From NCBI RefSeq assembly GCF_001729485.1, contig NZ_CP017157.1:1674001-1738000 (forward strand): 64,000 bases of DNA, given 5' to 3'. Below the pieces are notes generated by a model, which made no database searches, was not told the origin of the DNA, and saw only the letters and a program-made list of their open reading frames with translations. Position numbers and translations under genes: made by a program. Shown here one piece after another: positions 1 through 64,000 of this stretch (its first letter is position 1; the number at the start of each line of letters is the position of its first letter). Source of the stretch: Streptomyces lydicus. GTDB taxonomy: Bacteria > Actinomycetota > Actinomycetes > Streptomycetales > Streptomycetaceae.

Positions 1-766
1 CGGCCCGGATGCTCTCCGCGGCGCGCACCGCGTCGTCGGCACGCCGGATCGTCTCCGGCACGCCGTGCTGACCGGCGCCCTGATTCAGCTTGGTCAGCTC
101 CGGGCCCAGCGCGGCCAGGCGGGCAGCCAGCTCGTCCGCCCGCAGACCCTGCGCCCGCACCGCGTCCAGCGCATTGCTCGCCGCCAGCAACGTCTGCCGC
201 GCCCGCTCCACCGCCGGGGCGAGCCGCGCCAACTGCGTCTCGGCGGACTGCAGCAGCGGCCCCAGCCCCTGCGCGAAGCGGTCGAGCTCGCCCTTGACGC
301 GGTTCAGCTCGTCCTTCGCCCGCGTCAGATCGGCCCGGGCCCGCGCCACCGCGGCGCCGTCCAGATCGTCCCGGTCAAGATCATGCGAGTCGACCGCGGT
401 GATGTACCCCTGACTCACCTCGTCGATCCGCCGGCCGAAACCCTCGTACTCCGCCGCGGCCCGCTGCGCCTGCGGGGAACTGTCCACGGCGGTGATCGTC
501 TCTATGGAGATCCGCAGGTCCCGGTGAGCGGTGTCCAGCTCGTAGAACGCGGCCGCCGCGGCGTCCTTCGCCGCCTGCGCGTCGGCCCGCTGGCTCTCCC
601 CACGCCCGAACCAGCGCCGGGTCCCGCCTCCCGCGAACGCCATCGGCGCCAAAGCCGCCACCAACGGCAACGGCAGCAACACGAGCGCCACCACGTCCCG
701 GACCGGCCCCCCACGCACGCGACGGCGTCCTCGCTGCTCCAGCGGCTGCGTGTGTATCGCCGTCAC
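1..766 (-). CDS. membrane-anchored coiled-coil protein, 3' end cut by window
   Basis: The reading frame starts at a GTG at 766 behind a GGGAGAGGG ribosome-binding site and stays open to the window edge, giving about 255 residues. Residues about 20-45 form one hydrophobic segment (VVALVLLPLPLVAALAPMAF), preceded by basic residues, so the N terminus probably sits in the membrane with the rest outside or as a stalk. The remainder is rich in Ala, Arg, Glu and Leu with heptad-like spacing (for example LTRAKDELNRVKGELDRF), consistent with long coiled coils. No catalytic motif is visible and I do not recognise a named family. The opposite-strand ORF over this stretch is arginine/proline rich and is a codon shadow. 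It diverges from tRNA-Val. Confidence 0.6.
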   Translation of the reverse strand, partial: MTAIHTQPLEQRGRRRVRGGPVRDVVALVLLPLPLVAALAPMAFAGGGTRRWFGRGESQRADAQAAKDAAAAAFYELDTAHRDLRISIETITAVDSSPQAQRAAAEYEGFGRRIDEVSQGYITAVDSHDLDRDDLDGAAVARARADLTRAKDELNRVKGELDRFAQGLGPLLQSAETQLARLAPAVERARQTLLAASNALDAVRAQGLRADELAARLAALGPELTKLNQGAGQHGVPETIRRADDAVRAAESIRA

Positions 767-907
767 TTCCCTCTCCCGATCGGATCGCCCCAGGGTGGGT
801 GCCATTCTCCCACTCACCGGAAACGAACACACCGGCCGGTAAGTTCGCACTTCGCCCACTGGTTTGCAGTTCAGCCCCGCAGGCAAGGTAGTCTGTCGGC
901 TCGGCCG

Positions 908-982
908 GGGCGCATAGCTCAGCGGTAGAGCGCTGCTCTTACAAAGCAGATGTCACAGGTTCGAATCCTGTTGTGCCCACCA
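908..982 (+). tRNA. tRNA-Val (anticodon UAC)
   Basis: A 75-nt cloverleaf with an encoded CCA at 980-982. The acceptor stem GGGCGCA pairs with TGTGCCC (one G-U). The anticodon stem CTGCT/AGCAG encloses loop CTTACAA, giving anticodon UAC, which reads GUA (Val). The T arm is ACAGG-TTCGAAT-CCTGT. The 3' half from 938 is duplicated at 21188-21230, so this tRNA is the integration target of element 1. The left copy preserves the intact tRNA. Confidence 0.97.
938..980 (+). repeat. attL core: 43-bp direct repeat, left copy inside tRNA-Val
   Basis: Runs from CTTACAAAGC in the anticodon loop to TGCCCAC at the acceptor end. It is identical over all 43 positions to 21188-21230. The flanking bases differ at both ends (T against A before it, C against G after it), which fixes the repeat limits. 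The integrase gene ends only 65 bp away. Confidence 0.95.
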
Positions 983-987
983 GCGAA

Positions 988-1021
988 AACGCCTCCGCGG
1001 AGTCCCCTCCACGGGGGCGTT
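988..1021. terminator. hairpin terminator between tRNA-Val and int
   Basis: Inverted repeat 988-1001 / 1008-1021, a 14-bp stem with one G-U and one mismatch around a GTCCCC loop. It lies between the end of the tRNA and the end of the convergent integrase gene and could stop transcription from both sides. It sits inside the element. The tRNA's ancestral terminator appears to be the hairpin now found beyond attR at 21240-21267. Confidence 0.7.
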
Positions 1022-1045
1022 GACGGTAGATCTTGACGGCAGTCC

Positions 1046-2197
1046 CTACTCCAGACGCACCCGACGTCGCCGCAAGAGTCGATCCATGTGTCCCACTGCC
1101 TCCCGCCGCGAGTCCTCCGAGACGTGGGTGTAGACGTTCATGGTCACCGCGATCTGGGAGTGCCCGAGGATCTCCATCACGACTCGCGGCTGAACGCCGG
1201 CGGCAAACAGCAGAGACGCGCAGCCGTGCCGGGCGTCGTGCAGCCGGATGCGGGGCAGACCCGCGGCCTGGCCGATCCGCTCGAAGGACCGGCTGAGGTT
1301 CCGGGGCTCGATCGGTCGCCCAGTACGCGTCGTGAAGACGTGGTCACCGTTGCTCGACCAGTCGTCCCCGGCGGCGCGTCGCTGAGCCTCCTGCCGCAGA
1401 CGCTGCCACCGCAGGGGAGCGACGCACATCAGAGGCAAGGGGATAGTCCGGCTCCGGCGGTTCTTCGTGGAGTCCGTATACAGCTCCTTCTGTACGCGCT
1501 GGAGCTGAGTCCGCACCGACAGAGTCCGGCGATCGAGGTCAATGTCGCACCAGCGCAGCCCCAGGATTTCGCCCCGCCGCAGCCCCAGCGATACGGCCAG
1601 CACGAACGCTGTGTACAGCGGGTCCTTTCGCGCTGCCTCCAGGAATGTGGCGGTCTCGTCCACCGTCCACGGCTTCAGCTCCCTGGGCTGGACGCGCGGG
1701 GCAGGCACCAGCTGGGCCACGTTCCGGTTGATCAGTTCCTCCCGGCACGCGGCGGCGAGGGCCGACCGCAGGACCCGGTGCGACTCCTTGGCCGTGGGTG
1801 CCGACACCTGACGCTGCACAGCGGTGAGCATGCGGCGCACGTCGGCAACGCCCAGGGTCTCCAGTCGCTTCACGCCGATCTGGGGCGTCAGGTAGAGGCG
1901 TACGTGCGTCTCGTACTTGGCGTACGTCGTCTTCTTGCGCTCGGGCTTCACGTACTCCTCCAGCCAGTACGGCAACCATTCGGAGAGCTTGGCCGACCGG
2001 GTGGGCGTCGGGATGCCCTGCCGGTCTCGGCGGACCAGCTCCTGACGCTTGGTGTCGCACTCTTCCCAGGTGGCGCCGTAAACGGTCTTGCGCTTGCGGG
2101 TGCCGTCAGGCTGCGGGACGTAGACGCGGGCTTCGTAGCGGCCGTCTTTGCGCTGCCAGATGCTGCCGGCACCGTTCGGGTTTCTCTTGCGCGCCAT
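1046..2197 (-). CDS. int: tyrosine-type site-specific integrase
   Basis: A 383-residue phage-type integrase. The N-terminal part has an arm-binding and SAM-like core-binding region (about 10-165). The catalytic domain shows the expected residues: Arg208 in GLRRGE, His320 and Arg323 in LHDARHG, His346 in LGHSQI and the nucleophile Tyr356 in NVYTHV. It integrates and, with Xis, excises the element at the tRNA-Val repeat, whose left copy starts about 65 bp downstream of its stop. Its ATG overlaps the xis stop (ATGA at 2195-2198), so the two genes are co-transcribed and co-translated. Length and order match integrases of pSAM2-type elements. Confidence 0.96.
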   Translation of the reverse strand: MARKRNPNGAGSIWQRKDGRYEARVYVPQPDGTRKRKTVYGATWEECDTKRQELVRRDRQGIPTPTRSAKLSEWLPYWLEEYVKPERKKTTYAKYETHVRLYLTPQIGVKRLETLGVADVRRMLTAVQRQVSAPTAKESHRVLRSALAAACREELINRNVAQLVPAPRVQPRELKPWTVDETATFLEAARKDPLYTAFVLAVSLGLRRGEILGLRWCDIDLDRRTLSVRTQLQRVQKELYTDSTKNRRSRTIPLPLMCVAPLRWQRLRQEAQRRAAGDDWSSNGDHVFTTRTGRPIEPRNLSRSFERIGQAAGLPRIRLHDARHGCASLLFAAGVQPRVVMEILGHSQIAVTMNVYTHVSEDSRREAVGHMDRLLRRRRVRLE

Positions 2198-2499
2198 CAG
2201 GCGGCCTCCTCGATGCGCTCGGACATGAAGGTTCGAAGGGAGTCGGCAGCAATCCGGCGGGACCGGCCGACGGTGAAGCTTTCGAGCTGACGGGAGCGGA
2301 TGAGGTCGTAGACCTTGCTGCGGCTGATGCGCAGCGCCTCCATGACCTCCGGCACCATCAGCGACTCGATCGAGGTGAGCGGAGCTTTGCTCACGGCTGC
2401 CTCCACGGAACCGGGCTCTCTGCGAACGGGGTTGATATTGGTCTTCTCGGGGCCAGCGCCTGTCCGAGGTGCGGATTTCTGCGTCATTGCGTCAGGCAC
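2197..2499 (-). CDS. xis: excisionase / MerR-like helix-turn-helix DNA-binding protein
   Basis: About 100 residues from the first in-frame start; the ATG giving MTQKS 12 nt further in is an alternative. The C-terminal half (about 45-98) is an excisionase-type winged helix: LMVPEVMEALRISRSKVYDL followed by a basic recognition segment and VGRSRRI. It would bend att DNA and push Int toward excision. Stop and int start overlap as ATGA, the usual AICE arrangement. The first 40 residues are low in structure and may not all be translated. Confidence 0.88.
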   Translation of the reverse strand: MPDAMTQKSAPRTGAGPEKTNINPVRREPGSVEAAVSKAPLTSIESLMVPEVMEALRISRSKVYDLIRSRQLESFTVGRSRRIAADSLRTFMSERIEEAA

Positions 2500-2530
2500 G
2501 TCATTTGTGGCTCTGACCTGTGGTTATGCG

Positions 2531-2690
2531 GTGACGCGGGCAGCTCGGGGCGTGTCATGGGGCGCAGGGCGGAGTTCTGTCACCTGTGACGCGGGTGACA
2601 GAGGATGACGAGGGTTTTGCCGTCTGCGTCACTGCTGTCACCGCTGGTCAGGGGCCGGGTTCAGGTGGCTGGTGACGTGGGTGACGCAGG
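2531..2690 (+). repeat. GTGACGYRGG direct repeats upstream of xis-int
   Basis: The intergenic stretch 2500-2877 has no convincing gene. It carries GTGACGCGGG at 2531 and 2586, GTGACGTGGG at 2672 and an overlapping GTGACGCAGG at 2681, plus GTGACAGA and TGTCACC half sites in inverted orientation. This is the promoter region of the xis-int operon, so the repeats may be an operator array or replication iterons. Both readings are inference. Confidence 0.5.
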
Positions 2691-2806
2691 ATCTCTTCTC
2701 TTAGGAAAAAGAGGGGTGGTGTCTGTGGTGGTGCGGCGCTGCTCAGGGCGTGGAGAAGGAGCCGCTTCGCGGCGCGTCTTGTGCAGCGGCGGCAAGCCGC
2801 CGGAAC

Positions 2807-2848
2807 AGCAAGAGGAGCACGCCTCCTCGCGGGGGTGCTCCTCTTGCT
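2807..2848. terminator. strong hairpin after the replication operon
   Basis: A perfect 14-bp stem, AGCAAGAGGAGCAC (2807-2820) with GTGCTCCTCTTGCT (2835-2848), around a 14-nt GC-rich loop, flanked by partly complementary GAAC/GTTC. It starts about 30 bp downstream of the Rep stop and most likely ends the long minus-strand operon before the xis-int promoter. Confidence 0.75.
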
Positions 2849-2877
2849 TGTTCAGTGCGGCGCTGTGGTAGCGCGGG

Positions 2878-4359
2878 TCAGAACGCCGCTTGCTGCTGCT
2901 GTTGGGGCAGTGTCGCGGGGCGGGTCATCTCGATGTAGCGGGCGGCGCTGGTGCGGCCCCAGTCGATGAGGACGCCGCGTGCGGCGAGGGTCGGCTGTAG
3001 CCGCTTGAGGCGGTCGGAGAGGACCTTGCCGGTGGTGGGCCAGCCCTTAGGCAGCGGCCGGCACTCCTCACCGCTGTAGAGGCTTGTGAGGCAGTGCAGC
3101 CATTCCGAGGACGTCATACGGACTTCCGTGCCCGTGTGGAGCCCGGCCGCGTGCTTGAGAACCGTCTGCGCCAGCAGGTCACCTTCGATGACGTCGTCGT
3201 TGAGGTCATCGAGGCTGGCCCGGTACGCGGCCAGCGAGCCGAAGCCGGTAGCCGCGTCGAGCTGCGCGCACAGGTGGGCGAAGTCTGCCATCCGCAGGTC
3301 GGTGGGGGTGTCCGCCTGGGCGGCACGCACCTTGACCGTCAGGTCCAGCAGGGAGCCAAGCACAGTCGGCAGAATCTCCGCGTACTCCGTCCACAGCTCT
3401 GCCTCGGTTCGCCGCACCCGGGGCCGCACGAGACGGAGCGGCAGGAGGCGCTCGGCGAGGTCCGGGCGGATCACGCCGACGTCGATGCCGGTCAGGAGCA
3501 TGGGGCGCCGGTAGCGGGAGCGGACGACGTCGCCGTCGGTGAACAGGGCGCGCTTGATGCTCTCGGCGCCTGTGACGATGCAGCACATGAGGTCGGACAG
3601 GTCCGGGGGCAGGTGGGAGAGGTTGTCCAGGGCGGTGACCCATCCGGCGGCGACAGCCGTGATCATGTTCTCCTCGTCCTTCGGCGCCCGGCGCAGGTCA
3701 CCGCTCATCCCCTCGATGATCCGCACCAGCATCCGGCCGCCGGTGGACTTTCCCGCCCCTTGGGGGCCGGTGAGGAACGGGGCGGGCACGGGAGCGGACG
3801 GCTCCAGGCAGCCGATGAGCCAGGCGAGGGCCAGGCACTCGGTCTCGGCGCTGGCGAAGTTGCACAGGCGGAGCAGTTGGTCGATGCCCTTGCCGTTGGT
3901 GTCCTTGTCGGGCAGGGGGAGTTCGCCGGTGAGCTGGGTGCGCCGCCAGCAGACTTCCTGCGGGTCGGGGGTGAGGATGTCCCAGCCGGTGGGGTGGATG
4001 CGGACGGACTTGCCGTCGTCGCGGCCCAGGTCGAGCCAGGTCGCCCCGTCGAATCCGGGCGCGACGCGGATGTGGGTGGGCTGTACGTCCTCGGTCAGTG
4101 CGAGTGCTTCGATCAAGTCCAACGCCTCCTTGAGTGCCGTGCCGTTGAACACGCCGGCCCCGTCCTTGTACAGGCCGACCATGAGTTCCTGACGGTGGCT
4201 TCCAGTCGTGCCCTGGGAGCGGATGGGCCGGGCCACGGGGTGGCCGTTCTTCTGCGCGTACACGGTGCCGTCGATGGTGCGGAAGTACCGGAAGTGCGAT
4301 TGCGCGTAGTCGGTGATGACCTTGCGGGCGGGATTCTTCTCGTCGTCGGCCACGGTCAC
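2878..4359 (-). CDS. AICE replication ATPase/helicase (Rep, P-loop)
   Basis: 493 residues starting at a GTG (4359) that overlaps the stop of the primase gene as GTGA. An ATP-binding site is clear: Walker A GPQGAGKS at residues 198-205, with TALDNLS about 40 residues downstream as a likely Walker B. The fold resembles the ATPase half of RepAM/PrimPol-type replication modules, which unwinds or loads at the element origin after excision. It ends in a glutamine run (TLPQQQQQAAF). The longer open frame back to 4734 is proline/arginine rich and covered by the upstream gene, so I reject it. It is the last gene of the operon. Confidence 0.85.
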   Translation of the reverse strand: MTVADDEKNPARKVITDYAQSHFRYFRTIDGTVYAQKNGHPVARPIRSQGTTGSHRQELMVGLYKDGAGVFNGTALKEALDLIEALALTEDVQPTHIRVAPGFDGATWLDLGRDDGKSVRIHPTGWDILTPDPQEVCWRRTQLTGELPLPDKDTNGKGIDQLLRLCNFASAETECLALAWLIGCLEPSAPVPAPFLTGPQGAGKSTGGRMLVRIIEGMSGDLRRAPKDEENMITAVAAGWVTALDNLSHLPPDLSDLMCCIVTGAESIKRALFTDGDVVRSRYRRPMLLTGIDVGVIRPDLAERLLPLRLVRPRVRRTEAELWTEYAEILPTVLGSLLDLTVKVRAAQADTPTDLRMADFAHLCAQLDAATGFGSLAAYRASLDDLNDDVIEGDLLAQTVLKHAAGLHTGTEVRMTSSEWLHCLTSLYSGEECRPLPKGWPTTGKVLSDRLKRLQPTLAARGVLIDWGRTSAARYIEMTRPATLPQQQQQAAF

Positions 4360-5189
4360 AGCCCCAGGGCAGTGCGGGCGTTGGCCCATGCGTCGGTGCA
4401 GTGCCGGGGGGATTCGCCCTTGGCCTGCGCGGCGGTGAACAGTCGCGCGATGTGCGCATCGGTGAGGCAGCCGCACCGGCCGTGGGCGGACAGCACAGCG
4501 AGGAACGTCCGGTAGACGGTCGTGTGGACCGCACTGCGGGCCTCGGTGATGCGCTGCTCTGCCATGGCGATACCACGCTCCAGGTAGACGGGCGTGCGAT
4601 GGCGGCACTCCCCGCCCCCGATCAATGCGGGCACGGTGATGGCGTGCGACGCGAGCCGCACCGTGTCCTTCACCGCCAGGGCGCGGATGGCGTCTGGGAG
4701 GGGGGCCGTGGTGCCGGTGCCGGGCCCGCGCCACCGGGCGTAGGCCATCGTGGACTTGATGTCGACACCGTCACGGACGGCGTTCACCGAGCGCATGGCG
4801 CCCCCGTAGACCCAGTGCTCCCCCCGCGTGCTGGCCACGGTCCGGGTCGTCGGCAGGGTGCGGCGGGCCCAGGCAACCGCGTCGGCGGTGTCCAGGTCCA
4901 CCACGGTCAGGCCAGCCCCGCCGGGGTGGTAGGCGACTGCCACGGCGTCCCGCCACGCCGGCGCCCACTCCGGAGAGGTGAGCACGGTGGGGTCGGTGGT
5001 GGCGGCGGCCCAGCCGTGGCACGGCCGGGGGCACTGGCACGGGCCGGCGGCCTTCATGTGCGGGCGGTCCCCGCAGGCGCTGTGTGCGCACTGGGGGCAG
5101 TTGCCGAAGGGATGCTTTCCCTGCCGCAGGGGAAGTACCGGCAGGCCGGAGGCGGCCAGCGTCAATGCGGTCGTCAGGTGCTCGCTCAC
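4356..5189 (-). CDS. bifunctional DNA primase/polymerase (Prim-Pol)
   Basis: 277 residues from GTG 5189, which overlaps the methyltransferase stop as GTGA. The archaeo-eukaryotic primase-type acidic motif is seen as TVVDLD (Asp98 and Asp100), followed by a later GVDIKS segment. An N-terminal Cys/His cluster (CPQCAHSACGDRPH...CQCPRPCH) looks like a zinc-binding insert, which is usual for actinobacterial Prim-Pol proteins. It primes and copies element DNA together with the adjoining ATPase. The primase and helicase activities are split over two genes here, whereas some relatives fuse them. Confidence 0.88.
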   Translation of the reverse strand: MSEHLTTALTLAASGLPVLPLRQGKHPFGNCPQCAHSACGDRPHMKAAGPCQCPRPCHGWAAATTDPTVLTSPEWAPAWRDAVAVAYHPGGAGLTVVDLDTADAVAWARRTLPTTRTVASTRGEHWVYGGAMRSVNAVRDGVDIKSTMAYARWRGPGTGTTAPLPDAIRALAVKDTVRLASHAITVPALIGGGECRHRTPVYLERGIAMAEQRITEARSAVHTTVYRTFLAVLSAHGRCGCLTDAHIARLFTAAQAKGESPRHCTDAWANARTALGL

Positions 5190-5893
5190 GCGGCCACCTC
5201 CAGGGCGGTGCGGGTGAGGAAGGCGTTGGCGAGCCAGAGGCCGTAGGCGGGCGGGATGGCCTCGGCGATCTCCTTGCGTACGTCGGTCCAGGTGATGCCC
5301 ATGGCCTGCTGCCACTGGGCGACGGTGCCCTTGCCGCCGCCTTCGCCGTAGACGGCGAAGTACGGGCCCTCGTACCACTTGCCGTGCCGCATGCCGGCCA
5401 CGCGACCGCGGTGCGGCCGGTGGGCAGGCTTGGGGGCGGTCCAGTGGCCAAGTTCGAAGTTGCGGTGGCGGATGACGCCGAGCCCGAACATCTCGCCGCA
5501 CAGCGTCACGTCCACCCGCATCCGCTTCGACGCCCGGCCGGGCGGCTGCTCGATGACATAGGGGCGGCCGGTGGCCTCCAGCGCCTCCCGGGTCGGCTCC
5601 AGCAGGTCCGGGTATGTGGAGCGCTTGGTGGCGTTGGTGCCGGCGGTCAGGGTGCAGTCGAACTGGCACGGCGGTCCGGCGTGGATGAAGTCGTACTCGT
5701 GGCCGTGAGCGCGGATGTACTCGACCGCGTCGCCCTGGTGGAAGACATCGCCGATGTAGCGGGGTTGGGGGGCGAGATCGACGCCGGTGACGTGGCACCC
5801 GGCGGCGAGGTAGCCGGCGGTGTCGCCTCCGACACCGCAGAATGCGGCCAACACCCGCAGGCGGGCTCGCCGGATCAAGGCAGGGTGGGTCAT
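5186..5893 (-). CDS. DNA cytosine methyltransferase-like protein
   Basis: 235 residues from ATG 5893, with AGGAG upstream. Motif I is FCGVGGDTAGYLAAG (residues about 18-32), followed by an acidic VDLAPQ strand. The catalytic motif is GPPCQF with Cys76, and IEQP (ENV-like motif VI) follows. It is about 100 residues shorter than typical bacterial C5 methyltransferases and lacks an obvious large target-recognition domain, like small phage enzymes. No restriction partner is nearby, so it is probably a solitary methylase, perhaps protecting the element on entry or marking its origin. It sits directly upstream of the Prim-Pol gene with overlapping ends. Confidence 0.8.
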   Translation of the reverse strand: MTHPALIRRARLRVLAAFCGVGGDTAGYLAAGCHVTGVDLAPQPRYIGDVFHQGDAVEYIRAHGHEYDFIHAGPPCQFDCTLTAGTNATKRSTYPDLLEPTREALEATGRPYVIEQPPGRASKRMRVDVTLCGEMFGLGVIRHRNFELGHWTAPKPAHRPHRGRVAGMRHGKWYEGPYFAVYGEGGGKGTVAQWQQAMGITWTDVRKEIAEAIPPAYGLWLANAFLTRTALEVAA

Positions 5894-5977
5894 GCTGGAG
5901 GTCTCCTGTTCTGTGGAATGAGCGGAGAGCCAGGGCGGCCCGGAACTTTGCCGAGACACGGGCCGCCCTGGGCGTTG

Positions 5978-6466
5978 CTAGCTGTGGGTGCTGCCCCGCG
6001 GGTCGTTCCTCTGGTCGGCGGCCCAGAGGGCGTACTGCTGGCGGACGTAGGCGCGCGGGTCGCAGCCCCGGGGCGCCTGGTCGATGTCCAGCAGGACGAT
6101 GGCGGTGGCCTCGGCGTCCTCCGCGGCGCAGGTGTCCTGGTCGGGGTCATCGCGCAGAGCCATGCGGTCGAGCAGCGCGGCGTGCCGCAGGTACCAATCC
6201 CGGTCCAACTCGTCGGCGGAGGCGTTGGCGGTGCTCTCGGTCCACGTCTGCTCGTAGGCGATGGTCGGGGCGTTGGCGTACGCCTCTTCGGGCGTGGGCC
6301 ACTTCTGGGCCAGGCGACGGGCCGCTTCGTAGGTGTCGGCGGCCATGTCGTCGAGGGCGACGAGCAGTGCGTTGAGCTGGCGGCGGGTGATGTCGCACGT
6401 GTGGGGCTTGGTCCAGCCCGGGCAGTCCAGTGCGACGGTCACGATCTCGTTGTCGCTGAAGTTCAC
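5978..6466 (-). CDS. conserved AICE hypothetical protein
   Basis: 162 residues, GTG start with AGGAG 8 nt upstream. Acidic, with many Trp, Tyr and Ala residues, and no membrane segment or recognisable motif. It lies in the operon between the spread proteins and the methyltransferase. Its position and codon use support a real gene; function unknown. Confidence 0.7.
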   Translation of the reverse strand: MNFSDNEIVTVALDCPGWTKPHTCDITRRQLNALLVALDDMAADTYEAARRLAQKWPTPEEAYANAPTIAYEQTWTESTANASADELDRDWYLRHAALLDRMALRDDPDQDTCAAEDAEATAIVLLDIDQAPRGCDPRAYVRQQYALWAADQRNDPRGSTHS

Positions 6467-6476
6467 GTCAGCTCTC

Positions 6477-6950
6477 CTAGCGGTGGTTGATGGTTCCGTT
6501 GGCGCGGCCGAAGAAGCCGGTCGCGGTGATGTTCTGAGTGATCTGTGCAGGGGCAGGGCGGCGGCAGCGCTTGAGCAGGGCCATCGCGGCCCCGCCGCCG
6601 ACGGCGATGAGGGCGACGGCGGCCCACAGGGCGTGGCTCATGGCGATCAGTCCCGGTGCGGCGTAGGAGAGGCCAACTCCGGCGGCACCGATGCCGAAGC
6701 CGGTGGTGGGCACGAGCAGGGCGGTGGTCTTGGCCCAGGCCGGGACCGGCTGGGCGGCCGGAGCTGCGGTCATGGGCGGCGGGGTGGGCTGGGTGTAGGC
6801 GAGAGTGCGGACGCCGCTGGGGAGGGTGACCAGCTCGACACCGGGCGGGATCTCCTGGAGCGGCATCGGTGGTGTGGGTCGGTGCTGGAGGTAGACGGGT
6901 GCCTGGTGGGTTTCGGCGGTGGTGATCGTGTACGTGGGTCGGGGGTCCAC
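6477..6950 (-). CDS. spread-type (SpdD-like) membrane protein
   Basis: 157 residues from a GTG with a strong GGAGGAGGA site. The N-terminal 70 residues are Pro/Thr rich and soluble. Two hydrophobic segments follow at about 75-95 (TALLVPTTGFGIGAAGVGLS) and 105-125 (ALWAAVALIAVGGGAAMALL), then a basic tail. The layout resembles SpdD-type proteins that help spread transferred DNA along mycelium. Assignment rests on layout and neighbourhood, not on a diagnostic motif. Confidence 0.6.
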   Translation of the reverse strand: MDPRPTYTITTAETHQAPVYLQHRPTPPMPLQEIPPGVELVTLPSGVRTLAYTQPTPPPMTAAPAAQPVPAWAKTTALLVPTTGFGIGAAGVGLSYAAPGLIAMSHALWAAVALIAVGGGAAMALLKRCRRPAPAQITQNITATGFFGRANGTINHR

Positions 6951-6975
6951 AAGTCCTCCTCCTGCCGGGGCCGGG

Positions 6976-7170
6976 TTAGGCGGTGAGGTGGGTGAGGGCG
7001 TCGGCTACGGCCTGGCACAGGCTGTGGATGGGCTTGTAGGCGCCGGTGCCGGCGACGAAGAAGCCGAAGAGGAACAGCACCAGCGCGTTGCCGAAGCTGA
7101 CGTGTCTGCCGCGCAGCAGAACGACGGCGAGGATGCCGAAGAGGACGGTGGCGGAGAGCGTCAGGGCCAC
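6976..7170 (-). CDS. small two-helix membrane protein, spread-type
   Basis: 64 residues, GTG start with AGGAG. Two hydrophobic stretches (about 5-20 and 28-45) are separated by a RGRHVS turn. It aligns by eye with the 64-residue protein at 51057-51251 in the second element (shared FGI..VLL.R.R.V and LFG...T patterns), and both lie beside a spread or transfer gene. Likely a membrane accessory of conjugal spreading (Spd family); exact role unknown. Confidence 0.65.
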   Translation of the reverse strand: MALTLSATVLFGILAVVLLRGRHVSFGNALVLFLFGFFVAGTGAYKPIHSLCQAVADALTHLTA

Positions 7171-7198
7171 AGGTGTTCTCCTGTCGGTACGACGGTGG

Positions 7199-7224
7199 GC
7201 GGCCCTTCCAAGAGGAAGGGCCGC
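7199..7224. terminator. 11-bp hairpin with 4-nt loop upstream of the spd genes
   Basis: GCGGCCCTTCC (7199-7209) pairs perfectly with GGAAGGGCCGC (7214-7224) around AAGA. It lies in the gap between the transfer gene and the small spread gene and may attenuate transcription between the transfer and replication halves of the operon. Confidence 0.6.
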
Positions 7225-7250
7225 TCACGTGGTGGTCACGGTGTGTAGCT

Positions 7251-7382
7251 GTAGTGGGTAGTGAGTACTGGGTAGTGGGTAGTGGGGCGTCTACGGGGAG
7301 GGCCTGTTGAGGACCCACAGGTGGGCGGTTGGTGGGGTTAGTGGGTAGTGGGGTGTCGCGCCCCACTACCCACTACCCAGTA
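7251..7382. repeat. GTAGTGGG repeat cluster with long inverted repeat; candidate clt transfer locus
   Basis: GTAGTGGG occurs at 7251, 7272, 7279 and 7345, with near copies between, and in inverted orientation at about 7361-7379. A perfect 24-bp inverted repeat joins 7266-7289 to 7359-7382. An alternative 15-bp hairpin joins 7339-7353 to 7361-7375, so the two structures are mutually exclusive. The cluster lies just after the stop of the FtsK-like gene. In Streptomyces plasmids the TraB-binding clt site is a set of 8-bp repeats near traB. Proposing this as clt is inference. Confidence 0.5.
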
Positions 7383-7395
7383 ACTGAGCGTGAGG

Positions 7396-9609
7396 TCAGG
7401 GGTGGTCGGGATGTACGTAGACGGAGTGCGGTCCGCGGTCGCGGTAGACCAACTCGCCGCGTTCGGCAGCGGCTTTGAGGGCTTCGCGGACGGTCTTGCG
7501 GTCCCGGCCGACAAGGTCGGCGATGGCGGCCGGCTTCATGCCCATCGCCCCGGCGGACTCGATCGCGTCGATCGCGGTGGGCAGCCACTCCGGCCCGGCC
7601 GGTGCGGCCGCGGCGGCCTCCTCGTCCGCGGCGGCCTCCTCGTCCGCAGCGGTTTCGGCGGCCTGTTCGGTGATGCGCTCGAACTCTGCCAGGGCCCGTG
7701 CGATCGCCGCGGCTACCTGCGGGTCCTCTTCACCACCGCTGGAGCCTCCGGCGGTGGGGGGCTCGGTAGCCGGGGCGGTGGGCTCCTGCGGCGGTTCGGC
7801 CTGCGGGTTCTTGGCCTTGTCGATGTAGTACTCGATGGGCTTTATCGGGGTGAGCGTCCCGATGCCCCCGGCCTGTCCCGGTGCGGTGTTGCCGCCCGCG
7901 GCGCTGGTCCCGTCCGCTGCGGTGCGGGCGCCGGTGCCGGCCGGTGTGGGCAGGCCCAGGGCGTCCAGCAGCCAGGCGATCCGCTCGGGGTCGGACCAGC
8001 GCTCGTGGTAGCCGAACGGCGCGGCGTCCTCCTGGGCGGCCTGGTCCAGGTCGGGGCGGATGTCCCAGCGGGCCACGGCCAGTTCTTCGATGTCGTGGCG
8101 CGCGGTGCCGTCGGCGTGCTCGTCTTCGTCGTTGGCGAAGTAGACCTTGCCGCGCTCCGGCCCGATCCCGCCTTCCTGGGCACGGGCCTGGTCGAGGATG
8201 TAGAGGGCGCCCTTGCCGGGGAGCTTGGCCAGGTCCACCTGTTGGTAGTGGCCGGGGAAGACGAACTGGCCTTCCTGCTTCTTGGCGAAGCGCATGCCGA
8301 TGGTGATGTCGTACTGCGAATCGACTTCTCCGCCGCCGGTGTTGGGGCCGGTGCCGCGCTGGACGGCGTCGACCACGTCCACGGCGGCCTTGCGGCCCTT
8401 CTTCAGCAGCCGGATCTTCGCCTTGAGCGCTTCCGGCGTCCACGCCATCAGGTCGGAGTTCTCATCCGACAGCACGATGACGGCCGGTTCGCTCTCCTTG
8501 GGCTGGATCTTCCCGCCCTTCATGCGCCGCGCCCGGCCGTCGGCGATGGCCAGCGCGGCGTTCAGCAGCCGAACCGCCTCCGCCGGGTCGGTGGCCACCC
8601 AGTCCAGGATCGGACGGTCGATCAGGCGGCCGTCGGTGTCCTTCCACTGCTGGGCCCAGGGGCGCAGCCAGCGCTTGGCGGTGTTGCCCTGCGCCATGTC
8701 GATCATCCAGATCACCGCGTCGGTGCAGCGGGTCAGCAGAGAGATGATGACGTGGAGCAGGACGCTCTTCCCGGACCCCTTCATGCCCGCGATCATGATG
8801 CTGACCTGACGGAAGAGGATCTCGATCGGCTCCCCCGACTCCAGCAGGCCCAAGGTGAGCGGTTCGCGGATGGTCAGCGGGTGGGAGTCGCCGGGCAGGT
8901 CGATGGTCTCGGCCAGCACGTTGCGGGTGGTGACGTGCAGCATCGCTTCGGAGGCCAGGCCGGATTCGCTGCGGACCAGGCGGAGGGAGCCGGGGCGGAT
9001 GTCGCCCTTGCGGGTCTCCAGGGCGGGCAGCATCGTGAGCAACTGCTCGAAGGAGGTGCTGGTCAGGCGGAGCGGCATGGCGTAGCCGCCGCGGGTGCGC
9101 TGGCTCTTGCCGACCTCCACGCCCTTCGCTCCGACCTCTTCGAACAGGCGTGCCCATTCGGCGCGGTCGCCGTAGCCGGTACCGGCCTCGGTGGCCCATT
9201 GGGCGGCAATCTCCTCGGCCCGCAAGCCGCGGTCGATCGCATAGAACGGGGTGAGGGCGGCGGTGGCGGCGCCGACGACGGCCGCGGAGGCCAGGGTCCA
9301 GGGGCTGCCGTGGGCGGTCCAGTTGATCCAGGCGTAGGCGGCGCTGGTCCAGGTGGCGGTGAAGCCGGTGTGGAACCAGCGGCGGAACTTCGACTGGCCG
9401 GAGGTGCGGATGAAGCGGGAGGTGGCCGCGGCGGCGATGCCGGTGAGGGAGCCGACGCCGATCCAGCCCAGCGGCAGCGCGGTACCGGCGTCCGCGGCCA
9501 GCCCGAGGCCGAGGCCGCCGGCGTAGACGGTGGCGGCGGTGAACAGCGGGGTGGACACCACGCCGTGCCGCCAGGGGATCGGCTCGTGGTTGCTGGGACG
9601 GCTCAGCAT
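7396..9609 (-). CDS. FtsK/TraB-type DNA translocase for conjugal transfer
   Basis: 737 residues. Hydrophobic segments in the first 125 residues anchor it in the membrane. The ATPase core has Walker A GMKGSGKS at 275-282 and a Walker-B-like strand near PAVIVLSDENSDLM. After a Pro/Ala/Glu-rich linker of about 100 residues, the C-terminal about 60 residues form a winged helix (MKPAAIADLVGRDRKTVREALK...GELVYRDRG), the position of the clt-reading domain in TraB. It would pump double-stranded element DNA between hyphae without relaxase processing. It is the only conjugation gene the element needs. A 24-bp inverted repeat with GTAGTGGG repeats follows its stop. Confidence 0.92.
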   Translation of the reverse strand: MLSRPSNHEPIPWRHGVVSTPLFTAATVYAGGLGLGLAADAGTALPLGWIGVGSLTGIAAAATSRFIRTSGQSKFRRWFHTGFTATWTSAAYAWINWTAHGSPWTLASAAVVGAATAALTPFYAIDRGLRAEEIAAQWATEAGTGYGDRAEWARLFEEVGAKGVEVGKSQRTRGGYAMPLRLTSTSFEQLLTMLPALETRKGDIRPGSLRLVRSESGLASEAMLHVTTRNVLAETIDLPGDSHPLTIREPLTLGLLESGEPIEILFRQVSIMIAGMKGSGKSVLLHVIISLLTRCTDAVIWMIDMAQGNTAKRWLRPWAQQWKDTDGRLIDRPILDWVATDPAEAVRLLNAALAIADGRARRMKGGKIQPKESEPAVIVLSDENSDLMAWTPEALKAKIRLLKKGRKAAVDVVDAVQRGTGPNTGGGEVDSQYDITIGMRFAKKQEGQFVFPGHYQQVDLAKLPGKGALYILDQARAQEGGIGPERGKVYFANDEDEHADGTARHDIEELAVARWDIRPDLDQAAQEDAAPFGYHERWSDPERIAWLLDALGLPTPAGTGARTAADGTSAAGGNTAPGQAGGIGTLTPIKPIEYYIDKAKNPQAEPPQEPTAPATEPPTAGGSSGGEEDPQVAAAIARALAEFERITEQAAETAADEEAAADEEAAAAAPAGPEWLPTAIDAIESAGAMGMKPAAIADLVGRDRKTVREALKAAAERGELVYRDRGPHSVYVHPDHP

Positions 9610-9649
9610 GAGCAGGGTCTCCGTTCGGTCGGGGTGAGCCGGAAGAGCG

Positions 9650-9682
9650 CAGGCCAGGCACCGACGGTCGGTACCTGGCCTG
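9650..9682. terminator. hairpin between spdB-like and tra genes
   Basis: CAGGCCAGGCACCGAC (9650-9665) is complementary to 9667-9682 except at one position, so a long stem with a very short loop is possible. It falls in the 93-bp gap between the two genes and may reduce read-through or protect the mRNA end. Confidence 0.5.
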
Positions 9683-9702
9683 TGGCGGAGTGGGTGAGCG
9701 GG

Positions 9703-11616
9703 TTACTGCCAGTTGGCGGACTGGTCCCACTTGGCGCCCTGGATGGTGGGGTTCTCGATGTTGTCGATCTGCTCGGCGTGGATGATCCGGTACAGCGTCG
9801 GGATGGAGTCCAGGCGCCCGGCGAGCGCGTGGGCGTAGACGGCGGTGTCGTCGTACGCCTCGGGGATGGCCGCGTTGACCTTGAAGCTCTCCCGGCTGGA
9901 GTGCGCGGCCATGGCGATCACGTCGCCGATGGCGCGCTGGATCTCCGCCAGGCTGTTGATGGTGGCTTCGTAGCCGACCATGTTGCCGGCCGGGTTGAGG
10001 ACCATCATGGCGCCGGCGGTGCGCACGGCGTCGGCGGCGTACTGCAGCGGCAGCGCGGGTTCGATGGAGGACACAGGAACTCCGTTCGTCGCAGGAGTGG
10101 TGATGCGGGTCGGGCTGTGCACTGCCCGGTGTGCTCCGGCCGTCCGGACACCGGTCGGTGTCGTGCGGCGGGTCTTGGGCGGGGTGGTGTCGGCGCTGGT
10201 GTGCCGGTACATCCAGCGGTTCAGCCACCCCCAAGACCCGGCCCAGGCAAGGGCACGAGCGGCGGGGGTGGTCAGGGTGTGGAAGACACGGGCCAGCGGG
10301 CGCAGCCAGTTCGGCCCGACGGTGGAGAAGCGGACCGAGCCCAGAGCCAGATGCCCGTTGAGCAGGGCGCGCGAGCCGTAGCGCCAGGCATGGGCCAGCA
10401 GCGGCGAGCCGTGCCGGGCCACCAGGCGGGCCGTGGCCCGCAGCGGAGTGGCGGCCTTACGCAGCCGATCCCGGGTCACAGGGCTGAGGTGCTTGCGCAG
10501 CTTCCGCCCCACCCAGTACGAGCCTTGCTTGGTCAGGCGCGAGCCGTGGCGCAGCCCGCGCCAGGCGCCCCGCAGCTTGGACTTCTCCTGTCGCGAGGTG
10601 CGCTTGGGGCGGGTCTTGAGCTTGCCGGAGTTGGGCTGCTTGCCCGACTGCCCACGGTTGCGAAGAGCAGCCTGGGTGAGGGCCTTCGCGGCCTTCCGGG
10701 CCCGCCCGCCGGCCGAGGTGGTGCTCTGCTGCGGTGCGGGCTTGTAACTGCCCTTGCTGTTGCCCGGCTGCTGCCGGCCGCTGCTCTTCGGTTGCTTGGC
10801 ACCACCTGTTCGACGTGCCCCGCCCTGCGGAGTGTTGATGCCGGCCGCGGTGGTGGGGGACTTGCGGCTGAACGTCCGGGCCAGCCTTCCAGCGGCGCCG
10901 GAGAGCGTCGGTGCGGCGCCCCCGCCCGTGTGCTTGCGGAGCGACGCGCCGCCGGTCGGCTTGGGTGCCGTACGCGGCGCCGCGCCGCTCGGAGTGGTGC
11001 GGCGGCCCGGCCCGCCCAGTGCCGCCGCGTTCCGTCCCAGCACGCCCGGCTGGTGACTGGAGAGATTCGGCGTGGCCGCGCCCAGCGGCTTCGGCTTCGG
11101 GGCCAGACCACCTGGCTTCCGTGAGGTGCCACCGGCGCGGCCGACTGCCGACGGCGTGCCGCTGGTTGGCTTGCGCTGCGACGGTCCGGCCCCGGACCGG
11201 GCGGCAGGAACCCTCCCGCCGGCAGTCGAAGCACGTCCCGCAGGGCCGGAGGCAGCACCGCCACGGTGCCCGGTGCCCGGTGCGCGCAGCGAGGCACGCC
11301 CCAGACGGCCCGAGCCTGCCCGCCGAATGCGCCGCCCGGCCCGCACTGCCAGCGTGGCCGTGGCGACCGCGGAGCAGGCGACGACGGCCAGGAGGACGGC
11401 GGGCAGGCTGAACTGATGGCAGAGCCAGCAGAACCCGATCAGGCCGGTCAGCGCGCCGCCGGGGATCAAGACGCCACCCAGCGTCTGCCCCGGCGCGGAG
11501 GCCGGCTCCCTGGTCTGTGCGGCCGGCTTCGGCTGCTGCTTGATGGCTTCGGGCGTCGTGGTGGGGGTGGGTGGTTTGGTCTCGGTTGCGGTTGAGGGCA
11601 TGGGAGCCTCCTTCAT
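9703..11616 (-). CDS. large basic membrane protein, SpdB-like spread protein
   Basis: 637 residues from ATG 11616, whose ATGA overlaps the upstream stop. Two hydrophobic segments lie near residues 45-90 (GGVLIPGGALTGLIGFCWLC, then LPAVLLAVVACSAVATATLA). A roughly 300-residue Arg/Lys/Gly/Ser-rich, low-complexity middle (GGARRTGG, SGRQQPGNSKG) could bind DNA. The C-terminal 150 residues look folded (YAADAVRTAGAMMVLN...IIHAEQIDNIENP). Membrane anchoring plus a strongly basic body is how SpdB proteins of conjugative Streptomyces plasmids are built. It is transcribed just before the translocase gene. The open frame continues upstream to 12150 but is covered by other genes. Confidence 0.7.
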   Translation of the reverse strand: MKEAPMPSTATETKPPTPTTTPEAIKQQPKPAAQTREPASAPGQTLGGVLIPGGALTGLIGFCWLCHQFSLPAVLLAVVACSAVATATLAVRAGRRIRRAGSGRLGRASLRAPGTGHRGGAASGPAGRASTAGGRVPAARSGAGPSQRKPTSGTPSAVGRAGGTSRKPGGLAPKPKPLGAATPNLSSHQPGVLGRNAAALGGPGRRTTPSGAAPRTAPKPTGGASLRKHTGGGAAPTLSGAAGRLARTFSRKSPTTAAGINTPQGGARRTGGAKQPKSSGRQQPGNSKGSYKPAPQQSTTSAGGRARKAAKALTQAALRNRGQSGKQPNSGKLKTRPKRTSRQEKSKLRGAWRGLRHGSRLTKQGSYWVGRKLRKHLSPVTRDRLRKAATPLRATARLVARHGSPLLAHAWRYGSRALLNGHLALGSVRFSTVGPNWLRPLARVFHTLTTPAARALAWAGSWGWLNRWMYRHTSADTTPPKTRRTTPTGVRTAGAHRAVHSPTRITTPATNGVPVSSIEPALPLQYAADAVRTAGAMMVLNPAGNMVGYEATINSLAEIQRAIGDVIAMAAHSSRESFKVNAAIPEAYDDTAVYAHALAGRLDSIPTLYRIIHAEQIDNIENPTIQGAKWDQSANWQ

Positions 11617-11990
11617 GCGGCCAGCGCGGGAGCGTCTGCGCAGGGCACACACACGCCGAGTGAGGTGGAGAGGGTGTAGCCCGCGTCCCGCCCGCAGACG
11701 GGGCAGGTGCGGCGGGCGGCGTTCGCCTTCGCCAGGGCCGCCCACTTGCCCGGGGTCATGGGCCGGACGGACTTGGCCTGGTCGATGCGGTAGAGGTAGG
11801 CGACGCGGACCCCGCCGCGGAGGCGGCGGGAGCGCCACAGGATCTGCGCGGCGATCTCCTGCCCGCCGGGACGGAGGCCCCGCGCGCGGAGTTGCGCGCG
11901 GGTGGCCAGACCGTCCGGGGCCAGGCGCCACGGGTAGGTGGGGAGCCCGTACTTCGTGCCCTCGGGGTCCCAGAATCGGGGACCCGGCAT
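11613..11990 (-). CDS. RRQRL-motif-type zinc-binding protein
   Basis: 125 residues, overlapping both neighbours by ATGA. The N-terminal half carries ATRAQLRARGLRPGG and a basic RSRRLRGG stretch. The C-terminal half has a zinc-ribbon pattern, CPVCGRDAGY...GVCVPCAD. This matches the layout of a small family common in Streptomyces conjugative elements (RRQRL motif-containing zinc-binding proteins). Role unknown; it is probably a nucleic-acid-binding accessory of the transfer operon. Confidence 0.75.
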   Translation of the reverse strand: MPGPRFWDPEGTKYGLPTYPWRLAPDGLATRAQLRARGLRPGGQEIAAQILWRSRRLRGGVRVAYLYRIDQAKSVRPMTPGKWAALAKANAARRTCPVCGRDAGYTLSTSLGVCVPCADAPALAA

Positions 11991-13723
11991 CAGGCGGCGC
12001 TGGCCGGGGCGGTGTCGTCAACGGCGGGGTGCGCGGCTGCGCGCGGCTGGTGCGCGGCGATCTGCGCGGCGCGCGCGGCACGGAAGTCCCGCAGCCAGTT
12101 CCGCGCGTTACCACCGTCCACCCCGAACCGCTCCGCCAGCTCCGCCGCACTCGGCTCGCTCTGGCCGCCGGTGGTGGTGAGGGTGTGGAGGTAGTGCTGC
12201 CAGCCCTGCTCCTTGGCCGGTGACTTCCACATCGGCCCCTCCCCGCCCATGGCGGCTTCCGGGGCCTGAGGCCGGAGGGCTGCCAGGTCGCCGCGCAGCC
12301 GGTCGCGTAGGAGGGTGGCTTCCTGGATCTGCCGCTTGACCTGCCCCAACGCTTGCTGGCGCTGCTGGGTGAGCCCTTCGGCTTCCTGTGCCTGGTTGGT
12401 CAGGGCGTCGAGGCGCTGCTGCTGGTCGTCGGTGGCCTTGCGCAGGTCCCGCAGGGCGGTCTCGGCCTCCTGCCGCAGGTGAGCGGCCTTGGTGTTGGCG
12501 TCCTGGATGATGCCTTCCGCGCGCTGCCGCGCGGCCTGCTCGTCCTGCCGCGCGGCTTCCGCGCGCTGCCGCGCATCTGCCATCGCGGCCGCCGCGCCAC
12601 CCTGGTCCTCAAGGGCAGTTTTGCGGGCCTCTTCCGCGCGGGCCAACTCCTGACGCGCGGCAGCTAGGTCGGCTTCCGCGCGCTCCCGCGCGCTCTCCGC
12701 CTCCTGCCGCGCGTGCTCAGCTTCCTGCCGCGCGGCTTCCGCGCGCCGCCGCGCGTCCTCGGCCTGCTCCGCCAGCGCGGAGGACTCGATGCGCTGCGCG
12801 GCCGGCGTCACGGCCAGGTCCTCGATCAGTGCCAGCACGGCCGGGGCGTCGGCATAGTTCAGCCGCGCGACTTCCTCCGCCCGCGTCAGCGCTGCCAGGC
12901 GCCGCACCAGAGCCAGCGCCTGGCCCCGGTCGGTGGCCACGTCCGCACGATCGAGAGCCTTCTGCGCCCGCCCCCGAAGCCGCGCCCGCCGCCGCTGCGC
13001 CCGCCGCGCGGCACGCGGCCCGGCCGGAGCAGCTGCTTCGAGGGTGAGGCGGAGGCGGTAGACGCGCAGGGCTGCACGCTGCGCCATGGCCGCGCGGGCG
13101 ATGGCGGAGGAGGAGGTACGGGCATCCAGGCCGAGCAGGGCGAACAGCCCCGACCAGGCGTGCTGCCACAGCAGTGCCACCAACCTGGCCGGCCCCGGTC
13201 GCACATCCTCCTCCTCATCCCGGCCGGGAGTGTGGAGCTTGCTGCGCAGCTGCAGTTCGATCAGCCAGGCGGCCAGCGCCGGGACCGCGGCGAGCACCGG
13301 CCGGGCCCACCAGTTCGGGGCGTGCACGGCGTTCATCGCGCCGGAGAACGCCACCAGCGTCCAGGCCGTGCGGTGCATCAACCGCAGCTCCCGCGTCCAC
13401 CCGACCTCCGGGTCGGCGGCACGGTAGAGCATCACCAGCAGCGTCATCTCCGCCGCGTCAAACACCGAGATGAACGCAACAGTCAGCAGGCGCGGCAGGT
13501 GCACGGTCTCGGTGGCAAAGCCCCACAGACCGTAGACGCTGACCGCGACACCACCCAGCGCCACGATGGCCTGCGGGCCGATGCCGGCCAGCCACGACGA
13601 GCGCCGCAGCCGCCCGATACCCCACACCGCCACCGCCACCGCGAACAGCGCGGTGGCCAGCGGCGCGGCCCAGGACAGCCAACCGGAGCCGTCAGGCAGA
13701 AGGTGGGAAAGGGTCGGGATCAT
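11990..13723 (-). CDS. DUF2637-type membrane protein with long coiled coil and HTH tail
   Basis: 577 residues. The N-terminal 170 residues contain four or five membrane segments (LATALFAVAVAVWGI, VALGGVAVSVYGLWGF, ...), as in DUF2637 proteins of Streptomyces elements. Residues about 270-480 are an Ala/Glu/Arg coiled coil with near-repeat AEAARQEAEHARQEAESARE. The C terminus (about 520-565) is helix-turn-helix-like: PSAAELAERFGVDGGNARNWLRDF. It resembles spread or transfer regulators that tie the membrane to DNA. Both ends overlap neighbouring genes, so translation is coupled. Exact function unknown. Confidence 0.75.
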   Translation of the reverse strand: MIPTLSHLLPDGSGWLSWAAPLATALFAVAVAVWGIGRLRRSSWLAGIGPQAIVALGGVAVSVYGLWGFATETVHLPRLLTVAFISVFDAAEMTLLVMLYRAADPEVGWTRELRLMHRTAWTLVAFSGAMNAVHAPNWWARPVLAAVPALAAWLIELQLRSKLHTPGRDEEEDVRPGPARLVALLWQHAWSGLFALLGLDARTSSSAIARAAMAQRAALRVYRLRLTLEAAAPAGPRAARRAQRRRARLRGRAQKALDRADVATDRGQALALVRRLAALTRAEEVARLNYADAPAVLALIEDLAVTPAAQRIESSALAEQAEDARRRAEAARQEAEHARQEAESARERAEADLAAARQELARAEEARKTALEDQGGAAAAMADARQRAEAARQDEQAARQRAEGIIQDANTKAAHLRQEAETALRDLRKATDDQQQRLDALTNQAQEAEGLTQQRQQALGQVKRQIQEATLLRDRLRGDLAALRPQAPEAAMGGEGPMWKSPAKEQGWQHYLHTLTTTGGQSEPSAAELAERFGVDGGNARNWLRDFRAARAAQIAAHQPRAAAHPAVDDTAPASAA

Positions 13724-14226
13724 CCGGCATCACCGCCGTCCGCCACCGCCCAATTGCTCAGCGGCGAGATGCGCCAGGCCACCTCAGACGCCGGACGGTC
13801 GCTAAGGGCCGTACCCCAGCCATCCGGGTCGGCGCCGAAGGAGGACGCATGCCGCTTAGCCGCCGCACCGTCGGGGTGGATGCTGCGCAGCTGGCCGTAG
13901 TGCAGCAACACCACCGCCCCGACCATCGCGTCCAGCTCGCGGGTCAGCGCGCCGATCCGGGCAGCCTGCTCGGCCACCGTCGCACGCGCGCTGGCCAGCT
14001 GGGCCTCCGTGCACTCCAGCATCTCCCGGACCATCACCGCGTCGGCTCGGGCCGCCTCGGCCGCGCGCTCGGCGGCTTCCACATCGGCCGTCAAGTCGTA
14101 GACGGTGCGCAGATGGCCGGCGTACGCGCGGTCCGCGGCACCCTGGATCTCCCGTGCCCGCTCACGAGCGCCATCGGCGTCCTGCTGCAAGGCCGCCAGC
14201 CGGGCGCGGGTAACGACGCGAATCAT
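13720..14226 (-). CDS. coiled-coil hypothetical protein of the transfer operon
   Basis: 168 residues from ATG 14226, overlapping both neighbours as ATGA. Residues 1-110 are a long amphipathic coil (ARLAALQQDADGARERAREI, VEAAERAAEAARADAVMVRE). The C terminus is less regular and Trp containing. No membrane segment. It may pair with the coiled coil of the next protein. Family not recognised. Confidence 0.65.
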   Translation of the reverse strand: MIRVVTRARLAALQQDADGARERAREIQGAADRAYAGHLRTVYDLTADVEAAERAAEAARADAVMVREMLECTEAQLASARATVAEQAARIGALTRELDAMVGAVVLLHYGQLRSIHPDGAAAKRHASSFGADPDGWGTALSDRPASEVAWRISPLSNWAVADGGDAG

Positions 14227-14681
14227 CACGCCACCCCCAGCCACGCCACAACGGCCGCCACGACGAGCAGCGCACCGGCAACACAGGTCAGGTCGATGGC
14301 GCGCTGAAGGCGGGCGAACTTGGCAACGGCGATGCGGGACAGGGCGGCGATGTGCGCGGGCCGGTCGTCCTCGCTCAGCGCGTCCCGGATCTCGTCGGGG
14401 GTGAGGGTGGCCCACTTGGGGAAGCCCTGCGGGCGGGCGCCACCGAGGTTCGGGCGGACCGTCCGCAGCAGGTACGTGGCCGCGGCCAGCAGCACCGCCA
14501 CCCCGGCGGCCCCGAACGCGACGGCGGCCGGGGGCAGGTGGACGCTGGTGGCCACCGTCCAGGCGCCGGCCAGCATCGCGCCGGTGAACGCCAGCAGCAA
14601 ACTGGCCTTCGTGTCCGTACGGGCCAGCTCCGCCTTGACCTCCGCGTGCGCCGCCGTCAGCGCAGTGTCCTGGAAGCTCAT
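14226..14681 (-). CDS. Pycsar-effector-like (PycTM-type) membrane protein
   Basis: 151 residues from ATG 14681 (MSFQDTALT). The N-terminal helix AHAEVKAELARTDTKASLLL carries the Asp-x-Lys pattern seen at the start of Pycsar effector transmembrane domains. It is followed by two close membrane helices (about 27-45 and 51-71), a soluble helical linker with HIAALSRIAVAKFARLQRAI, and a last membrane helix (about 130-149). This three-helix layout and length fit PycTM proteins, which in Pycsar defence disrupt the membrane on binding cCMP or cUMP. No cyclase gene is near, so it may act alone, respond to a cyclase elsewhere, or have been reused for transfer or entry exclusion. Confidence 0.65.
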   Translation of the reverse strand: MSFQDTALTAAHAEVKAELARTDTKASLLLAFTGAMLAGAWTVATSVHLPPAAVAFGAAGVAVLLAAATYLLRTVRPNLGGARPQGFPKWATLTPDEIRDALSEDDRPAHIAALSRIAVAKFARLQRAIDLTCVAGALLVVAAVVAWLGVA

Positions 14682-14989
14682 GCCCCCACCTCCGGCACGA
14701 ACGCCGTGGCGGACGGGCTGGCCAGCACGCTGACCGCGGCGAGCAGGCACACCGTGCTGCCGGGGTCATCGGGCAGTTCGCTGTACTCGATCCACTCCCA
14801 CTCGGTGCCCGACGCCACCTCGTACCCGAGGGAGGCAAGCGCCTCGGCCCGCTCCACGACCGTGGGGATCGGGGCGGAGCGGCCCCAGGTGTGCTCGGGC
14901 CACTCCGACGCGCCGAAGAGCACGACGTACACGCGCCAGAAGCCGGCGGGAGACAGCGTCATCTGAGCGGTGAAGGTGTCGGCCATCAC
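14678..14989 (-). CDS. DUF6303-like small protein
   Basis: 103 residues from GTG 14989 (GTGA overlap with the upstream stop; ATG 14986 is an alternative). The sequence FTAQMTLSPAGFWRVYVVLFG...EWPEHTW resembles a small Streptomyces family annotated as DUF6303. No membrane segment or catalytic motif is evident. Co-translated with the neighbours; function unknown. Confidence 0.65.
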   Translation of the reverse strand: MMADTFTAQMTLSPAGFWRVYVVLFGASEWPEHTWGRSAPIPTVVERAEALASLGYEVASGTEWEWIEYSELPDDPGSTVCLLAAVSVLASPSATAFVPEVGA

Positions 14990-15222
14990 GCGGCCTCCCC
15001 GGAGGGGGCGCGGTTGGCCAGCGCGGCCCGCTCGGCCAGCACCCGGGCCTCAGCCCGGCGCAGGCGCCGCCGGTCCAGCTCGGAGGGCACTCGGTCCATC
15101 AGGGCAATTTGAACGTCCAGCAGCTCGACTTCCGCCTCGATCAGCGGCGTCTCGGCGACGATGGCGGCCCACTCCGTGGCCGGCTCACGGTCCGGATCGG
15201 GGACCAGTGCAATGATGCTCAT
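14986..15222 (-). CDS. DUF6284-family small protein, first gene of the transfer operon
   Basis: 78 residues from ATG 15222. The core PLIEAEVELLDVQIALMDR, then a basic helix RRRLRRAEARVLAERAALA, is the DUF6284 pattern found in Streptomyces conjugative elements. It is all helical and probably dimeric. It is the promoter-proximal gene, preceded by a structured leader at 15247-15295. Function unknown. Confidence 0.75.
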   Translation of the reverse strand: MSIIALVPDPDREPATEWAAIVAETPLIEAEVELLDVQIALMDRVPSELDRRRLRRAEARVLAERAALANRAPSGEAA

Positions 15223-15246
15223 GGGTCGTTGTGTCCTCTCAGGTGG

Positions 15247-15295
15247 AACGGCCCTCCAGCGGCCCCGGGATTGCGCCCCGGGGTCGCGTGCCGTT
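15247..15295 (-). promoter_or_regulatory. structured leader upstream of the transfer operon
   Basis: An 11-bp GC-rich stem (15259-15269 with 15277-15287, one G-U, loop ATTGCGC) lies inside an outer AACGGC/GCCGTT pairing (15247-15252 with 15290-15295). It is 25-73 nt upstream of the first start codon, so it is probably in the 5' leader and may control transcription or translation of the operon. Confidence 0.45.
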
Positions 15296-15678
15296 CGGAT
15301 GAGGCCGCACAGGATGTGTGCGGCAGGCCGCCTCGGCGGCCGGGCCGGAATCGATCCAGCTCCCCACACCCCACCCGTACGAGCAGCCCCGCGAAGAGGC
15401 GCCCGGACGGGCGGAGGAGGCAACCGGCCGCGGCTATCCCGCGGTAGCTCCGGATGAACCGCGCGCGGCGGCGCCCGGATGTCTCCGGCGCCGCCCCGGG
15501 CGGGGACGCAAAGGGCATTGCTGCTGCCGTACCGGTCCAGCACGGCAGCGCCCTACAGATGTCGTGTCACGACGACTCCTCGGTGGAAGCGGATGTGAAC
15601 AGGTGTCTCCTTCGGGAACACGGGCTCCCGTTTCAGGCGTATGGAGACGTGACCTCTCGGTCTAAGCCCTCCCGGATG

Positions 15679-15747
15679 CAAAGGGCCCGGGGTCCCTCGC
15701 CCCCGCCGAAGCGGGGCCTCATGACCCCGCCGGAGCAGGGCCCTTTG
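15679..15747. terminator. CAAAGGGCCC inverted repeat in the central intergenic region
   Basis: A perfect 10-bp arm pair, 15679-15688 and 15738-15747, encloses a 49-nt GC-rich segment with its own CCCCGCC/GGGGCC complementarity. It is the strongest structure in the gene-free stretch 15223-15999 that separates the leftward operon from the rightward regulator genes. It may be a bidirectional terminator or part of an origin. I see no gene in this stretch. Confidence 0.5.
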
Positions 15748-15814
15748 GTCGTGCATTTGCGCAGGTCAAGCAATGTGACTTCCGGAGCCCAGTGCCGGCG
15801 CCCCGCGTCATGGG

Positions 15815-15833
15815 ATACATGTAATACCTGTAT
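15815..15833. promoter_or_regulatory. 19-bp palindromic operator-like site
   Basis: ATACATGTAATACCTGTAT is symmetrical at 16 of its 19 positions (ATACA-n-GTA-n-TAC-n-TGTAT). AT-rich DNA is rare here, so the site stands out. It sits between the leftward transfer operon and the rightward regulator operon, where a KorSA-type GntR repressor would act. The tandem GntR protein at 17802-18251 is the obvious candidate binder. Confidence 0.55.
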
Positions 15834-15999
15834 CTCACGCCCTGTCAAGAACCCGCCCTCAGAAGGGCGTTCTCTCGGTGTGCATCCAGGTTGCTGCCTG
15901 AACAGCAGACGTACGACCGCTCCCATGGACGGCTCCGGGACGGCTGGCTAGGGTCGAAGTCGTCCCAAGGCGTCCCAACGCGAAGGGGGAGAAGGGGAG

Positions 16000-16767
16000 A
16001 TGGCGAACGAGCGACTTCGTGGGGCGATCACCGAACGAGGGCTCACCATCGAGACCGTCGCCGAACGCCTCGGGGTGGCCAGCAAAACCGTCGAACGGTG
16101 GATCAATCAGGGCCGCAAACCGTATCGCCGCTTCCAGTACGCGGTGGCTTCGCTCCTCCGCTACGAGGTGTCCTACCTGTGGCCCGACGAGCGGACGATG
16201 GCTGAGGTCACGTCAGCCGGCGGCGCGGAGCTGGTGAAGCTGTACCCACACCGTTCAGCGGTGCCCCCGCGCCTCTGGCCGCAGCTCTATTCGTCGTCCA
16301 GGACGTACTTCGATGTGCTGGTCTACTCCGGGTTCTGGCTGACTGAAGATCCCGAATTCCTCCGCCTGGTCAAGGAGAAGTCGGCGGATGGCGTACGGGT
16401 TCGTTTCATGCTTGGCGACCCGGACTGCCCCGAGGTTGCGACCCGTGGTGCAGACGAGGGAATCGGCGATGCGATGGCCAGCAAGATCCGCAACGCATTG
16501 ATGAACTACCGCGGGCTCTTCGGCCTGCCGGGCGTCGAGTTCCGCTTGCACAGCACGACCCTCTACAACTCCATCTACCGTGCCGACAACGAACTACTTG
16601 CGAACGGCCACGTATACGGAGTTGGCGCCTACCTTGCCCCCGTTCTCCACCTACAGCGCGTCCCTGGTGGCGAGCTGTTTGACACCTATGCCGAGAGCGT
16701 TGAGCGCGTGTGGGACTCTGCCCGCGTGATCACCTCACCCACCGACTTCGCGGAGGTTCAGGCATGA
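16000..16767 (+). CDS. HTH regulator with PLD-like C-terminal domain
   Basis: 255 residues with AGAAGGGGAG just before the ATG. Residues 1-60 are an XRE-type helix-turn-helix (LTIETVAERLGVASKTVERW). Residues about 95-250 resemble the phospholipase-D-like fold fused to such regulators in actinobacteria (YFDVLVYSGFW, VRVRFMLGD, FRLHSTTLYNSIYRADNELL), but the classical HxKxxxxD motif is not seen. Two direct repeats CGTCCCAA at 15961 and 15971 lie in its promoter. Its stop overlaps the Nudix start (ATGA). This HTH/PLD-Nudix pair is frequent in AICEs and probably controls excision or replication. Confidence 0.8.
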   Translation: MANERLRGAITERGLTIETVAERLGVASKTVERWINQGRKPYRRFQYAVASLLRYEVSYLWPDERTMAEVTSAGGAELVKLYPHRSAVPPRLWPQLYSSSRTYFDVLVYSGFWLTEDPEFLRLVKEKSADGVRVRFMLGDPDCPEVATRGADEGIGDAMASKIRNALMNYRGLFGLPGVEFRLHSTTLYNSIYRADNELLANGHVYGVGAYLAPVLHLQRVPGGELFDTYAESVERVWDSARVITSPTDFAEVQA

Positions 16768-17237
16768 GCCGCAGGGACTACTTCAACGACCCGGAGGCCC
16801 CGAAAGCCAACTCTGTGGTGCCTTCGGTTACCGCCGTCGTCCGGGATGAGGATGGGCGACTCCTACTCATCCACAAGACCGACAACGACCTGTGGGCTCT
16901 CCCCGGGGGAGGACATGACGTAGGCGAGTCGATCGCCGAGACCGTCGTCCGGGAGGTCGAGGAAGAGACCGGCTTTACGGTCGAGGTGGACGGTGTCAGC
17001 GGGCTCTACACCGACCCGCGCCACGTCATGGCGTACGACGATGGGGAAGTCCGGCAGCAATTCTCCATTTGCTTCCGCGCGCACCTCACAGGCGGCTCGC
17101 TGCGTACCAGCAACGAATCTAAAGAGGTCCGCTGGGTCTCTCCAGCGGACCTCGACCGGCTCGACATCCACCCCTCGATGCGGTTGCGCATTGAGCACGG
17201 CCTGGATGACTCACTGACGGTGCCCTACATCGGCTGA
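16764..17237 (+). CDS. Nudix hydrolase, Pif-like immunity candidate
   Basis: 157 residues. The Nudix box G-x5-E-x7-RE-V-x-EE-x-G-F is complete at residues 49-71 (Gly49, Glu55, Arg63, Glu64, Glu67, Glu68, Gly70). It would hydrolyse a nucleoside diphosphate derivative in the cytoplasm. In pSAM2 a Nudix-motif protein, Pif, blocks redundant transfer into cells that already carry the element. The same neighbourhood here suggests that role, but sequence alone does not separate Pif from a metabolic Nudix enzyme. It is translationally coupled to the HTH regulator and overlaps the convergent HD gene by 13 bp. Confidence 0.85.
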   Translation: MSRRDYFNDPEAPKANSVVPSVTAVVRDEDGRLLLIHKTDNDLWALPGGGHDVGESIAETVVREVEEETGFTVEVDGVSGLYTDPRHVMAYDDGEVRQQFSICFRAHLTGGSLRTSNESKEVRWVSPADLDRLDIHPSMRLRIEHGLDDSLTVPYIG

Positions 17238-17791
17238 CCCGCGCCCACTGCGGCCATCCGCTGTTCCACCCTGCCCGCGGCAGCGTGAATCTCGGGTGCC
17301 GCCCGCTGGATGAAGCGACCCACGATGGTGTCCGGACCGTAGCGCGCCACGATCTCGTTCAGACGGTCGGCCGGCGCGGTGTGGCCGCCATCCGGCGTCG
17401 TCGTCATGTCGCAGAAAATCAGGGCATCCACGAGCTCCGGACGCTCCATCTCGAACTCAGTCGCCAGCTCGTCACGCAGTCCCCGCTCTTCCGCCTCAAG
17501 CAGTGCGCAGGAATGGTGGGCCACCAGGCGAACCACCCGTTCGTCAAACGACTCCTGCTCGCGGAGGAACCGGGCACCGTCGAGCGGATGGAACCCTGTC
17601 GTAGCGATCGATGGCGAGTAGCCGACGTCATGGAGGACCGCGGCGGCCTCCATGACGTCGGCGTCGCGGCCGAGGATGGGGCGCAGGGTCGCCGCGCGCT
17701 TGGCGACGCCGAGCGAATGCGCCCAGCGGCGCGGGAGGGGTTCAGCCAGCATCGATTCCGAGAGGGCAAATGCCTGCTCTGTGAGTCTCAT
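17225..17791 (-). CDS. HD-domain phosphohydrolase
   Basis: 188 residues. Metal ligands of the HD fold are visible: His25 in WAHSLGVA, His54-Asp55 in AAVLHDVGY, a later HHS (RLVAHHSCALLEA) and Asp in DALIFCDMTTTPDG. HD enzymes of this size hydrolyse nucleotides or act on phosphate esters; the substrate is not evident. It starts 10 bp after the tandem-GntR gene and is probably co-transcribed with it. Nudix, HD and GntR together form a recurrent AICE block likely to tune element maintenance or immunity. Confidence 0.85.
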   Translation of the reverse strand: MRLTEQAFALSESMLAEPLPRRWAHSLGVAKRAATLRPILGRDADVMEAAAVLHDVGYSPSIATTGFHPLDGARFLREQESFDERVVRLVAHHSCALLEAEERGLRDELATEFEMERPELVDALIFCDMTTTPDGGHTAPADRLNEIVARYGPDTIVGRFIQRAAPEIHAAAGRVEQRMAAVGAGQPM

Positions 17792-17801
17792 GGGCTCCAG
17801 C

Positions 17802-18251
17802 CTACGAATCGTGTGTGGTCGCCGGGAGGGCGCGAACGAACCGCCCCTTCCCGTGCACAGCTTCCAGTAGCCCCTGACCTTCCAGCGCTGACAGAGCGCT
17901 CCGCAGGGCTGTCCGCGAGACTGCGAATTCCTCGCAGAGCCGGGCCTCGGATGGGAACGCGTCACCGACGGCGAAGCCGCGTTCGGCGATCATGTCGCTC
18001 ATCCTTTGCGCCAAGGGGCGCCGCTCGCTGCCGTCGCTGACCACGCGGCCAATCCCGGGCTCGGAGCGGATGAGACCGTCCTTCTCCAAGATCTCCAAAG
18101 CGCGTCGTACGGTAGTCCGCGCCACCCCGTGCTCACGCATCAGCGCGGCTTCCGAGGGGAGCCCCGTCTCAGCGAAGTGCCCCTTCGCGATCTTCTTGCG
18201 TAGGGCATCCGCGATCAACAAATACGTCCCGCGCGGACTCGCTCCCGGCAT
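17802..18251 (-). CDS. GntR regulator with two tandem winged-helix domains
   Basis: 149 residues from ATG 18251, with GAGAGGGGA upstream. Residues 8-72 are a GntR winged helix (LPSEAALMREHGVARTTVRR...GIGRVV). Residues 78-142 are a second one (FPSEARLCEEFAVSRTALRS...GKGRFV). There is no FCD or UTRA effector domain, unlike normal GntR proteins and unlike the KorSA-like protein of element 2. A protein with two DNA-binding heads could read a whole palindrome as a monomer. It probably controls the transfer promoter and the site at 15815-15833. Confidence 0.85.
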   Translation of the reverse strand: MPGASPRGTYLLIADALRKKIAKGHFAETGLPSEAALMREHGVARTTVRRALEILEKDGLIRSEPGIGRVVSDGSERRPLAQRMSDMIAERGFAVGDAFPSEARLCEEFAVSRTALRSALSALEGQGLLEAVHGKGRFVRALPATTHDS

Positions 18252-18472
18252 CTGGTCCCCTCTCACCCGCTGATGTGCCGCATGGCCAAGCGTCGCACAA
18301 CGGGTATCAGGGGGCCGCTCGCCGGGCACGCGTCGCGGGCGGATCCGACCGGTGGCAGCCTTCAGCGCGGCACGCGGGACGCTGGTTTTCTCAGCTTCCG
18401 TCTATCGCCCGGGTCTCAGGCTCGGTGCGGTGGTGCTGCTGCACTGACCGCTCAGTTTGCGGAACAGCGTGG

Positions 18473-19408
18473 TTACCGGGTTTCCTCGGTCGCCTCTGCC
18501 GGGGGGCTGGGGATGCTGGCTGTGCAGGCGAAGCAGAACGACACCGGGAGCGACTCGCTGGCGAGACGGACGCCGGGGACCATAGTCTGCGCCTGACACT
18601 CTGGACAGAGTTGGGGGTAGCCCTTGTCTCTCGTGTAGAGCTCCATGATCCAAGGAGTTAGGGCGAGCCAGGTGTGGCCGCAGAAGTGGCAGCGGACGGT
18701 TTCTCCATCGGTGACCAGGGCCATCTCGTGGCACTGATCGCACTCCGTGGTGCGGTTCTCGGAGCCTTTCAGTTCCCCGCGTAGCCGTCGTCTGCGTTGG
18801 GTGATGAATGTGTGGACTCCGTCCAGTCCGTTGCGAACCTGGAGCATGTCCGCGCCAATGGTGTTGCTCTCGTCCTGGTCGAAGTCCGGCAGGAGGGCGT
18901 CGTCGAGGAAGTGGACGAGGAAGTCGAGCACACGGCCGGCGCGGGCCTCAAGGGCGCGGGCGTTGTGCGTCAGACCGTAGTGCTGCAAGGCATTGCGGTC
19001 GCGGCCGAGGTCCTTGAGGGCCGCCTGCTCCTTGTCGGTTATGTGGACGCCGACGATGTTACGCAGTCGGGTGACGGCCTCGTTGATGGTGCAGCTCTTG
19101 AAGTCGCCGGAGCGGAAGGCCCGTTCGGTGGCCTCGCCGGGGTTGTCGAAGACCAGGCTCCAGTGCTCGCGTACGAGCCGGGCCTTGAGTAGCACCTCGG
19201 TGGCGGCCTGCAGGTGAAGCACCGCGTACTTGATGTCGCGGGGGCCGACCTCACTCCTGGTGAGGTGGTCGACGACACTTACGAGGTAGTCGACGCCATT
19301 GCGGACGGGTGGGAAGTCGAGCTGGTGGGAATCTGGCACCACCCCCGCGGGAGCCGCAGAAGCTTGTGATTCGCCCGTGGGGGCGATGTCCCGATCTGGC
19401 GGCTGCAT
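18473..19408 (-). CDS. HEPN-like protein with two C-terminal zinc ribbons
   Basis: 311 residues from ATG 19408 (no clear Shine-Dalgarno, so the start is uncertain). Residues about 35-175 are helical and fit a HEPN domain. The first helices include DIKYAVLHLQAATEVLLKAR, and RNALQH at 138-143 matches the R(N/D)xxxH ribonuclease motif. The C-terminal part has Cys pairs 223/226 with 240/243 and 268/271 with 292/295, two zinc ribbons. HEPN RNases serve as toxins and abortive-infection effectors; zinc ribbons would bind RNA or protein. No antitoxin is adjacent. It stands alone between the GntR and RHH genes and is likely defence or maintenance cargo. The assignment is from motifs only. Confidence 0.6.
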   Translation of the reverse strand: MQPPDRDIAPTGESQASAAPAGVVPDSHQLDFPPVRNGVDYLVSVVDHLTRSEVGPRDIKYAVLHLQAATEVLLKARLVREHWSLVFDNPGEATERAFRSGDFKSCTINEAVTRLRNIVGVHITDKEQAALKDLGRDRNALQHYGLTHNARALEARAGRVLDFLVHFLDDALLPDFDQDESNTIGADMLQVRNGLDGVHTFITQRRRRLRGELKGSENRTTECDQCHEMALVTDGETVRCHFCGHTWLALTPWIMELYTRDKGYPQLCPECQAQTMVPGVRLASESLPVSFCFACTASIPSPPAEATEETR

Positions 19409-19702
19409 GCGCACAGGGTATCCGTGACGGTCCTGGCGGCAGAGAGCGCGCAAGATGGAGGAATTCCGGCAAGCACTCCGCGCGTTCCTGGATACCCCGC
19501 CCACTGACTGCTCCGAGGGCGACGACCGGCAGGGGCTCCTTGCCGCACCCCGTCGCGCTTCCGTATGAGGCCGACCACGAGCGGGCAAGTTCGCTATGGG
19601 GTCGCGCCTGGGCGATCGAACTGCTCTAAGAGGGGTGCGAGGGGGCTCCTGGCCCCTTCTTTCACAGCTCTACACCGAGCGGCGCAGCCCCCTCAGCAAT
19701 GA

Positions 19703-19734
19703 GCCCGGAGATCTGGAAGTTCAGGTCTCCGGGC
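19703..19734. terminator. terminator hairpin downstream of the RHH gene
   Basis: GCCCGGAGATCTG (19703-19715) pairs with CAGGTCTCCGGGC (19722-19734), a 13-bp stem with one G-U around GAAGTT. The gene-free gap 19409-19780 otherwise holds nothing I can name. Confidence 0.7.
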
Positions 19735-19780
19735 AATTGCGTCCGCGAGTACTCGAACTAACGGCCCGAGTGAGCCCCCC

Positions 19781-20017
19781 TCACACAATGTGCACCCGCT
19801 CAAGGGAACCGTCCTCGTTGCGCAACATCAGTTGCCGACCGCCAGCCATCTCCCTGGCCAGGAAGGCGTAGACCTGCACAGCACGGTTAATTACATCCGA
19901 CTTGGACAGCCCGGAGACTTCCGTAAGGTCGTGAACAGCCTGGACGGCCGCCGGTACGAAGGTCACCGAGTAGCGCTCACTCTCAGCGGGTTCCACGGGT
20001 CGCAATGATCTGGCCAT
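19781..20017 (-). CDS. ribbon-helix-helix (CopG/Arc-type) DNA-binding protein
   Basis: 78 residues. ERYSVTFVPAAVQAVHDLTE followed by GLSKSDVINRAVQVYAFLA has the beta strand and two helices of the ribbon-helix-helix fold. Such proteins repress their own promoters and often act as antitoxins or partition factors. No partner toxin is adjacent, though the HEPN protein is the next gene downstream on the same strand, about 370 bp away. It is a possible regulator of that gene or of the divergent leader at 20203. Confidence 0.75.
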   Translation of the reverse strand: MARSLRPVEPAESERYSVTFVPAAVQAVHDLTEVSGLSKSDVINRAVQVYAFLAREMAGGRQLMLRNEDGSLERVHIV

Positions 20018-20202
20018 GACACCTTCCTTGACTCGGATGTCGACGCACGCTGCCGATCATCCAGCACTCCACACCATCACTGTCTCACACAGGCATCGAA
20101 CGCGCACCTATCTAACTGCGAATCTGGTGCACTTTTGGTGCGTACCCGCTAGAGTGGGCCCACTCCTCCCCTAACCCAGGGGAGACAGAGAGAGGAGAGC
20201 CC

Positions 20203-20238
20203 ATGCAGGAGAAAAGCCGGCCAGCCGCTGACTCGTAG
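20203..20238 (+). CDS. putative 11-aa leader peptide
   Basis: ATG with a strong GAGAGGAGAG site, encoding MQEKSRPAADS and a TAG stop. The stop lies inside a hairpin, CCAGCCGCT (20221-20229) with AGCGGCTGG (20237-20245). A well-placed ribosome site, a tiny ORF and a stop-codon hairpin are what an attenuation leader looks like. The next gene begins 76 bp later. Translation is not proven. Confidence 0.45.
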   Translation: MQEKSRPAADS

Positions 20239-20314
20239 CGGCTGGGGGCTAGCTCCGCCCCGGTTCTGTCGCGATCCAAAAGGGGTTCGCAGCCGGGGCA
20301 CCCGAAAGGGATGA

Positions 20315-20680
20315 ATGAACACGAACACGGACGTGACTGTCCAGCCGACCATCAGCGCTCTTGCCCTCAACCAGGGGGAAGCGGCCGAGGCGGAGGGATT
20401 GCTCCTGACCGAGCCCACCGGGGCTGCGACGGTCAGGTTCTCCCTCGCCCCGGTGGGCATGGAGGTCTCCGCCTCTGTCCCGGAGAAGTGGAGTGGTGAT
20501 TCACTGCGCACTCTCCACTATCTGGGCGCCACTGCTGCATCGACGATTGGACCGGTCGCACTGCTGACGGTGACGGCAGGCACCAGCGTGCCATGGGGAG
20601 CCGCAGTTGGCCTCGGGCTGCTGCTCATCCTCATGCCTCTCGCCTACGTCCTCCTCAGCAACAGGCAGTCGAAGGGCTAA
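20315..20680 (+). CDS. small membrane protein of unknown function
   Basis: 121 residues. The first 65 are soluble. Two hydrophobic segments follow at about 68-85 (GATAASTIGPVALLTVTAG) and 88-112 (WGAAVGLGLLLILMPLAYVL), then a short basic tail. AAAGGG lies just upstream. It is the last clear gene before attR, behind the putative leader peptide. Family not recognised; it may be a spread or exclusion protein. Confidence 0.6.
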   Translation: MNTNTDVTVQPTISALALNQGEAAEAEGLLLTEPTGAATVRFSLAPVGMEVSASVPEKWSGDSLRTLHYLGATAASTIGPVALLTVTAGTSVPWGAAVGLGLLLILMPLAYVLLSNRQSKG

Positions 20681-20761
20681 CCGACCTTCGCAGCCGATGG
20701 GTTTCCGTAACTATCGAACTGGCGCCACCCTCTAAGTCCAGAGGATGACCTTCACGGTCAA

Positions 20762-20794
20762 GCCTGACGTCCCACCTTGTGCGGGACGTCAGGC
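20762..20794. terminator. perfect 12-bp hairpin after the last right-end gene
   Basis: GCCTGACGTCCC (20762-20773) and GGGACGTCAGGC (20783-20794) with a 9-nt loop. It lies 82 bp after the 121-aa gene and is a likely terminator insulating attR. Confidence 0.75.
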
Positions 20795-21187
20795 CCTGCA
20801 CCACCACAAGGTCGCGGGGCGGTCGTCTCTGGGTCGCCCGAGCGCGCTCCAGATCGACCAGCGACGACCGTTGAGAACCACTCCCCGCAGGTCATCTCAA
20901 CGACCTGATCTATCGTCCTAGGTGACGACTCTGGCTCATCAGTTCTTCGGCTTCTGACCTGCGTATGCGTACCGTGGTGGACGGTGGTAAGCCAAGATCG
21001 GGCAACTCGTAATGCGTAGGTCTCAGGTTCCAGAGCCGAGGGCTATTGTCGGCATGTCTGCACCCCTCGCTGACGGCAATAGCTGACGGCAACGCATGTG
21101 GACTCCGCCGTACGTGAGACGACAGGTATGCATGGCGTGAGGCGAAGCAGCAGGGAGCCTCGAAGGCTGACGAGTCGCTTGATCGAA
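20795..21187. other. gene-poor stretch next to attR
   Basis: About 390 bp without a convincing gene. A 60-codon minus-strand frame (20910-21092) has plausible composition (VRIRRSEAEELMSQSRHLGR) but no ribosome site and no family resemblance. A near-direct repeat, TGACGGCAATAG and CTGACGGCAACG, lies near 21072-21092. Integrase arm-binding sites would be expected here but I cannot pick them out. Confidence 0.4.
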
Positions 21188-21230
21188 CTTACAAAGCAGA
21201 TGTCACAGGTTCGAATCCTGTTGTGCCCAC
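21188..21230 (+). repeat. attR core: 43-bp direct repeat, right copy
   Basis: Identical to 938-980. It restores only the tRNA-Val 3' half and is therefore not a functional tRNA. It marks the right end of element 1. The ancestral tRNA terminator follows 10 bp later. Confidence 0.95.
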
Positions 21231-21239
21231 GAGTCAGAG

Positions 21240-21267
21240 GACCCCCTGTTGATCATGACAGGGGGTC
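21240..21267 (+). terminator. ancestral tRNA-Val terminator, displaced by the element
   Basis: A 10-bp stem, GACCCCCTGT (21240-21249) and ACAGGGGGTC (21258-21267), followed by TTTTG, a classic intrinsic terminator. Before integration it would have followed the tRNA by about 10 bp. Its position right after attR supports the boundary call. Confidence 0.85.
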
Positions 21268-21459
21268 TTTTGCGTCCGCGTCCGGATGTGACACCGACGC
21301 TCACGTTCAGCCCGCGGCGGGCCGTCGCTTCACCGGCCGCTCCAGGTGTCTCACGGTGTCACGCTGCGTGTCCCACGCGACGGGGAGGGCGGTCGACCGC
21401 GGCGGATAGGTTGCCCGTAGCCGGTTGGTCGGACGGCTGAGCAGCCAGGGGGCGTTCGC

Positions 21460-21633
21460 ATGGATGAAGACGAGGTCAGGCGCGCCGTGGCGCGAGGGAT
21501 GCAGGACTACGAGAGGTCGCGGCCGAAGCCCAAGGGGGTTGTCCGGGAGGCGGAGAGCGCCGTGGGTGGCTGCCTCGCGATGTTCGTGGTGGCGCTGGTG
21601 ATTCTGGGCATCGTCGCAGCCTGCAATCGGTGA
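21460..21633 (+). CDS. 57-aa single-span membrane protein
   Basis: Begins MDEDEVRRAVARGMQDYERS, acidic then basic, and ends with a hydrophobic anchor GGCLAMFVVALVILGIVAAC and a short tail. A weak AGGGGG site precedes the ATG. Codon use fits the neighbours. It is the first chromosomal gene after the element; function unknown. Confidence 0.6.
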   Translation: MDEDEVRRAVARGMQDYERSRPKPKGVVREAESAVGGCLAMFVVALVILGIVAACNR

Positions 21634-21741
21634 CGCCCGGCTGGCCGGCCGCTACGCGGCGAGGGGCGGGATCTCGGGGGGCGCAAAGTCGTGGCGTCGA
21701 GGTGCGCGGGATCGGCGCCCGGCCGCCCTACGCTGACGCAC

Positions 21742-22836
21742 GTGACGCGCTTGATCGTGGCAGCGGGAGGAGGCGGCGACGCTGTCGCCGCGGCGATGCT
21801 GGATGCGGCCCTGTACGGGGGCGAGACTCCGGCGGTGGTTCTCACTTATGCGTGGGACCGTCTCCTGATCGACCCCGTGCCCGGGCCGAGGGGGCCGGCC
21901 AATTTCACCGGTCTCCGTCTCCTCACCCGAAGCGTCCGGACGGTCCCCGCCGACGCGGCGCCGATCGCTCCTGCGGGCTCGACGCTGCCCCGGCTGGCCG
22001 CGGAGTTGTCGCAGACCCTCGCGCTCATCGACCCGCATCACGGCGCCGAGGGCATCGTTCGGCAACTGGAGGAGATCGTCCAGTACTTGGAGCCGGACTC
22101 CGTCGACCTCCTGGACGTCGGCGGCGACATCCTGGCCCGGGGCGACGAACCCACCCTCCGCAGCCCGCTCGCCGACGCCCTCACCCTCGCGGCGTGCTGC
22201 GAACTCAACTTCCCCGTACGGCTGCTGGTCGCCGGCCCCGGCCTCGACGGCGAAATCCCCGCCGACGCCCTGCGCGAACGCCTGGGCCCCGTTGCCGTGA
22301 CACTCACCGCCGAGCACGTCACGCCCGTCAGCTCGGTACTGGAGTGGCACCCCTCCGAGGCCGCGGCCATGCTGGCCGCCACGGCACGCGGGGCCCGCGG
22401 TCTGTGCGAGGTGCGGGACGCCGGCCTGCCCGTCGCGCTCACCGACGACGGGCCCGTCGTGTACGAGGCGGACCTCGACGAAGCCCTCGACCGCAACCAG
22501 CTCGCCCGAGCCGTCCTCGCGACGGAGAACCTGCACGAGGTCGAGCAGTACAGCCGCGAGATCTGCGGCTTCTCCGAGATCGACCACGAGCGCGACAAGG
22601 CCGGTCTGCTCGGCAGCCGGCCCGCCCGGCCGCTCGACCCGGAGGCCGTACTCCGCCAGCTCGACGAGTTCGAGGCCGCCGCCCGGTCCCGTGGGATCAC
22701 CCACACCACGTTCCGCCGGCTCACCGAAGCCTTCGGTCTCGGCGGCCACCAGCGGCTGGACCTCAGGGCACTGCTGCTCAGCAGCCACCCGGAGCAGTAC
22801 CAGGCCCCGCTCTGGCGCCTCCCCTCCGGAGCCTGA
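21742..22836 (+). CDS. DUF1152 family protein
   Basis: 364 residues from GTG 21742. The Gly-rich start TRLIVAAGGGGDAVAAAMLD and the central SVDLLDVGGDILARGDEPTL segment, followed by SPLADALTLAAC, are the hallmarks of DUF1152. The N terminus resembles a Rossmann-type nucleotide-binding loop, but no activity is established. The upstream extension in the same frame is arginine rich and unlikely to be translated. Confidence 0.88.
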   Translation: MTRLIVAAGGGGDAVAAAMLDAALYGGETPAVVLTYAWDRLLIDPVPGPRGPANFTGLRLLTRSVRTVPADAAPIAPAGSTLPRLAAELSQTLALIDPHHGAEGIVRQLEEIVQYLEPDSVDLLDVGGDILARGDEPTLRSPLADALTLAACCELNFPVRLLVAGPGLDGEIPADALRERLGPVAVTLTAEHVTPVSSVLEWHPSEAAAMLAATARGARGLCEVRDAGLPVALTDDGPVVYEADLDEALDRNQLARAVLATENLHEVEQYSREICGFSEIDHERDKAGLLGSRPARPLDPEAVLRQLDEFEAAARSRGITHTTFRRLTEAFGLGGHQRLDLRALLLSSHPEQYQAPLWRLPSGA

Positions 22837-22958
22837 TCACCGATCGGAGTGCCGCGGCCGGGCGCTCCGGGCGTTCTTGACCCGTCCCGCGAGGTGCCAC
22901 CGGCTCGGATAAGCTCACCGCCGGTCCAGCCGGGTTTTCGGAGCCGCAAGGGGGAGCC

Positions 22959-23309
22959 GTGCAGCTCACGGTGCAGTGGGGGGACCTGTGGGTGCCCGTG
23001 TCGATGATGGTTCTCAGCGTCCTCCTCAGTGTGGGGACGCGTCGGTGGCGACGCCGGCGGCAGGCTGCCGTGCGGTGGCGTTCACGGACTCACTGGGAAT
23101 GGCTGCCGTTCCTGTTCGGGCTGGTCGTGGTCATCGCGGAGCTGTCGCGTCTGCTGGACGTACCCGCCCCGGGGGCCGCGATCGCCGACGTGGTGGCTCG
23201 GGTGCTCGCCCTCACCACCGTCTTCATGATCTTCCGGGCCCTGTTCATCCTGTTCGCGCGCGGCGGCCGGGTCCTGTTCCGACGTCGAGGGGTGGGCAGC
23301 GGCAGCTGA
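22959..23309 (+). CDS. small membrane protein of unknown function
   Basis: 116 residues from GTG 22959 with AAGGGGGAG upstream. Hydrophobic segments lie at about 9-26, 48-65 and 78-100, separated by a very basic loop (RRWRRRRQAAVRWRSR), suggesting three spans with a cytoplasmic basic loop. No family recognised. Confidence 0.65.
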   Translation: MQLTVQWGDLWVPVSMMVLSVLLSVGTRRWRRRRQAAVRWRSRTHWEWLPFLFGLVVVIAELSRLLDVPAPGAAIADVVARVLALTTVFMIFRALFILFARGGRVLFRRRGVGSGS

Positions 23310-23333
23310 CCGCACGGCCGACGGGGCCGTGGG

Positions 23334-24128
23334 CTACCGCTGGGGCGACGACAGGATCTGGATCACCGTGCGCAGCGGCTCCGGCGACGTGGAGAACTCG
23401 CCGAGGAAGGGATAGGACAGTTCCGCGACGAGGAACAGGTTGGCGGCAACGAGGAGGCTCACCGCGCCGACCATCCCGTAGTGCATCAGGGCGCGTTCGG
23501 AGCCGAAGGTGACGGAGAACCCGAGGACCAGGCCACTGGTCAGAAAGACCACCAGCCACAGGGACAGGGGCGGGCCGATGTTGCTGCGTGCCTGAAGCAG
23601 GCGTTCCGTCCGGGCTCTGCTCAAGTCCCTCAGGGACGCCAGCGAGCCGGCGAGGAAGGCTCGTTGGGTGTCGTTGCGGGGTGTGACGCTTTCGTAGGCG
23701 CTGTACAGGCGGTTCAGCGCGTTCTCGGCCTCCGGCGTGGTCCGGCCGGTCGCGGCGCCGGCCCACTCGTCCGCGGCCGCGCGTCCGTACTGCCCCAGGC
23801 TCTGCCGGAGCCGGGCGCTCTCGGTGCTGCCGAACACCTCCAGGCCCCTGGCCATCTGTGCCGCCATGGCGCCCTCGGTCCGCGTCGTCTGGTCCGCGGT
23901 GTTCACCTGGCCCCAGAGCGCGAGGACGATGAAGCCGACGAGGAACCCGTAGACGACAGCGATCACGGGGAAGAGGAACTGGGCGATCTCGTTGTGCTCG
24001 CCCCGCTTCAGGCGGGGGAAACGGTGCCGGACGTATGCCTGGACGGCTGCTGTCCCGCCGGCGACCCCCACGATGAGCCCTGCCAGCAGCAGCCAGGGAG
24101 GGACGTTGATCACGATCCAACGGGTCAT
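23334..24128 (-). CDS. DUF4239 (bestrophin-like) membrane protein
   Basis: 264 residues from ATG 24128 (MTRWIVINVPPWLLLAGLIV). Two N-terminal spans (about 10-32 and 50-75, with FLFPVIAVVYGFLVGFIVLALWG) and two C-terminal spans (about 180-200 and 210-235) bracket a soluble helical region with ENALNRLYSAYESV. This is the usual layout of the DUF4239 family, proposed to be bestrophin-like channels. Divergent from the VOC gene. Confidence 0.8.
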   Translation of the reverse strand: MTRWIVINVPPWLLLAGLIVGVAGGTAAVQAYVRHRFPRLKRGEHNEIAQFLFPVIAVVYGFLVGFIVLALWGQVNTADQTTRTEGAMAAQMARGLEVFGSTESARLRQSLGQYGRAAADEWAGAATGRTTPEAENALNRLYSAYESVTPRNDTQRAFLAGSLASLRDLSRARTERLLQARSNIGPPLSLWLVVFLTSGLVLGFSVTFGSERALMHYGMVGAVSLLVAANLFLVAELSYPFLGEFSTSPEPLRTVIQILSSPQR

Positions 24129-24320
24129 GGTCACTGCTCCACGCTCCTGACGTACCCCACCCGCGTTCACCGGCGGGGTGGCCAACGAAGGTGCCGGGCC
24201 GTGGACACGCCACCTTCGCCCCTTCGGTGGGAGGGGGCCGAAGGGGCTGGAGGGGGTTGGTGTGGCGTGTTTGGGGTGTTGTTCGGGGTTGTGGGGGTGT
24301 GTAGGGTCGGTCCGAGGCAG

Positions 24321-24336
24321 ACTTGAACTTTCAAGT
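24321..24336. promoter_or_regulatory. ACTTGAA-n2-TTCAAGT palindrome upstream of the VOC gene
   Basis: ACTTGAACTTTCAAGT has perfect 7-bp arms. It lies 80 bp before the VOC start, in an AT-richer patch of an otherwise GC-rich promoter region. The form is that of a MarR, HxlR or TetR dimer operator. The regulator is not identifiable from this window. Confidence 0.55.
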
Positions 24337-24415
24337 AAATGCGCTCGGCCGGCGGGGGCGGTCGGGCGTGGGTGCCGCGGTCTCGGGCCGCGGCGGGAGA
24401 TCGGGGAGTGGATTC

Positions 24416-24916
24416 ATGGCTGTACGACGGCTCAACCATGCGGTGCTGTACGTCCGTGACGTGCCGCGGGCCATCGCCTTTTACACCGAGGCCCTGGGGC
24501 TCACGGTGGATGTGGAGATACCGGGGCGGGCGGCGTTCCTCAGCGCGCCAGGTTCCCTGAACGATCACGATCTGGGCCTGTTCGCGGTGGCGGCGGACGC
24601 GCCGGGGCCGGAGGCCGGGCGGGTCGGGCTCTACCACCTGGCCTGGGAGGTCGGCACACTCGGGGAGCTCGCGGCGGCGCACGAGCAGCTCGCCGGGCGC
24701 GGTGTTCTCGTCGGCACCACCGATCACCTCGTGTCCAAGTCGCTGTACGCCAAGGACCCCGACGGCAACGAGTTCGAGGTGATGTGGCGGGTGCCGAGGG
24801 AGGACTGGCCCGGCCCGGACGAGTCGGAGCGGCTGCGGCCCCTCGATCTGGCGGTGGCGCTCAAGCGCTGGGGGCCGGATCTGGTGACGGGGGCGGCAGC
24901 CGGTTCGGCCACCTGA
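24416..24916 (+). CDS. VOC-family (glyoxalase/dioxygenase-like) protein
   Basis: 166 residues. Two beta-alpha-beta-beta-beta modules are seen: LNHAVLYVRDVPRAIAFYTE...GLTVD at the start and GLYHLAWEVGTLGEL...KDPDGNEFEVMW later. Metal ligands expected are His8 (LNHAV), the His in LYHLAW and the Glu in NEFEV, a complete 2-His-1-Glu set. It is likely a metal-dependent extradiol dioxygenase or lyase; the substrate is unknown. A palindromic operator precedes it. Confidence 0.85.
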   Translation: MAVRRLNHAVLYVRDVPRAIAFYTEALGLTVDVEIPGRAAFLSAPGSLNDHDLGLFAVAADAPGPEAGRVGLYHLAWEVGTLGELAAAHEQLAGRGVLVGTTDHLVSKSLYAKDPDGNEFEVMWRVPREDWPGPDESERLRPLDLAVALKRWGPDLVTGAAAGSAT

Positions 24917-24977
24917 GGGGGAACGGAGGGGTGGTGGGGCGGCGGGGGAGCCGTATCGGGGGCCCGGTGCGGGTGTT

Positions 24978-26132
24978 TCAGGCGCTCGGGCTCCGGGGCT
25001 CCGCTTGCGCCGGCCGGGTCTGCGAAGACGTACGCTCCGCGCGTTCCGCCCAGCGCTTCTCGACGCCGGCCACCCGCCAGTACGTCAGTGCCGCCGCCCA
25101 GACCACCAGGAACAGGCCGACGATGATGAAGCCGACGTTGTCGAGGTCGAGGCCGGATATCCAGCCGGTCAGCGGGTCGCTGAGGCCGAGCTTGTCGTGC
25201 AGCACGGTCACCAGCTCGATCGTGCCGATGAAGAACGCCACCGCGATCGACAGGCCGGTGATGGTGAGGTTGTAGTAGACCTTGCGCACCGGGTTGGAGA
25301 ACGCCCACTGGTACGCGAAGTTCATGAAGGTGCCGTCGAGGGTGTCGAACAGGCTCATCCCGGCGGCGAAGAGCAGGGGCAGGCAGAGGATCGCGTACCA
25401 GGGGAGGCCGGCTGCCGCGCCGCTGCCCGCCATCACCATCAGGGTCACTTCGGTCGCGGTGTCGAAGCCGAGCCCGAAGAGGAAGCCGAGCGGGAACATC
25501 TGGCCGGGGCGGGAGATCGAGCGGGTGAACCGGCCCAGGAAGCGGTTCATGAAGCCCCGTGAATCGAGCCGCTGTTCCAGCTCGGCCTCGTCGTAGTGAC
25601 CGGCGCGCATGCCGCGGAACACCCGCCAGATACCGGTCAGGGCGATGAGGTTGAGGGCGGCGATGAGGTAGAGGAACGTCCCGGAGATCGTGGTACCGAT
25701 GGTGCCGAGGATCTGGTGGGTCCGGGATTCGTCGTTGAGCAGAATGCCGGCCAGCTGGGCACCGCCCGCCACGAGGGCGGCCATCACGACGACGATGCTG
25801 GAGTGCCCGAGCGCGAACCAGAAGCCCACCGACACCGGGCGCTTGCCGTCGGCCATCAGCTTGCGGGTGGTGTTGTCGATCGCGGCGATGTGGTCGGCGT
25901 CGAAGGCGTGCCGCATGCCGAGGGTGTACGCGGTGACACCGAGGCCGACGCCGAAAGCCTGGCTCCCGACGGAGTAGTGGTTCGGCACCACGAGCAGGAA
26001 GAGCACGCCGAAGGCGACGACGTGCAGTCCTGCTATGACGCCCATCAGGCCCACGGTGCGGAGGGTGTCCTGCCGTCGCCAGCGGAAGCCGACGGTGGCA
26101 GGGGTGTTCGGGGTATCGGTGGACAGGGCCAT
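24978..26132 (-). CDS. NiCoT nickel/cobalt transporter (HoxN/NixA family)
   Basis: 384 residues from ATG 26132 (MALSTDT). The family signature RHAFDADHIAAIDNTTR is present, followed by GFWFALGHSSIVV and LGFDTATEV, which together line the metal path; about eight membrane spans. It takes up Ni2+ or Co2+ across the cytoplasmic membrane. A cobalamin riboswitch lies 44 bp upstream, so cobalt for vitamin B12 synthesis is the likely substrate and expression should fall when cobalamin is plentiful. Confidence 0.93.
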   Translation of the reverse strand: MALSTDTPNTPATVGFRWRRQDTLRTVGLMGVIAGLHVVAFGVLFLLVVPNHYSVGSQAFGVGLGVTAYTLGMRHAFDADHIAAIDNTTRKLMADGKRPVSVGFWFALGHSSIVVVMAALVAGGAQLAGILLNDESRTHQILGTIGTTISGTFLYLIAALNLIALTGIWRVFRGMRAGHYDEAELEQRLDSRGFMNRFLGRFTRSISRPGQMFPLGFLFGLGFDTATEVTLMVMAGSGAAAGLPWYAILCLPLLFAAGMSLFDTLDGTFMNFAYQWAFSNPVRKVYYNLTITGLSIAVAFFIGTIELVTVLHDKLGLSDPLTGWISGLDLDNVGFIIVGLFLVVWAAALTYWRVAGVEKRWAERAERTSSQTRPAQAEPRSPSA

Positions 26133-26175
26133 CCGGCAGTCACGCTCCAGCACCTCGTGGAATCAGTTCGTGAGA

Positions 26176-26372
26176 TGCCGTGGCCGGTCTCCTGGCTTAC
26201 GGGTACACGCGTCCGCCCTCGCCTTCCCGGCCGCAGGCTGCGGTCAGTGGCGCCGTACGCGCGGGCGCGTACGGAAAAGGGCTGGAAACTCCCCGATCAC
26301 AGTGGCGAGGGCCGCTCCGGCCTGGGACCACAAGGTCCGTCACCGGTCTTCCCGAACACCACGGCCCGGCCA
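26176..26372 (-). promoter_or_regulatory. cobalamin riboswitch
   Basis: On the minus strand the conserved blocks appear in order: GGGAAGACCGGTGACGG, a paired CGGACCTTGTGGTCC stem, the GCCACTGTGATCGGGGAG block, and the 3' B12 box AAGCCAGGAGACCGGCC (plus-strand positions about 26184-26200). Spacing of about 190 nt fits a full aptamer. It ends 44 bp before the NiCoT gene and would repress it when adenosylcobalamin is bound. Confidence 0.9.
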
Positions 26373-26469
26373 CTCTAGCTGCCCATGCGTCCGCGTGGGG
26401 TGCTGGCCTCCGGCCCGAGCTGCGCGGACCTACGGGCGAACCGGGCTGCGCGAAGGCGTTTCAGCCAGG

Positions 26470-27318
26470 TCAGTAGTCCAAGGAGGAGAGGAAGGCGTGC
26501 AGTTCGTGGTCGTAGAGCGGGGTGTTCTCCAGGTTGACCATGTGGCCCGCTCCCGGTATGCGAACTCTTCGGGCGCCGGGGACGGTCAGGGCTATCGCAT
26601 GGGCGTTGGCGGAGATGTCCGTACTGTCCAGGTCGCCGTCGAACACGACCGTCGGCACCCGTATCTCACCCAGGCGGTCCGCGGCCCCGACTTCGAGCGG
26701 CATGCCGGCGCCGAGCCCGTCCGCGTGCACCTCCACATTGGCCATGGCGGAGGCCCGCATCCGCTCGCGCAATCCCGGGTGCACGGCGGAAGGGGCGCGA
26801 TGCGGTCCGTCCACCCACATCCTCAGGAAGTGCTCGACATAGCGCTCCGCGCCGTCCGGTGCCCCGATGGCCGCCACCTGTTCCTTGATGTGCTCCAGGA
26901 TGAAGGGGTCGGTGAAGGGGCGGCCGCTGATCCCGGGGGCGGCGAGCGCGAGGGCCGTCACCCGGTCCGGGTGGGCTATGGCGGCGTCGATTGCGACCCG
27001 CGAACCGTGTGAGAGGCCGACGAGGACGGCGCGCGGGACGTCGAGCGCGTCGAGGAGCGCGCACAGGTCGTCGTGGTTGGCGTAGTCACCGGCAACGGTG
27101 GAGGACAGGCCGTGGCCGCGGGAGTCGTAGCGGATCGCGCGGAGGCCGGAGTTCACCAGCCAGCTGAACTGCTCGTCCCACATGTGCTGGTCGAGCATGC
27201 CGCCGTGCAGCAGTACCACCGCGGGGCCCGAGCCGGCCGTCTCGTAGAACAGCTCGCCGTCGTCGATCGGCACGAGACCGTTGTCGATCTCGGACCAGGC
27301 GGTGATCGCTCGGGTCAT
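26470..27318 (-). CDS. alpha/beta hydrolase
   Basis: 282 residues. Oxyanion region VVLLHGGMLD, nucleophile elbow GLSHGS with Ser103, acid in FDGDLDSTD (probably Asp231), and His259 in GAGHMVN form a full catalytic triad. A cap of about 70 residues separates the core halves. Similar to small esterases, lactonases or haloperoxidase-like hydrolases; substrate unknown. It has no signal peptide and is cytoplasmic. It follows the MarR gene on the same strand and may be controlled by it. Confidence 0.88.
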   Translation of the reverse strand: MTRAITAWSEIDNGLVPIDDGELFYETAGSGPAVVLLHGGMLDQHMWDEQFSWLVNSGLRAIRYDSRGHGLSSTVAGDYANHDDLCALLDALDVPRAVLVGLSHGSRVAIDAAIAHPDRVTALALAAPGISGRPFTDPFILEHIKEQVAAIGAPDGAERYVEHFLRMWVDGPHRAPSAVHPGLRERMRASAMANVEVHADGLGAGMPLEVGAADRLGEIRVPTVVFDGDLDSTDISANAHAIALTVPGARRVRIPGAGHMVNLENTPLYDHELHAFLSSLDY

Positions 27319-27425
27319 TCTCCCTACCGTCCTTTGCGTGGGCGATGCGGTGGTGTGGTGGGTGTTGCGACGAAACCGGTCTGCATGACCAGGGCTTCGC
27401 GATTGTCTCTTACCTCTGGCTTGGC

Positions 27426-28028
27426 TCATACGTCGCCGTTGTGGGCGTTGGCGACTTTGGTCTCGTGAGGGTGGCTAGGCGTATGAGTATCGCGATTGCC
27501 GTGAGTGTCGGTTTCCTCCGGTGGAACGCGTGGGCCGTTCGCAAGGTGCCGGAATTCCTCGCCGAGTCGGTCGAGTACGTGCAGCGCGGTGCGGATGTCC
27601 GCCGCGGGGAGGTCCGCCAGGCGCTGCCGCAGCTCCGCCGCCTCGAACTCCTGGATGCCGCGTATCGCTGCCGCGCCCTGGGTGGTGAGCTCGATCAGGG
27701 ACGAGCGGCGGTGGGCGGGATTGGGGGCGGTCACGACCAGGTTCAGTTCCATGGCGTGGTTCACCCAGCGCTGCACGGGCTGGCGGTCCAGGCCCATCGA
27801 GCGCGCCAACTGCGGCACCGTGCGCGGGCCTTCGTTGTGCAGGGCGTCCAGCAGGGCGTGCTCGCCGGCGGTCATGCCGGTGCCCGTGTCCTTCAGTTCG
27901 CGTTCCACTGCGCGGACGACCGTGCGGTGCAGGGGCCACAGGCGCCGGATGACGTCGTACAGCAACGCCTCGGCGGGTGCGGCTTCCCCGGCGTCGTGTT
28001 CCCCGGAAGCCGGTGCGGTGTCGGTCAT
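27426..28028 (-). CDS. MarR-family transcriptional regulator
   Basis: 200 residues. The winged helix-turn-helix spans about 40-140: MTAGEHALLDALHNEGPRTV, LARSMGLDRQPVQRWVNHAM, and wing PNPAHRRSSLIELT. The last 30 residues are polar and His rich. Two copies of GATGACACTGATGATGTC lie directly before the start, probably its own operator. The downstream alpha/beta hydrolase is the likely target. Confidence 0.88.
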   Translation of the reverse strand: MTDTAPASGEHDAGEAAPAEALLYDVIRRLWPLHRTVVRAVERELKDTGTGMTAGEHALLDALHNEGPRTVPQLARSMGLDRQPVQRWVNHAMELNLVVTAPNPAHRRSSLIELTTQGAAAIRGIQEFEAAELRQRLADLPAADIRTALHVLDRLGEEFRHLANGPRVPPEETDTHGNRDTHTPSHPHETKVANAHNGDV

Positions 28029-28043
28029 GGTTGAGTCCCCCTC

Positions 28044-28081
28044 GATGACACTGATGATGTCAGGATGACACTGATGATGTC
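28044..28081. promoter_or_regulatory. two 18-bp direct repeats before the MarR gene
   Basis: GATGACACTGATGATGTC at 28044-28061 and again at 28064-28081, spaced exactly 20 bp (two helical turns). Each copy has an imperfect GACA...TGTC dyad. They sit 16 bp from the start codon, where bound repressor would block transcription. Likely autoregulatory operators. Confidence 0.6.
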
Positions 28082-28245
28082 GTTTGGGAAGGGGCTCTGT
28101 GCGGAATGAAGTTGAGGGAGGTTGAGAGGGCGGGGAAGGGGCTCCGCGCGGAAGGAAGCGGAAGGGAGCTGAAGGAAGCTGACGTGGCGCGAGGGGCGCG
28201 ACGCGAGGCGCGAGGCGCGAGGTGCGAGGAAAGGCGGGACGGCTG

Positions 28246-28611
28246 ATGAAGGTCGGTTTGCTGCGGGCGGTCGGGGTGGCCACGGCGGTGTACGGGGTGG
28301 CGGTGACGGCGGTGCCCGACCTGTTGGCGCGGCCGTCGGGGCTGGTGGACGGCAAGGGGCGGAGCGCGCGGGCGACCCGGACGTCTCTGCGCCCGCTGGC
28401 CTGGCGGGACGCGGCGAGCGGGTTGGTGCTGGCGCTGGCGCCCGAAGGCCCGGCGTTGCGGACCGCCGCCTATGTGCGGATCGCGGCGGATTTCGGGGAC
28501 GCCGTACTGCTCAGCGCGACGCTGCCGGGGCGCGACCGGCGGCTGAAGGCTGCGGCGGTGTCCGTGGGGTGGGGCGCGTTGTCGGTGGTGGGGCTGCTGG
28601 CGGGCGAGTGA
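28246..28611 (+). CDS. small membrane protein (DUF4267-like)
   Basis: 121 residues beginning MKVGLLRAVGVATAVYGVAV. Hydrophobic segments lie at about 5-22, 55-72 and 98-118. The WRDAASGLVLALAP segment and overall size recall DUF4267-type membrane proteins. The upstream 28180-28230 region is a run of CGAGGCG repeats. Function unknown. Confidence 0.55.
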   Translation: MKVGLLRAVGVATAVYGVAVTAVPDLLARPSGLVDGKGRSARATRTSLRPLAWRDAASGLVLALAPEGPALRTAAYVRIAADFGDAVLLSATLPGRDRRLKAAAVSVGWGALSVVGLLAGE

Positions 28612-28660
28612 GCGACGTGCGGAGGGGCGGCGGCCGGCGTAGGCGGTAGGCGGTGGGTGG

Positions 28661-29317
28661 TCATGGGGTCAGCGGGGGTGGGGCCTGGTCGGGGGTGAAG
28701 GTGATGACGAGGTCGGCGCGGTCGCGGGTGGCCGCCACGAGGCGGGCGTTGGCCTCGTCCGAGGTGAGGACGAAGCGCTCGGCGTCGGTGCGCGGGCGCC
28801 CGAAGCGTTCATGGCGGTCGACCAGGCGACGGACGCGTTCCGGGGTGTCCAGCTCCACGTACCAGATCTCGTCGAGCAGGGCGCGTAGCCGGGACCAGGG
28901 GGTGGAGTCGAGGAGGAGGTAATTGCCCTCGGTGACGATCAGTGGGATGTGGGGTGCCACGGGGATGCTGCCGGCGACCGGCTCCTCGATGCGGCGGTCG
29001 AAGGCCGGGGCGTAGACGGCGGTGTCCGGCTCGGGGGAGCGCAGGCGCGTCAGCAGGGCCGCGTAGCCGGCCGGGTCGAAGGTGTCGGGCGCGCCCTTGC
29101 GGTCCGTGCGTCCGAGGCGACGCAACTCCGTTTCGGCGAGATGGAAGCCGTCCATCGGGACGAGTGCCGCCCGCCCGGCCAGCTCCGCCACCAGGTGGGC
29201 GGCGAGGGTCGACTTGCCGGCGCCGGGCGGGCCGGTGATCCCGAGCAGTCGGCGCCGGCCGGGAGTCGCACGGTCGGCGAGCCGGCGGGCGCGGGCGAGG
29301 AGGTACCGGGGATCCAT
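28661..29317 (-). CDS. nucleoside/uridine-kinase-like P-loop protein
   Basis: 218 residues. Walker A GPPGAGKS at about 29-36, VPMDGFHLAETEL (substrate Asp), VTEGNYLLLDSTPW and the lid VDRHERFGRPR follow the phosphoribulokinase/uridine kinase order. Proteins of this kind phosphorylate nucleosides, pantothenate or fructose; the substrate is not evident. Its 5' flank is a tandem repeat. Confidence 0.85.
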   Translation of the reverse strand: MDPRYLLARARRLADRATPGRRRLLGITGPPGAGKSTLAAHLVAELAGRAALVPMDGFHLAETELRRLGRTDRKGAPDTFDPAGYAALLTRLRSPEPDTAVYAPAFDRRIEEPVAGSIPVAPHIPLIVTEGNYLLLDSTPWSRLRALLDEIWYVELDTPERVRRLVDRHERFGRPRTDAERFVLTSDEANARLVAATRDRADLVITFTPDQAPPPLTP

Positions 29318-29329
29318 GGTGGGTCCATG

Positions 29330-29435
29330 GTGCCGGATGGGTGGGTTCATGGCTCCCGGTGGGCGGGTTCATGGCGCCCGGTGGGTGGGTTCGTGGCTCC
29401 CGGTGGGTGGGTTCATGGCGCCCGATTGGTGGGGG
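29330..29435. repeat. 24-bp tandem repeat (about four copies)
   Basis: Four adjoining near-copies of GGTGGGYGGGTTCATGGCGC, alternating CTCCC and GCCC ends. The gap 29318-29742 between the kinase start and the cupin end has this repeat and a following GT/GGC-rich stretch with no gene. The repeat runs straight into the kinase start, so kinase translation could be affected by copy number. Confidence 0.6.
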
Positions 29436-29742
29436 TGGTGGCTGGTGTTGGTGTGGCGGCGGGTGGTGGTAGCGGCGGTGGCGGTGGCGGTGGTGGTGGG
29501 GATGGGGGAGGGGGAGGGGGTGCACCTCGGCTGCTGTGAAGTGCCCTGCCGCTGGGGCTGCGCCGGGGCTCGTGAGGCGGTGTTGAGGCGGGTGTTGCTG
29601 GGTGCGTGCGGTGTGGTTGCCTGCGCCGTGGCTTGTTCGGGGGTGCCCGTCCTGGAGCTGACCGGGGTGCTCGTCCTGGGGCTCACGGGGACGGGGGTGG
29701 AGTGGTGTGCCCGGTGTTGTTGTCGATGCCGTATGGCATGCC

Positions 29743-30252
29743 TTATCGCACGCCGTATTGCATGCCGTGCTTTGCGCCGATCTCGTTGAGCCGGTCGTGG
29801 TCGGGGTGGCCGTCCTTCATGACGACCGGGCCGGCTTCGAACATGTCCTCCATGAACTCGTCCCAGCCGCCCGGCGAGGAGATCTGAAGGCAGCGGGCGG
29901 GCGGCTGGGAGGCGTTGCGCAGGGCGTGCGGGACGCCGTGCGGCAGCAGGACGCACATGCCCGGTGTCAGGCGGTGGGTCAGGCCGTCGATGTCGGCCTC
30001 CATCTCGCCTTCCAGGACGTAGACGAATTCATCGGCGTGGTGGTGGATGTGCGGCGGGATGTCGATGTCGAGCCGGTTCTCCAGGATGGCGAGCCGGCCT
30101 TCGGTGTCGGCGGTGCGGGCCTTGACGTCGAGGCCGGGCGGAAGGGGTACGCGGCCGGGCCGGCGCTCGCCGGGCCGCAGCACGAGGAAGCGTTCCCGGC
30201 CTTGGGGGAGCGGTATCGGCCCTGGTGTGGGGGTGGGTTGGGGCTGCGACAT
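29743..30252 (-). CDS. cupin-domain protein
   Basis: 169 residues. Cupin motif 1 is IPPHIHHHADEFVYVLEGEME (metal ligands in HIHHHADE) and motif 2 is PGMCVLLPHGVPHALRN. A single bicupin-like barrel of small-enzyme size, likely metal binding. Substrate unknown. It is divergent from the TetR gene, with a palindrome between them, so TetR probably represses it. Confidence 0.85.
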   Translation of the reverse strand: MSQPQPTPTPGPIPLPQGRERFLVLRPGERRPGRVPLPPGLDVKARTADTEGRLAILENRLDIDIPPHIHHHADEFVYVLEGEMEADIDGLTHRLTPGMCVLLPHGVPHALRNASQPPARCLQISSPGGWDEFMEDMFEAGPVVMKDGHPDHDRLNEIGAKHGMQYGVR

Positions 30253-30311
30253 GGTGATCGTGTCCTCTTCGAGGCGCCGGTGCGGCGGAAGTGGAAGAGC
30301 TGAAACGAATG

Positions 30312-30338
30312 AAACGGAACTGGAATCCGATTCCGTTT
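30312..30338. promoter_or_regulatory. nested palindrome between the cupin and tetR genes
   Basis: Outer arms AAACGGAA (30312-30319) and TTCCGTTT (30331-30338) enclose GGAATCCGATTCC, itself a perfect dyad around CCG (30322-30334). It lies in the divergent promoter. Probable TetR operator controlling both genes. Confidence 0.65.
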
Positions 30339-30362
30339 AACCGTAGCAGTAGCATCGACGAT

Positions 30363-30956
30363 GTGGCACCCTCTTCGACCTCTTCGACCTCCTCGAGCCC
30401 TTCCGGTTCCCGGCGCCGACCGCGCGCCGACGCCGAGCGCAACCGCACCCGTGTACTGGACGCCGCGCGGGAGGTGTTCCGTGCGCGGGGGGACGAGGCG
30501 CAGATGCCCGAGGTGGCCCGCGCGGCGGGGGTGGGTATCGGGACGGTCTACCGGCATTTCCCCAGCAGGGCGGCGCTGATCGCGGCGGTGGGCGAGCAAC
30601 GCCAGGCGGAGATCGTGGAGTTCGGACGCAGCCGCTGTCTGCCGAGCGCGAGGGCCACTGACGGGTTGGCCGCGTATCTGGAGCACATCGGTGAGGTGCT
30701 GGATGCCGAGCGCGGGTTGTCCGCGTCCATCGAGGCGGCCTTCGGGTCCACCGAGCCGACCGGTGAGGGCCGGGCCCGGGCCGAGGACATCGCGAGCCAG
30801 CTGCTCGCCCGCGCCAAGGAGGAGGGCACGGTACGGGAGGACGCCGAGGTCGGTGATGTGGTGATGATCGTGTGCGGGCTGGCGGCGGTGATCCGGTACG
30901 ACGCCGGTGACTGGCGCCGCTATGTGCGCAACGCGTGTGCGGGGCTGCGGTCCTGA
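30363..30956 (+). CDS. TetR/AcrR-family regulator
   Basis: 197 residues from GTG 30363. The in-frame ATG at 30291 would place the operator inside the coding region, so I prefer GTG. The HTH is NRTRVLDAAREVFRARG...MPEVARAAGVGIGTVYRHFP, near-consensus for TetR. The C-terminal ligand domain includes ASIEAAFGSTEPTGEGRARA. It is divergent from the cupin gene with the nested palindrome between them. Confidence 0.88.
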   Translation: MAPSSTSSTSSSPSGSRRRPRADAERNRTRVLDAAREVFRARGDEAQMPEVARAAGVGIGTVYRHFPSRAALIAAVGEQRQAEIVEFGRSRCLPSARATDGLAAYLEHIGEVLDAERGLSASIEAAFGSTEPTGEGRARAEDIASQLLARAKEEGTVREDAEVGDVVMIVCGLAAVIRYDAGDWRRYVRNACAGLRS

Positions 30957-31199
30957 GGGATTCCGGGCTGCGGTCCTGAGGGATGCCGGTCCCTGGATCC
31001 TGCCCCCGCCTCTGGAGCCTCCCCGGCCCCTGGCACCTGCCCGATTCCCGGGCCCTGCCCGGTCTCTGACCCGCCCGGCCGCCGGTCCCTGTCTGGCGCT
31101 TGAGCGGAGTGGGATCACCGGTCGGTTACCGGCCTGAGCTCCGAGCCGCTACCCGCCCGTGAGGTCAGCCGGCCACCGCCCCTTGGCGGTTCCCGGTCC

Positions 31200-31410
31200 C
31201 GGCCTTTGCCCGTCACAAGAAGGCTGCCCGTCACTGGACAGCTGCCGATCGCTGGAGGGCTGCCCGTTACGGGAGGGCCGGGTCACGGGAAGGCTGCCCG
31301 TCACGGAAGAGCCGGGTCACGGGAGGGCTGACCGTCACCGGAGAGCTGACCGTCACCGGCGGTTTGTCCGTAGCGGGAGGGCACCCGTCGCTGGAGGGCT
31401 CCCGGTTTCG
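31200..31410. repeat. degenerate tandem repeats of GGCTGCCCGTCACGGGA type
   Basis: About ten imperfect units of 16-22 bp such as GGAGGGCTGCCCGTTACGGG and GGCTGACCGTCACCGGAGAG. The gap 30957-31418 between the TetR and methyltransferase genes has no gene; its first part is proline-codon-like CCCTGGACCC sequence. A minisatellite, with no spacer regularity that would suggest CRISPR. Confidence 0.55.
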
Positions 31411-31418
31411 TCAGGGGT

Positions 31419-32678
31419 CTATCCGTCGCTTGTGTGCTGAGGGTCTGCCAGGCACAGGCGCCACAAGGAGGTGACCTCGGCGGCGCGGGCCACGTGGAGG
31501 GGGTCGGAGGTGTCGCGGGCGCGGGGGTGGCGCGGGGTGATGTCGAGCCGGCCGAGGACCGTGAGGCCGGACGTGGCGAAGGCGTCGAGGAGTTCGGCGT
31601 GTGGGCGCAGGCCGAGGTGCTCCGCCAGGTCGGAGAGGATCAGCCAGCCCTCGCCGTCCGGCGTGAGATGGTCCGCGAGCCCCTTCAGGAAGCCGTGCAG
31701 CATCTGATTGCCCGGGTCGTAGACCGCGCGCTCCACGGGGGAGGTCGGTTTGGCCGGTACCCACGGAGGGTTGCAGACGACCAGGGGGGCGCGCCCGGCC
31801 GGGAACAGATCGGCCTCGACCACCTCCACCTGGCCGGCGACGCCCAGCCGTTCGGTGTTCTCGCGGGCGCAGGCCAGCGCGCGCGGATCCTGGTCGGTGG
31901 CCACGATGCGGCGCACGCCTCGCCGGGCGAGCACCGAGGCCAGCACGCCGGTGCCGGTGCCGATGTCGAAGGCGAGCTCCTGGGAGGGCAACGGCGCCTC
32001 GGCGACCAGGTCGACGTACTCGCCGCGGGCGGGCGAGAAGACGCCGTAGTGCGGGTGGATCCGGTCGCCGCCCAGCGCGGGGATCTCCACGCCCTTCCGC
32101 CGCCACTCGTTGGCGCCGATGAGGGCGAGGAGTTCGCGCAGCGAGACGAGGGAGGCGGTGGCCGCGGCCGGACCCTCGACGGTGTCCGCGCCCCCTTCCG
32201 CGCCGGACTGCGGCGTGGCCGTGGCCGTGCCCGTGGCCGTGGGTGTCGGCGTGGGCGTCGGGTCGGGCTGCGCCGGGCCGTACGCCCTGGTGCAGGCTTC
32301 CCGTACGTCAGGGGCGCGGTGCAGCGGGACGCCGTAGTCCGCGTCGAGCGGGACCAGCAACATGCCCAGGATGCGGGCACGGTGGTTCTGCGCGGCGCGG
32401 TGCACGTGGAACGCCTGGGTGACGTCGGCGGGCGGTGCCTTGCGCGGCCGGCGGTCGATGCGGCGGGCCATCGCCGTCAGCAGCTGCCGGGCGTTGTGGA
32501 AGTCGCCGCGCCACAGCAAGGCGGTGCCCTCGCAGGCGAGCTTGTACGCCTCGTCGGCCCGGGTACGGTCGTCCGCGACGGCGATCCGGCGGGGCGGCGG
32601 GGAGCCGTTCTCCGAGCGCCAGCGGGCGGAGCGCGGCCGGTCGGCCTCGGTCCATTCGACGACCGGTGGTTGGTTCAC
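31419..32678 (-). CDS. class I SAM-dependent methyltransferase (NPPY-type)
   Basis: 419 residues. SAM motif I is FDIGTGTGVLASVL at 237-250, with acidic TDQDPRAL after it. The N-methyltransferase catalytic motif is NPPW at 303-306. This signature is shared by HemK/PrmC-type glutamine methyltransferases and RNA or DNA amino-methyltransferases. The N-terminal 130 residues are helical, then a Thr/Pro/Ala linker (about 138-172). Target unknown; an rRNA, tRNA or release-factor substrate is most plausible. Confidence 0.85.
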   Translation of the reverse strand: MNQPPVVEWTEADRPRSARWRSENGSPPPRRIAVADDRTRADEAYKLACEGTALLWRGDFHNARQLLTAMARRIDRRPRKAPPADVTQAFHVHRAAQNHRARILGMLLVPLDADYGVPLHRAPDVREACTRAYGPAQPDPTPTPTPTATGTATATPQSGAEGGADTVEGPAAATASLVSLRELLALIGANEWRRKGVEIPALGGDRIHPHYGVFSPARGEYVDLVAEAPLPSQELAFDIGTGTGVLASVLARRGVRRIVATDQDPRALACARENTERLGVAGQVEVVEADLFPAGRAPLVVCNPPWVPAKPTSPVERAVYDPGNQMLHGFLKGLADHLTPDGEGWLILSDLAEHLGLRPHAELLDAFATSGLTVLGRLDITPRHPRARDTSDPLHVARAAEVTSLWRLCLADPQHTSDG

Positions 32679-32960
32679 CGCTGTGTGCCTCGCGTCCGTG
32701 GTTCGGGCCCCTCCCGTGGGTGCCGCTGCGGTGCGGCGTACGGCCTGCCTCGGAGGCGCGGTGAGGCGCTCGCGGGCGGCGGTGGGCGGGGCGGTGTGAC
32801 GGTCGACTTTACTCCGTGCCGGCTGCGCTCCGCCGAGGCGTCGGGGCTGGTCGGAGCGCAGCCGCTCCCGAGTACGAGGCCCGGGCCGTGCCGGTCGGTG
32901 GGTCGTGCGACGCCCGGGTCGTACCGGCCGGGGGGCCTAACGGCGTCCCGGTCGTGCCGG

Positions 32961-33614
32961 TCAGTGGGCCGTGCGGCGTTCCGGTCGCCGCATCAGGAAC
33001 GCCGCGGCCGAGCCGGCGGCGAAGAGGGCGACGACGGAGAGCGCGGTGCTCACCCAGGACGTACCGAGCCAGTGGCCGCCGAAGTAGCCGAGGCTGACGC
33101 TGTACGCGGCCCAGGCGAGGCCGGCCAGCGCGGACCAGGGGAGGAACTCGCGGACCGTGCGGTGGGCGACGCCGGCGCCCAGGCTGACCACGGAGCGCCC
33201 GGCGGGTGCGAAGCGGGCCAGTACGACGATGCCGCCACCGCCGCGGGTGAGCGCGGCGCCGAGTCGTTGCTGTGCCGCGGTCAGGCGGCGGGAGCGGCTG
33301 ATGGCCCGGTCGAAGCGGTCGCCGCCGCGCCAGGCGACCCGGTAGGCGACCATGTCGCCCAGCACCGAGGCGGTGGCCGCGCACACCACCAGGGAGAGCA
33401 TCTCGGCCAGGTGGGCGCCGCCGTGGACAGACGAGGTGACGTCGACGCCGCTGACGGCATCGGCCGCGGTACCGGTGCCGGCGGCCGTCGTGGCCGCGGC
33501 GATCACCAGGACCCCGCTCGGCAGGATCGGGACGAATACGTCGAGAACGATGGAGAGGCTGACGATCGCATAGACCCAAGGAGTGCCGCTGAGGGACCTC
33601 AGGCTTTCCAACAA
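32961..33614 (-). CDS. DedA-family (VTT domain) membrane protein
   Basis: 217 residues with about five membrane segments. The pattern DVFVPILPSGVLVIAAA, GDMVAYRVAWRGGDRFD and ARFAPAGRSVVSLGAGVAHRTVREFLPW fits the DedA/VTT fold, with the conserved FxPxGR region and its Arg. Such proteins flip lipids (for example undecaprenyl phosphate). The 282-bp stretch upstream of the methyltransferase holds no gene. Confidence 0.85.
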   Translation of the reverse strand: MLESLRSLSGTPWVYAIVSLSIVLDVFVPILPSGVLVIAAATTAAGTGTAADAVSGVDVTSSVHGGAHLAEMLSLVVCAATASVLGDMVAYRVAWRGGDRFDRAISRSRRLTAAQQRLGAALTRGGGGIVVLARFAPAGRSVVSLGAGVAHRTVREFLPWSALAGLAWAAYSVSLGYFGGHWLGTSWVSTALSVVALFAAGSAAAFLMRRPERRTAH

Positions 33615-33894
33615 CGTCCTTCTCCCGGTCCGAACCCCGCCGCGATGTCGCTCGGTGCGGCAGGGGCGGCTCTACAGCCATACAGCGTACGCCTGGCGTT
33701 CCGGGCTGGCGGCGGGGGGTGGAATGTGCCCGTTTGCCGGGCGGGAGGGTAGGGGAGCGGGGGGCGTCGGCGGGCTGAGGTGCGACCCCTGGGCGGCCTC
33801 CGTGGACGCGCCACGGCCCGTACGGGGCTGTGCCGTACGGGCCGTGGGTGGTGCATGCGGTCGTCGGGGTTGCCGGGCCGGGGCCCTGCTCCCG

Positions 33895-34359
33895 TCAGGC
33901 GGCGGAGGGCTCCCGCTGGGCGGCCAGGACCGTCTCCGGCTCGCTCGCGCCGAAGAAGACGCGGTCGAGGGCCCAGGCGCCGGGGCCGGTGAAGAACAGC
34001 AGCAGGAACGCCCAGCAGAACATCGCGGACGCCTCGCCGCCGTTCTGTATCGGCCACAGCGCGCTGCCCTGGTGAACGGAGAAGTACGCGTACGCCATCG
34101 AGCCGGAGCTGACCAGCGCCGCGGCGCGGGTGCCGAGGCCGAGCAGTACGAGGAGGCCGCCGGCGAGCTGGATCACCGCGGCGTACCAGCCCGGCCAGGC
34201 GCCGGTGGGGACGGTGCCGCCCTGGCCCATCGCGCCGCCGAGCACGCCGAAGAGCGAGGACGCGCCGTGGCAGGCGAAGAGCAGGCCGACGACCACGCGG
34301 AACAGTGCGAGCGCGTGCGGCGTGGCTCTCTGGGTGAACGAGTTGAGCGGTGTGGACAT
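33895..34359 (-). CDS. DoxX-family membrane protein
   Basis: 154 residues from ATG 34359. Four membrane helices: ALALFRVVVGLLFACHGASSLFG, WYAAVIQLAGGLLVLLGL, ALVSSGSMAYAYFSVHQ and ASAMFCWAFLLLFFTGPG. The FRVVVGLLF...HG start and GGLLVLLGLGTR are DoxX signatures. Possible redox or quinone-linked role. A DmdR/IdeR-like iron box lies 41 bp upstream of the ATG. Confidence 0.88.
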   Translation of the reverse strand: MSTPLNSFTQRATPHALALFRVVVGLLFACHGASSLFGVLGGAMGQGGTVPTGAWPGWYAAVIQLAGGLLVLLGLGTRAAALVSSGSMAYAYFSVHQGSALWPIQNGGEASAMFCWAFLLLFFTGPGAWALDRVFFGASEPETVLAAQREPSAA

Positions 34360-34399
34360 GTGGGGGCTCCTACGGCTGGGGACGAGTAGAACCGTAGGC

Positions 34400-34418
34400 A
34401 AAGGTTAGGGGTGCCTAA
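34400..34418 (-). promoter_or_regulatory. candidate iron box (DmdR/IdeR-type) upstream of doxX
   Basis: Read on the minus strand, TTAGGCACCCCTAACCTTT matches 12 of 19 positions of the actinobacterial iron box, including the TTAGG and CTAACCT blocks. It is placed in the doxX promoter. This would make doxX iron repressed. Similarity only. Confidence 0.5.
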
Positions 34419-34432
34419 CAGTGCTTGCAAGT

Positions 34433-36568
34433 TCAAGCTTTGGTCATATGGGGCCTTCGGCCCGAACCGGCCGGTGGCGACCCCGCCGTTCCTGTGCTCC
34501 CCACCGTTCCTGTACTCCCTACCGTTCCTGTGCTCCCCTCCGGCCCCACCGCACCCTCCGGCCCCGCCGCCCCCGCCGTCCCTCCGGCCCCCGCCGTCTC
34601 CACTGTCTCCGCCGTCTCCGCTGCCCCCGCCCCGCGGAGCGCCGCCCGCAGCGCCGCGCGGGCCACCGCGTCCGTATCGGCCAAGGTCACCGAACCCACC
34701 CCGGGACGCGCCCCGGCCGCCGTCACCCAGCGCACGCCCTCCGTCGGCACCCCCACCGCGAACCGCCGCGGGTGCGGCCGCCCGTCGGCCTCGACGAGGT
34801 GGTACGGGGCGGCGGACACATCGAGCCCCCCGGTCTGGTAACCGTCCACGGTGTGCGGCCGGCAGCCGCCGGCGGCCAGCAGTCCGGCCAGCAGCTCGTC
34901 CGCGGTGCGCCGCAGGTCCGGCTCCGGCAGCCGCGCCTCGATGAGCGCTGTCGCCGTCACCTCCGAGCCCGGCACGTCCGGGGAGTACGCCGTGAAACCG
35001 GGCCCCGCATCGTCTCCGTCGCCGCACCGGACCGCCATCCTGGGGCCGACCACTTCCAGCACCCCCGCCTCGATCAGCGCCGTCATCTCCGCTATCCGGC
35101 GCCCGGGCGGCCCGATGGACAGGAAGGCGTTCAGCGGGGTGTACCAGCGGTCCAGGTGATCGCGGCGGGACGCCCCGGCGACGCCGACGTGATCGACTAT
35201 CTGCCGCAGCTCGTTGCGCAGGTCCCGCAGGACGTCCAGGGCCGCCTTGACCGGGCCGGAGACGTTGCCCTGCCGGGCGTGCGCGAGGTCCGTACGCAGG
35301 TGGTCCAGCAGCCACTCCCGGAACGCGGTGCGGTCGGTGAACACCCGTCCCGAGTGCGGCCGGGAGAGCAGCTCCCAGTCCCAGCGTTCGGCGGGCGCGA
35401 TGCCGAAGGCGTCCAGGGCGGCCGTCTCCTCGGCACTGCGGTGCGCGCTGCCCAGGAAACGGTCCCGGAAGCGCAGGCGGCGCGCGTCCACCGGGCCGGC
35501 GGGCGGGCCGCCGGGTCCCGCGCCGTCCCTCTCCCGTCGCGCCAGCAGCGCCTCGTAGTAGACCGCCTCCACTTCCTTGGCCACCAGGGGCCAGACCTCC
35601 GCCAGGAAGTCGGGCAGCTCGCCGGCGTCGGCGCGCTTGCGGAACGCGGTGATCACGTCCGGTGTGAGCAGCAGCGGCAGATGGCGGCCGTGCGCGCCCT
35701 TCTCGTTGTCGCCGCGCGCGTGGTACGGAATCCCGCGCCGGGAGCCCGCGTACAGCCGCGGTTCGCGCCCGGAGGGCAGATACCTCAGCGCGCCGTCCGC
35801 GGCCGGTACGAACCGGCCGCCGCGGGCCGTCGTCAGCAGCGCCATGTGGTCGAAGAAGTTCAGGCCGAGACCGCGCAGCAGCACCGGGCGGCCCGGGGCC
35901 AGCGCCGCCAGCTCCGCGGTCAGGTCGGCGGGGTTGGCCGGCGGGAGGTAGTGCAGACCGTGCCCGGCGGCGTAGTCGGCCAGGCGTCGCTGCTCGGCGT
36001 CCGGCACGGTGGGCAGGTGTCCCTGGGCGAGCACCACCGCGCCCAGGCCGTCCAGCGTCCGCCCGTCGTCGAGGGCGAGCGACTGCGACCCGTCCGGCGC
36101 CTCGGACAGCCGCGCCGCGCGGGCCCTGTGCGGTACGACGGTCACCTCCTGGGGCGCGGTGCGCACCGTGTGGTGGAAGACCCACTCCAGATAGCGGCCG
36201 TACAGCGCGCGCCCCGGATAGGCGTCCGGTCCGACGTCACACCCCTCCCAGTCGTGCAGGCTCGGCCCCGTACGGATCGGTCCCGCGCACTCCACGCTCG
36301 CGTCGGTGAACAGCGTGACCTGCGACGCCACGGTGTTCATCAGCAGCTCGGGCGGCTGGGCGGTGCGCCAGACCCGGCCGGCGCCGGGCGGGGCGGGGTC
36401 GATGACATGGACGGTCAGGCGGGCGCCGGGGGCGAGTTCGGCCGCCGAGGCGCAGATCCGCTCCAGCACACTCGTGCCACGCGGTCCCGCGCCGACGACG
36501 GCGATGCCGAGGGTGCCGATGCCGAGCGGTGGGCGGGGACGGCGGTCGGCGAGGTGGTCGGCTGCCAA
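34433..36568 (-). CDS. FAD/NAD(P)-binding protein, large
   Basis: 711 residues. The FAD-binding start is LGIAVVGAGPRGTSVLERI, then GAGRVWRTAQPPELLMNTV. A second dinucleotide-like segment LDGLGAVVLAQGHLPTV occurs near 175, and a third near LLRGLGLNFFDHMALL. This is the layout of the FAD-NAD(P)-binding family (PF13454 type). The last about 75 residues are low-complexity Gly/Ala/Thr/Ser (GSTGTVGSTGTVGSTGTAG), encoded by DNA repeats. Enzymatic partner unknown; an N-hydroxylase or oxidoreductase is possible. Confidence 0.85.
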   Translation of the reverse strand: MAADHLADRRPRPPLGIGTLGIAVVGAGPRGTSVLERICASAAELAPGARLTVHVIDPAPPGAGRVWRTAQPPELLMNTVASQVTLFTDASVECAGPIRTGPSLHDWEGCDVGPDAYPGRALYGRYLEWVFHHTVRTAPQEVTVVPHRARAARLSEAPDGSQSLALDDGRTLDGLGAVVLAQGHLPTVPDAEQRRLADYAAGHGLHYLPPANPADLTAELAALAPGRPVLLRGLGLNFFDHMALLTTARGGRFVPAADGALRYLPSGREPRLYAGSRRGIPYHARGDNEKGAHGRHLPLLLTPDVITAFRKRADAGELPDFLAEVWPLVAKEVEAVYYEALLARRERDGAGPGGPPAGPVDARRLRFRDRFLGSAHRSAEETAALDAFGIAPAERWDWELLSRPHSGRVFTDRTAFREWLLDHLRTDLAHARQGNVSGPVKAALDVLRDLRNELRQIVDHVGVAGASRRDHLDRWYTPLNAFLSIGPPGRRIAEMTALIEAGVLEVVGPRMAVRCGDGDDAGPGFTAYSPDVPGSEVTATALIEARLPEPDLRRTADELLAGLLAAGGCRPHTVDGYQTGGLDVSAAPYHLVEADGRPHPRRFAVGVPTEGVRWVTAAGARPGVGSVTLADTDAVARAALRAALRGAGAAETAETVETAGAGGTAGAAGPEGAVGPEGSTGTVGSTGTVGSTGTAGSPPAGSGRRPHMTKA

Positions 36569-36767
36569 GAGGGGCTCTCCCTGGGGCGGGCGGACGGCCG
36601 GCGCGGGGCGCCGGCAGCCCTACAGGTGGGGCGACGGGCAAACGTGCGCCCCATCATCACTGCCGCACCCGCCCGAGCGGCACCCGGGTGGGCCGGGGAA
36701 CACGCCACATCGGACGGGCGTACACGCCGTGTCAGAAGGTGGGTCGGGAGGTGGGTCAGAAGGCGTG

Positions 36768-38513
36768 TCAGGAGGCGGGGCGGGAAGCGCCACCTTCCGT
36801 ACCGGACAACCCGTCCCGCCAGACCCTGACGAGCCGGACATCGTCCGACCCGTCCCGATGGGCCTGATCGAGTACGAGATGCGCGGTACGGCCCGCCAGC
36901 GTCAGCGTCATCAGCTGGTTGCCGAACCAAGGGCCGCCCGTACGCCGCCACTTCACGGGCGGCCGGCCCAGCCGCCCGTGCCGCGCCAGCAGCGTCCCCA
37001 GCCGGCGGCCGGTCCGGCTCCAGCCGAAGCGGAATCCGGCCTGCAACGAGCCGGGAATGCTGTTGTGGACGGGGGAGCAGGTCAGCTGCAACACCCGGCT
37101 CGTGGGCCGCGGTCCGGTGCCGCGCCAGTGCGGCTCCGCCACGTACGCGTGGTGCACGTCCCCGGACAGCACACACACCGTCGCCGGGGCGTCCGGGCCG
37201 GAGCCGGCCTCCGCGATCAGCTCGGTGAGCGCGGTGAACGAGGCGGGGAACGCCGCCCAGTGCTCCAAGTCGGCCCGCTGACGCAGGAATTCGCTGATCC
37301 GCGCCCAACGGGGGCCGCGTTCGCCGGCGCACAGCGCGGCGTTCCAGCCCTCGGCGGCGTGGATGAGGTGCGGCATCAGCCAGGGCAGCGAACTGCCGAG
37401 CAGCAGGTGGTCGTAGTCGCCCCGCCCGTCCAGCACGGCCTGCCGCAGCCATTCGCCCTCGGCCTTGTCGAGCATCGCGCGGCCGCCCTCGTCGAGGACG
37501 CGGGTGGCGCGGGTGTCGATCATGACCAGGCGCACCCGCCCGAAGTCGCGGCGGTAGCTCCAGCGTGCGCACTCGGGACGTGCCTCCGCCTCGGTCGCGA
37601 ACTCCCGCACCAGGTCCGTGCCGTCGCCCGCCGCCCGTACCCGGCCGTACAACTCGTCCGCGGCCAGTTCTGCGGGCGAGAGGTTGCCCAGGTGCTGGTG
37701 CACCCAGTACGACATCAGCCCGCCCACTATCCGCTCGTGCCACCAGGAGGTCGCCCGCATCCGGGCGACCCAGGCGGCGGAGGTGTTCCAGTCGTCGATC
37801 ACGTCGTGATCGTCGAAGATCATGCAGCTGGGGACCGTGGACAGCAGCCAGCGGACCTCCGGGTCGAGCCAGGATTCGTAGTAGAGGTGGGTGTACTCCG
37901 CGTAGTCGGCGACCTGCTTCCACGGGGGTTCGGTGACGTCCCGGCGATCGGCCAGCACCCGCGCGGTCGCCTCGGAGGTCTGGTCGGCGTAGACCTGGTC
38001 GCCCAGCAGCAGCAGGACGTCCGGACGCCGGCGGCCGGGATCGGCGGCCAGGGTGGCGGCGAGGGTGTCCAGGGCGTCCGGCCCGACCGGGTCGTGCGCG
38101 GCCCGCGACGGCGTCGCCGACCAGCGGCAGGAGCCGAAGGCGATGCTCAGGGAGCCCTCCCCGTTCGGGGAGCCTTCCCCGTTCAGGGAGCCCTCCCCGG
38201 AAGCGGGCAGGGTGCGGATCGTGCTCTCGGGGAAGCGGTCGCCGGGGGGCGGCCAGACCTTCTCCCGGTCACCGTCGGCCGGTGTTCCCGGCTCGCTCAG
38301 CAGGACCTGGTAGGGCGTCTCGCTGCCGGACGTCAGGCCGGTCACCGGGACCAGCGCGTAGTGGTGCCCGGCCACCTGCCAGGTGCGTTCCGTGCCGCCC
38401 GCCCCGTCCCCGCAGCGGATGGTCACGTCGCAGGGGCGGTCGGTCTCCACCCACACCGTCGCGCTGTCCGCGCCCACGTACCGCAGCAGCGGCCCCAAGC
38501 GCAGTCCGGCCAT
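36768..38513 (-). CDS. PhoD-like phosphodiesterase/alkaline phosphatase D
   Basis: 581 residues. Metallophosphatase motifs occur in order: SIAFGSCRWS, LLLLGDQVYADQTSE, IFDDHDVIDDW, LSGDVHHAYVAEPHW. The N-terminal about 110 residues form a beta domain as in PhoD. No twin-arginine signal is seen, so unlike secreted PhoD this is a cytoplasmic member. A small internal repeat GEGSLNGEGSPNGEGS marks the domain boundary. It likely hydrolyses phosphodiesters with Fe/Ca. Confidence 0.9.
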   Translation of the reverse strand: MAGLRLGPLLRYVGADSATVWVETDRPCDVTIRCGDGAGGTERTWQVAGHHYALVPVTGLTSGSETPYQVLLSEPGTPADGDREKVWPPPGDRFPESTIRTLPASGEGSLNGEGSPNGEGSLSIAFGSCRWSATPSRAAHDPVGPDALDTLAATLAADPGRRRPDVLLLLGDQVYADQTSEATARVLADRRDVTEPPWKQVADYAEYTHLYYESWLDPEVRWLLSTVPSCMIFDDHDVIDDWNTSAAWVARMRATSWWHERIVGGLMSYWVHQHLGNLSPAELAADELYGRVRAAGDGTDLVREFATEAEARPECARWSYRRDFGRVRLVMIDTRATRVLDEGGRAMLDKAEGEWLRQAVLDGRGDYDHLLLGSSLPWLMPHLIHAAEGWNAALCAGERGPRWARISEFLRQRADLEHWAAFPASFTALTELIAEAGSGPDAPATVCVLSGDVHHAYVAEPHWRGTGPRPTSRVLQLTCSPVHNSIPGSLQAGFRFGWSRTGRRLGTLLARHGRLGRPPVKWRRTGGPWFGNQLMTLTLAGRTAHLVLDQAHRDGSDDVRLVRVWRDGLSGTEGGASRPAS

Positions 38514-38590
38514 CGGCGCCTCCCGTCGTCGTGCTCAGAGGATAGGAGCAGGGGGGCGCGCGGGGGTGCGGGAGTGGCGGGGGCCACGGA

Positions 38591-38647
38591 ATGCCTGGGG
38601 TACGGCGGGATGCCTGGGCTACGGCGGTACGCCTGGGGTGCGGCGGG
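38591..38647. repeat. 19-bp tandem repeat, three copies
   Basis: ATGCCTGGGGTACGGCGGG, ATGCCTGGGCTACGGCGGT and ACGCCTGGGGTGCGGCGGG in tandem in the 280-bp gap between the phosphatase start and the HNH gene end. No gene here. Confidence 0.65.
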
Positions 38648-38793
38648 ACATGCGCGCGCCCGCCAGCCGGTGGCTGCCGGTCGGCGGGCGCGGTGTCCGG
38701 AGGGCGGGCTTCCGGAGGGTGCGGGTCTCCGGGACGCCTGCCCGGACGGACGCTTCCGGGAAGGGAGCGGGTCCTAGGACGGGAGTCCGGGGA

Positions 38794-39450
38794 TCAGCAC
38801 GCGTCCAGGATCTTCTTCAGTGCGGCCTTCTCCGCGGAGTCGGCGGTCATGCCGTACACGTGCTTGACCCACACCCACATCCGGGCGTACTCGCAGTGGT
38901 ACGAAGCCTTCGGCGGCAGCCACTTGGCGGGGTCCTTGTCGCCCTTCTCCTGGTTGACGTTGTCGGTGACGGCGATCAGCTGGGAGTGCGTCAGGTCGTT
39001 GGCGAGCTCCTGACGGCGCGCGGTGGTCCACTGCGCGGCACCGGACTTCCACGCCTCCGACAGCGGTACGACGTGGTCGATGTCGAGGTCGTCCGCCTTC
39101 GTCCAGGTCGCGCCGTCATAGGCGGAGACCCAGGTGCCGCTGGTCGCCGCACAGCTGCCGTCCTGCTGGACGTTGGTGCCGTCGCGCTTGAGCACCACCT
39201 CGCGGGTGTTGCAGCCGTTCCCCTGGTCGATCCAGTGCGGGAACTTGTCGCGGCTGTAGCCGTCCTGCGGCCCCTCGGGCTGCTCCTTGATCTCGGTGAG
39301 GTACGTCCGTGCGGTGGCCGCGCTCGGCGGGCTGGGCGGTGCTGCCTGCGCGGACTGGCCGCTGAGCACCAGCGTGCAGAACAGGGCCGCGGCGGAACCC
39401 GCGGCGACGGAAACTCGACGCGCGTAGACCTTCGACATGGCCTTTGCCAT
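38794..39450 (-). CDS. secreted HNH nuclease (GmrSD/DUF1524-type)
   Basis: 218 residues. A Sec signal is seen (KVYARRVSVAAGSAAALFCT...QSAQA, cleavage near residue 36). The mature part has LDIDHVVPLSEAW, the HNH His-Val-Pro-Leu active-site strand, then NDLTHSQLIAVTDNVNQEKGDKDPAKW and a Cys/His pair YHCEYARMWVWVKHVYG, as in secreted DUF1524-type nucleases of Streptomyces. It probably degrades extracellular DNA for nutrition or competition. Confidence 0.9.
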   Translation of the reverse strand: MAKAMSKVYARRVSVAAGSAAALFCTLVLSGQSAQAAPPSPPSAATARTYLTEIKEQPEGPQDGYSRDKFPHWIDQGNGCNTREVVLKRDGTNVQQDGSCAATSGTWVSAYDGATWTKADDLDIDHVVPLSEAWKSGAAQWTTARRQELANDLTHSQLIAVTDNVNQEKGDKDPAKWLPPKASYHCEYARMWVWVKHVYGMTADSAEKAALKKILDAC

Positions 39451-39660
39451 CGGAACTCCCTTGAAGTGGGGGGAAGTTGACCTGTCGGTGCGCGCCCCAT
39501 GATGGCGACGTGGGGTTGCCGTGGGGTGGGCACCAGGTAACAGAGTGACGACATGCTCACGTCAGTTCAAGGGGTTGACGGGGCGCCATATGTGCGCAAT
39601 AGCACTCCGGTTGACCCGCTCCGGCGCCTGCGCCCCCGCTTCCCGCCCTACAGTGAGCCC

Positions 39661-40419
39661 GTGCTGCTGCCGGTCAACGCCACCCTCGGGGTCGTCCTCG
39701 CCGTCCTGCTCGCCGCCGCCGTGACCGTTGCCGCACTGGCCCACCTCGGGCACGGCCGGGCCATCGCCCTCGCCGGGCTGCGCGCGGCCGTACAACTCGC
39801 CGCCGTCTCCTACCTCATCGGCTGGGTGGTGCACGCCCTGCCCTGGCTGGTCTGCTTCCTCCTGCTGATGTTCGCGGTCGCGGTACGCACCGCCGGGCGC
39901 CGGATCACCCAGAACCGCACCTGGTGGTGGGCCGCCGCACCGATCGCCGTCGGGGTCGCCCCGGTCGTCGGCCTGCTCCTGGCCACCGGCCTGCTGCCAC
40001 CCCGCGGACTCACCCTCATCCCCGTCACCGGCATCCTCATCGGCGGTGCGCTGACCGCCACCGTGCTGGGCGGACGGCGGGCGCTGGACGAGCTGGAGAC
40101 CCGGCGCGGCGAGTTCGAGGCGGGGCTCGCGCTCGGCCTGCTGGACCGTGACGCACGCATGGAGGTGGCCCGTCCGGCCGCGTCGGACGCACTGCTGCCG
40201 GGGCTCGACCAGACCCGGACTGTGGGGTTGGTCACGCTCCCCGGGGCGTTCGTCGGCATGCTGCTGGGCGGCGCCTCGCCCGTACAGGCCGGGGCGGTGC
40301 AGCTGTTCGTGCTGGTCGCGCTGCTGGCGGTGCAGGCGGCGGCGTGCGCGGTGGTACTGGAGCTGGTCGCGCGCGGGCGACTGCACCGCGTACCCTTGAG
40401 GACAGCAGAAGGGGAGTAG
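39661..40419 (+). CDS. fetB: FetB-type (UPF0014) ABC transporter permease
   Basis: 252 residues from GTG 39661 (VLLPVNATLGVVLAVLLAA). About seven membrane spans. ALAGLRAAVQLAAVSYLIGW, LTLIPVTGILIGGALTATVLG and GLVTLPGAFVGMLLGGASPV are UPF0014/FetB blocks. In E. coli FetAB exports iron. No fetA ATPase is adjacent, so it may be encoded elsewhere. The open frame extends upstream to 39553, but the extra residues are not membrane-like. The stop codon lies inside the riboswitch at 40405. Confidence 0.88.
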   Translation: MLLPVNATLGVVLAVLLAAAVTVAALAHLGHGRAIALAGLRAAVQLAAVSYLIGWVVHALPWLVCFLLLMFAVAVRTAGRRITQNRTWWWAAAPIAVGVAPVVGLLLATGLLPPRGLTLIPVTGILIGGALTATVLGGRRALDELETRRGEFEAGLALGLLDRDARMEVARPAASDALLPGLDQTRTVGLVTLPGAFVGMLLGGASPVQAGAVQLFVLVALLAVQAAACAVVLELVARGRLHRVPLRTAEGE

Positions 40420-40570
40420 CTCTCTGCCGGACCGTCGACATACTGCCCGCCCACCCGTCGCCCGACCACCGCCCCTGGTGGAACGCGCTTCGCGCGTACA
40501 GATGGGATTGGCGGGCCGGCGCCCGGAGCGCGATGCGGAGACGCAGCGCGCCAGCGAGACCTTCGGCCGC
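40405..40570 (+). promoter_or_regulatory. yybP-ykoY-type manganese riboswitch (candidate)
   Basis: The 5' block AAGGGGAGTAGCTCTC (40409-40424) and the 3' block CAGCGAGACCTTCGGCCG (about 40552-40569) match the conserved strands that form the Mn2+ pocket in yybP-ykoY RNAs, about 140 nt apart with pairing sequence between. It precedes the TMEM165/GDT1 gene, a known target class, by 81 bp. The fetB stop codon TAG is part of the 5' block, so the two genes share bases. Confidence 0.75.
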
Positions 40571-40650
40571 AGTGTTTGACGCTGCCGTGCCGAAGCGACC
40601 CTTTCCCGGGCCCTTTTGGTGCGGCCCGACAGATCGAGGTATTCCGCCCC

Positions 40651-41232
40651 GTGTTCAGTTTCACCGTCGCCGCCGTCGTCTTCGGCGTCATCTTCCTTGC
40701 CGAACTGCCCGACAAGACCGCCCTCGCCGGCCTGATGCTCGGCACCCGTTACCGCGCCTCGTACGTCTTCGTCGGCGTCGCGGCGGCCTTCCTCGTGCAC
40801 GTGGCGCTCGCGATCGCCGCGGGCAGCGTGCTGACGCTGCTTCCGCACCGTGTCGTCCAGGCCGTGGTCGGCGTGCTCTTCCTGGCGGGTGCCGCCGTGC
40901 TGCTGTTCAAGAAGGACGACGACGAGGAAGAGGTGAAGAAGCCCGCGGACCAGAGCTTCTGGAAGGTGGCCGGGGCGGGCTTCACGATGATCCTGGTCGC
41001 CGAGTTCGGCGATCTGACCCAGATCATGACCGCGAACCTCGCCGCCCGTTACGACGACCCCGTCTCGGTCGGCGTGGGCGCCGTACTGGCCCTGTGGGCC
41101 GTGGCCGGCCTGGGCATCCTCGGCGGCCGCACCCTGATGAAGTACGTCCCCCTCAAGCTCATCACCAAGATCGCGGCGGCCGTGATGGCGCTGCTGGCGG
41201 CCTTCAGCCTGTACGAGGCGATCGCGGGCTGA
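40651..41232 (+). CDS. TMEM165/GDT1-family cation transporter
   Basis: 193 residues from GTG 40651. Two inverted repeats each carry the family motif: ELPDKT near residue 18 and EFGDLT near residue 120, each flanked by membrane helices, with an acidic loop DDDEEEVKK between. The family exports Mn2+ (or Ca2+). The first motif has Pro where Gly is usual. The upstream yybP-ykoY-type riboswitch supports Mn2+ detoxification. Confidence 0.9.
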   Translation: MFSFTVAAVVFGVIFLAELPDKTALAGLMLGTRYRASYVFVGVAAAFLVHVALAIAAGSVLTLLPHRVVQAVVGVLFLAGAAVLLFKKDDDEEEVKKPADQSFWKVAGAGFTMILVAEFGDLTQIMTANLAARYDDPVSVGVGAVLALWAVAGLGILGGRTLMKYVPLKLITKIAAAVMALLAAFSLYEAIAG

Positions 41233-41389
41233 GGGGCGCCGTGCGGGTGGGCCGGCGGGGGATGGTGGCTGCCGGCTGAGGGGTGCTGCGGGGAGGGGCC
41301 GAGGCGGGCCGCGGGGGTGGGCTGAGGCGCGCCGGCGATTGGGGGCTGCCAGGTTTTTGCGCCTGCGGATGTGTTCTTCCGGCCGCCCA

Positions 41390-41760
41390 GGTTTTCCCCG
41401 CTGCCGGGTTGCCCCTGCTGCTCGGGTTTTCCCTGCTGCTCAGGTTTTCCCGCTGCTCAGGTTTTCCCCGCCGTCCAGGTTTTTCCCCGCCGCCCACCCC
41501 CCTTCGGGGGGTGGGCGGGTCTGGTGCGGAGGGGAGGCCAACGCTTCGGCCGTGGCCCGAGGACAAACGGCCGGGCCGGTCGCGGCCCAGGGCCAGGTCC
41601 CGGGCCGTTGTCGGGTCCCGGGCCGGCGTCAGGCCCAGGTCACAGGCGGTTGTCAGGTCCCGGGCCACGGCCAGGGCCAGGGCCAGGCCCCAAGCCGTTG
41701 TCAGGTCCCGGGCCACAGAGCCAGGGCCAGGTGCCGGGTCAGAACCAGGTCCCAGAGACA
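41390..41760. repeat. tandem repeats between the TMEM165 and HAD genes
   Basis: First block (about 41390-41490): five to six units of CAGGTTTTCCCCGCTGCT. Second block (about 41580-41760): repeats of GTCAGGTCCCGGGCCAC and GGGCCA. The rest of 41233-41870 has no gene. Long in-frame ORFs here are repeat artefacts. Confidence 0.6.
41491..41517. terminator. UUCG-loop hairpin between convergent genes
   Basis: CGCCCACCCCC pairs with GGGGGTGGGCG in an 11-bp stem closed by C(TTCG)G, the very stable tetraloop. It lies between the convergent TMEM165 and HAD genes; a likely bidirectional terminator. Confidence 0.75.
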
Positions 41761-41870
41761 TAGCCAGGCCCGGTCCGGGCCGGGCCCCGGGGGCAAACGA
41801 CCGGGGCCACGAGCCCCGGTTGGTGCGAGCGGCCGGGTCCACGAGCCCCGGTTCGTGCGAGCGGCTCGGC

Positions 41871-42551
41871 TCAGGCCGTTTCGGTGGCGGGGGCAGTGAT
41901 GTGGACCGCGAGCGTGCCGTCCGGCCGCGCCTCGACCCGGATCTGGGTGAGGTCGCGTACCTGCACGGTGGGCGCGAACGCCGCCGCGCGGTCGCCGACG
42001 CCGACCACCCGCATACCGGCCGCCCGGCCCGCCTCGATGCCGGCCTCGGAATCCTCGAAGACCAGGCAGTCCTCGGGCGCGAAACCCAGCTCGGCGGCGC
42101 CCTTGAGGAAACCTTCCGGGTCCGGCTTGCTGGCGCTCACGCTCTCCGCGGTGATCCGTACGGCCGGCATGGGCAGCCCCGCGGCGCCCATCCGGGCGTC
42201 GGAGAGCGGGACGTCGGCAGAGGTCACCAGGGCGTGCGGAAGCCCGGCAAGGGCGGCCATGAACGCGGGCGCGCCGGGGACCGGCACCACGCCGTCCGTA
42301 TCGGCGGTCTCCTGCTCCAGCATCCGGCGGTTGTCCGCGAGGTTGCGCTCCATCGGGCGGTCCGGCAGCAGCGCGGCCATCGTGGCCCACCCCTGCCGAC
42401 CGTGCACGACCTTGAGGACCTCGTCCGCGTCCAAACCCTGCTCGGCCGCCCAGCGGCGCCAGCAGCGCTCGACGACGGCCTCCGAGTTCACGATCGTGCT
42501 GTCCATGTCGAGCAGCAGGGCGCGGGCGGTGAGCGTGGTGGTTGCCGTCAT
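41871..42551 (-). CDS. HAD-family phosphatase
   Basis: 226 residues. Motif I LLLDMDSTIV (Asp15 nucleophile, Asp17), motif II ALVTSADVPLSDARM, motif III Lys in SASKPDPEG, motif IV VFEDSEAGIEAGRAAGM. The cap between motifs I and II is the helical C1 type. Most similar in layout to sugar-phosphate phosphatases (2-deoxyglucose-6-phosphate or glycerol-phosphate type). Cytoplasmic. Confidence 0.9.
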   Translation of the reverse strand: MTATTTLTARALLLDMDSTIVNSEAVVERCWRRWAAEQGLDADEVLKVVHGRQGWATMAALLPDRPMERNLADNRRMLEQETADTDGVVPVPGAPAFMAALAGLPHALVTSADVPLSDARMGAAGLPMPAVRITAESVSASKPDPEGFLKGAAELGFAPEDCLVFEDSEAGIEAGRAAGMRVVGVGDRAAAFAPTVQVRDLTQIRVEARPDGTLAVHITAPATETA

Positions 42552-43028
42552 CGGCGGGGCTCCTGGGCGCTACGGGTGAACGGGCGGACCGGTCCGGGCG
42601 GTACGGCGTCCGGTGCCGTACGGGCGGTCCGGTGCCGTACGGACCGTCCGCGACGTGCGGGCCGTCCACGGCGGATGGCGGGGCTGCGGCGGACGGTGGG
42701 TCCGCGACGGGCTGACGGGCTCCGGCGTCGCGTGGTCCGGGACCTGCGCGGCGGTCCACCGGGGCCGGGCGGCCGGTGGCGGCCGTACGGGCGGAGGGGA
42801 GCGGGGCGACTGGTGGAGGGCATGCGGGAACAAGAGCGGCTCCGCCCGCCGGTCAGGGAGTGCGGGCGGAACCACTTTGTTTCTTCACGATACAAAACGC
42901 GCACGGGTGCCGACAACCGGGCCCGGCCATCGAGCGCGCGCGTGCCCGGCCATCGAGCGCGCGCGGGCCCGGCCCCGGCCCGTCGCCGCCCCGCCACCGG
43001 TGCGGCTCCGCCGCCCTGCTTCCCAGCG
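42552..43028. other. gene-free gap with short tandem repeat
   Basis: 477 bp without a convincing gene. Repeated CGGTGCCGTACGG units occur near 42590-42650, and a tandem GGCCATCGAGCGCGCGCG duplication lies at about 42925-42970. Its strand-wide ORFs are arginine/proline shadows. Confidence 0.5.
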
Positions 43029-44297
43029 TTACGGCTCCTGCGTGCGCGCCTCCAGTGACGCCCGGGTACGAGTGCCGTAGACGCCGTCCGGGTCGCCCTG
43101 CACCCCGTAGGACCGCTGGTAGCGGGACACGGCTGCCCGTACGTCCGTGTCGTACCGGCCGTTCGCGGTGTCCGCGTAGAGCGCCAGCTGCCGCAGCCGC
43201 TCCTGCAGCTCCGCCACCTCCGGGCCGCTGGATCCCTCGCGCAGCACGATCGGGCCGGTGGGGACGGGTGCGGGTGCGGGGGCGGTGCTGGGGCCGCCGG
43301 GGGAGTCGATGACGGTGCCGGCGGCGCGGGTGGGGGCGGGCGGGTGTGACTCCGCGGTCCGGTAGAGCTTCACGGTGGCCTGGGGGGTACCGAAGTGAGT
43401 GGCGGCCGGTGCGGGTGAGGAGGGTGTGGCACGGGCGGACGGGCTGCCGCTGTCGGTCGGGGCGGGCTCGTCGCTGCTGGGGGAGGTGGCGGTGGGGGAG
43501 GGCGCGCCCCCGTCGGGAGGTGCCGCCCGGTCCTGGCGCCCGCCGGACAGCACATCGGTGCCGATCATGACGGCTGTGGCGGCCACCGCCGTGCCGGCGG
43601 CCACCAGCACGGCGGGCAAGCCGCGCCTGCGGCGCGAGGGGGCGGCGGCCCTGGCGGCGGAGGGGCCGCCGGGCGGCTCGTCGGTGGCGGAGCTGAAGGT
43701 CCTCGACGAGGGGCCGGAGTGCCGGCGCGCCCGTGGGATCAGGGGCTCCGGGGCGCCGGCGGAGGCCGGAAACCGCTGGAGGGGCGGTGGTTCGACCGGC
43801 AGCGGCTCGACGGCCAACGGTTTGATCGGCGGTGGCTCGCCCGGCGGGGGCGGGACCGGAAACGGCTCGGGGGCGCCCCGTGAGCCGCCCGGTGGGCTGC
43901 CGGTCCGGTACGTCTCGTACGCCGCCGCCGTGTGCGCCGTATCCGCCGTATACGCCGTGTCCGCCCTGTGCACCGCCGCGTCCACCCCGGGTAAGTCGTC
44001 CAGGTGGTCGCCCCGGCGGATGCCCGTGGTGCGATACGCCTCGCCGGCGGCCCACCGCATGTCCCGTCCGACGGCCCCGTCCTCGTCGGCGCCCTCCCGA
44101 ACCGCCCCGACCGCCCCGACCGCCCCGTCCTCGTCGGCGCTCTCCCCGGGGGCCCCGTCGTCACCGGGCAGTGACACGTACGGCCGTATGCGCAGCGGGT
44201 CGAAGTCCTCCGCGTCGACCGCCGCGCACAGACAGGTCGGCCGGCCGTCGCCGCGTACCGGGGCGAAGCAGTGCGGGCAGGGCGGTAAAGCCGTCAC
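43029..44297 (-). CDS. membrane-anchored peptidoglycan-binding protein
   Basis: 422 residues. The N terminus has a zinc-ribbon-like CPHCFAPVRGDG...CLCAAVDAEDFDPLRIRPYV. A disordered Pro-rich middle follows, then a single membrane segment about residue 230 (GLPAVLVAAGTAVAATAVMIG), an extracellular Ser/Pro/Thr linker, and a C-terminal PG_binding_1 domain (VLREGSSGPEVAELQERLRQLALY...YDTDVRAAVSRYQRSYG...YGTRTRASLE). It links a cytoplasmic zinc head to the cell wall, a common Streptomyces architecture; partner unknown. Confidence 0.88.
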   Translation of the reverse strand: MTALPPCPHCFAPVRGDGRPTCLCAAVDAEDFDPLRIRPYVSLPGDDGAPGESADEDGAVGAVGAVREGADEDGAVGRDMRWAAGEAYRTTGIRRGDHLDDLPGVDAAVHRADTAYTADTAHTAAAYETYRTGSPPGGSRGAPEPFPVPPPPGEPPPIKPLAVEPLPVEPPPLQRFPASAGAPEPLIPRARRHSGPSSRTFSSATDEPPGGPSAARAAAPSRRRRGLPAVLVAAGTAVAATAVMIGTDVLSGGRQDRAAPPDGGAPSPTATSPSSDEPAPTDSGSPSARATPSSPAPAATHFGTPQATVKLYRTAESHPPAPTRAAGTVIDSPGGPSTAPAPAPVPTGPIVLREGSSGPEVAELQERLRQLALYADTANGRYDTDVRAAVSRYQRSYGVQGDPDGVYGTRTRASLEARTQEP

Positions 44298-44611
44298 GAG
44301 TGGTCCCCTCCCTGGAGGTCCTCGAACAGTCAGCGATTATCCAGAGGCGCCGCCCGTCCGCGCAGGCGCTCGGAGACATCCGTCCGGCATCTCGCGGGTG
44401 ACCTCCGCGTGACGGCCGCCACCGGGGGCTGCCCCGGGCACCGCTCGGCGGGCCATATCCGGCCGGACCGCCCAGGATGGAAGAAGTCCGGCGGAGGCCG
44501 GACGTCGGCGTCCGGGGGCTCCGATCGCTCCGACGGCTCCGGCGCACACCGGCGGGCCGGGACCCGTTCACCGGCCCCGGACCCCGGACCCCGGAACAGG
44601 AGGACACGCAC
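44298..44611. other. divergent promoter region, no gene
   Basis: 314 bp between the divergent peptidoglycan-binding and MFS genes. It contains GGCCGGAC/GTCCGGCC-type complementary pieces but no clear operator. An AGGAGG site precedes the MFS ATG at 8 nt. Given the regulator domain fused to the exporter, an operator could be here, but I cannot identify one. Confidence 0.4.
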
Positions 44612-46681
44612 ATGGCGCAGGAAACCAGCGCTCCTGTCATCCGTGGCGAGGGCCGGTCCCAGCGGGCGGTCCTCATCGCGATCGGCGCGCTGCTGCTCGG
44701 CCTGCTCATCGCGGCGCTCGACCAGACCATCGTCGCCACCGCGCTACCCACGATCGTCAGCGAACTCGGCGGCCTGAACCACCTCTCCTGGGTGGTCACC
44801 GCCTACCTGCTGGCGTCGACGGCCGCGACACCCCTGTGGGGCAAGCTCGGTGACCAGTACGGCCGCAAGAAGCTCTTCCAGACCGCCATCGTGATCTTCC
44901 TGATCGGCTCGGTGCTCTGCGGCATCGCCCAGAACATGGGCGAGCTGATCGCCTTCCGCGCTCTGCAGGGGCTCGGCGGCGGCGGGCTGATCGTGCTGTC
45001 GATGGCGATCGTCGGCGACATCGTGCCACCCCGCGAACGCGGCAAGTACCAGGGCCTGTTCGGTGCCGTCTTCGGCGGTTCGAGTGTCCTCGGGCCGCTG
45101 CTCGGCGGGCTGTTCGTGGACCACCTCAGCTGGCGCTGGGTGTTCTACATCAACGTTCCCATCGGCATCGTCGCGCTCGCGGTGATCGCCGCCGTGCTGC
45201 ACATCCCGCGTCGCCGCACCCCGCACCGGATCGACTATCTGGGCACCGTGACGATCGCCGCGGTCGCCGCCTGCTTCGTCCTGATGACCTCGCTCGGCGG
45301 CGTCACCTACCCCTGGAGTTCGTGGCAGATCATCGGCGTCGGCGTGCTCGGCGTCGCCCTCCTCGGGGCGTTCGTCCTCATCGAGGGCCGGGCCGCGGAA
45401 CCCGTCCTACCGCTCCGCCTGTTCCGGTTGCGCACCTTCACGCTCACCTCCGTCATCGGCTTCGTCATCGGCTTCGCGATGTTCGGCTCGATGACGTACC
45501 TGCCGACGTTCCTGCAGGTCGTACAGGGTGTGTCGCCGACCATGTCCGGGGTGCACATGCTGCCGATGGTGATCGGCATGCTGCTGGCGTCCACCGGATC
45601 CGGGCAGATCGTCAGCCGCACCGGTCACTACAAGGTCTTCCCGATCGCCGGCACCGCCGTCGTGACGATCGGCCTGCTGCTCCTGCACCGGCTCGACCCG
45701 GCCAGCGGCGTCGCCGAGATGAGCGCCTCCTTCTTCGTCTTCGGCTTCGGACTCGGCCTGGTCATGCAGGTGCTGGTGCTCATCGTGCAGAACGCCGTCC
45801 CGTACCAGGACCTGGGCGTCGCCACCTCGGGTGCCACGTTCTTCCGTTCCATCGGCGCCTCGTTCGGCGTCTCCATCTTCGGCACGATCTTCACCAACAG
45901 GCTCGGGCCGCGGATCGCGGACGCACTCGCCGGGCACCCACTGCCGCCCGGCATCGACCCGGCGCGGATCGCCCAGGACCCGCGGACCGTCACCCGGCTG
46001 CCCGCCGCCGAGGCGACGGGCGTGCTGAACGCCTACGCCACCTCGATCACCGACGTCTTCCTCTACGCCGTCCCGGTCGTCCTGGTGGCGTTCGCCCTGG
46101 CGTGGTTCCTACGGGAGGAGCCGCTGCGCAGCAGCGTGACCGCCCCCGACACCACCGAGGTGCTCTCCTCCAACCCGGTCGAACGTTCCTCGCGCGACGA
46201 GTGCGCCCGCGCGCTGTCCAAACTCGGCAGCATGGAGGGGCGTAAGCACATCTACGAGAAGATCACCGCACGGGCCGGCCTGGACCTCAAACCGGCCGCC
46301 AGCTGGCTGTTGCTGCGCATCCACCGTTACGGCTCGGTGGAGCCGGGCCTGCTCGCCGAACGCAGCACCGTGCCGCTCGGCGTGATCGCCGAGAGCGTCC
46401 GCCAGGTCGAGGAGCGCGGGCTGGCCACCCGCGAGGGGCTGTTGCTGCTGCTCACCGACCGCGGCCGGGAGGACGCCGAGCGGCTCTCGCAGGCCCGTCA
46501 GCAGTCGCTGGCCCAGATGCTGGGCGACTGGTGGACCAAGGACCGCCCCACCGACCTCACCGAACTCGTCCGGGAGTTGACGGCGGAGCTCTGCGGCTCG
46601 GACGCGGAGGAGCCGCACAACGGCGACGCCCGCCGGCCCGTACCGCGCACCCCGCCCCGCCCACCGGGCCTGGCGAAATGA
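44612..46681 (+). CDS. DHA2-type MFS multidrug exporter fused to a MarR-like domain
   Basis: 689 residues with AGGAGG before the ATG. Residues about 20-510 are a 14-span drug:proton antiporter: [19 protein letters not shown] (motif D1), [13 protein letters not shown] (motif A), and [32 protein letters not shown] (motif B/C region). Residues about 515-680 form a winged-helix region resembling Mar[52 protein letters not shown], then a dimer-like helix. It probably exports drugs and may sense them or bind DNA itself. Confidence 0.9.
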
Positions 46682-46715
46682 CACCGCACCACGGGCACCG
46701 GCACCGGCCCGGCAC

Positions 46716-47264
46716 TCAGCGGCTTCGCCGCCCGCCGCTCAGCCGCTTCTCGAAGAAGATCTCCGCGTACCTGTCGTCGTGATACGGGGCGATCTCGGTG
46801 AAGCCGTGCCGTCGGTAGAGCGCGAGGGCCTCCACCAGGTCGAGCCGGGTGTCCAGGCGGAGGCGCTCGGCGCCCAGTTGGGCCGCGGTGCGCTCGGCGG
46901 CCGCGAGAAGCACGCCGGCGGCGCCCCGCCCGCGCCGTGCGGCCCGTACGAACATCTGCTTGAGCTCGGCGGTACGCGCATCGAGCAGCCGCACCCCGAC
47001 ACACCCCGCCACGTCGTCCCCCCGGCGGGCCACCAGCAGCACACCGTCCGGCGGCGCCAGATAGCCGGCCGGGTACTCCGCCAGGCCCCGTTCGATCTCC
47101 TCGGGCGTCGACCGGCGGTTCTCGTGCAACGCGTAATAGCGGTCCGCGACTTCGGTGTAGTACTCCCGCAGCAACGCCCTGGCCTGCACCGAATCGACCG
47201 ACTCGACGGCAACGTCCCAGGGCGGCGGGAGGACGGTGGCTTCCTTCATGGACGGCATTGTCAC
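46716..47264 (-). CDS. GNAT-family acetyltransferase
   Basis: 177-182 residues depending on start (GTG 47264, ATG 47258 or ATG 47249, none with a strong ribosome site). Acetyl-CoA binding pattern: ELKQMFVRAARRGRGAAGVLLAAAE (motif A, RGRGAA) and LDTRLDLVEALALYRRHGFTEI (motif B). Substrate unknown; cytoplasmic. Confidence 0.88.
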   Translation of the reverse strand: MTMPSMKEATVLPPPWDVAVESVDSVQARALLREYYTEVADRYYALHENRRSTPEEIERGLAEYPAGYLAPPDGVLLVARRGDDVAGCVGVRLLDARTAELKQMFVRAARRGRGAAGVLLAAAERTAAQLGAERLRLDTRLDLVEALALYRRHGFTEIAPYHDDRYAEIFFEKRLSGGRRSR

Positions 47265-47364
47265 GCCCGGGACGGCGCGCCGCGCAACACACCGCCACGC
47301 CGCCCCGGCTCACGACTCACCGCGCCCGCGCTCCCGCCCCGGCCGCGGGTCCTCGGCCCGTCCC

Positions 47365-47598
47365 TCAGCCCTTCCTCGGGCCCGCCTGCTGGACCACCTC
47401 GAAGGACCACAGGGTGGACCCGGAGGCGGCGGGCTTGGGCCGCTCGCCGCCCTCGGGAGCACCGCCCTGGTGCGCGGCCTTCATCGGGCCCTCCATCCAT
47501 GCCTGGAACGACTCCTCGTCCCGCCACCGGGTGTAGACGAGGTACTGGTCGGTGCCCTCGACGGGCCGCAGGATTGTTGGATGTACCTTACGAACCAT
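47365..47598 (-). pseudogene. antibiotic-biosynthesis-monooxygenase (ABM) gene, 5' part lost to element 2
   Basis: Only the C-terminal two thirds remain: LRPVEGTDQYLVYTRWRDEE, SFQAWMEGPMKAAH and a WSFEVV end. The N-terminal strand of the ABM fold (which would end in a phrase like GFEEFQLLRPVEG) is absent. In its place the frame runs into element DNA, MVRKVHPTI, whose ATG overlaps the integrase start on the other strand. Intact family members are about 95-110 residues. The missing 5' piece should lie beyond the right end of element 2, outside this window. Confidence 0.8.
47560..47596. other. attL region of element 2
   Basis: On the minus strand the ABM frame changes from recognisable sequence (CTGCGGCCCGTCGAGGGC, up to about 47575) to unrelated AT-richer DNA (CATCCAACAATC) just before the integrase ATG at 47597. 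Serine integrases recombine at short attB sites with a 2-bp crossover. The exact crossover cannot be fixed without the right end. Confidence 0.65.
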
Positions 47599-49252
47599 GA
47601 GCGACGATGACTTGGTATCTCGTGCGCAGTGGGGGAACTTAGAGGGGCAGCACTGGGCGGTGCTCGTCCGACTGTCCACCGACGAGAACGACGACGAGCC
47701 CGTGACCGAGCCGGTTGAGGGCGGGCGTAGGCGAGGCCCCATGACGGGGCGGGACATCAAGAGCACCAAGGAACAGGAGCGCGACGGCCGCGACTTCATC
47801 AGCCGGCATGGCGGCACGTGCGTGCACGTCTACTACGAGCCGGACACGTCCGCTTGGCGCAAGAAGCGGGTGCGGCTTCCCGATGGGCGGGTGGCCTACC
47901 GGGTTGTGCGCCCTGTCTTCGAAGGCGCGTTGGAGGACTTGAAGTTCGGTCGGGCGCCTGATGGGCGGCGCCTCGATGGCTTGATCGTCTATGACATCGA
48001 CCGCCTGACGCGCGATAACCGTCACCTGGAGGATGCCATCGATGTGGTCGAACGCCACAGGCGACCGATCATCGACATCAACGGCAGCCTTGACCTGCTG
48101 ACGGAGAACGGACGAGCCACGGCACGAGTCGTGGTGGCGATGAGCAACAAGCAGTCCGCCGACACCTCCAGGCGGGTACGCCGCAAGCACCGTGCCTTGG
48201 AGCGTGAAGGAATCCCGACAGGCGGAGCCCGACCGTTCGGCTGGAACGACGACAAGCGCACACTGCATCCGATCGAGGCGAAGCTTCTACGGGAAGCAGC
48301 TCTCGGCATTCTCGGCGGCGCCCCGGTACGAGCCTCCTGTGTTCGCTGGAATGAGCAGGGCGTGACAACGCCGCGGGGCAGCACATGGAGCACTACCAAG
48401 CTCAAGTTGGTCCTGCGGAACCCACGCATCTGCGGGATCCGCTCCCGCAAGGCTCGTGTACTCAACCCAGAAACCGGCAGTGAAAACGAGCGCTGGGAAG
48501 TCGTCTACGGGGACGACGGCGAGCCTGTACAGGGGCAGTGGGAGCGCATCATCACTGAGGAGCAGTGGAAAGCGCTCATGGAGGTGATCGGCGACAACAT
48601 GGCGCCGGGGAGCGGCCACAATTCACGGAAGTACTTGCTCACCGGAACTCTCCGCTGCGACAAGGACGACTGCGGTACGGCACATAGGGCGACAAAGGCA
48701 CCGAAGAGCGCGAACAAGCCACCCGGATTCTTCTACTACTCATGTCCGGACAAGGGGCAGGGCGGGTGCGGTGGTGGCACAAAGATCCCAGGGCCGGACG
48801 CGGACAAGGCAGTTACGGAACTGGTGATCGCCAAGTACGAGGAGGAGGCCGCTGCCCGGCAAGCGGTGGCGGCACCGAAGGACTGGGAGGGGGAAGAGGA
48901 GCTGACTCGCGTTCGCGAGGACATCGAGGATGCAAAGGAAGCCCGCAGACAACGCATCCTCAGCAAGGAGCGCTATTTCGCGATGCTCCAGGAGTTCACC
49001 GCCGAGGAACGTCGTCTGTTGCGTGACCGGAACCGCTGGATCAAGCATCGGCATGCTTCGTTGGGTAAGCCGGTCGACTTGCAAGCGGAGTGGGACGATC
49101 TGACGCTTCCGGAGCAGCGTGCCTATGTCGAGCAGACCCTCACCGCGGTTCTCGTCGCGCCGGCAGTCGGGCGACGTAAGCCGGTGCACACACGACTCAC
49201 CCCGCTTTTCCGCACGGAAGAGGAGGCTCAGGACCCGGATGACGACGGCTGA
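47597..49252 (+). CDS. large serine recombinase (integrase)
   Basis: 551 residues. The resolvase catalytic domain has WAVLVRLSTDE with nucleophile Ser27, the helper motif YDIDRLTRDNRHLEDAIDVV, and VVVAMSNKQSADTSRRVRRK. The recombinase domain (PFGWNDDKRTL...VRWNEQGVTTPRGSTW) and zinc ribbon (LRCDKDDCGTAH...YYSCPDKGQGGC, four Cys) follow, then a coiled coil near 440-500 (LTRVREDIEDAKEARRQRIL). It integrates by attP x attB; a directionality factor would be needed for excision and none is obvious. It starts at the element edge. Confidence 0.95.
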   Translation: MSDDDLVSRAQWGNLEGQHWAVLVRLSTDENDDEPVTEPVEGGRRRGPMTGRDIKSTKEQERDGRDFISRHGGTCVHVYYEPDTSAWRKKRVRLPDGRVAYRVVRPVFEGALEDLKFGRAPDGRRLDGLIVYDIDRLTRDNRHLEDAIDVVERHRRPIIDINGSLDLLTENGRATARVVVAMSNKQSADTSRRVRRKHRALEREGIPTGGARPFGWNDDKRTLHPIEAKLLREAALGILGGAPVRASCVRWNEQGVTTPRGSTWSTTKLKLVLRNPRICGIRSRKARVLNPETGSENERWEVVYGDDGEPVQGQWERIITEEQWKALMEVIGDNMAPGSGHNSRKYLLTGTLRCDKDDCGTAHRATKAPKSANKPPGFFYYSCPDKGQGGCGGGTKIPGPDADKAVTELVIAKYEEEAAARQAVAAPKDWEGEEELTRVREDIEDAKEARRQRILSKERYFAMLQEFTAEERRLLRDRNRWIKHRHASLGKPVDLQAEWDDLTLPEQRAYVEQTLTAVLVAPAVGRRKPVHTRLTPLFRTEEEAQDPDDDG

Positions 49253-49385
49253 CCTGATTCGGAGCGGCGGGGCACCACCTCCATGCGCAGAGTCACGTTC
49301 ACCCGCCGCCATTTCCGCTCTGACCAACGAGGCGCCTTCCGGGCGTGAGCCCGCGCCCATTCGCGTAGTTCTTGATCCGGCTCCA

Positions 49386-50858
49386 TCAGTAGTCCGCTCT
49401 CGCGGCGGACTGCCCCTCTGACCGGGCGTAATCGCGATTGCGAGCCAAGTCTTCGGCGACTCCCGCGGCGATGAGGGCAGCGCCCGGTGTGTGACCCGAG
49501 CCGACATAACGCCAAGACACATCCGTGACCGTGCCGGGTACATCGTCGTGCCCCTCGTGCGCTGCCCGCTCCGCCCGCAGAGCTGCGTACGTCGCGGAAT
49601 ACGACCGGGACTTGGTGAGGATGTGTCCGCGGAATCCGAGGGTGTGTGCCCAGGACCGCAGTCGCAGCGGTTCGAACTCCGCCAGACCACCGAGCCTCCA
49701 ACAGGTGCGCATCAGGGCTCGGACATGAGGCGAGGAGCGCACCGCGTCGATGTCATCCCAGGCCGTGAGCCGCCGATCGGCGCCGCCTGCCGCGTCGCTC
49801 GCTCCTTTGGTGACGTACTTGGCCACGTACGCAGCCACAGCATCGTCCGTCAGGCCATAGTCCTCAGGACGGGCGCGGAGCGGCCGAACGTCGATCTCTC
49901 GGCCCCAGCGCAACGCGTGCTCGCCGATGGCTGGGCTGTAGGGCACCCGGACGACGACGGAGCGGGCAGCTGCTTGCACGGCGGCGGTAAGCCGATCGGC
50001 TGAGCCCCAGGGCGGAGGCGGATCTGCCGGGCCGGCCGGGCCGTCGAGCCGGACGACGACGTGGACGTGGACCGCCGCCCGCTTTTGGTACTCGGCGACC
50101 TTGGCGAAGGACAGTCGGGCGTGATCGGGGAAGCGGCTCTGCGGGAGGCCGGCCGTCACGGCCAGGCGCCGACGGACGGCACGAGTGAACCGGTCCCAGA
50201 GCTCCCCGACATGCGCGTGCCACAGGACGTGCGCTACGTAGTCGTAGCAGTCAACGCACAGCGGCTGGCCGACAAGGGAGTCAGCGGGATCGTGGACGGA
50301 GCAGCAGCCGGTCGGGCGTTCGTGTGCACAGTGGGCCGCATGGCGTCGCGGCCGGCAGCGTTCACCGCCTGTGGACGTGCGATGAACCGGGCTGAAGGAC
50401 GGAGCGGTCAGGGTGACGAAGAGCCGCGGGTGATCGCGCACGTCGACCGGGACGTTCTTGCCGCCGATGAGCCCGGCGCGCACGAGGTGGAACGTGTCGC
50501 CGGCGTGGAGGCGGGAGCAGGGTGCGCAGACGGTGGCCCGGCGGTTGCGGCAGCGGACGAGAAGGCGCTCGCCGGGTTCGTTTCGTGTGTCGTAACTGTG
50601 CAGGATCTCGCCGGTCGTGGCGTCGCGCGTGGTGGTCGAGCCGGCCAGGTGGATCGGGTTGGCGCAGCCGCCGGTAGCGGTGATCTGCTCAAGCCAGCGG
50701 GGGAATTGCGGGTCTTGTGCGAGCCGGATGGCGTCGCGGTCGATGTCGGAGAGCTGGCGCAGGCGCGCCGCGCGGTCGAGGGCGGCGCGCCTGTCAGCCG
50801 AGGTGATCTCGGAGGGGATGGTGGTGACCTTCCGGGGTGGGCCGCCGAAGCGGCACAG
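49386..50858 (-). CDS. RepSA-type replication initiator, start unclear or frameshifted
   Basis: The protein is well conserved in form: FPRWLEQITATGGCANPIHL, RCRNRRATVCAPCSRLHAGD, FHLVRAGLIGGKNVP, LFVTLTAPSFSPVH (rolling-circle Rep core), HVHVVVRLDG (metal His motif) and YVAKYVTKGA. These match RepSA of pSAM2. In this frame no ATG or GTG precedes conserved sequence; the first possible start is CTG 50858, right after TAG. A strong AAGGAG plus ATG at 50887 (MDDTTPPPSHC) lies in another frame. A frameshift near 50855-50860, or a CTG start, must be assumed. It may be inactive. Confidence 0.75.
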   Translation of the reverse strand: MCRFGGPPRKVTTIPSEITSADRRAALDRAARLRQLSDIDRDAIRLAQDPQFPRWLEQITATGGCANPIHLAGSTTTRDATTGEILHSYDTRNEPGERLLVRCRNRRATVCAPCSRLHAGDTFHLVRAGLIGGKNVPVDVRDHPRLFVTLTAPSFSPVHRTSTGGERCRPRRHAAHCAHERPTGCCSVHDPADSLVGQPLCVDCYDYVAHVLWHAHVGELWDRFTRAVRRRLAVTAGLPQSRFPDHARLSFAKVAEYQKRAAVHVHVVVRLDGPAGPADPPPPWGSADRLTAAVQAAARSVVVRVPYSPAIGEHALRWGREIDVRPLRARPEDYGLTDDAVAAYVAKYVTKGASDAAGGADRRLTAWDDIDAVRSSPHVRALMRTCWRLGGLAEFEPLRLRSWAHTLGFRGHILTKSRSYSATYAALRAERAAHEGHDDVPGTVTDVSWRYVGSGHTPGAALIAAGVAEDLARNRDYARSEGQSAARADY

Positions 50859-50926
50859 TGGCTAGGTGGTGGCGTGGTGTCGTCCATGGGCTTCGCTCCT
50901 TGCGTGGTCGGGTGTTGAGTGGGCAG

Positions 50927-51040
50927 TCAGCGGATGGTTCCGGTGCCCCGGCAGATCCGGCATCGGCGCCGACGGCCGGCCCAGGTCGTACGGGCTCCTT
51001 CGCCCTTGCAGTGAGGGCAGCGCACGCGGTGCATGGGCAT
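50927..51040 (-). CDS. 37-aa zinc-motif protein
   Basis: MPMHRVRCPHCKGEGARTTW...CRICRGTGTIR, with a CPHCKGEG / CRICRGTG pair, a half-size DnaJ-like CxxCxGxG zinc motif. It is basic. Such tiny proteins are common between rep and spd genes in AICEs. Metal binding is likely; role unknown. It may bind nucleic acid or assist Rep. Confidence 0.75.
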   Translation of the reverse strand: MPMHRVRCPHCKGEGARTTWAGRRRRCRICRGTGTIR

Positions 51041-51056
51041 GTTGTGTCTCCCGTTC

Positions 51057-51251
51057 CTAGGTGTGCTGGAAGCCCGAGAAGACCCAGGTCACGAGACCGT
51101 TGATGGTGAAGATCACCGGGGTCTGGCCGATGTAGACGCCGAAGAGCGCGATGAGCACGGCTTCCCAGGCCCGGACGTCGCGGGAGCGCACCAGGAGCAC
51201 GGTGATGATTCCGAAGGCCACCGCGAACGGGATGGCCGCTACATCGCTCAT
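51057..51251 (-). CDS. small two-helix membrane protein, spread-type
   Basis: 64 residues, MSDVAAIPFAVAFGIITVLL and AWEAVLIALFGVYIGQTPVI as two membrane segments joined by a charged RSRDVR turn. Same length and pattern as the protein at 6976-7170 in element 1, so this is a shared AICE family. Its ATG overlaps the TraSA stop (ATGA). Confidence 0.75.
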   Translation of the reverse strand: MSDVAAIPFAVAFGIITVLLVRSRDVRAWEAVLIALFGVYIGQTPVIFTINGLVTWVFSGFQHT

Positions 51252-52555
51252 GCCTCTGCCTCCGCTTCCAGGGTTTTCAGGGCGCTTGCGAGGCCCGGAA
51301 GTTCGGGCGCCAGGTCGGCGTACTTCACTGCGGCTTCCTTGGCCTCTTCGGGTCGGGTCAGGTGCGAGCGGGCCCGGCCCCAGCCGCCGTCCGTGCCGGT
51401 GCAGACGGCTACGCCCTTCTCCTCCGCGCTGATCGACTGGGCCACGGCCACGGCGTCCTTGTTGAGGTCGCCGAGGGTCATCTCCGCCGTGCCGGGATCG
51501 TTCACCCGGTGGCAGATCCGGCCGCCGAGCTGTGCCCGCAAAGCAGTGACTCCGGGGCCGAGTTCAGAGCCGACCCGCTGTCCGGCCACCACCAGGTGGA
51601 GTCCGAGTGCGCCGCCGAGCTGAGCCAGCCGCAGGAGGTACGTGGAGCACTGCTCCGCCTCTGCCCGGTCTCCGCGGGTTCCGTTGGACAGGTACAACTC
51701 GGCGATCTCGTCGACGATCAGGACGACCGGTGCCGGCCGCTGTTTCTCGGGCAGCTCCCAGATCGAGCGCGCGCCCGCTGCCCGGCAGATGCGCATCCGG
51801 TCCTGCATCTCCACCACGAGCCCGCCCAGTAGCGCGGCAGCCTCGCGGCGGCAGGTGGCCAGAGCCGAGAGTCGGCTGCCGAAGAGCCCCAGTTCCATTC
51901 CCCCCTTGCAGTCGATGCCGATGAGGGCGACCGGCTGCGGTGCGAGCTGGGTGATGAGTCGCGCCAGGAGCGTGGACTTGCCCGACCGGGTAGCCCCGGT
52001 GATCAGCCAGTGCGGTTCCTTCCGCAGGTTCATCACCCACGCGCCGCCGCTCTCCAGTGCTCCGAGCAGGGCCGAGAGGAGAACGGCCGGAGCGGAGGCG
52101 ATGCCGGGGCGCTCCAGGGGGTCGCCGGCGGTGGCGACCATGCGGACGATGCCGCGCTCGGGGGAGGAGACGCGTACCGCGTGCATGTGCCAGGCATGCG
52201 CCAAAGCATCACCAGCCGCGATGAACGGCGCCGGGGTCTGCCCCGGGTGGAGACGTACTTCCACGCGCAACCCCGTACGCGTCGCCGTGGGGAAGGAGAT
52301 CCGCGGGGCGATGGGCCGCAGTGCTTCCCCCTTGACCACCAGGTCACCGACGCGTCCGCAGGTAGGTCGGCGTGAGACGGTCAGGTCGTTGATCAGTGCG
52401 ACCTTCCGCCAGCTCCCCAGCACCCGGACGACGGCCACCGGATAGCCGGTGAGGTACCAGGCGCTGACCGGATACCGCTCCCGCACGAAGTTGCCCACGA
52501 CCAGGACCCAGGCGAGTGCCGCCAGGAGTAACGCGAGGGTGATCGCTCCCATCAC
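51248..52555 (-). CDS. TraSA-like FtsK/SpoIIIE DNA translocase
   Basis: 435 residues. One N-terminal membrane segment (ITLALLLAALAWVLVVGNFV), Walker A GATRSGKS at 187-194, Walker B PVVLIVDEIAELY (Asp282, Glu283), and the LVVAGQRVGSELG sensor strand. It is shorter than the 737-aa translocase of element 1 and lacks its long linker and terminal winged helix. The two translocases are different subfamilies. It drives double-stranded DNA transfer. Start 52555 overlaps the SCO3933-like gene end by 4 bp. Confidence 0.9.
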   Translation of the reverse strand: MMGAITLALLLAALAWVLVVGNFVRERYPVSAWYLTGYPVAVVRVLGSWRKVALINDLTVSRRPTCGRVGDLVVKGEALRPIAPRISFPTATRTGLRVEVRLHPGQTPAPFIAAGDALAHAWHMHAVRVSSPERGIVRMVATAGDPLERPGIASAPAVLLSALLGALESGGAWVMNLRKEPHWLITGATRSGKSTLLARLITQLAPQPVALIGIDCKGGMELGLFGSRLSALATCRREAAALLGGLVVEMQDRMRICRAAGARSIWELPEKQRPAPVVLIVDEIAELYLSNGTRGDRAEAEQCSTYLLRLAQLGGALGLHLVVAGQRVGSELGPGVTALRAQLGGRICHRVNDPGTAEMTLGDLNKDAVAVAQSISAEEKGVAVCTGTDGGWGRARSHLTRPEEAKEAAVKYADLAPELPGLASALKTLEAEAEA

Positions 52556-52908
52556 GCGTCACCCGCCTTGCGCTGAGCGGCGCCGGCCGGAACGGTCGGC
52601 ACGGGCGTGATCGCGGCGGCGCGGAAGCTGATCCCGTGCCGGTCGCCCATCGCCCACGCGAAGGCTTCGAGGCCGGTGACCCTGACCTCGTGCCCTTCCT
52701 CGACGCCCTTCGGCTCTCCGGTGATCGAGATCTCGATCACCGAGACCCGCCGGCCTTCCTGCCGGACCGTGACGCCCACGGTGTAGATCGTGTTGCCGTC
52801 ACGGTCCTTCTTGACCTCCTTGCTCTCGAAGTCCGCGATCTTCGGTTCCGGCGCGACGGCGCAACGGAGTACGCCGAGCCGGGTGGTGTCCACAGGGATG
52901 GACTGCAT
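52552..52908 (-). CDS. SCO3933-family regulatory protein
   Basis: 118 residues from ATG 52908 (MQSIPVDTTRLGVLRCAVAP). The segments PKIADFESKEVKKDRDGNTI, VGVTVRQEGRRVSVIEI and VTGLEAFAWAMGDRHGISFRA match a compact family conserved upstream of the transfer gene in pSAM2-type elements. All beta; it probably binds single-stranded DNA or acts as a regulator. Confidence 0.85.
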   Translation of the reverse strand: MQSIPVDTTRLGVLRCAVAPEPKIADFESKEVKKDRDGNTIYTVGVTVRQEGRRVSVIEISITGEPKGVEEGHEVRVTGLEAFAWAMGDRHGISFRAAAITPVPTVPAGAAQRKAGDA

Positions 52909-53085
52909 TTCTTTGGCCTCCTTGGCCACTGATGCGTCAGCCGGGGTGGCTGACGTCACTTGTCCTGACGAGTTACGACTATGGAGCCCTATGCGGCTTG
53001 CGCGCAAGTACTTATGCTGACGAGTGATGTGCGACGACTGACGTCATGCGCACCCTTGCTATCCGACCGAGACGAAGGCCCCGCA
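52909..53085. promoter_or_regulatory. divergent promoter with TGACGTCA pair and TGACGAGT repeats
   Basis: Palindrome TGACGTCA occurs at 52951-52958 and 53039-53046. CCTGACGAGTTACGACT (from 52965) and GCTGACGAGTGATG (53017) form direct repeats between them. The region separates the transfer operon from the GntR gene and should hold the KorSA-type operator. Confidence 0.55.
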
Positions 53086-53868
53086 ATGGCAGAGATTCAG
53101 CGCCCGGGAGCGCTCTATCAGCAGGTCGCCGCCGCCATCCGCGAAGCGATCTTGTCCGGAGAGTTCCAGCCAGGAGCGCCGCTCCCCTCGGAAGCTCAGC
53201 TCATCGAGCGCTACAAGGTCTCCCGCCCGACCGTGCGCAACGCGATCGCCGCGCTCCGCGCCGAGGGACTGATCGAGGTCAAGCACGGCAAGGGCAGCTT
53301 CGTCCGCTCCTCCGGCCTGCCGGTGCTCACCGTCGAGCGCCGCGTCAGCCTCAGCGGAACGGACCAGTTCACCACCGCCGACGGTGAGACCTGGAAGATC
53401 GTCGACGGCCCGAGTGTCTACCGCACGCAGACCACCGCGACTACCGGCCCGCTTCTCCAACTGGGAGAGATGGAGGAGCTGTTCGGCTGTGACCGCACAC
53501 TCATCGATCAGGCAACCGGCGCCCGAGCCCTGCACCGCACCTTGATCCCGTTCGCCACCGCTGACCAGGTGCCGAGCCTCGCCGACAGTCCCGACGCCGA
53601 GCCGGAAGCGATCTACGGCATGCTCGCCAAGACCGGCCACAAGCTGTGGTGGCACGAGACCGTACGAGCCCGCATGCCCCTCCCCGACGAACGGTCCGCG
53701 CTGCACATCCCCGACGCCACCCCGGTCCTGCACACCACCCGCACCGCACACGGCCTCGACGACCAGGCCCTCCTCCTCGAAGAGCTGTGCCTCGGCGCCG
53801 ACCGCGCCCAACTCGGCTACCGGATCACCGCGGATGAGGACGGCAACGCGCGCACCACGACGCCCTGA
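53086..53868 (+). CDS. GntR/HutC-family regulator (KorSA-like)
   Basis: 260 residues from ATG 53086. The N-terminal winged helix is ALYQQVAAAIREAILSGEFQPG...LPSEAQLIERYKVSRPTVRN...GKGSFVRS. The C-terminal part resembles a UTRA ligand domain (RALHRTLIPFATADQVP, RARMPLPDERSALHIPDATPV). In pSAM2 this position is taken by KorSA, which represses the transfer activator. The frame extends upstream to 52981, but that part covers the operator. Confidence 0.85.
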   Translation: MAEIQRPGALYQQVAAAIREAILSGEFQPGAPLPSEAQLIERYKVSRPTVRNAIAALRAEGLIEVKHGKGSFVRSSGLPVLTVERRVSLSGTDQFTTADGETWKIVDGPSVYRTQTTATTGPLLQLGEMEELFGCDRTLIDQATGARALHRTLIPFATADQVPSLADSPDAEPEAIYGMLAKTGHKLWWHETVRARMPLPDERSALHIPDATPVLHTTRTAHGLDDQALLLEELCLGADRAQLGYRITADEDGNARTTTP

Positions 53869-53907
53869 CGGCCGACGATCGGTCGAAACTTTCTCTACTT
53901 CCTCAAG

Positions 53908-53926
53908 GGCGCGCCCCTGGCGCGCC
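53908..53926. terminator. GGCGCGCC hairpin after the GntR gene
   Basis: GGCGCGCC-CCT-GGCGCGCC, an 8-bp perfect stem, 40 bp after the gntR stop. The gap 53869-54376 holds this and other GC-rich complementary pieces but no gene I can support. Confidence 0.55.
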
Positions 53927-54376
53927 GGCGGCCGGGCCGCCCCGGCGGGCTGCGGCCTGACGGCCGGTCCCGCCGGACGCCCCGCCGCCCGCACCAGCGC
54001 TCCCTTGAACGTCCGAAGCCACCTTCTCCGCCCCAGGCACGGCGGCATCGCCGAGCCGCCCATATTGCGGGTGCACGCCGCGGGCCGCTCTCGTCGTCGC
54101 TCGCGTCAAGTAGGCCGGCTACGAGGGGAGAGGCGGGGGGCTTGGGCCCGGAGACCGGGCTGCCCCGACCGTGGAAGCCGGGCGCCGTACTCCCGACGTC
54201 ACAGGTGCAGGCGCGTGAGGAGACCGCGCTGCCCGGCTGTGGCTGAGGGGGAGCGGGCAGCTGCCGCGCTGTGGCTGAGCCCGCCGTAGGCGCTCCGCTC
54301 TCCGCGGCGCCATCGTGGTGATGCGTTCGGCCGCGAGTTGTGGGTAGCAGGGTGCAGTGCGGCAACAGCGACATCG

Positions 54377-54712
54377 TCACGCCCCCCATCGCTGTGCATT
54401 CGTGCCGCACCGCCGCAACAGTTCTGCAAGCTCATCGGCGGCGGGCAAGGCTGCTGCGAGTCGCACAACACCCCGGCCCTCGGCATCGACATTGGGCACC
54501 GCGCGGACGGTCGACAAGTCCAGGCCCGCAGCCCGCAGGGCGTCATTCAGTCGGCTCGCAGACTCCCTGGCCTGCCGCCAGCCGGACAGGTAACCGACGT
54601 GGGGGTTCCACACCCAGGCATCAGGCCCCACGTCGTTCAGGTCACCCATCAGCCCGTCTCCGTCATCGCGCATCACGTGCGCCGCCTCCGTCCCGGTGCG
54701 GTATCGCTTCAT
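54377..54712 (-). CDS. hypothetical protein, 111 aa
   Basis: Starts MKRYRTGTEAAHVMRDDGDG at ATG 54712. Trp-rich middle (DAWVWNPHVGYLSGWRQARE) and Ala/Leu-rich C-terminal helices. No motif or family recognised. The open frame continues upstream to 54814, but that portion is unlike coding sequence. Probably a real AICE accessory gene. Confidence 0.55.
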   Translation of the reverse strand: MKRYRTGTEAAHVMRDDGDGLMGDLNDVGPDAWVWNPHVGYLSGWRQARESASRLNDALRAAGLDLSTVRAVPNVDAEGRGVVRLAAALPAADELAELLRRCGTNAQRWGA

Positions 54713-54862
54713 CAACTTCTTTTCGTCCGGGGCGGAATGGCAACACGGCAGCCCCGGTACCATCAGGCACCGGGGGCCGCCGTGCCCCCTGCCGGGCCAC
54801 CCTTCGCTTTCCACGGCTGACGGGGTGGCCCGGTCTCGGTCTTCGGTTGTTGTGCGCGAGTG

Positions 54863-55096
54863 TCAGGGACGACGCTCTGCGAGCGTGGCTCTGAAGAAGG
54901 TCGTCACCACACATCGGAACCCGCTGTGTCCGGTACGGCCCGCGTGCCGCAGGCACCAGACATCCGGTCCCTCGTATCCGTCCGCGGCACCCGAGGTGTC
55001 ACCGCAGGACATGCACTCCTGCTCGTAGATCGGTCCGCTCCCCGAGGTGTCGACCGTCAGGGCCCAGTCCGCGAACCGCCAGACCGATCGCGTCAC
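54863..55096 (-). CDS. DUF7848-like small zinc protein
   Basis: 77 residues: MTRSVWRFADWALTVDTSGS, CMSCGDTSG and VWCLRHAGRTGHSGFRCV. The CxxC followed by a His-x-x-Arg-x-Gly-His pattern is the usual shape of this Streptomyces family. Overlaps the upstream gene stop as ATGA. Role unknown. Confidence 0.7.
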   Translation of the reverse strand: MTRSVWRFADWALTVDTSGSGPIYEQECMSCGDTSGAADGYEGPDVWCLRHAGRTGHSGFRCVVTTFFRATLAERRP

Positions 55097-55296
55097 CGGA
55101 GCTCCCGATCACCGCGGCGCACCGCCAGCTCGTCCGAGGCATCCACGCGCAGCGGTCGCCCGGACTTGAAGACCAGCGTCAAGGCCGGCTTGCTCGGCCC
55201 TCGCTGGTCGGACCGCACCGCCTTCACCTCTCGCAGTTCGCCACGCACATTCACCACGTCTCCGCGCCGTACGCGGGTCGCCGAAACCCGTGCCAT
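55093..55296 (-). CDS. small basic hypothetical protein
   Basis: 67 residues from ATG 55296 (MARVSATRVRRGDVVNVRGE). The all-beta pattern GDVVNVRGELREVKAV...LTLVFKSGRPLRVDASDEL resembles a small SH3-like or Hint-like barrel. It is translationally coupled to the DUF7848-like gene. Role unknown. Confidence 0.65.
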   Translation of the reverse strand: MARVSATRVRRGDVVNVRGELREVKAVRSDQRGPSKPALTLVFKSGRPLRVDASDELAVRRGDRELR

Positions 55297-55507
55297 TGCC
55301 ACCCATCGCCCTTCATCGAGTGCCGTGCCAGACCTGCACGCCTCTTCGCTTGTGGATGTGGACGCGACCCCTCAGCCCTCAAGGAGCGTGAGCCAAGGGG
55401 CCGCGCCTTGCCGGACACGGTGGTCGCTCCATGTCCGGCGGTGGGCCCGCCGCGGCCTCCCCGATCGCAGAAGGGAGTCTCGCCGCCGGCAGCAGCCCAC
55501 GTTTCCT

Positions 55508-56050
55508 CTACCTCCGACCGGTGCTGCCCACGAGGTCGAAGCGGCAGAACACGGTCTTTCCACCTGCCTCTTCCAGCGACCACCACAGGCTGTCCGCCAG
55601 CACCTCAACGATCTTCAGACCACGGCCGGAGTCCAGTAGTGACGCCTCGGACAGATCGCTTTCCAGCTCAGGGAAAGAGGTCTCCCGAGGTGGCAACAAC
55701 GGCGGGGAGGAGTCCTCATCGGTCACCCCGAGGAATAGCCACTTGGGCCACTTCGTCAGAGTGATGTCGACGCGGCGAGGGGCGCCCGGCACCACCAGGC
55801 ACTCGTCGGGAACCGCATGGTGGACCACGTTGCCCACGAGTTCGGACACACAGAGCGCCACATCGTCGACGAGCGCTCCCAAGGCCCATTCTTCGAGAGC
55901 GGTGCGGATCATCTTCCGCGCTGCCTGGACCGTGTCCGACGACTCCGCGAACAGCGTCAACGCCCGGAACTGCTCCAACTGCGCGCCGCCGCCTGGAAGA
56001 GCCATGACCTGCGGCCGCAACGCCGCGCGATCCATCCTCCGAACGCTCAT
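55508..56050 (-). CDS. ATP-binding protein, anti-sigma/HATPase-type (RsbW-like)
   Basis: 180 residues, GGAGG before ATG 56050. GHKL ATPase N box VDDVALCVSELVGNVVHHAV (Glu and Asn of the N box), later GVTDEDSS and SGRGLKIVEVLADSLWW (G1/G2 boxes). This is the single-domain HATPase_c_2 class abundant in Streptomyces, often phospho-regulators of anti-sigma antagonists. It is divergent from the HTH gene, with shared operators between. Confidence 0.85.
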   Translation of the reverse strand: MSVRRMDRAALRPQVMALPGGGAQLEQFRALTLFAESSDTVQAARKMIRTALEEWALGALVDDVALCVSELVGNVVHHAVPDECLVVPGAPRRVDITLTKWPKWLFLGVTDEDSSPPLLPPRETSFPELESDLSEASLLDSGRGLKIVEVLADSLWWSLEEAGGKTVFCRFDLVGSTGRR

Positions 56051-56141
56051 CGCATTCCCTCCAACTACCGGCAGTGCGACCTTCGCTGCCGTGAGAACAG
56101 TGAAGGGCAGGCCAGGCGGAAGCGGGAGCGTTCTCCAGGGG

Positions 56142-56190
56142 GTTCACGTGAACACCGCTGAATACGGAGGGGGTTCACAGATGAACCCCC
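56142..56190. promoter_or_regulatory. two GGTTCAC-type palindromes in a divergent promoter
   Basis: GTTCACGTGAAC (56142-56153) is a perfect 12-bp palindrome. GGGGGTTCA-CAGA-TGAACCCCC (56169-56190) shares the GGTTCA / TGAACC half sites with 9-bp arms. They sit 60-100 bp before the HTH gene and 92-140 bp before the ATP-binding gene. Both probably bind the same dimeric regulator. Confidence 0.7.
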
Positions 56191-56250
56191 TATGTCAGTG
56201 ACCTGTGCCACGATGAATACTCGCCGTCATTCTCGGGTTGGCAGGGGAGC

Positions 56251-57621
56251 ATGAACCGAGAGCCGAACGCGCAACTGATCGCAGTCATGGACGAGGCGAA
56301 GGTCTCGAACAAGGGCCTCGCAAAACGCATGAAGGACGCCGCCGAGCAACGCGGCACCAATCTCGGGACGACCCATGTCTCCGTACAGCGGTGGAGGGAC
56401 GGCGCGGGGATCCAGCCGAGCACGGCCGCGATCATGGCGGACGTACTCAGCGCCAAGCTCAACCGGCGGATCACGCCCGGCGATCTCGGATTCTTCGCTC
56501 AGTCGGAGCCCGCAGCTCCATCGCCGGCCGCATACCCGCGCACGGTCCCCGACGTCCTGTCGACGCTGGATGGCCTCGCAGAGGAACGGGCGGAGACCCC
56601 GTCGAACAGTCCGCTGATCATCCCCGACGGCGACCTCAGCGCCGCAGTCCTCTCCTGGATCGTCGCCCGTCCAGACGGCATCGAGGCCGATCGCCCCGCC
56701 ACCCAACGCGTCGGCATGCGCGACGTCAAAGCGATCAGGGCAGCCGCCGAGATGTTCATGCAGCTCGACTTCAAATTTGGCGGAGGGCATGGCCACAAGG
56801 CCCTACGCCACTACTTCCGTCACGAGGTCCTGCCCCTGCTCGGCGCCAGTTACAGCGAACGCGTCGGCACAGCACTGTTCGCCGCCGCTTCCGAGATCTC
56901 ACAGCTACTCGGATGGACCGCGTACGACTCCGGGAACCACGCCCTCGCGCACCGCTACCTGACCGCGACGTTACGCCTGTCCCAGGTCATCGACGACCGC
57001 ATGTTCGGCGCCCGCATCCTCGGCAACCTCAGCCACCAGGCGAACTACCTCGGCCACCACGCTCAGGCCATCCAGCTCGCCCGGGCCGCCGTCGAGGGAG
57101 CCAAGGGACGAGCCACCCCGCGCGCGATGGCGAACTACTCAGCCATGGAAGCTCGCGCCTACGCGAACGCAGGCGACACCGGCGGCGCCGGCCGAGCCAT
57201 GAACGAGGCCGAACGCCACTTCCAGCGAGCCGACACGGGCGAAGATCCGGAATGGCTCGGCTACTTCGACTCGGCAGAGCTCATGGGCGAACTCTGCCAC
57301 TGCTTCCGCGACCTCAAGATGCGCCGCGAGTCGATCGAGGCCGCACAACGGGCGGTCGACGACACCGACCCGAAGTACGCCCGCACCCTCGGGTTCTGCC
57401 GGATGGTCCTCGCCCAGAGCCAGCTGCTGAACGGTGAACTGGAAGCCGCCGTTGAGACCGCCAGCCTCGCGGTCGATGGCGGAGACTCCCTCCAGTCCTC
57501 CCGCTTCCAGCGCTACGTCACCGACTTTCAGCAGGAGGTCAGCATCCACGCGGGGAACCCCTCCGTGGCCGCCTTCCATGACCAGGTGCGGGAGGCCCTT
57601 GCCCGGCTGGACGACGAGTAG
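56251..57621 (+). CDS. HTH regulator with TPR-like C-terminal domain
   Basis: 456 residues. The first about 75 residues hold a divergent HTH (NKGLAKRMKDAAEQRGTNLG, THVSVQRWRDG). Residues about 140-440 are helical repeats of TPR type (AHRYLTATLRLSQVIDD, LGHHAQAIQLARAAVEGAKG, RESIEAAQRAVDDTDP). This layout matches Streptomyces development regulators of the NsdA kind. It is divergent from the HATPase gene; the two probably form a regulator pair. It likely binds the palindromes at 56142-56190. Confidence 0.8.
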   Translation: MNREPNAQLIAVMDEAKVSNKGLAKRMKDAAEQRGTNLGTTHVSVQRWRDGAGIQPSTAAIMADVLSAKLNRRITPGDLGFFAQSEPAAPSPAAYPRTVPDVLSTLDGLAEERAETPSNSPLIIPDGDLSAAVLSWIVARPDGIEADRPATQRVGMRDVKAIRAAAEMFMQLDFKFGGGHGHKALRHYFRHEVLPLLGASYSERVGTALFAAASEISQLLGWTAYDSGNHALAHRYLTATLRLSQVIDDRMFGARILGNLSHQANYLGHHAQAIQLARAAVEGAKGRATPRAMANYSAMEARAYANAGDTGGAGRAMNEAERHFQRADTGEDPEWLGYFDSAELMGELCHCFRDLKMRRESIEAAQRAVDDTDPKYARTLGFCRMVLAQSQLLNGELEAAVETASLAVDGGDSLQSSRFQRYVTDFQQEVSIHAGNPSVAAFHDQVREALARLDDE

Positions 57622-57624
57622 CAG

Positions 57625-58542
57625 CTAGCGGGGGCGCCAGTCCCGAGGAGCGTCGTCATTCCGGAGGCCGGCAATACGCCGCCGGTACTCCTCCGCGGTC
57701 GCTTCGTCTTCCTGCACGTTCTGCATGAGCCACGTCGTCATGCCGAACTCCTGGAGGCCGCGCAGCGTCTCGTACCCGGGCCAGTCGTACAGGTCCCGCC
57801 CGTACGCGGTAACGAAGTCGGCGTACTGCTCATCGGTCTGCCACCCAAGGCTGTGGTGTTCCACGGCCGTAACCATCAGATCCCACTCCGGGTGATCGAA
57901 GCAGAAGGCTTCGAAGTCGATCAGGATCACCTGTCCTTGATCGTCCACCATGAGGTTCTGCACGTGGGCGTCACCGTGCACGGGCCCCTTGACCGTCTCG
58001 AACCGCAGGTCGTTGAACTTGTCCCGCAGCTCCCGCCACCGCTTCCGCAAGAAGAGCTTGTCATCGTGCGGGATCACGGCGCGGTCCAGGCGCAGTTCCT
58101 GCTTGTCGAAGGGATCGAACGCCGGCAGCTCAAGGCCATCCGGGATGGTGAGGGCGTGAAGGTCACGAAGGATGCCGCCCAACTCCCTGTACGTAGCCTT
58201 CCGGTCGCCCTCAACGATCAGATGCCAGAAGGTCACGGGATGGCCGTCTATCAGGAACGGCTGCTCCAGCCCCTCGACGATGCGAGCTGCAGGGAACCCT
58301 TCACCGTGCAACCACCGCGAAACCGCCACCTCCGTACGAGCCTTGGACATCCACTCTTCCCCGCGGGCCACACGTACGACCACCGGCTCTGACGCCAGCC
58401 GAAAGAGTCCGTTTTCCCCGAAGCGGATCAGTTCCGCTCCTCTGCCATCGAGCCCCGCATCCCGGCATGCGGCAGCCATCACCCTCGCCGCCCCCGCCGA
58501 CGTGAACCCGTCTTCTGCACCCCGAGCAGCGTCAACCGCCAT
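57625..58542 (-). CDS. aminoglycoside-phosphotransferase-family kinase
   Basis: 305 residues. Catalytic loop VKGPVHGDAHVQNLMVDD (HGDxxxxN with Asp and Asn) and metal motif VILIDFEAFCFDHPEWDL (IDFE) give a complete APH/choline-kinase active site. The N lobe contains FRLASEPVVVRVARG with a likely VAIK-type residue. Substrate not evident: an antibiotic, or a small metabolite such as choline or homoserine. AICEs often carry such genes. It converges with the HTH gene 3 bp away. Confidence 0.8.
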   Translation of the reverse strand: MAVDAARGAEDGFTSAGAARVMAAACRDAGLDGRGAELIRFGENGLFRLASEPVVVRVARGEEWMSKARTEVAVSRWLHGEGFPAARIVEGLEQPFLIDGHPVTFWHLIVEGDRKATYRELGGILRDLHALTIPDGLELPAFDPFDKQELRLDRAVIPHDDKLFLRKRWRELRDKFNDLRFETVKGPVHGDAHVQNLMVDDQGQVILIDFEAFCFDHPEWDLMVTAVEHHSLGWQTDEQYADFVTAYGRDLYDWPGYETLRGLQEFGMTTWLMQNVQEDEATAEEYRRRIAGLRNDDAPRDWRPR

Positions 58543-58823
58543 GCCCGAACCAGCTCCCCTAGTCGCGCGCGATCAACCGGCACACGCTATGGCGACCAAC
58601 CTACGTGTGCCGGACACGATCACGACCGTACAGACTCGTCACCGGCTGAGACGAGGGCACAGCAAGGCCGCCGAGAGCACCACAGCGCCTCGGCAACAAT
58701 GACCGTGGGAGCAGGTAGGCATCTTTGAGAGATGGCACGGTCACGTCCCCTCGCGATGGGGGAGGGGACCGGCGGGTGCCCAGCTGAGAGTCCTGGGGAA
58801 ACTGTGGGCCCATGTTCACCAGG

Positions 58824-59222
58824 TCAGTAGACGCCGCTATCGCGTAGCTCCTGCACAACCCGGCCGTGGTAGGGCGGGCAGTACGCCTTCACCGCCATGA
58901 TGAGTACTTGGTAGGCATCCGACTTCTCGGTGCCCCAGTCCTCACCGATGGGGTACAGGCGTCCCTGAGCAGCACTAAAGAGGTAGTCGACGCTGTGCCC
59001 CTGCTTGAGGGCTTCACACCACTTTGGCGGGTAGGCGAGGAGCTCCCTCTGAGTCGGGCCTTTGTCATCCCAGCTGTGAACGGGGTGATCGACGATGGCA
59101 CCGAGAAACTCGTCCGAGGGGGCTCGACTTGGCTTGGCCCTTTGCTCGGCCTGGTCGCTGCCGCAGGCTGTAAGCAGCAGGCCAGCGGCAAGGACTGCGA
59201 TGGCGGCGGTGCGGATATGCAT
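58824..59222 (-). CDS. lipoprotein, DUF732-like
   Basis: 132 residues from ATG 59222 (MHIRTAAIAVLAAGLLLTAC). Lipobox LLTAC with Cys at 20. The mature part has two Cys (KWCEAL and AYCPPY) and a YLFSAAQGRLY segment, like DUF732 proteins of actinobacteria. Exported and lipid anchored. A short GTCCCCTC/GAGGGGAC hairpin is at 58745-58769. Role unknown; could be an exclusion or cargo factor. Confidence 0.7.
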   Translation of the reverse strand: MHIRTAAIAVLAAGLLLTACGSDQAEQRAKPSRAPSDEFLGAIVDHPVHSWDDKGPTQRELLAYPPKWCEALKQGHSVDYLFSAAQGRLYPIGEDWGTEKSDAYQVLIMAVKAYCPPYHGRVVQELRDSGVY

Positions 59223-59480
59223 TCGGCCCCCAGGGGTGGTTGAGGGGGCAATCATGCGGCGGCTGTTGGTGGGGTGTGGGGCTTGTGATGGAACGGTGAC
59301 ATGCCAACGCCCGCCGAGTAGGGGCGATGCAAGAGACGCCCGCTGATCCGAGAACTAGTGCCGGGGTGGCGCAGCATGAAGGGGTTAGGCAAACTACTGC
59401 GAAATCGACGGCCGCCATCGGCTGTCAAGAATCAGATCGGGGCAACAAGGTGCCCCGACAGGCGAGGGCACGGGGTACAG

Positions 59481-59795
59481 GTGGCAGAGATCGGGCTGGC
59501 TGCAGCAATCGAAGAACTGCGACAGGAACTGTATGCGGCCCAGAGCGCCAGTGCAGGAGAGCAGTTCGCCTTCGAGGTTGAAGGAGCGCAGCTTGAGCTG
59601 CTGTTGGAGCTGCGCAATGAGGGCCGCGGGGAGGGAAAGCTGACGTTCGGCGTGGCCACCGTAGGTGTTGGCGGCTCGACTGGAGCGACGCGAACTCACA
59701 AGCTAACCCTCGCGCTAAAGGTCAAGGATCGTGCCACGGGTGATGGGCGCGTTCATGTCGGTGCTGAGGAGTCCGGCTCCTGGGGCGAGGGATGA
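59481..59795 (+). CDS. trypco2 (trypsin-co-occurring domain 2) protein
   Basis: 104 residues from GTG 59481 with CACGGGG upstream. VAEIGLAAAIEELRQELYAA, FAFEVEGAQLELLLELRNEG and KLTFGVATVGVGG then THKLTLALKVKD follow the trypco2 pattern: an N-terminal helix and a beta sheet ending in a short strand pair. The family is defined by its co-occurrence with trypsin-like proteases in putative conflict systems. Here a trypsin-containing gene begins 48 bp downstream, so the pair is an operon. Trypco2 is thought to be a docking or activating partner; this is family knowledge, not shown here. Confidence 0.85.
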   Translation: MAEIGLAAAIEELRQELYAAQSASAGEQFAFEVEGAQLELLLELRNEGRGEGKLTFGVATVGVGGSTGATRTHKLTLALKVKDRATGDGRVHVGAEESGSWGEG

Positions 59796-59842
59796 CCGCT
59801 CTACGGTGGGGGATTGATCGAGGCATGGGCTGAGGCGAGTGC

Positions 59843-62800
59843 ATGGACGAGCGAAGATTGGCGGATGTCCGTTGCGACGGCACAGGCCGCCGCAAAGGTG
59901 GGACGGGTTACCTCATCGCCCCGCACTTGGTGCTAACAGCTCGCCATGTCACCGTCGACGAAGCCGATGAGGTCTGGCCGAGGATCAGCGTCCGGGTAGG
60001 CCATCCGCCGTCCGGCGGCGTGGAACGGCGTCTGGCCACAGTCTGCTGGACCGATCCTGACGGCCTCGACGCGGCCCTGCTGCTCCTGAACGCGCCAGTG
60101 AGCGTCCCAGGATCGGTGCGCTGGGGCCTTCCGGTTGGAACTGCTGCCCTCCCATACGCTGGCTTGGGATACCCGCTCCAGAGCATGGTGGAGGACGATC
60201 AACGTCTGGTGGAGCACCTACGCGGCGTGCTCTCCCCACTGGCTGGAGGCGAAGGCCCCCATGACCTTTACACGCTTGACCAGCACGCTGCCCCGCGTCT
60301 TCGAGCCGACCGGCGGCGAGCTTGGGGCGGCGTCTCGGGGGCGGCAGTCTTCTGCCAAAACGTTCTTGTTGGCATCGTTCTCCACGACGACGAGGAGCAT
60401 GAGAACCGCCGACTGCGCGCGCTGCCAATCCGTAGGTTTGCCGAAAACTCCACTTTCGTCGAGACGCTGCAGAGTCATGGTGGTTCGGCTCCTGATCTGG
60501 TGCCCGTGAATGAATCACCTGTAGCGCCTCACCCCGGCGACCGGCTGGAGGTACGCGGGCTTACGCAGGAGCGCTTCGATAGCCACGCGGGAGAGTTGGC
60601 TTTGGCGGCAGACCGCTGCACTCAGCCCCCGGATTCGCCGAGTGGTGGGGCTGCTTACGGGCCACCGCCGGTCAGTGCCCAACTGGAGTCGATGAGCGAT
60701 GACGTCTCCAATCGCATTGCACAGCTGCACGAGAGGTTCGGGCTCGGCGTTGTTGTCGTCGTCGGGACCGGGCTGTCAACCAACGCTGGGATGACGGCAT
60801 CGTTGCGGAACGCTATCGACGCTGATCCCGTAGCCCGAGCCGCGCTCGCTGCTGAACTTGGCCAGCCCGATCAGCCTGTGAGACTCCTTATACGCGACGA
60901 CTGCGCTCGCAGTGATCTGGTGTGGCGCGCTGTGGAAGACTCCATACTCGCCAGGCGGCGCTTCCAACAGGAGATGGCCAATCTCGATCTGCGTCGCAGC
61001 GCACAGCCCTCCCCTACGCACGAGGCACTCGCAGCACTGATCCACGCTGGGGTCGTCGATGCCGTTGTATCGCTCGGCTGGGACACTGCTCTCGAGTCCG
61101 CTTATCGCCGCCAGTACGGAACAGGGGTCCCCTCGGGAATCCTGTTCAAGCCTCTCGGCGATGCTGCCCGTCCTGAGCAGCACTGGGTGCTTCCGCATAT
61201 GCCTGGAACGCTAAGTGCGGACCTCGATGACCGGGTCCGCCATCTTGTGTCAGGCCACCCGCGCACTTTGCTCCTGGTTGGATGCGCAGAACGAGACCGG
61301 TACACGGTCGAGCAACTAATCGCGCGTCTAGATCAAGGGTGGCGCATATGTCACATTGGGCCCGAAGCATCCGGAGCTGACGACATCCGCTCCACAGTCG
61401 ATCTAGCTCTGCCCGCGCTCGCCAGCAAGGTGCGTGAACGGGAAGTCATGTCGTCCTGGCATACTCTCTCGTTCGCCGGCGAGGGGGATATCGGGCGTGC
61501 TTTGGCTGGGGCGCGCCTCGGCCCTGCCGATGTGGATGCCTGTCCTCGACTCTTTGAAGTCGATCTCATCGTCGACGGGCTGCGGCGCGATCACGCCGTC
61601 GTGCTCAACGGGGATAGCGGCTGTGGCAAGTCAATTACCGCTTACCAGGCTTTGAGCGATCTCGTCAAAGACGGCTATGAGGCGCTGAGATTGCGAGATC
61701 AGGCCCGTAACCGTGGCCCGCGGCAGTGGACGGCGGACCTTGCCTCGCATCCACATCGCAAGATTCTTTTGATCGACGATGCGCAGGACCTGTCCGCAGA
61801 CCTGGTCCGTGAACTGGCTGAGACTGCCACCTCGGATCAGCTGGTACTGATCGTCGGTGTGGACCATGTGGCAGGCGGCGTCACGACGTATCGCATCAGT
61901 GACGCTGCCGCGGTGGGCACTCTTGCCGCCGAAATGCGTAAACGTGCGGGTGAGATCCTGCCTACGTTACGTCAACTGGACGACCTCGTGGGGGATCAGA
62001 TCGGTGATGAGTCTTTGCTTGATCGCCTCGCTGAAGCCTCCAGGGAGGATTCAGCGTGGCGATTCTTCTACACGCTCACCGGTGGCTGGCGGCGCACTGA
62101 ACGCGATGCCCTTGACCTCCGTGGGCAAGACCGTGCAGACCTGGTCCTGCTGGCGCTCGCTGTAGCGCAGGTCGCCAGTGTCGATGCCGGTGTGACGGCT
62201 GAAGACCTCGAGCCTTACGCTCAGGCACTTGGCCGTGACCGCGACTGGATCGATTGCGGACTTCGCATCCTTGAGAACAAACGCCTAACTGCAGTGAGCG
62301 ACGGAGTTCTGCGCTGCGCACACCTCAGGTCCGCATGGGCGCTAATCACATGGATGCTCCACCCACCGGACGTCAGCTTGCCGGCTCAGAAGCGGATCGT
62401 GATTCCGCCGATCGCGTCAGCAGCACCGCCCGTCCCGTCAGCTTACGAGCCCCCTGCCCGCCGTACGCGGCGTGCCCGGGCGCTGCTCCCGCAGAGCCAG
62501 GTCGAGGCAGACCGTGAGGCTGTAGCAACTCTTCTCTGTCTCGCGCTGGACGCACACGACACATCACTGCGAGGCGCTGCATGGCTGGTCGGGCGAAATC
62601 ACGGGATGGAAGCACGGGGAGTGCTCCGTGAAAACGGCGTCCTCACCCGCTCGCGGCTCCGCGCACTGGCCGAACGTGCACTGGCCACCCCTCCTGGCGT
62701 CGATGCGGGTATGGCCGCCCAACTCCTTGAACGGCTGCTGCGTCTGGGCGCGCGTGGCTGCCTGGACCTGATTCGGGATCACCGCTGCAGAATCCGCGAA

Positions 62801-64000
62801 TGGGTTTTCGATATCTCGCCTGAGAATGGATGGGCGATCGGAGACTTGATTAATACGCTGTCGCACGAGGACCGCATCTTTACCGAGCAACTCCTCGCCG
62901 ACATGGACCCACATGCACTCGCGCGCCTGATTCCCGCAGGCGGCTGGCCGCATATTTACTCCACCACTCATGCCGTCGAGAGGATTACACAGAGCGGCGG
63001 TGCGCGTCTTATGCAGAGTGTTGGTGACTCCTATGACCCGAGTGCCTTCCGTGCGCTCGCCGCCAGCCCTCCCGCAAGCATTCGAGATGTTGACGAGCTG
63101 TTCAAAGCCTTGGCCTTTACGTCACGGGATCTTGGGCTCGCGATATTTGAGCAAATGTCTCCCTATCTTGCTGTCCAGGTCTCGCGGAACCCTCCCGTTG
63201 AATCTCAGAAGATGTTCGACACCTGGGCATTCCTCTTGGGATTTGCTCCGCAGTTTCTCCGAGGTAGGCGAGGGCCTGACCGTGCGGCCCGCCGAATGGC
63301 AAAGAACTTCGTCCGTGGCCTCAATATCGACCAACTCGCCAAAGCGCTCTCGCTGCCCCGCACCGACCTAACCTGGCACAACTTTCATGACTTTGTGTCC
63401 TTTGTTTGGGAAGCCGACCCGACGATCGGAAAAGCTATCGTAGGCCGAATGGATCTGGAGACGCTAGCAGCAGAATTTGAGAAAAGCCTTCCGGTGCCGT
63501 CCCGGAATCATCTGTTCGCTGTCGAAGTTCTCTATGAATTCAGACCTGCTGAAGCCCGAGAGCTCCTCGAACGGCACGAGGATCAATATGAAGAAATTGA
63601 TCTTTTGCTCGCTCACATGGCGCCCGGGATGGCAACCCGGCTACTACGCCGCGGCCTGCCGCTCGACCTGGCCCTCCACCTCCAGTACTGGACATTAGCT
63701 GCCGTCCTGCTAGATAGCTTGGCTAGCTGCGATGCTCAAGTTGCAGCCGAACTCGCCGTTGCTAATTGCTCGGGATTTGTCGCGGGGCTTGCCTCCAACT
63801 ACACAGATCCGTTCGAAGGTCTCTCCGCCTGGGTGCAAGCATGCGAGACTCACGCTCCCGGGCTCGTAGATGATGCCATTCGCCAGCTTCCCGCGGGCGC
63901 AGTTGCGGCTTGGGCGGGTGCGCTCCGCAAGCCCGCTCGGAGACACGAGATCACACCGCTCGTATATCGAGCTCTGGGAATAGGAGGGCCGGCAGCAGCA
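59843..64000 (+). CDS. trypsin-SIR2-STAND NTPase fusion (conflict/defence protein), truncated by window
   Basis: Open from ATG 59843 to the window edge: 1386 codons with no stop. Residues about 15-200: trypsin-like protease with His35 (LTARHV), Asp76 (LDAALLLL) and Ser165 (GGVSGAAVF). Residues about 295-530: SIR2-like, VVVVVGTGLS (303-312), but the usual T-x-N-Y-D is SLGWD (410-414) and the K-x-HG site is KPLG (436-439, no His), so NADase activity is doubtful. Residues about 580-: STAND-type NTPase, Walker A GDSGCGKS (590-597) and Walker B ILLIDDAQD (Asp645/646). The long helical C-terminal part would sense a trigger. It follows trypco2. This order is not one I recall as a named system. Confidence 0.8.
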   Translation, partial: MDERRLADVRCDGTGRRKGGTGYLIAPHLVLTARHVTVDEADEVWPRISVRVGHPPSGGVERRLATVCWTDPDGLDAALLLLNAPVSVPGSVRWGLPVGTAALPYAGLGYPLQSMVEDDQRLVEHLRGVLSPLAGGEGPHDLYTLDQHAAPRLRADRRRAWGGVSGAAVFCQNVLVGIVLHDDEEHENRRLRALPIRRFAENSTFVETLQSHGGSAPDLVPVNESPVAPHPGDRLEVRGLTQERFDSHAGELALAADRCTQPPDSPSGGAAYGPPPVSAQLESMSDDVSNRIAQLHERFGLGVVVVVGTGLSTNAGMTASLRNAIDADPVARAALAAELGQPDQPVRLLIRDDCARSDLVWRAVEDSILARRRFQQEMANLDLRRSAQPSPTHEALAALIHAGVVDAVVSLGWDTALESAYRRQYGTGVPSGILFKPLGDAARPEQHWVLPHMPGTLSADLDDRVRHLVSGHPRTLLLVGCAERDRYTVEQLIARLDQGWRICHIGPEASGADDIRSTVDLALPALASKVREREVMSSWHTLSFAGEGDIGRALAGARLGPADVDACPRLFEVDLIVDGLRRDHAVVLNGDSGCGKSITAYQALSDLVKDGYEALRLRDQARNRGPRQWTADLASHPHRKILLIDDAQDLSADLVRELAETATSDQLVLIVGVDHVAGGVTTYRISDAAAVGTLAAEMRKRAGEILPTLRQLDDLVGDQIGDESLLDRLAEASREDSAWRFFYTLTGGWRRTERDALDLRGQDRADLVLLALAVAQVASVDAGVTAEDLEPYAQALGRDRDWIDCGLRILENKRLTAVSDGVLRCAHLRSAWALITWMLHPPDVSLPAQKRIVIPPIASAAPPVPSAYEPPARRTRRARALLPQSQVEADREAVATLLCLALDAHDTSLRGAAWLVGRNHGMEARGVLRENGVLTRSRLRALAERALATPPGVDAGMAAQLLERLLRLGARGCLDLIRDHRCRIREWVFDISPENGWAIGDLINTLSHEDRIFTEQLLADMDPHALARLIPAGGWPHIYSTTHAVERITQSGGARLMQSVGDSYDPSAFRALAASPPASIRDVDELFKALAFTSRDLGLAIFEQMSPYLAVQVSRNPPVESQKMFDTWAFLLGFAPQFLRGRRGPDRAARRMAKNFVRGLNIDQLAKALSLPRTDLTWHNFHDFVSFVWEADPTIGKAIVGRMDLETLAAEFEKSLPVPSRNHLFAVEVLYEFRPAEARELLERHEDQYEEIDLLLAHMAPGMATRLLRRGLPLDLALHLQYWTLAAVLLDSLASCDAQVAAELAVANCSGFVAGLASNYTDPFEGLSAWVQACETHAPGLVDDAIRQLPAGAVAAWAGALRKPARRHEITPLVYRALGIGGPAAA

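Follow-up and report, generated by a model that had tools for sequence, protein, structure and literature searches.

In the protease-HamA/Avs1/Lamassu systems (Tuck et al. 2025, in the available text of PMC12799240), the sensing protein has a trypsin fused to its N terminus, a distinct partner gene lies directly upstream, and transfer between systems has recurred; in the HamA case, the active site of the original effector was lost after fusion, and the HamA motif is missing in virtually all protease-HamA fusions. In Avs5 (AVAST type 5), a SIR2 domain precedes a STAND NTPase and a helical C terminus; in the trypco2-trypsin-VMAP-MoxR ternary systems (Kaur et al. 2020, in the available text of PMC7159879), a trypco2 protein stands beside a trypsin; and SAMD9/SAMD9L combine an effector with a variant SIR2, a STAND-like NTPase, and helical repeats. 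The locus analyzed here lies at one end of the window (the whole 64,000-nucleotide stretch of Streptomyces lydicus DNA under study) and resembles each of these in part. It shares with the systems of Tuck et al. the placement of the trypsin and of the partner gene, its trypco2 gene occupying the position of the pro-nuclease gene, as well as the loss of the original effector's catalytic motif (in the window protein and in two of the three other fused proteins); its host effector, however, is SIR2 and its partner trypco2, instead of the HamA nuclease and an MBL pro-nuclease, and the term "Trypco" is absent from the main text of PMC12799240. It is set apart from Avs5 by an extra N-terminal trypsin, the loss of the catalytic Asn and His, and an identity of ∼12%. 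The ternary systems have the same trypco2 family beside the same trypsin type, whereas in the window the protease is fused to SIR2-nSTAND, and VMAP, MoxR, and vWA had no match in the eight neighboring ORFs or in the scanned ORFs between 49 and 56 kb. SAMD9/SAMD9L, which also give a fold match, differ in their AlbA-type tRNase effector and OB-fold C terminus, with no protease in the described architecture.

Our literature search, with subscription journals and bioRxiv mostly outside its scope, found no paper on this architecture or on SIR2 decay after protease capture. The first-pass annotation had called the system a candidate undescribed one, which agrees with this search as far as the architecture goes and falls for its parts and for the parallel protease-HamA case, both of which are published (PMC12799240). 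The principle is thus already on record for HamA, and the trypsin/SIR2/nSTAND protein with its trypco2 partner is a new variation thereof. The gene pair and the domains of the larger protein are as follows:

59481-59795, plus strand: trypco2 protein, 104 aa (PF19631, E 2.5e-21), with its GTG start at 59481 set by homologue alignment.
59843-64000, plus strand: trypsin/decayed SIR2/nSTAND/helical-repeat protein, 1,413 aa, with its stop at 64084, outside the window.
59843-60532, plus strand: trypsin-like protease domain, residues 1-230, with the triad H35, D76, S165.
60692-61477, plus strand: SIR2-fold domain, residues about 284-545, with the catalytic Asn and His gone (N412G, H438L).
61478-62392, plus strand: nSTAND NTPase and subsequent helical part, residues 546-850, with Walker A GDSGCGKS and Walker B LLIDDAQ.
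62393-64000 and on to 64084, plus strand: all-helical solenoid, residues 851-1413, a likely sensor (structure model m041a84491cb7, mean pLDDT of 87).

A gap of 47 bp separates the end of trypco2 from the start of the fusion gene. The first-pass annotation had asked for the C terminus past position 64000, and the gene proved complete at its stop; the trypsin-SIR2-STAND order with a trypco2 partner, which it had read from the letters, was confirmed. In the structure model used for the fold comparison, in which the trypsin part stayed below a pLDDT of 50 and is not resolved, as well as in the fold match, the SIR2 domain sits directly before the STAND NTPase. The first Foldseek match of the model was the EfAvs5 SIR2-STAND structure 9jap (E 1.6e-13), with a TM of just 0.20 across the whole model and ∼12% identity in the fold alignment; the model shows the SIR2-type fold proposed earlier. 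By sequence, solved structures gave no match at E 0.01 (alignment query) or at E 1 (protein query), and no Avs5-named profile model matched the window protein or the relatives scanned, in libraries that may contain none. The N-terminal trypsin on a STAND protein is as in Avs1, and the Avs1b profile matched weakly (residues 11-179, E 2.6e-5). The MBL nuclease gene that is a feature of Avs1 was not found upstream, where trypco2 takes its position; the two genes before it matched DUF732 (weakly) and an APH-type kinase.

The public protein of the window's genome (P0002) is 1,130 aa long and begins at residue 284 (window position 60692), so the trypsin domain is hidden in the public record; an internal start at Met284, yielding a second, trypsin-less form, is possible. 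We considered that the trypsin frame might be spurious upstream sequence and rejected this, as the frame is open and the trypsin is present in three relatives, which are 64-74% identical across 99-100% of the query.

To describe the SIR2 motifs, we aligned the four fused rows with 47 rows lacking trypsin, which fall into 44 clusters at 95% identity. Excluded from the counts were P0002, as the window's own protein, P0014, which lacks its N terminus, L015, whose frame is broken, and P0034-P0036, which have a different N-terminal domain. Every one of the 47 keeps G[AS]G-x-S, the Asn of S[LFY]NWD, and the KPHG His. All four fused rows have GTG instead of GAG; three have lost the His, with KPLG in the window protein, KPYG in P0004, and KPRG in P0005; and one, the window protein, has lost the Asn (SLGWD). 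The window protein is therefore without both catalytic residues, and its SIR2 domain is also six residues short after the first motif, while P0003 from S. viridosporus keeps both the Asn and the His. The protease triad and the Walker motifs are intact in all four fused rows. In Avs5, defense is abolished by an Asn-to-Ala change and equally by Ala or Gln in place of the HG residue, where His partly works (available text of PMC12931631); by homology to these mutants, Leu, Tyr, and Arg at position 438 are expected to be inactive. The HG/NG motif, in the form given in that text, is absent from the window protein, where position 438 is Leu, as is the Asn of TTNxD, the Avs5-type catalytic Asn. Because three different replacements (Leu, Tyr, and Arg) are found at position 438, the losses there suggest separate events.

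Among the 30 SIR2 columns that are at least 97% invariant in the trypsin-less rows, 7 are changed in the window protein, 0 in P0003, 4 in P0004, and 6 in P0005, and among 26 NTPase columns of like invariance, the corresponding numbers are 0, 0, 1, and 0. The ratio of pairwise distances in SIR2 to those in the NTPase and C-terminal part is 1.41 in the fused proteins (95% bootstrap 1.17-1.69) and 0.65 in the sister group (95% bootstrap 0.50-0.84), and the corresponding branch-length ratio is 1.57 in the fused clade, compared with 0.79 for all other branches and 0.72 for the sister group alone. In the fused clade, SIR2 has thus evolved about twice as fast in relation to the NTPase part. When distances are taken to the sister group, the window protein has a ratio of 1.07, P0003 of 0.88, P0004 of 1.15, and P0005 of 1.28, with three control rows at 0.70-0.83. 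Against a uniform speed-up, the branch of P0003 itself has a ratio of 0.96, and low ratios (0.11 and 0.59) are found on two inner branches. Fisher tests made on these data take no account of shared ancestry, and their values are not to be taken as probabilities.

These results bear on the proposal of the first-pass annotation that two effector-type domains undergo staged activation, with SIR2 sensing an NAD-type ligand. A protein in which the protease and SIR2 both act, the latter binding or destroying NAD, would agree with (i) the SIR2 fold and reading frame maintained in the window protein, (ii) P0003, which retains the Asn, the His, and all 30 invariant columns, and (iii) Asp414 and Glu483, which are kept in all four fused proteins and align with Avs5 residues essential by Ala change (available text of PMC12931631). 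The loss of both catalytic residues, which NADase activity is expected to require, the GAG-to-GTG change, the six missing residues, the 7 of 30 columns altered in the window protein, and the faster SIR2 evolution in the clade nevertheless count against two working effectors, staged or not, which we regard as unlikely; for SIR2 as a sensor of NAD-type ligands, nothing was found in support. P0003, with its nearly intact SIR2 motifs, may be a genuine case of two effectors.

The decayed SIR2 could instead be a non-catalytic regulator needed by the neighboring effector, as in the rabbit SAMD9 tRNase, and SAMD9 indeed shares the order of effector, variant SIR2, STAND, and repeats. Its match to our model, however, has an rmsd of 15.4 Å, which means that the domains cannot be superposed as a rigid unit, and the faster evolution of SIR2 points to relaxed constraint more than to a new one. 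We hold such a role to be improbable; it overlaps with effector replacement, the sole difference being the importance still left to SIR2. We consider it reasonably probable, instead, that the window protein belongs to the STAND-type immune proteins and has exchanged its effector: the protease now provides the output, and SIR2 retains its fold around a decayed active site. The domain order, the intact protease and Walker motifs, the SIR2 losses, the faster SIR2 evolution, the single fusion clade, the trypco2 pairing, and the place as element cargo are the sequence evidence for this explanation.

The four fused rows form one clade (support of 99.1/100), and the association of trypsin fusion with SIR2 loss accordingly has the weight of a single event followed by losses. 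The tree rows closest to this clade are trypsin-less and include three Streptomyces loci, so that one acquisition of trypsin is a simpler account than its repeated loss. The wider family was gathered by three protein searches of 5.8 billion sequences, each scoring the ∼8,000 candidates with the most shared words; at least 36 proteins matched in the first search, at least 15 in a search from the more distant member P0028, and at least 70 in a search with the four fused proteins. Profile searches of 105 proteins identified 40 as SIR2-nSTAND without trypsin (SIR2 being truncated in P0014), three (P0034-P0036) with the same NTPase and C terminus behind a different N terminus, three (P0003 from S. 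viridosporus, P0004, and P0005) with the trypsin-SIR2-nSTAND arrangement of the window, and 57 with the same trypsin type and none of the other three profiles; the remaining two were the window's own. The N-terminal domain of P0034-P0036 is presumably Mrr-like, as judged by eye. Several of the 57 trypsin proteins have NACHT, AAA, nSTAND, or TPR among their listed Pfam domains. The fused proteins found thus number four, including the window protein, and two of these are on short contigs.

At the DNA level, we searched whole Streptomyces genomes in three overlapping draws of 392, 354, and 368 genomes, with two candidates scored per genome. The fusion was found in the first two draws in the window's own genome only, in a type of search that divergent copies can escape, and the window's own genome was not among the matches of the third draw (368 genomes). 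SIR2-STAND parts without trypsin were found in 4, 3, and 4 other genomes across the draws, two with broken frames, and a protein-mode search of 101 genomes returned the window's own copy alone at E 1e-20. No relatives were found among the 68 stretches of viral contigs that fitted the pattern, and no matches among 50,697 phage records.

The protease itself has close kin elsewhere. The window trypsin is 67-70% identical to the trypsins of P0029-P0032, which come from Streptomyces and Kitasatospora, measure 1,622-1,694 aa, and in two cases (P0029 and P0030) have TPR by listed Pfam; it is 70% identical to that of L018, a trypsin-TPR locus on a Streptomyces plasmid with an adjoining trypco2 gene. 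In a FastTree of trypsins, the four fused trypsins group together (local support of 0.83), and the group also holding P0029-P0031 and L018 has a support of 0.94, rising to 0.99 once P0032 is added. The L018 trypco2 is 79% identical to that of the window, and nine other trypco2 sequences compared are 29-62% identical. On plasmids L019 and L020, trypco2, a trypsin protein (50% identical), and a MoxR ATPase stand in a row, the arrangement that Kaur et al. described for the ternary systems (available text of PMC7159879).

A trypco2 gene adjoins the trypsin gene in 7/7 loci found via trypsin and re-detected (L005, L006, L007, L009, and L018-L020), three of which came from plasmid trypsin matches and the rest from a set of five other trypsin matches. 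This set excludes L008, in which the trypsin was not re-detected, and the remaining plasmid trypsin matches; the plasmid loci were drawn from 6 of the 39 plasmid records with a match. Three further loci (L036, L037, and L039) were reached through trypco2 and hence stand outside the 7/7 count, and all three have both genes; L038 is the same locus as L005, and L040 yielded neither gene. Conversely, phmmer with the window's sequences detected trypco2 or trypsin in 0/9 trypsin-less SIR2-STAND loci, within the flanks examined. This pairing (7/7 vs 0/9), together with the likeness of the cassette to those elsewhere, indicates that the protease and trypco2 most likely moved together.

In the history that effector replacement implies, the ancestor would have been a SIR2-nSTAND-solenoid protein that probably destroyed NAD upon phage-triggered oligomerization. 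Once, in a Streptomyces lineage, a trypsin and its trypco2 partner gene would have been captured from another conflict system, the trypsin being fused to the N terminus of the SIR2-nSTAND protein. The protease would then have become the output, and SIR2 would have lost its active site, keeping its fold as a scaffold that joins protease and NTPase. In the present-day protein, the C-terminal solenoid would bind a phage product; the NTPase, by analogy with the STAND class, would exchange nucleotide and oligomerize; the clustered trypsin domains would turn active and cut either trypco2 itself, most likely, or a target presented by trypco2; and growth of the infected cell would be stopped. The clustering step has a precedent, because a protease-cJun construct is toxic and oligomerization by HamA has been proposed as the protease switch (available text of PMC12799240). 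The best reading of trypco2 is as a substrate or adaptor of the protease.

A broader proposal, which we put forward as tentative and rather doubtful, is that trypco2-trypsin constitutes a second transferable protease/pro-effector pair, in which trypco2, as a latent effector or an effector-gating protein, is cut by the fused trypsin upon oligomerization of any of several unrelated sensors (MoxR/VMAP-type, TPR-type, or SIR2-STAND), the window protein being such a pair displacing an NADase in mid-decay. The fused proteins would represent an effector exchange caught part-way, with one protease capture followed by apparently separate active-site losses in three of four descendants, and with NTPase and protease motifs intact throughout while the SIR2 site decays. 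Since two unrelated hosts of captured proteases (HamA and SIR2) follow the same course, we suggest a rule whereby the resident enzyme becomes dispensable once a protease has been captured and its fold is retained as an oligomerizing link. The function of trypco2, a family that received its name in 2020, could be tested directly at this locus, which also provides a bacterial counterpart to the SIR2-like domain of human SAMD9.

The first-pass annotation had also placed the locus as cargo on a mobile element, for which the main features are:

47564-64000 and beyond, no strand: AICE-type integrative element, with the att core GGCCGCAG at 47564-47571 and 64708-64715.
47552-49252, plus strand: large serine integrase (PF07508, E 3.8e-14; PF00239, E 9.5e-10).
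49386-50483, minus strand: RepSA-type (pSAM2) replication initiator (PF20199, E 1.1e-116).
51248-52555, minus strand: FtsK/SpoIIIE-type transfer protein (Tra; PF01580, E 2.3e-23).
52981-53868, plus strand: GntR-type regulator (PF00392, E 1.5e-23).

The element interrupts a host ABM (antibiotic biosynthesis monooxygenase-type) gene, with the 3' half at ∼47365-47573 and the 5' half at ∼64707-64869; once joined, the halves align through the junction in 5/5 relatives compared as empty sites (G013, which matched the ABM part too, was left out of the five). The 8-bp core occurs 11 times as an 8-mer in the 95 kb of contig examined, and its assignment consequently depends on the split ABM gene, not on the repeat. 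The split and the repeated core together define an element of 17,144 bp (∼17.1 kb), the distance between the core starts. A survey of AICEs identified them by integrase, Rep, and Tra, and 19 of its 144 elements used serine recombinases (available text of PMC3218068); by gene content, an integrase, a Rep, and an FtsK/SpoIIIE-type Tra all lie inside the att sites, and the cargo claim was therefore right. The serine integrase probably starts downstream of its listed GTG. RepSA matched NF041486 at positions 92-441 of 443, with a score under the model cut-off; an ORF that lacks the first 91 or so model positions may mean a frame-broken RepSA or impaired replication of the element. The GntR-type regulator we take to be KorSA-like from its position. 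A complete ABM copy lies at the right end of the element (64310-64645 in window-style coordinates, outside the window), and it is probable that this copy replaces the host gene that the element disrupts.

Within the NsdA-family gene at 56251-57621 (NF053720, E 3.3e-120), ARAGORN called an antisense tRNA-Leu at 56586-56673, which is probably a false call. A separate integrated element spans 938-21230, with a tyrosine integrase at 1046-2197 and, at 938 and 21188, a 43-bp direct repeat that is the 3' part of tRNA-Val; the fusion locus is outside it. We had considered that the gene lay outside any mobile element, given that the tRNA-Val element ends near 21230, and rejected this, as the ABM split marks a second element, in which the gene lies.

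As cargo of a conjugative-type element, with an NsdA-like regulator and an APH-type kinase as other genes in the element, the locus might serve not against phages but in element maintenance, conjugal immunity, or developmental regulation, as AICE cargo can. We regard this as very unlikely, in view of the resemblance of the architecture to Avs-type immunity and of the known defense genes found within ∼7 kb in 4/9 trypsin-less loci, a lower bound with no background rate, since only 18 neighboring ORFs were scanned. S. dioscori has GajA (E 2.3e-210), Flexivirga a Ppl-like gene (E 5.3e-41), Methanoculleus HmaC (E 4.2e-127), and S. bauhiniae a pPIWI-RE pair. Such neighbors were observed for trypsin-less relatives, not for the window locus. 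The homologue check suggested at the outset yielded three fused relatives with the same domain order.

One trypsin-less locus has a TraG-type conjugation gene, and other trypsin-less relatives reside on a Rhodococcus plasmid and, beside a recombinase, on a Planococcus plasmid. The member near HmaC (L014) is on a contig labeled Methanoculleus, an archaeal name, making transfer between domains of life possible. Frame-broken SIR2-STAND copies were seen near both ends of two large contigs (L031 and L034, in genomes G112 and G261), and these ends are probably terminal repeats of linear chromosomes. In Klebsiella and Enterobacter plasmids, a protein (L022, 4682-7804) has an NTPase part 33% identical to residues 507-751, and in the one record examined (CP128707.1), the L022-type gene adjoins a gene annotated as a restriction endonuclease.
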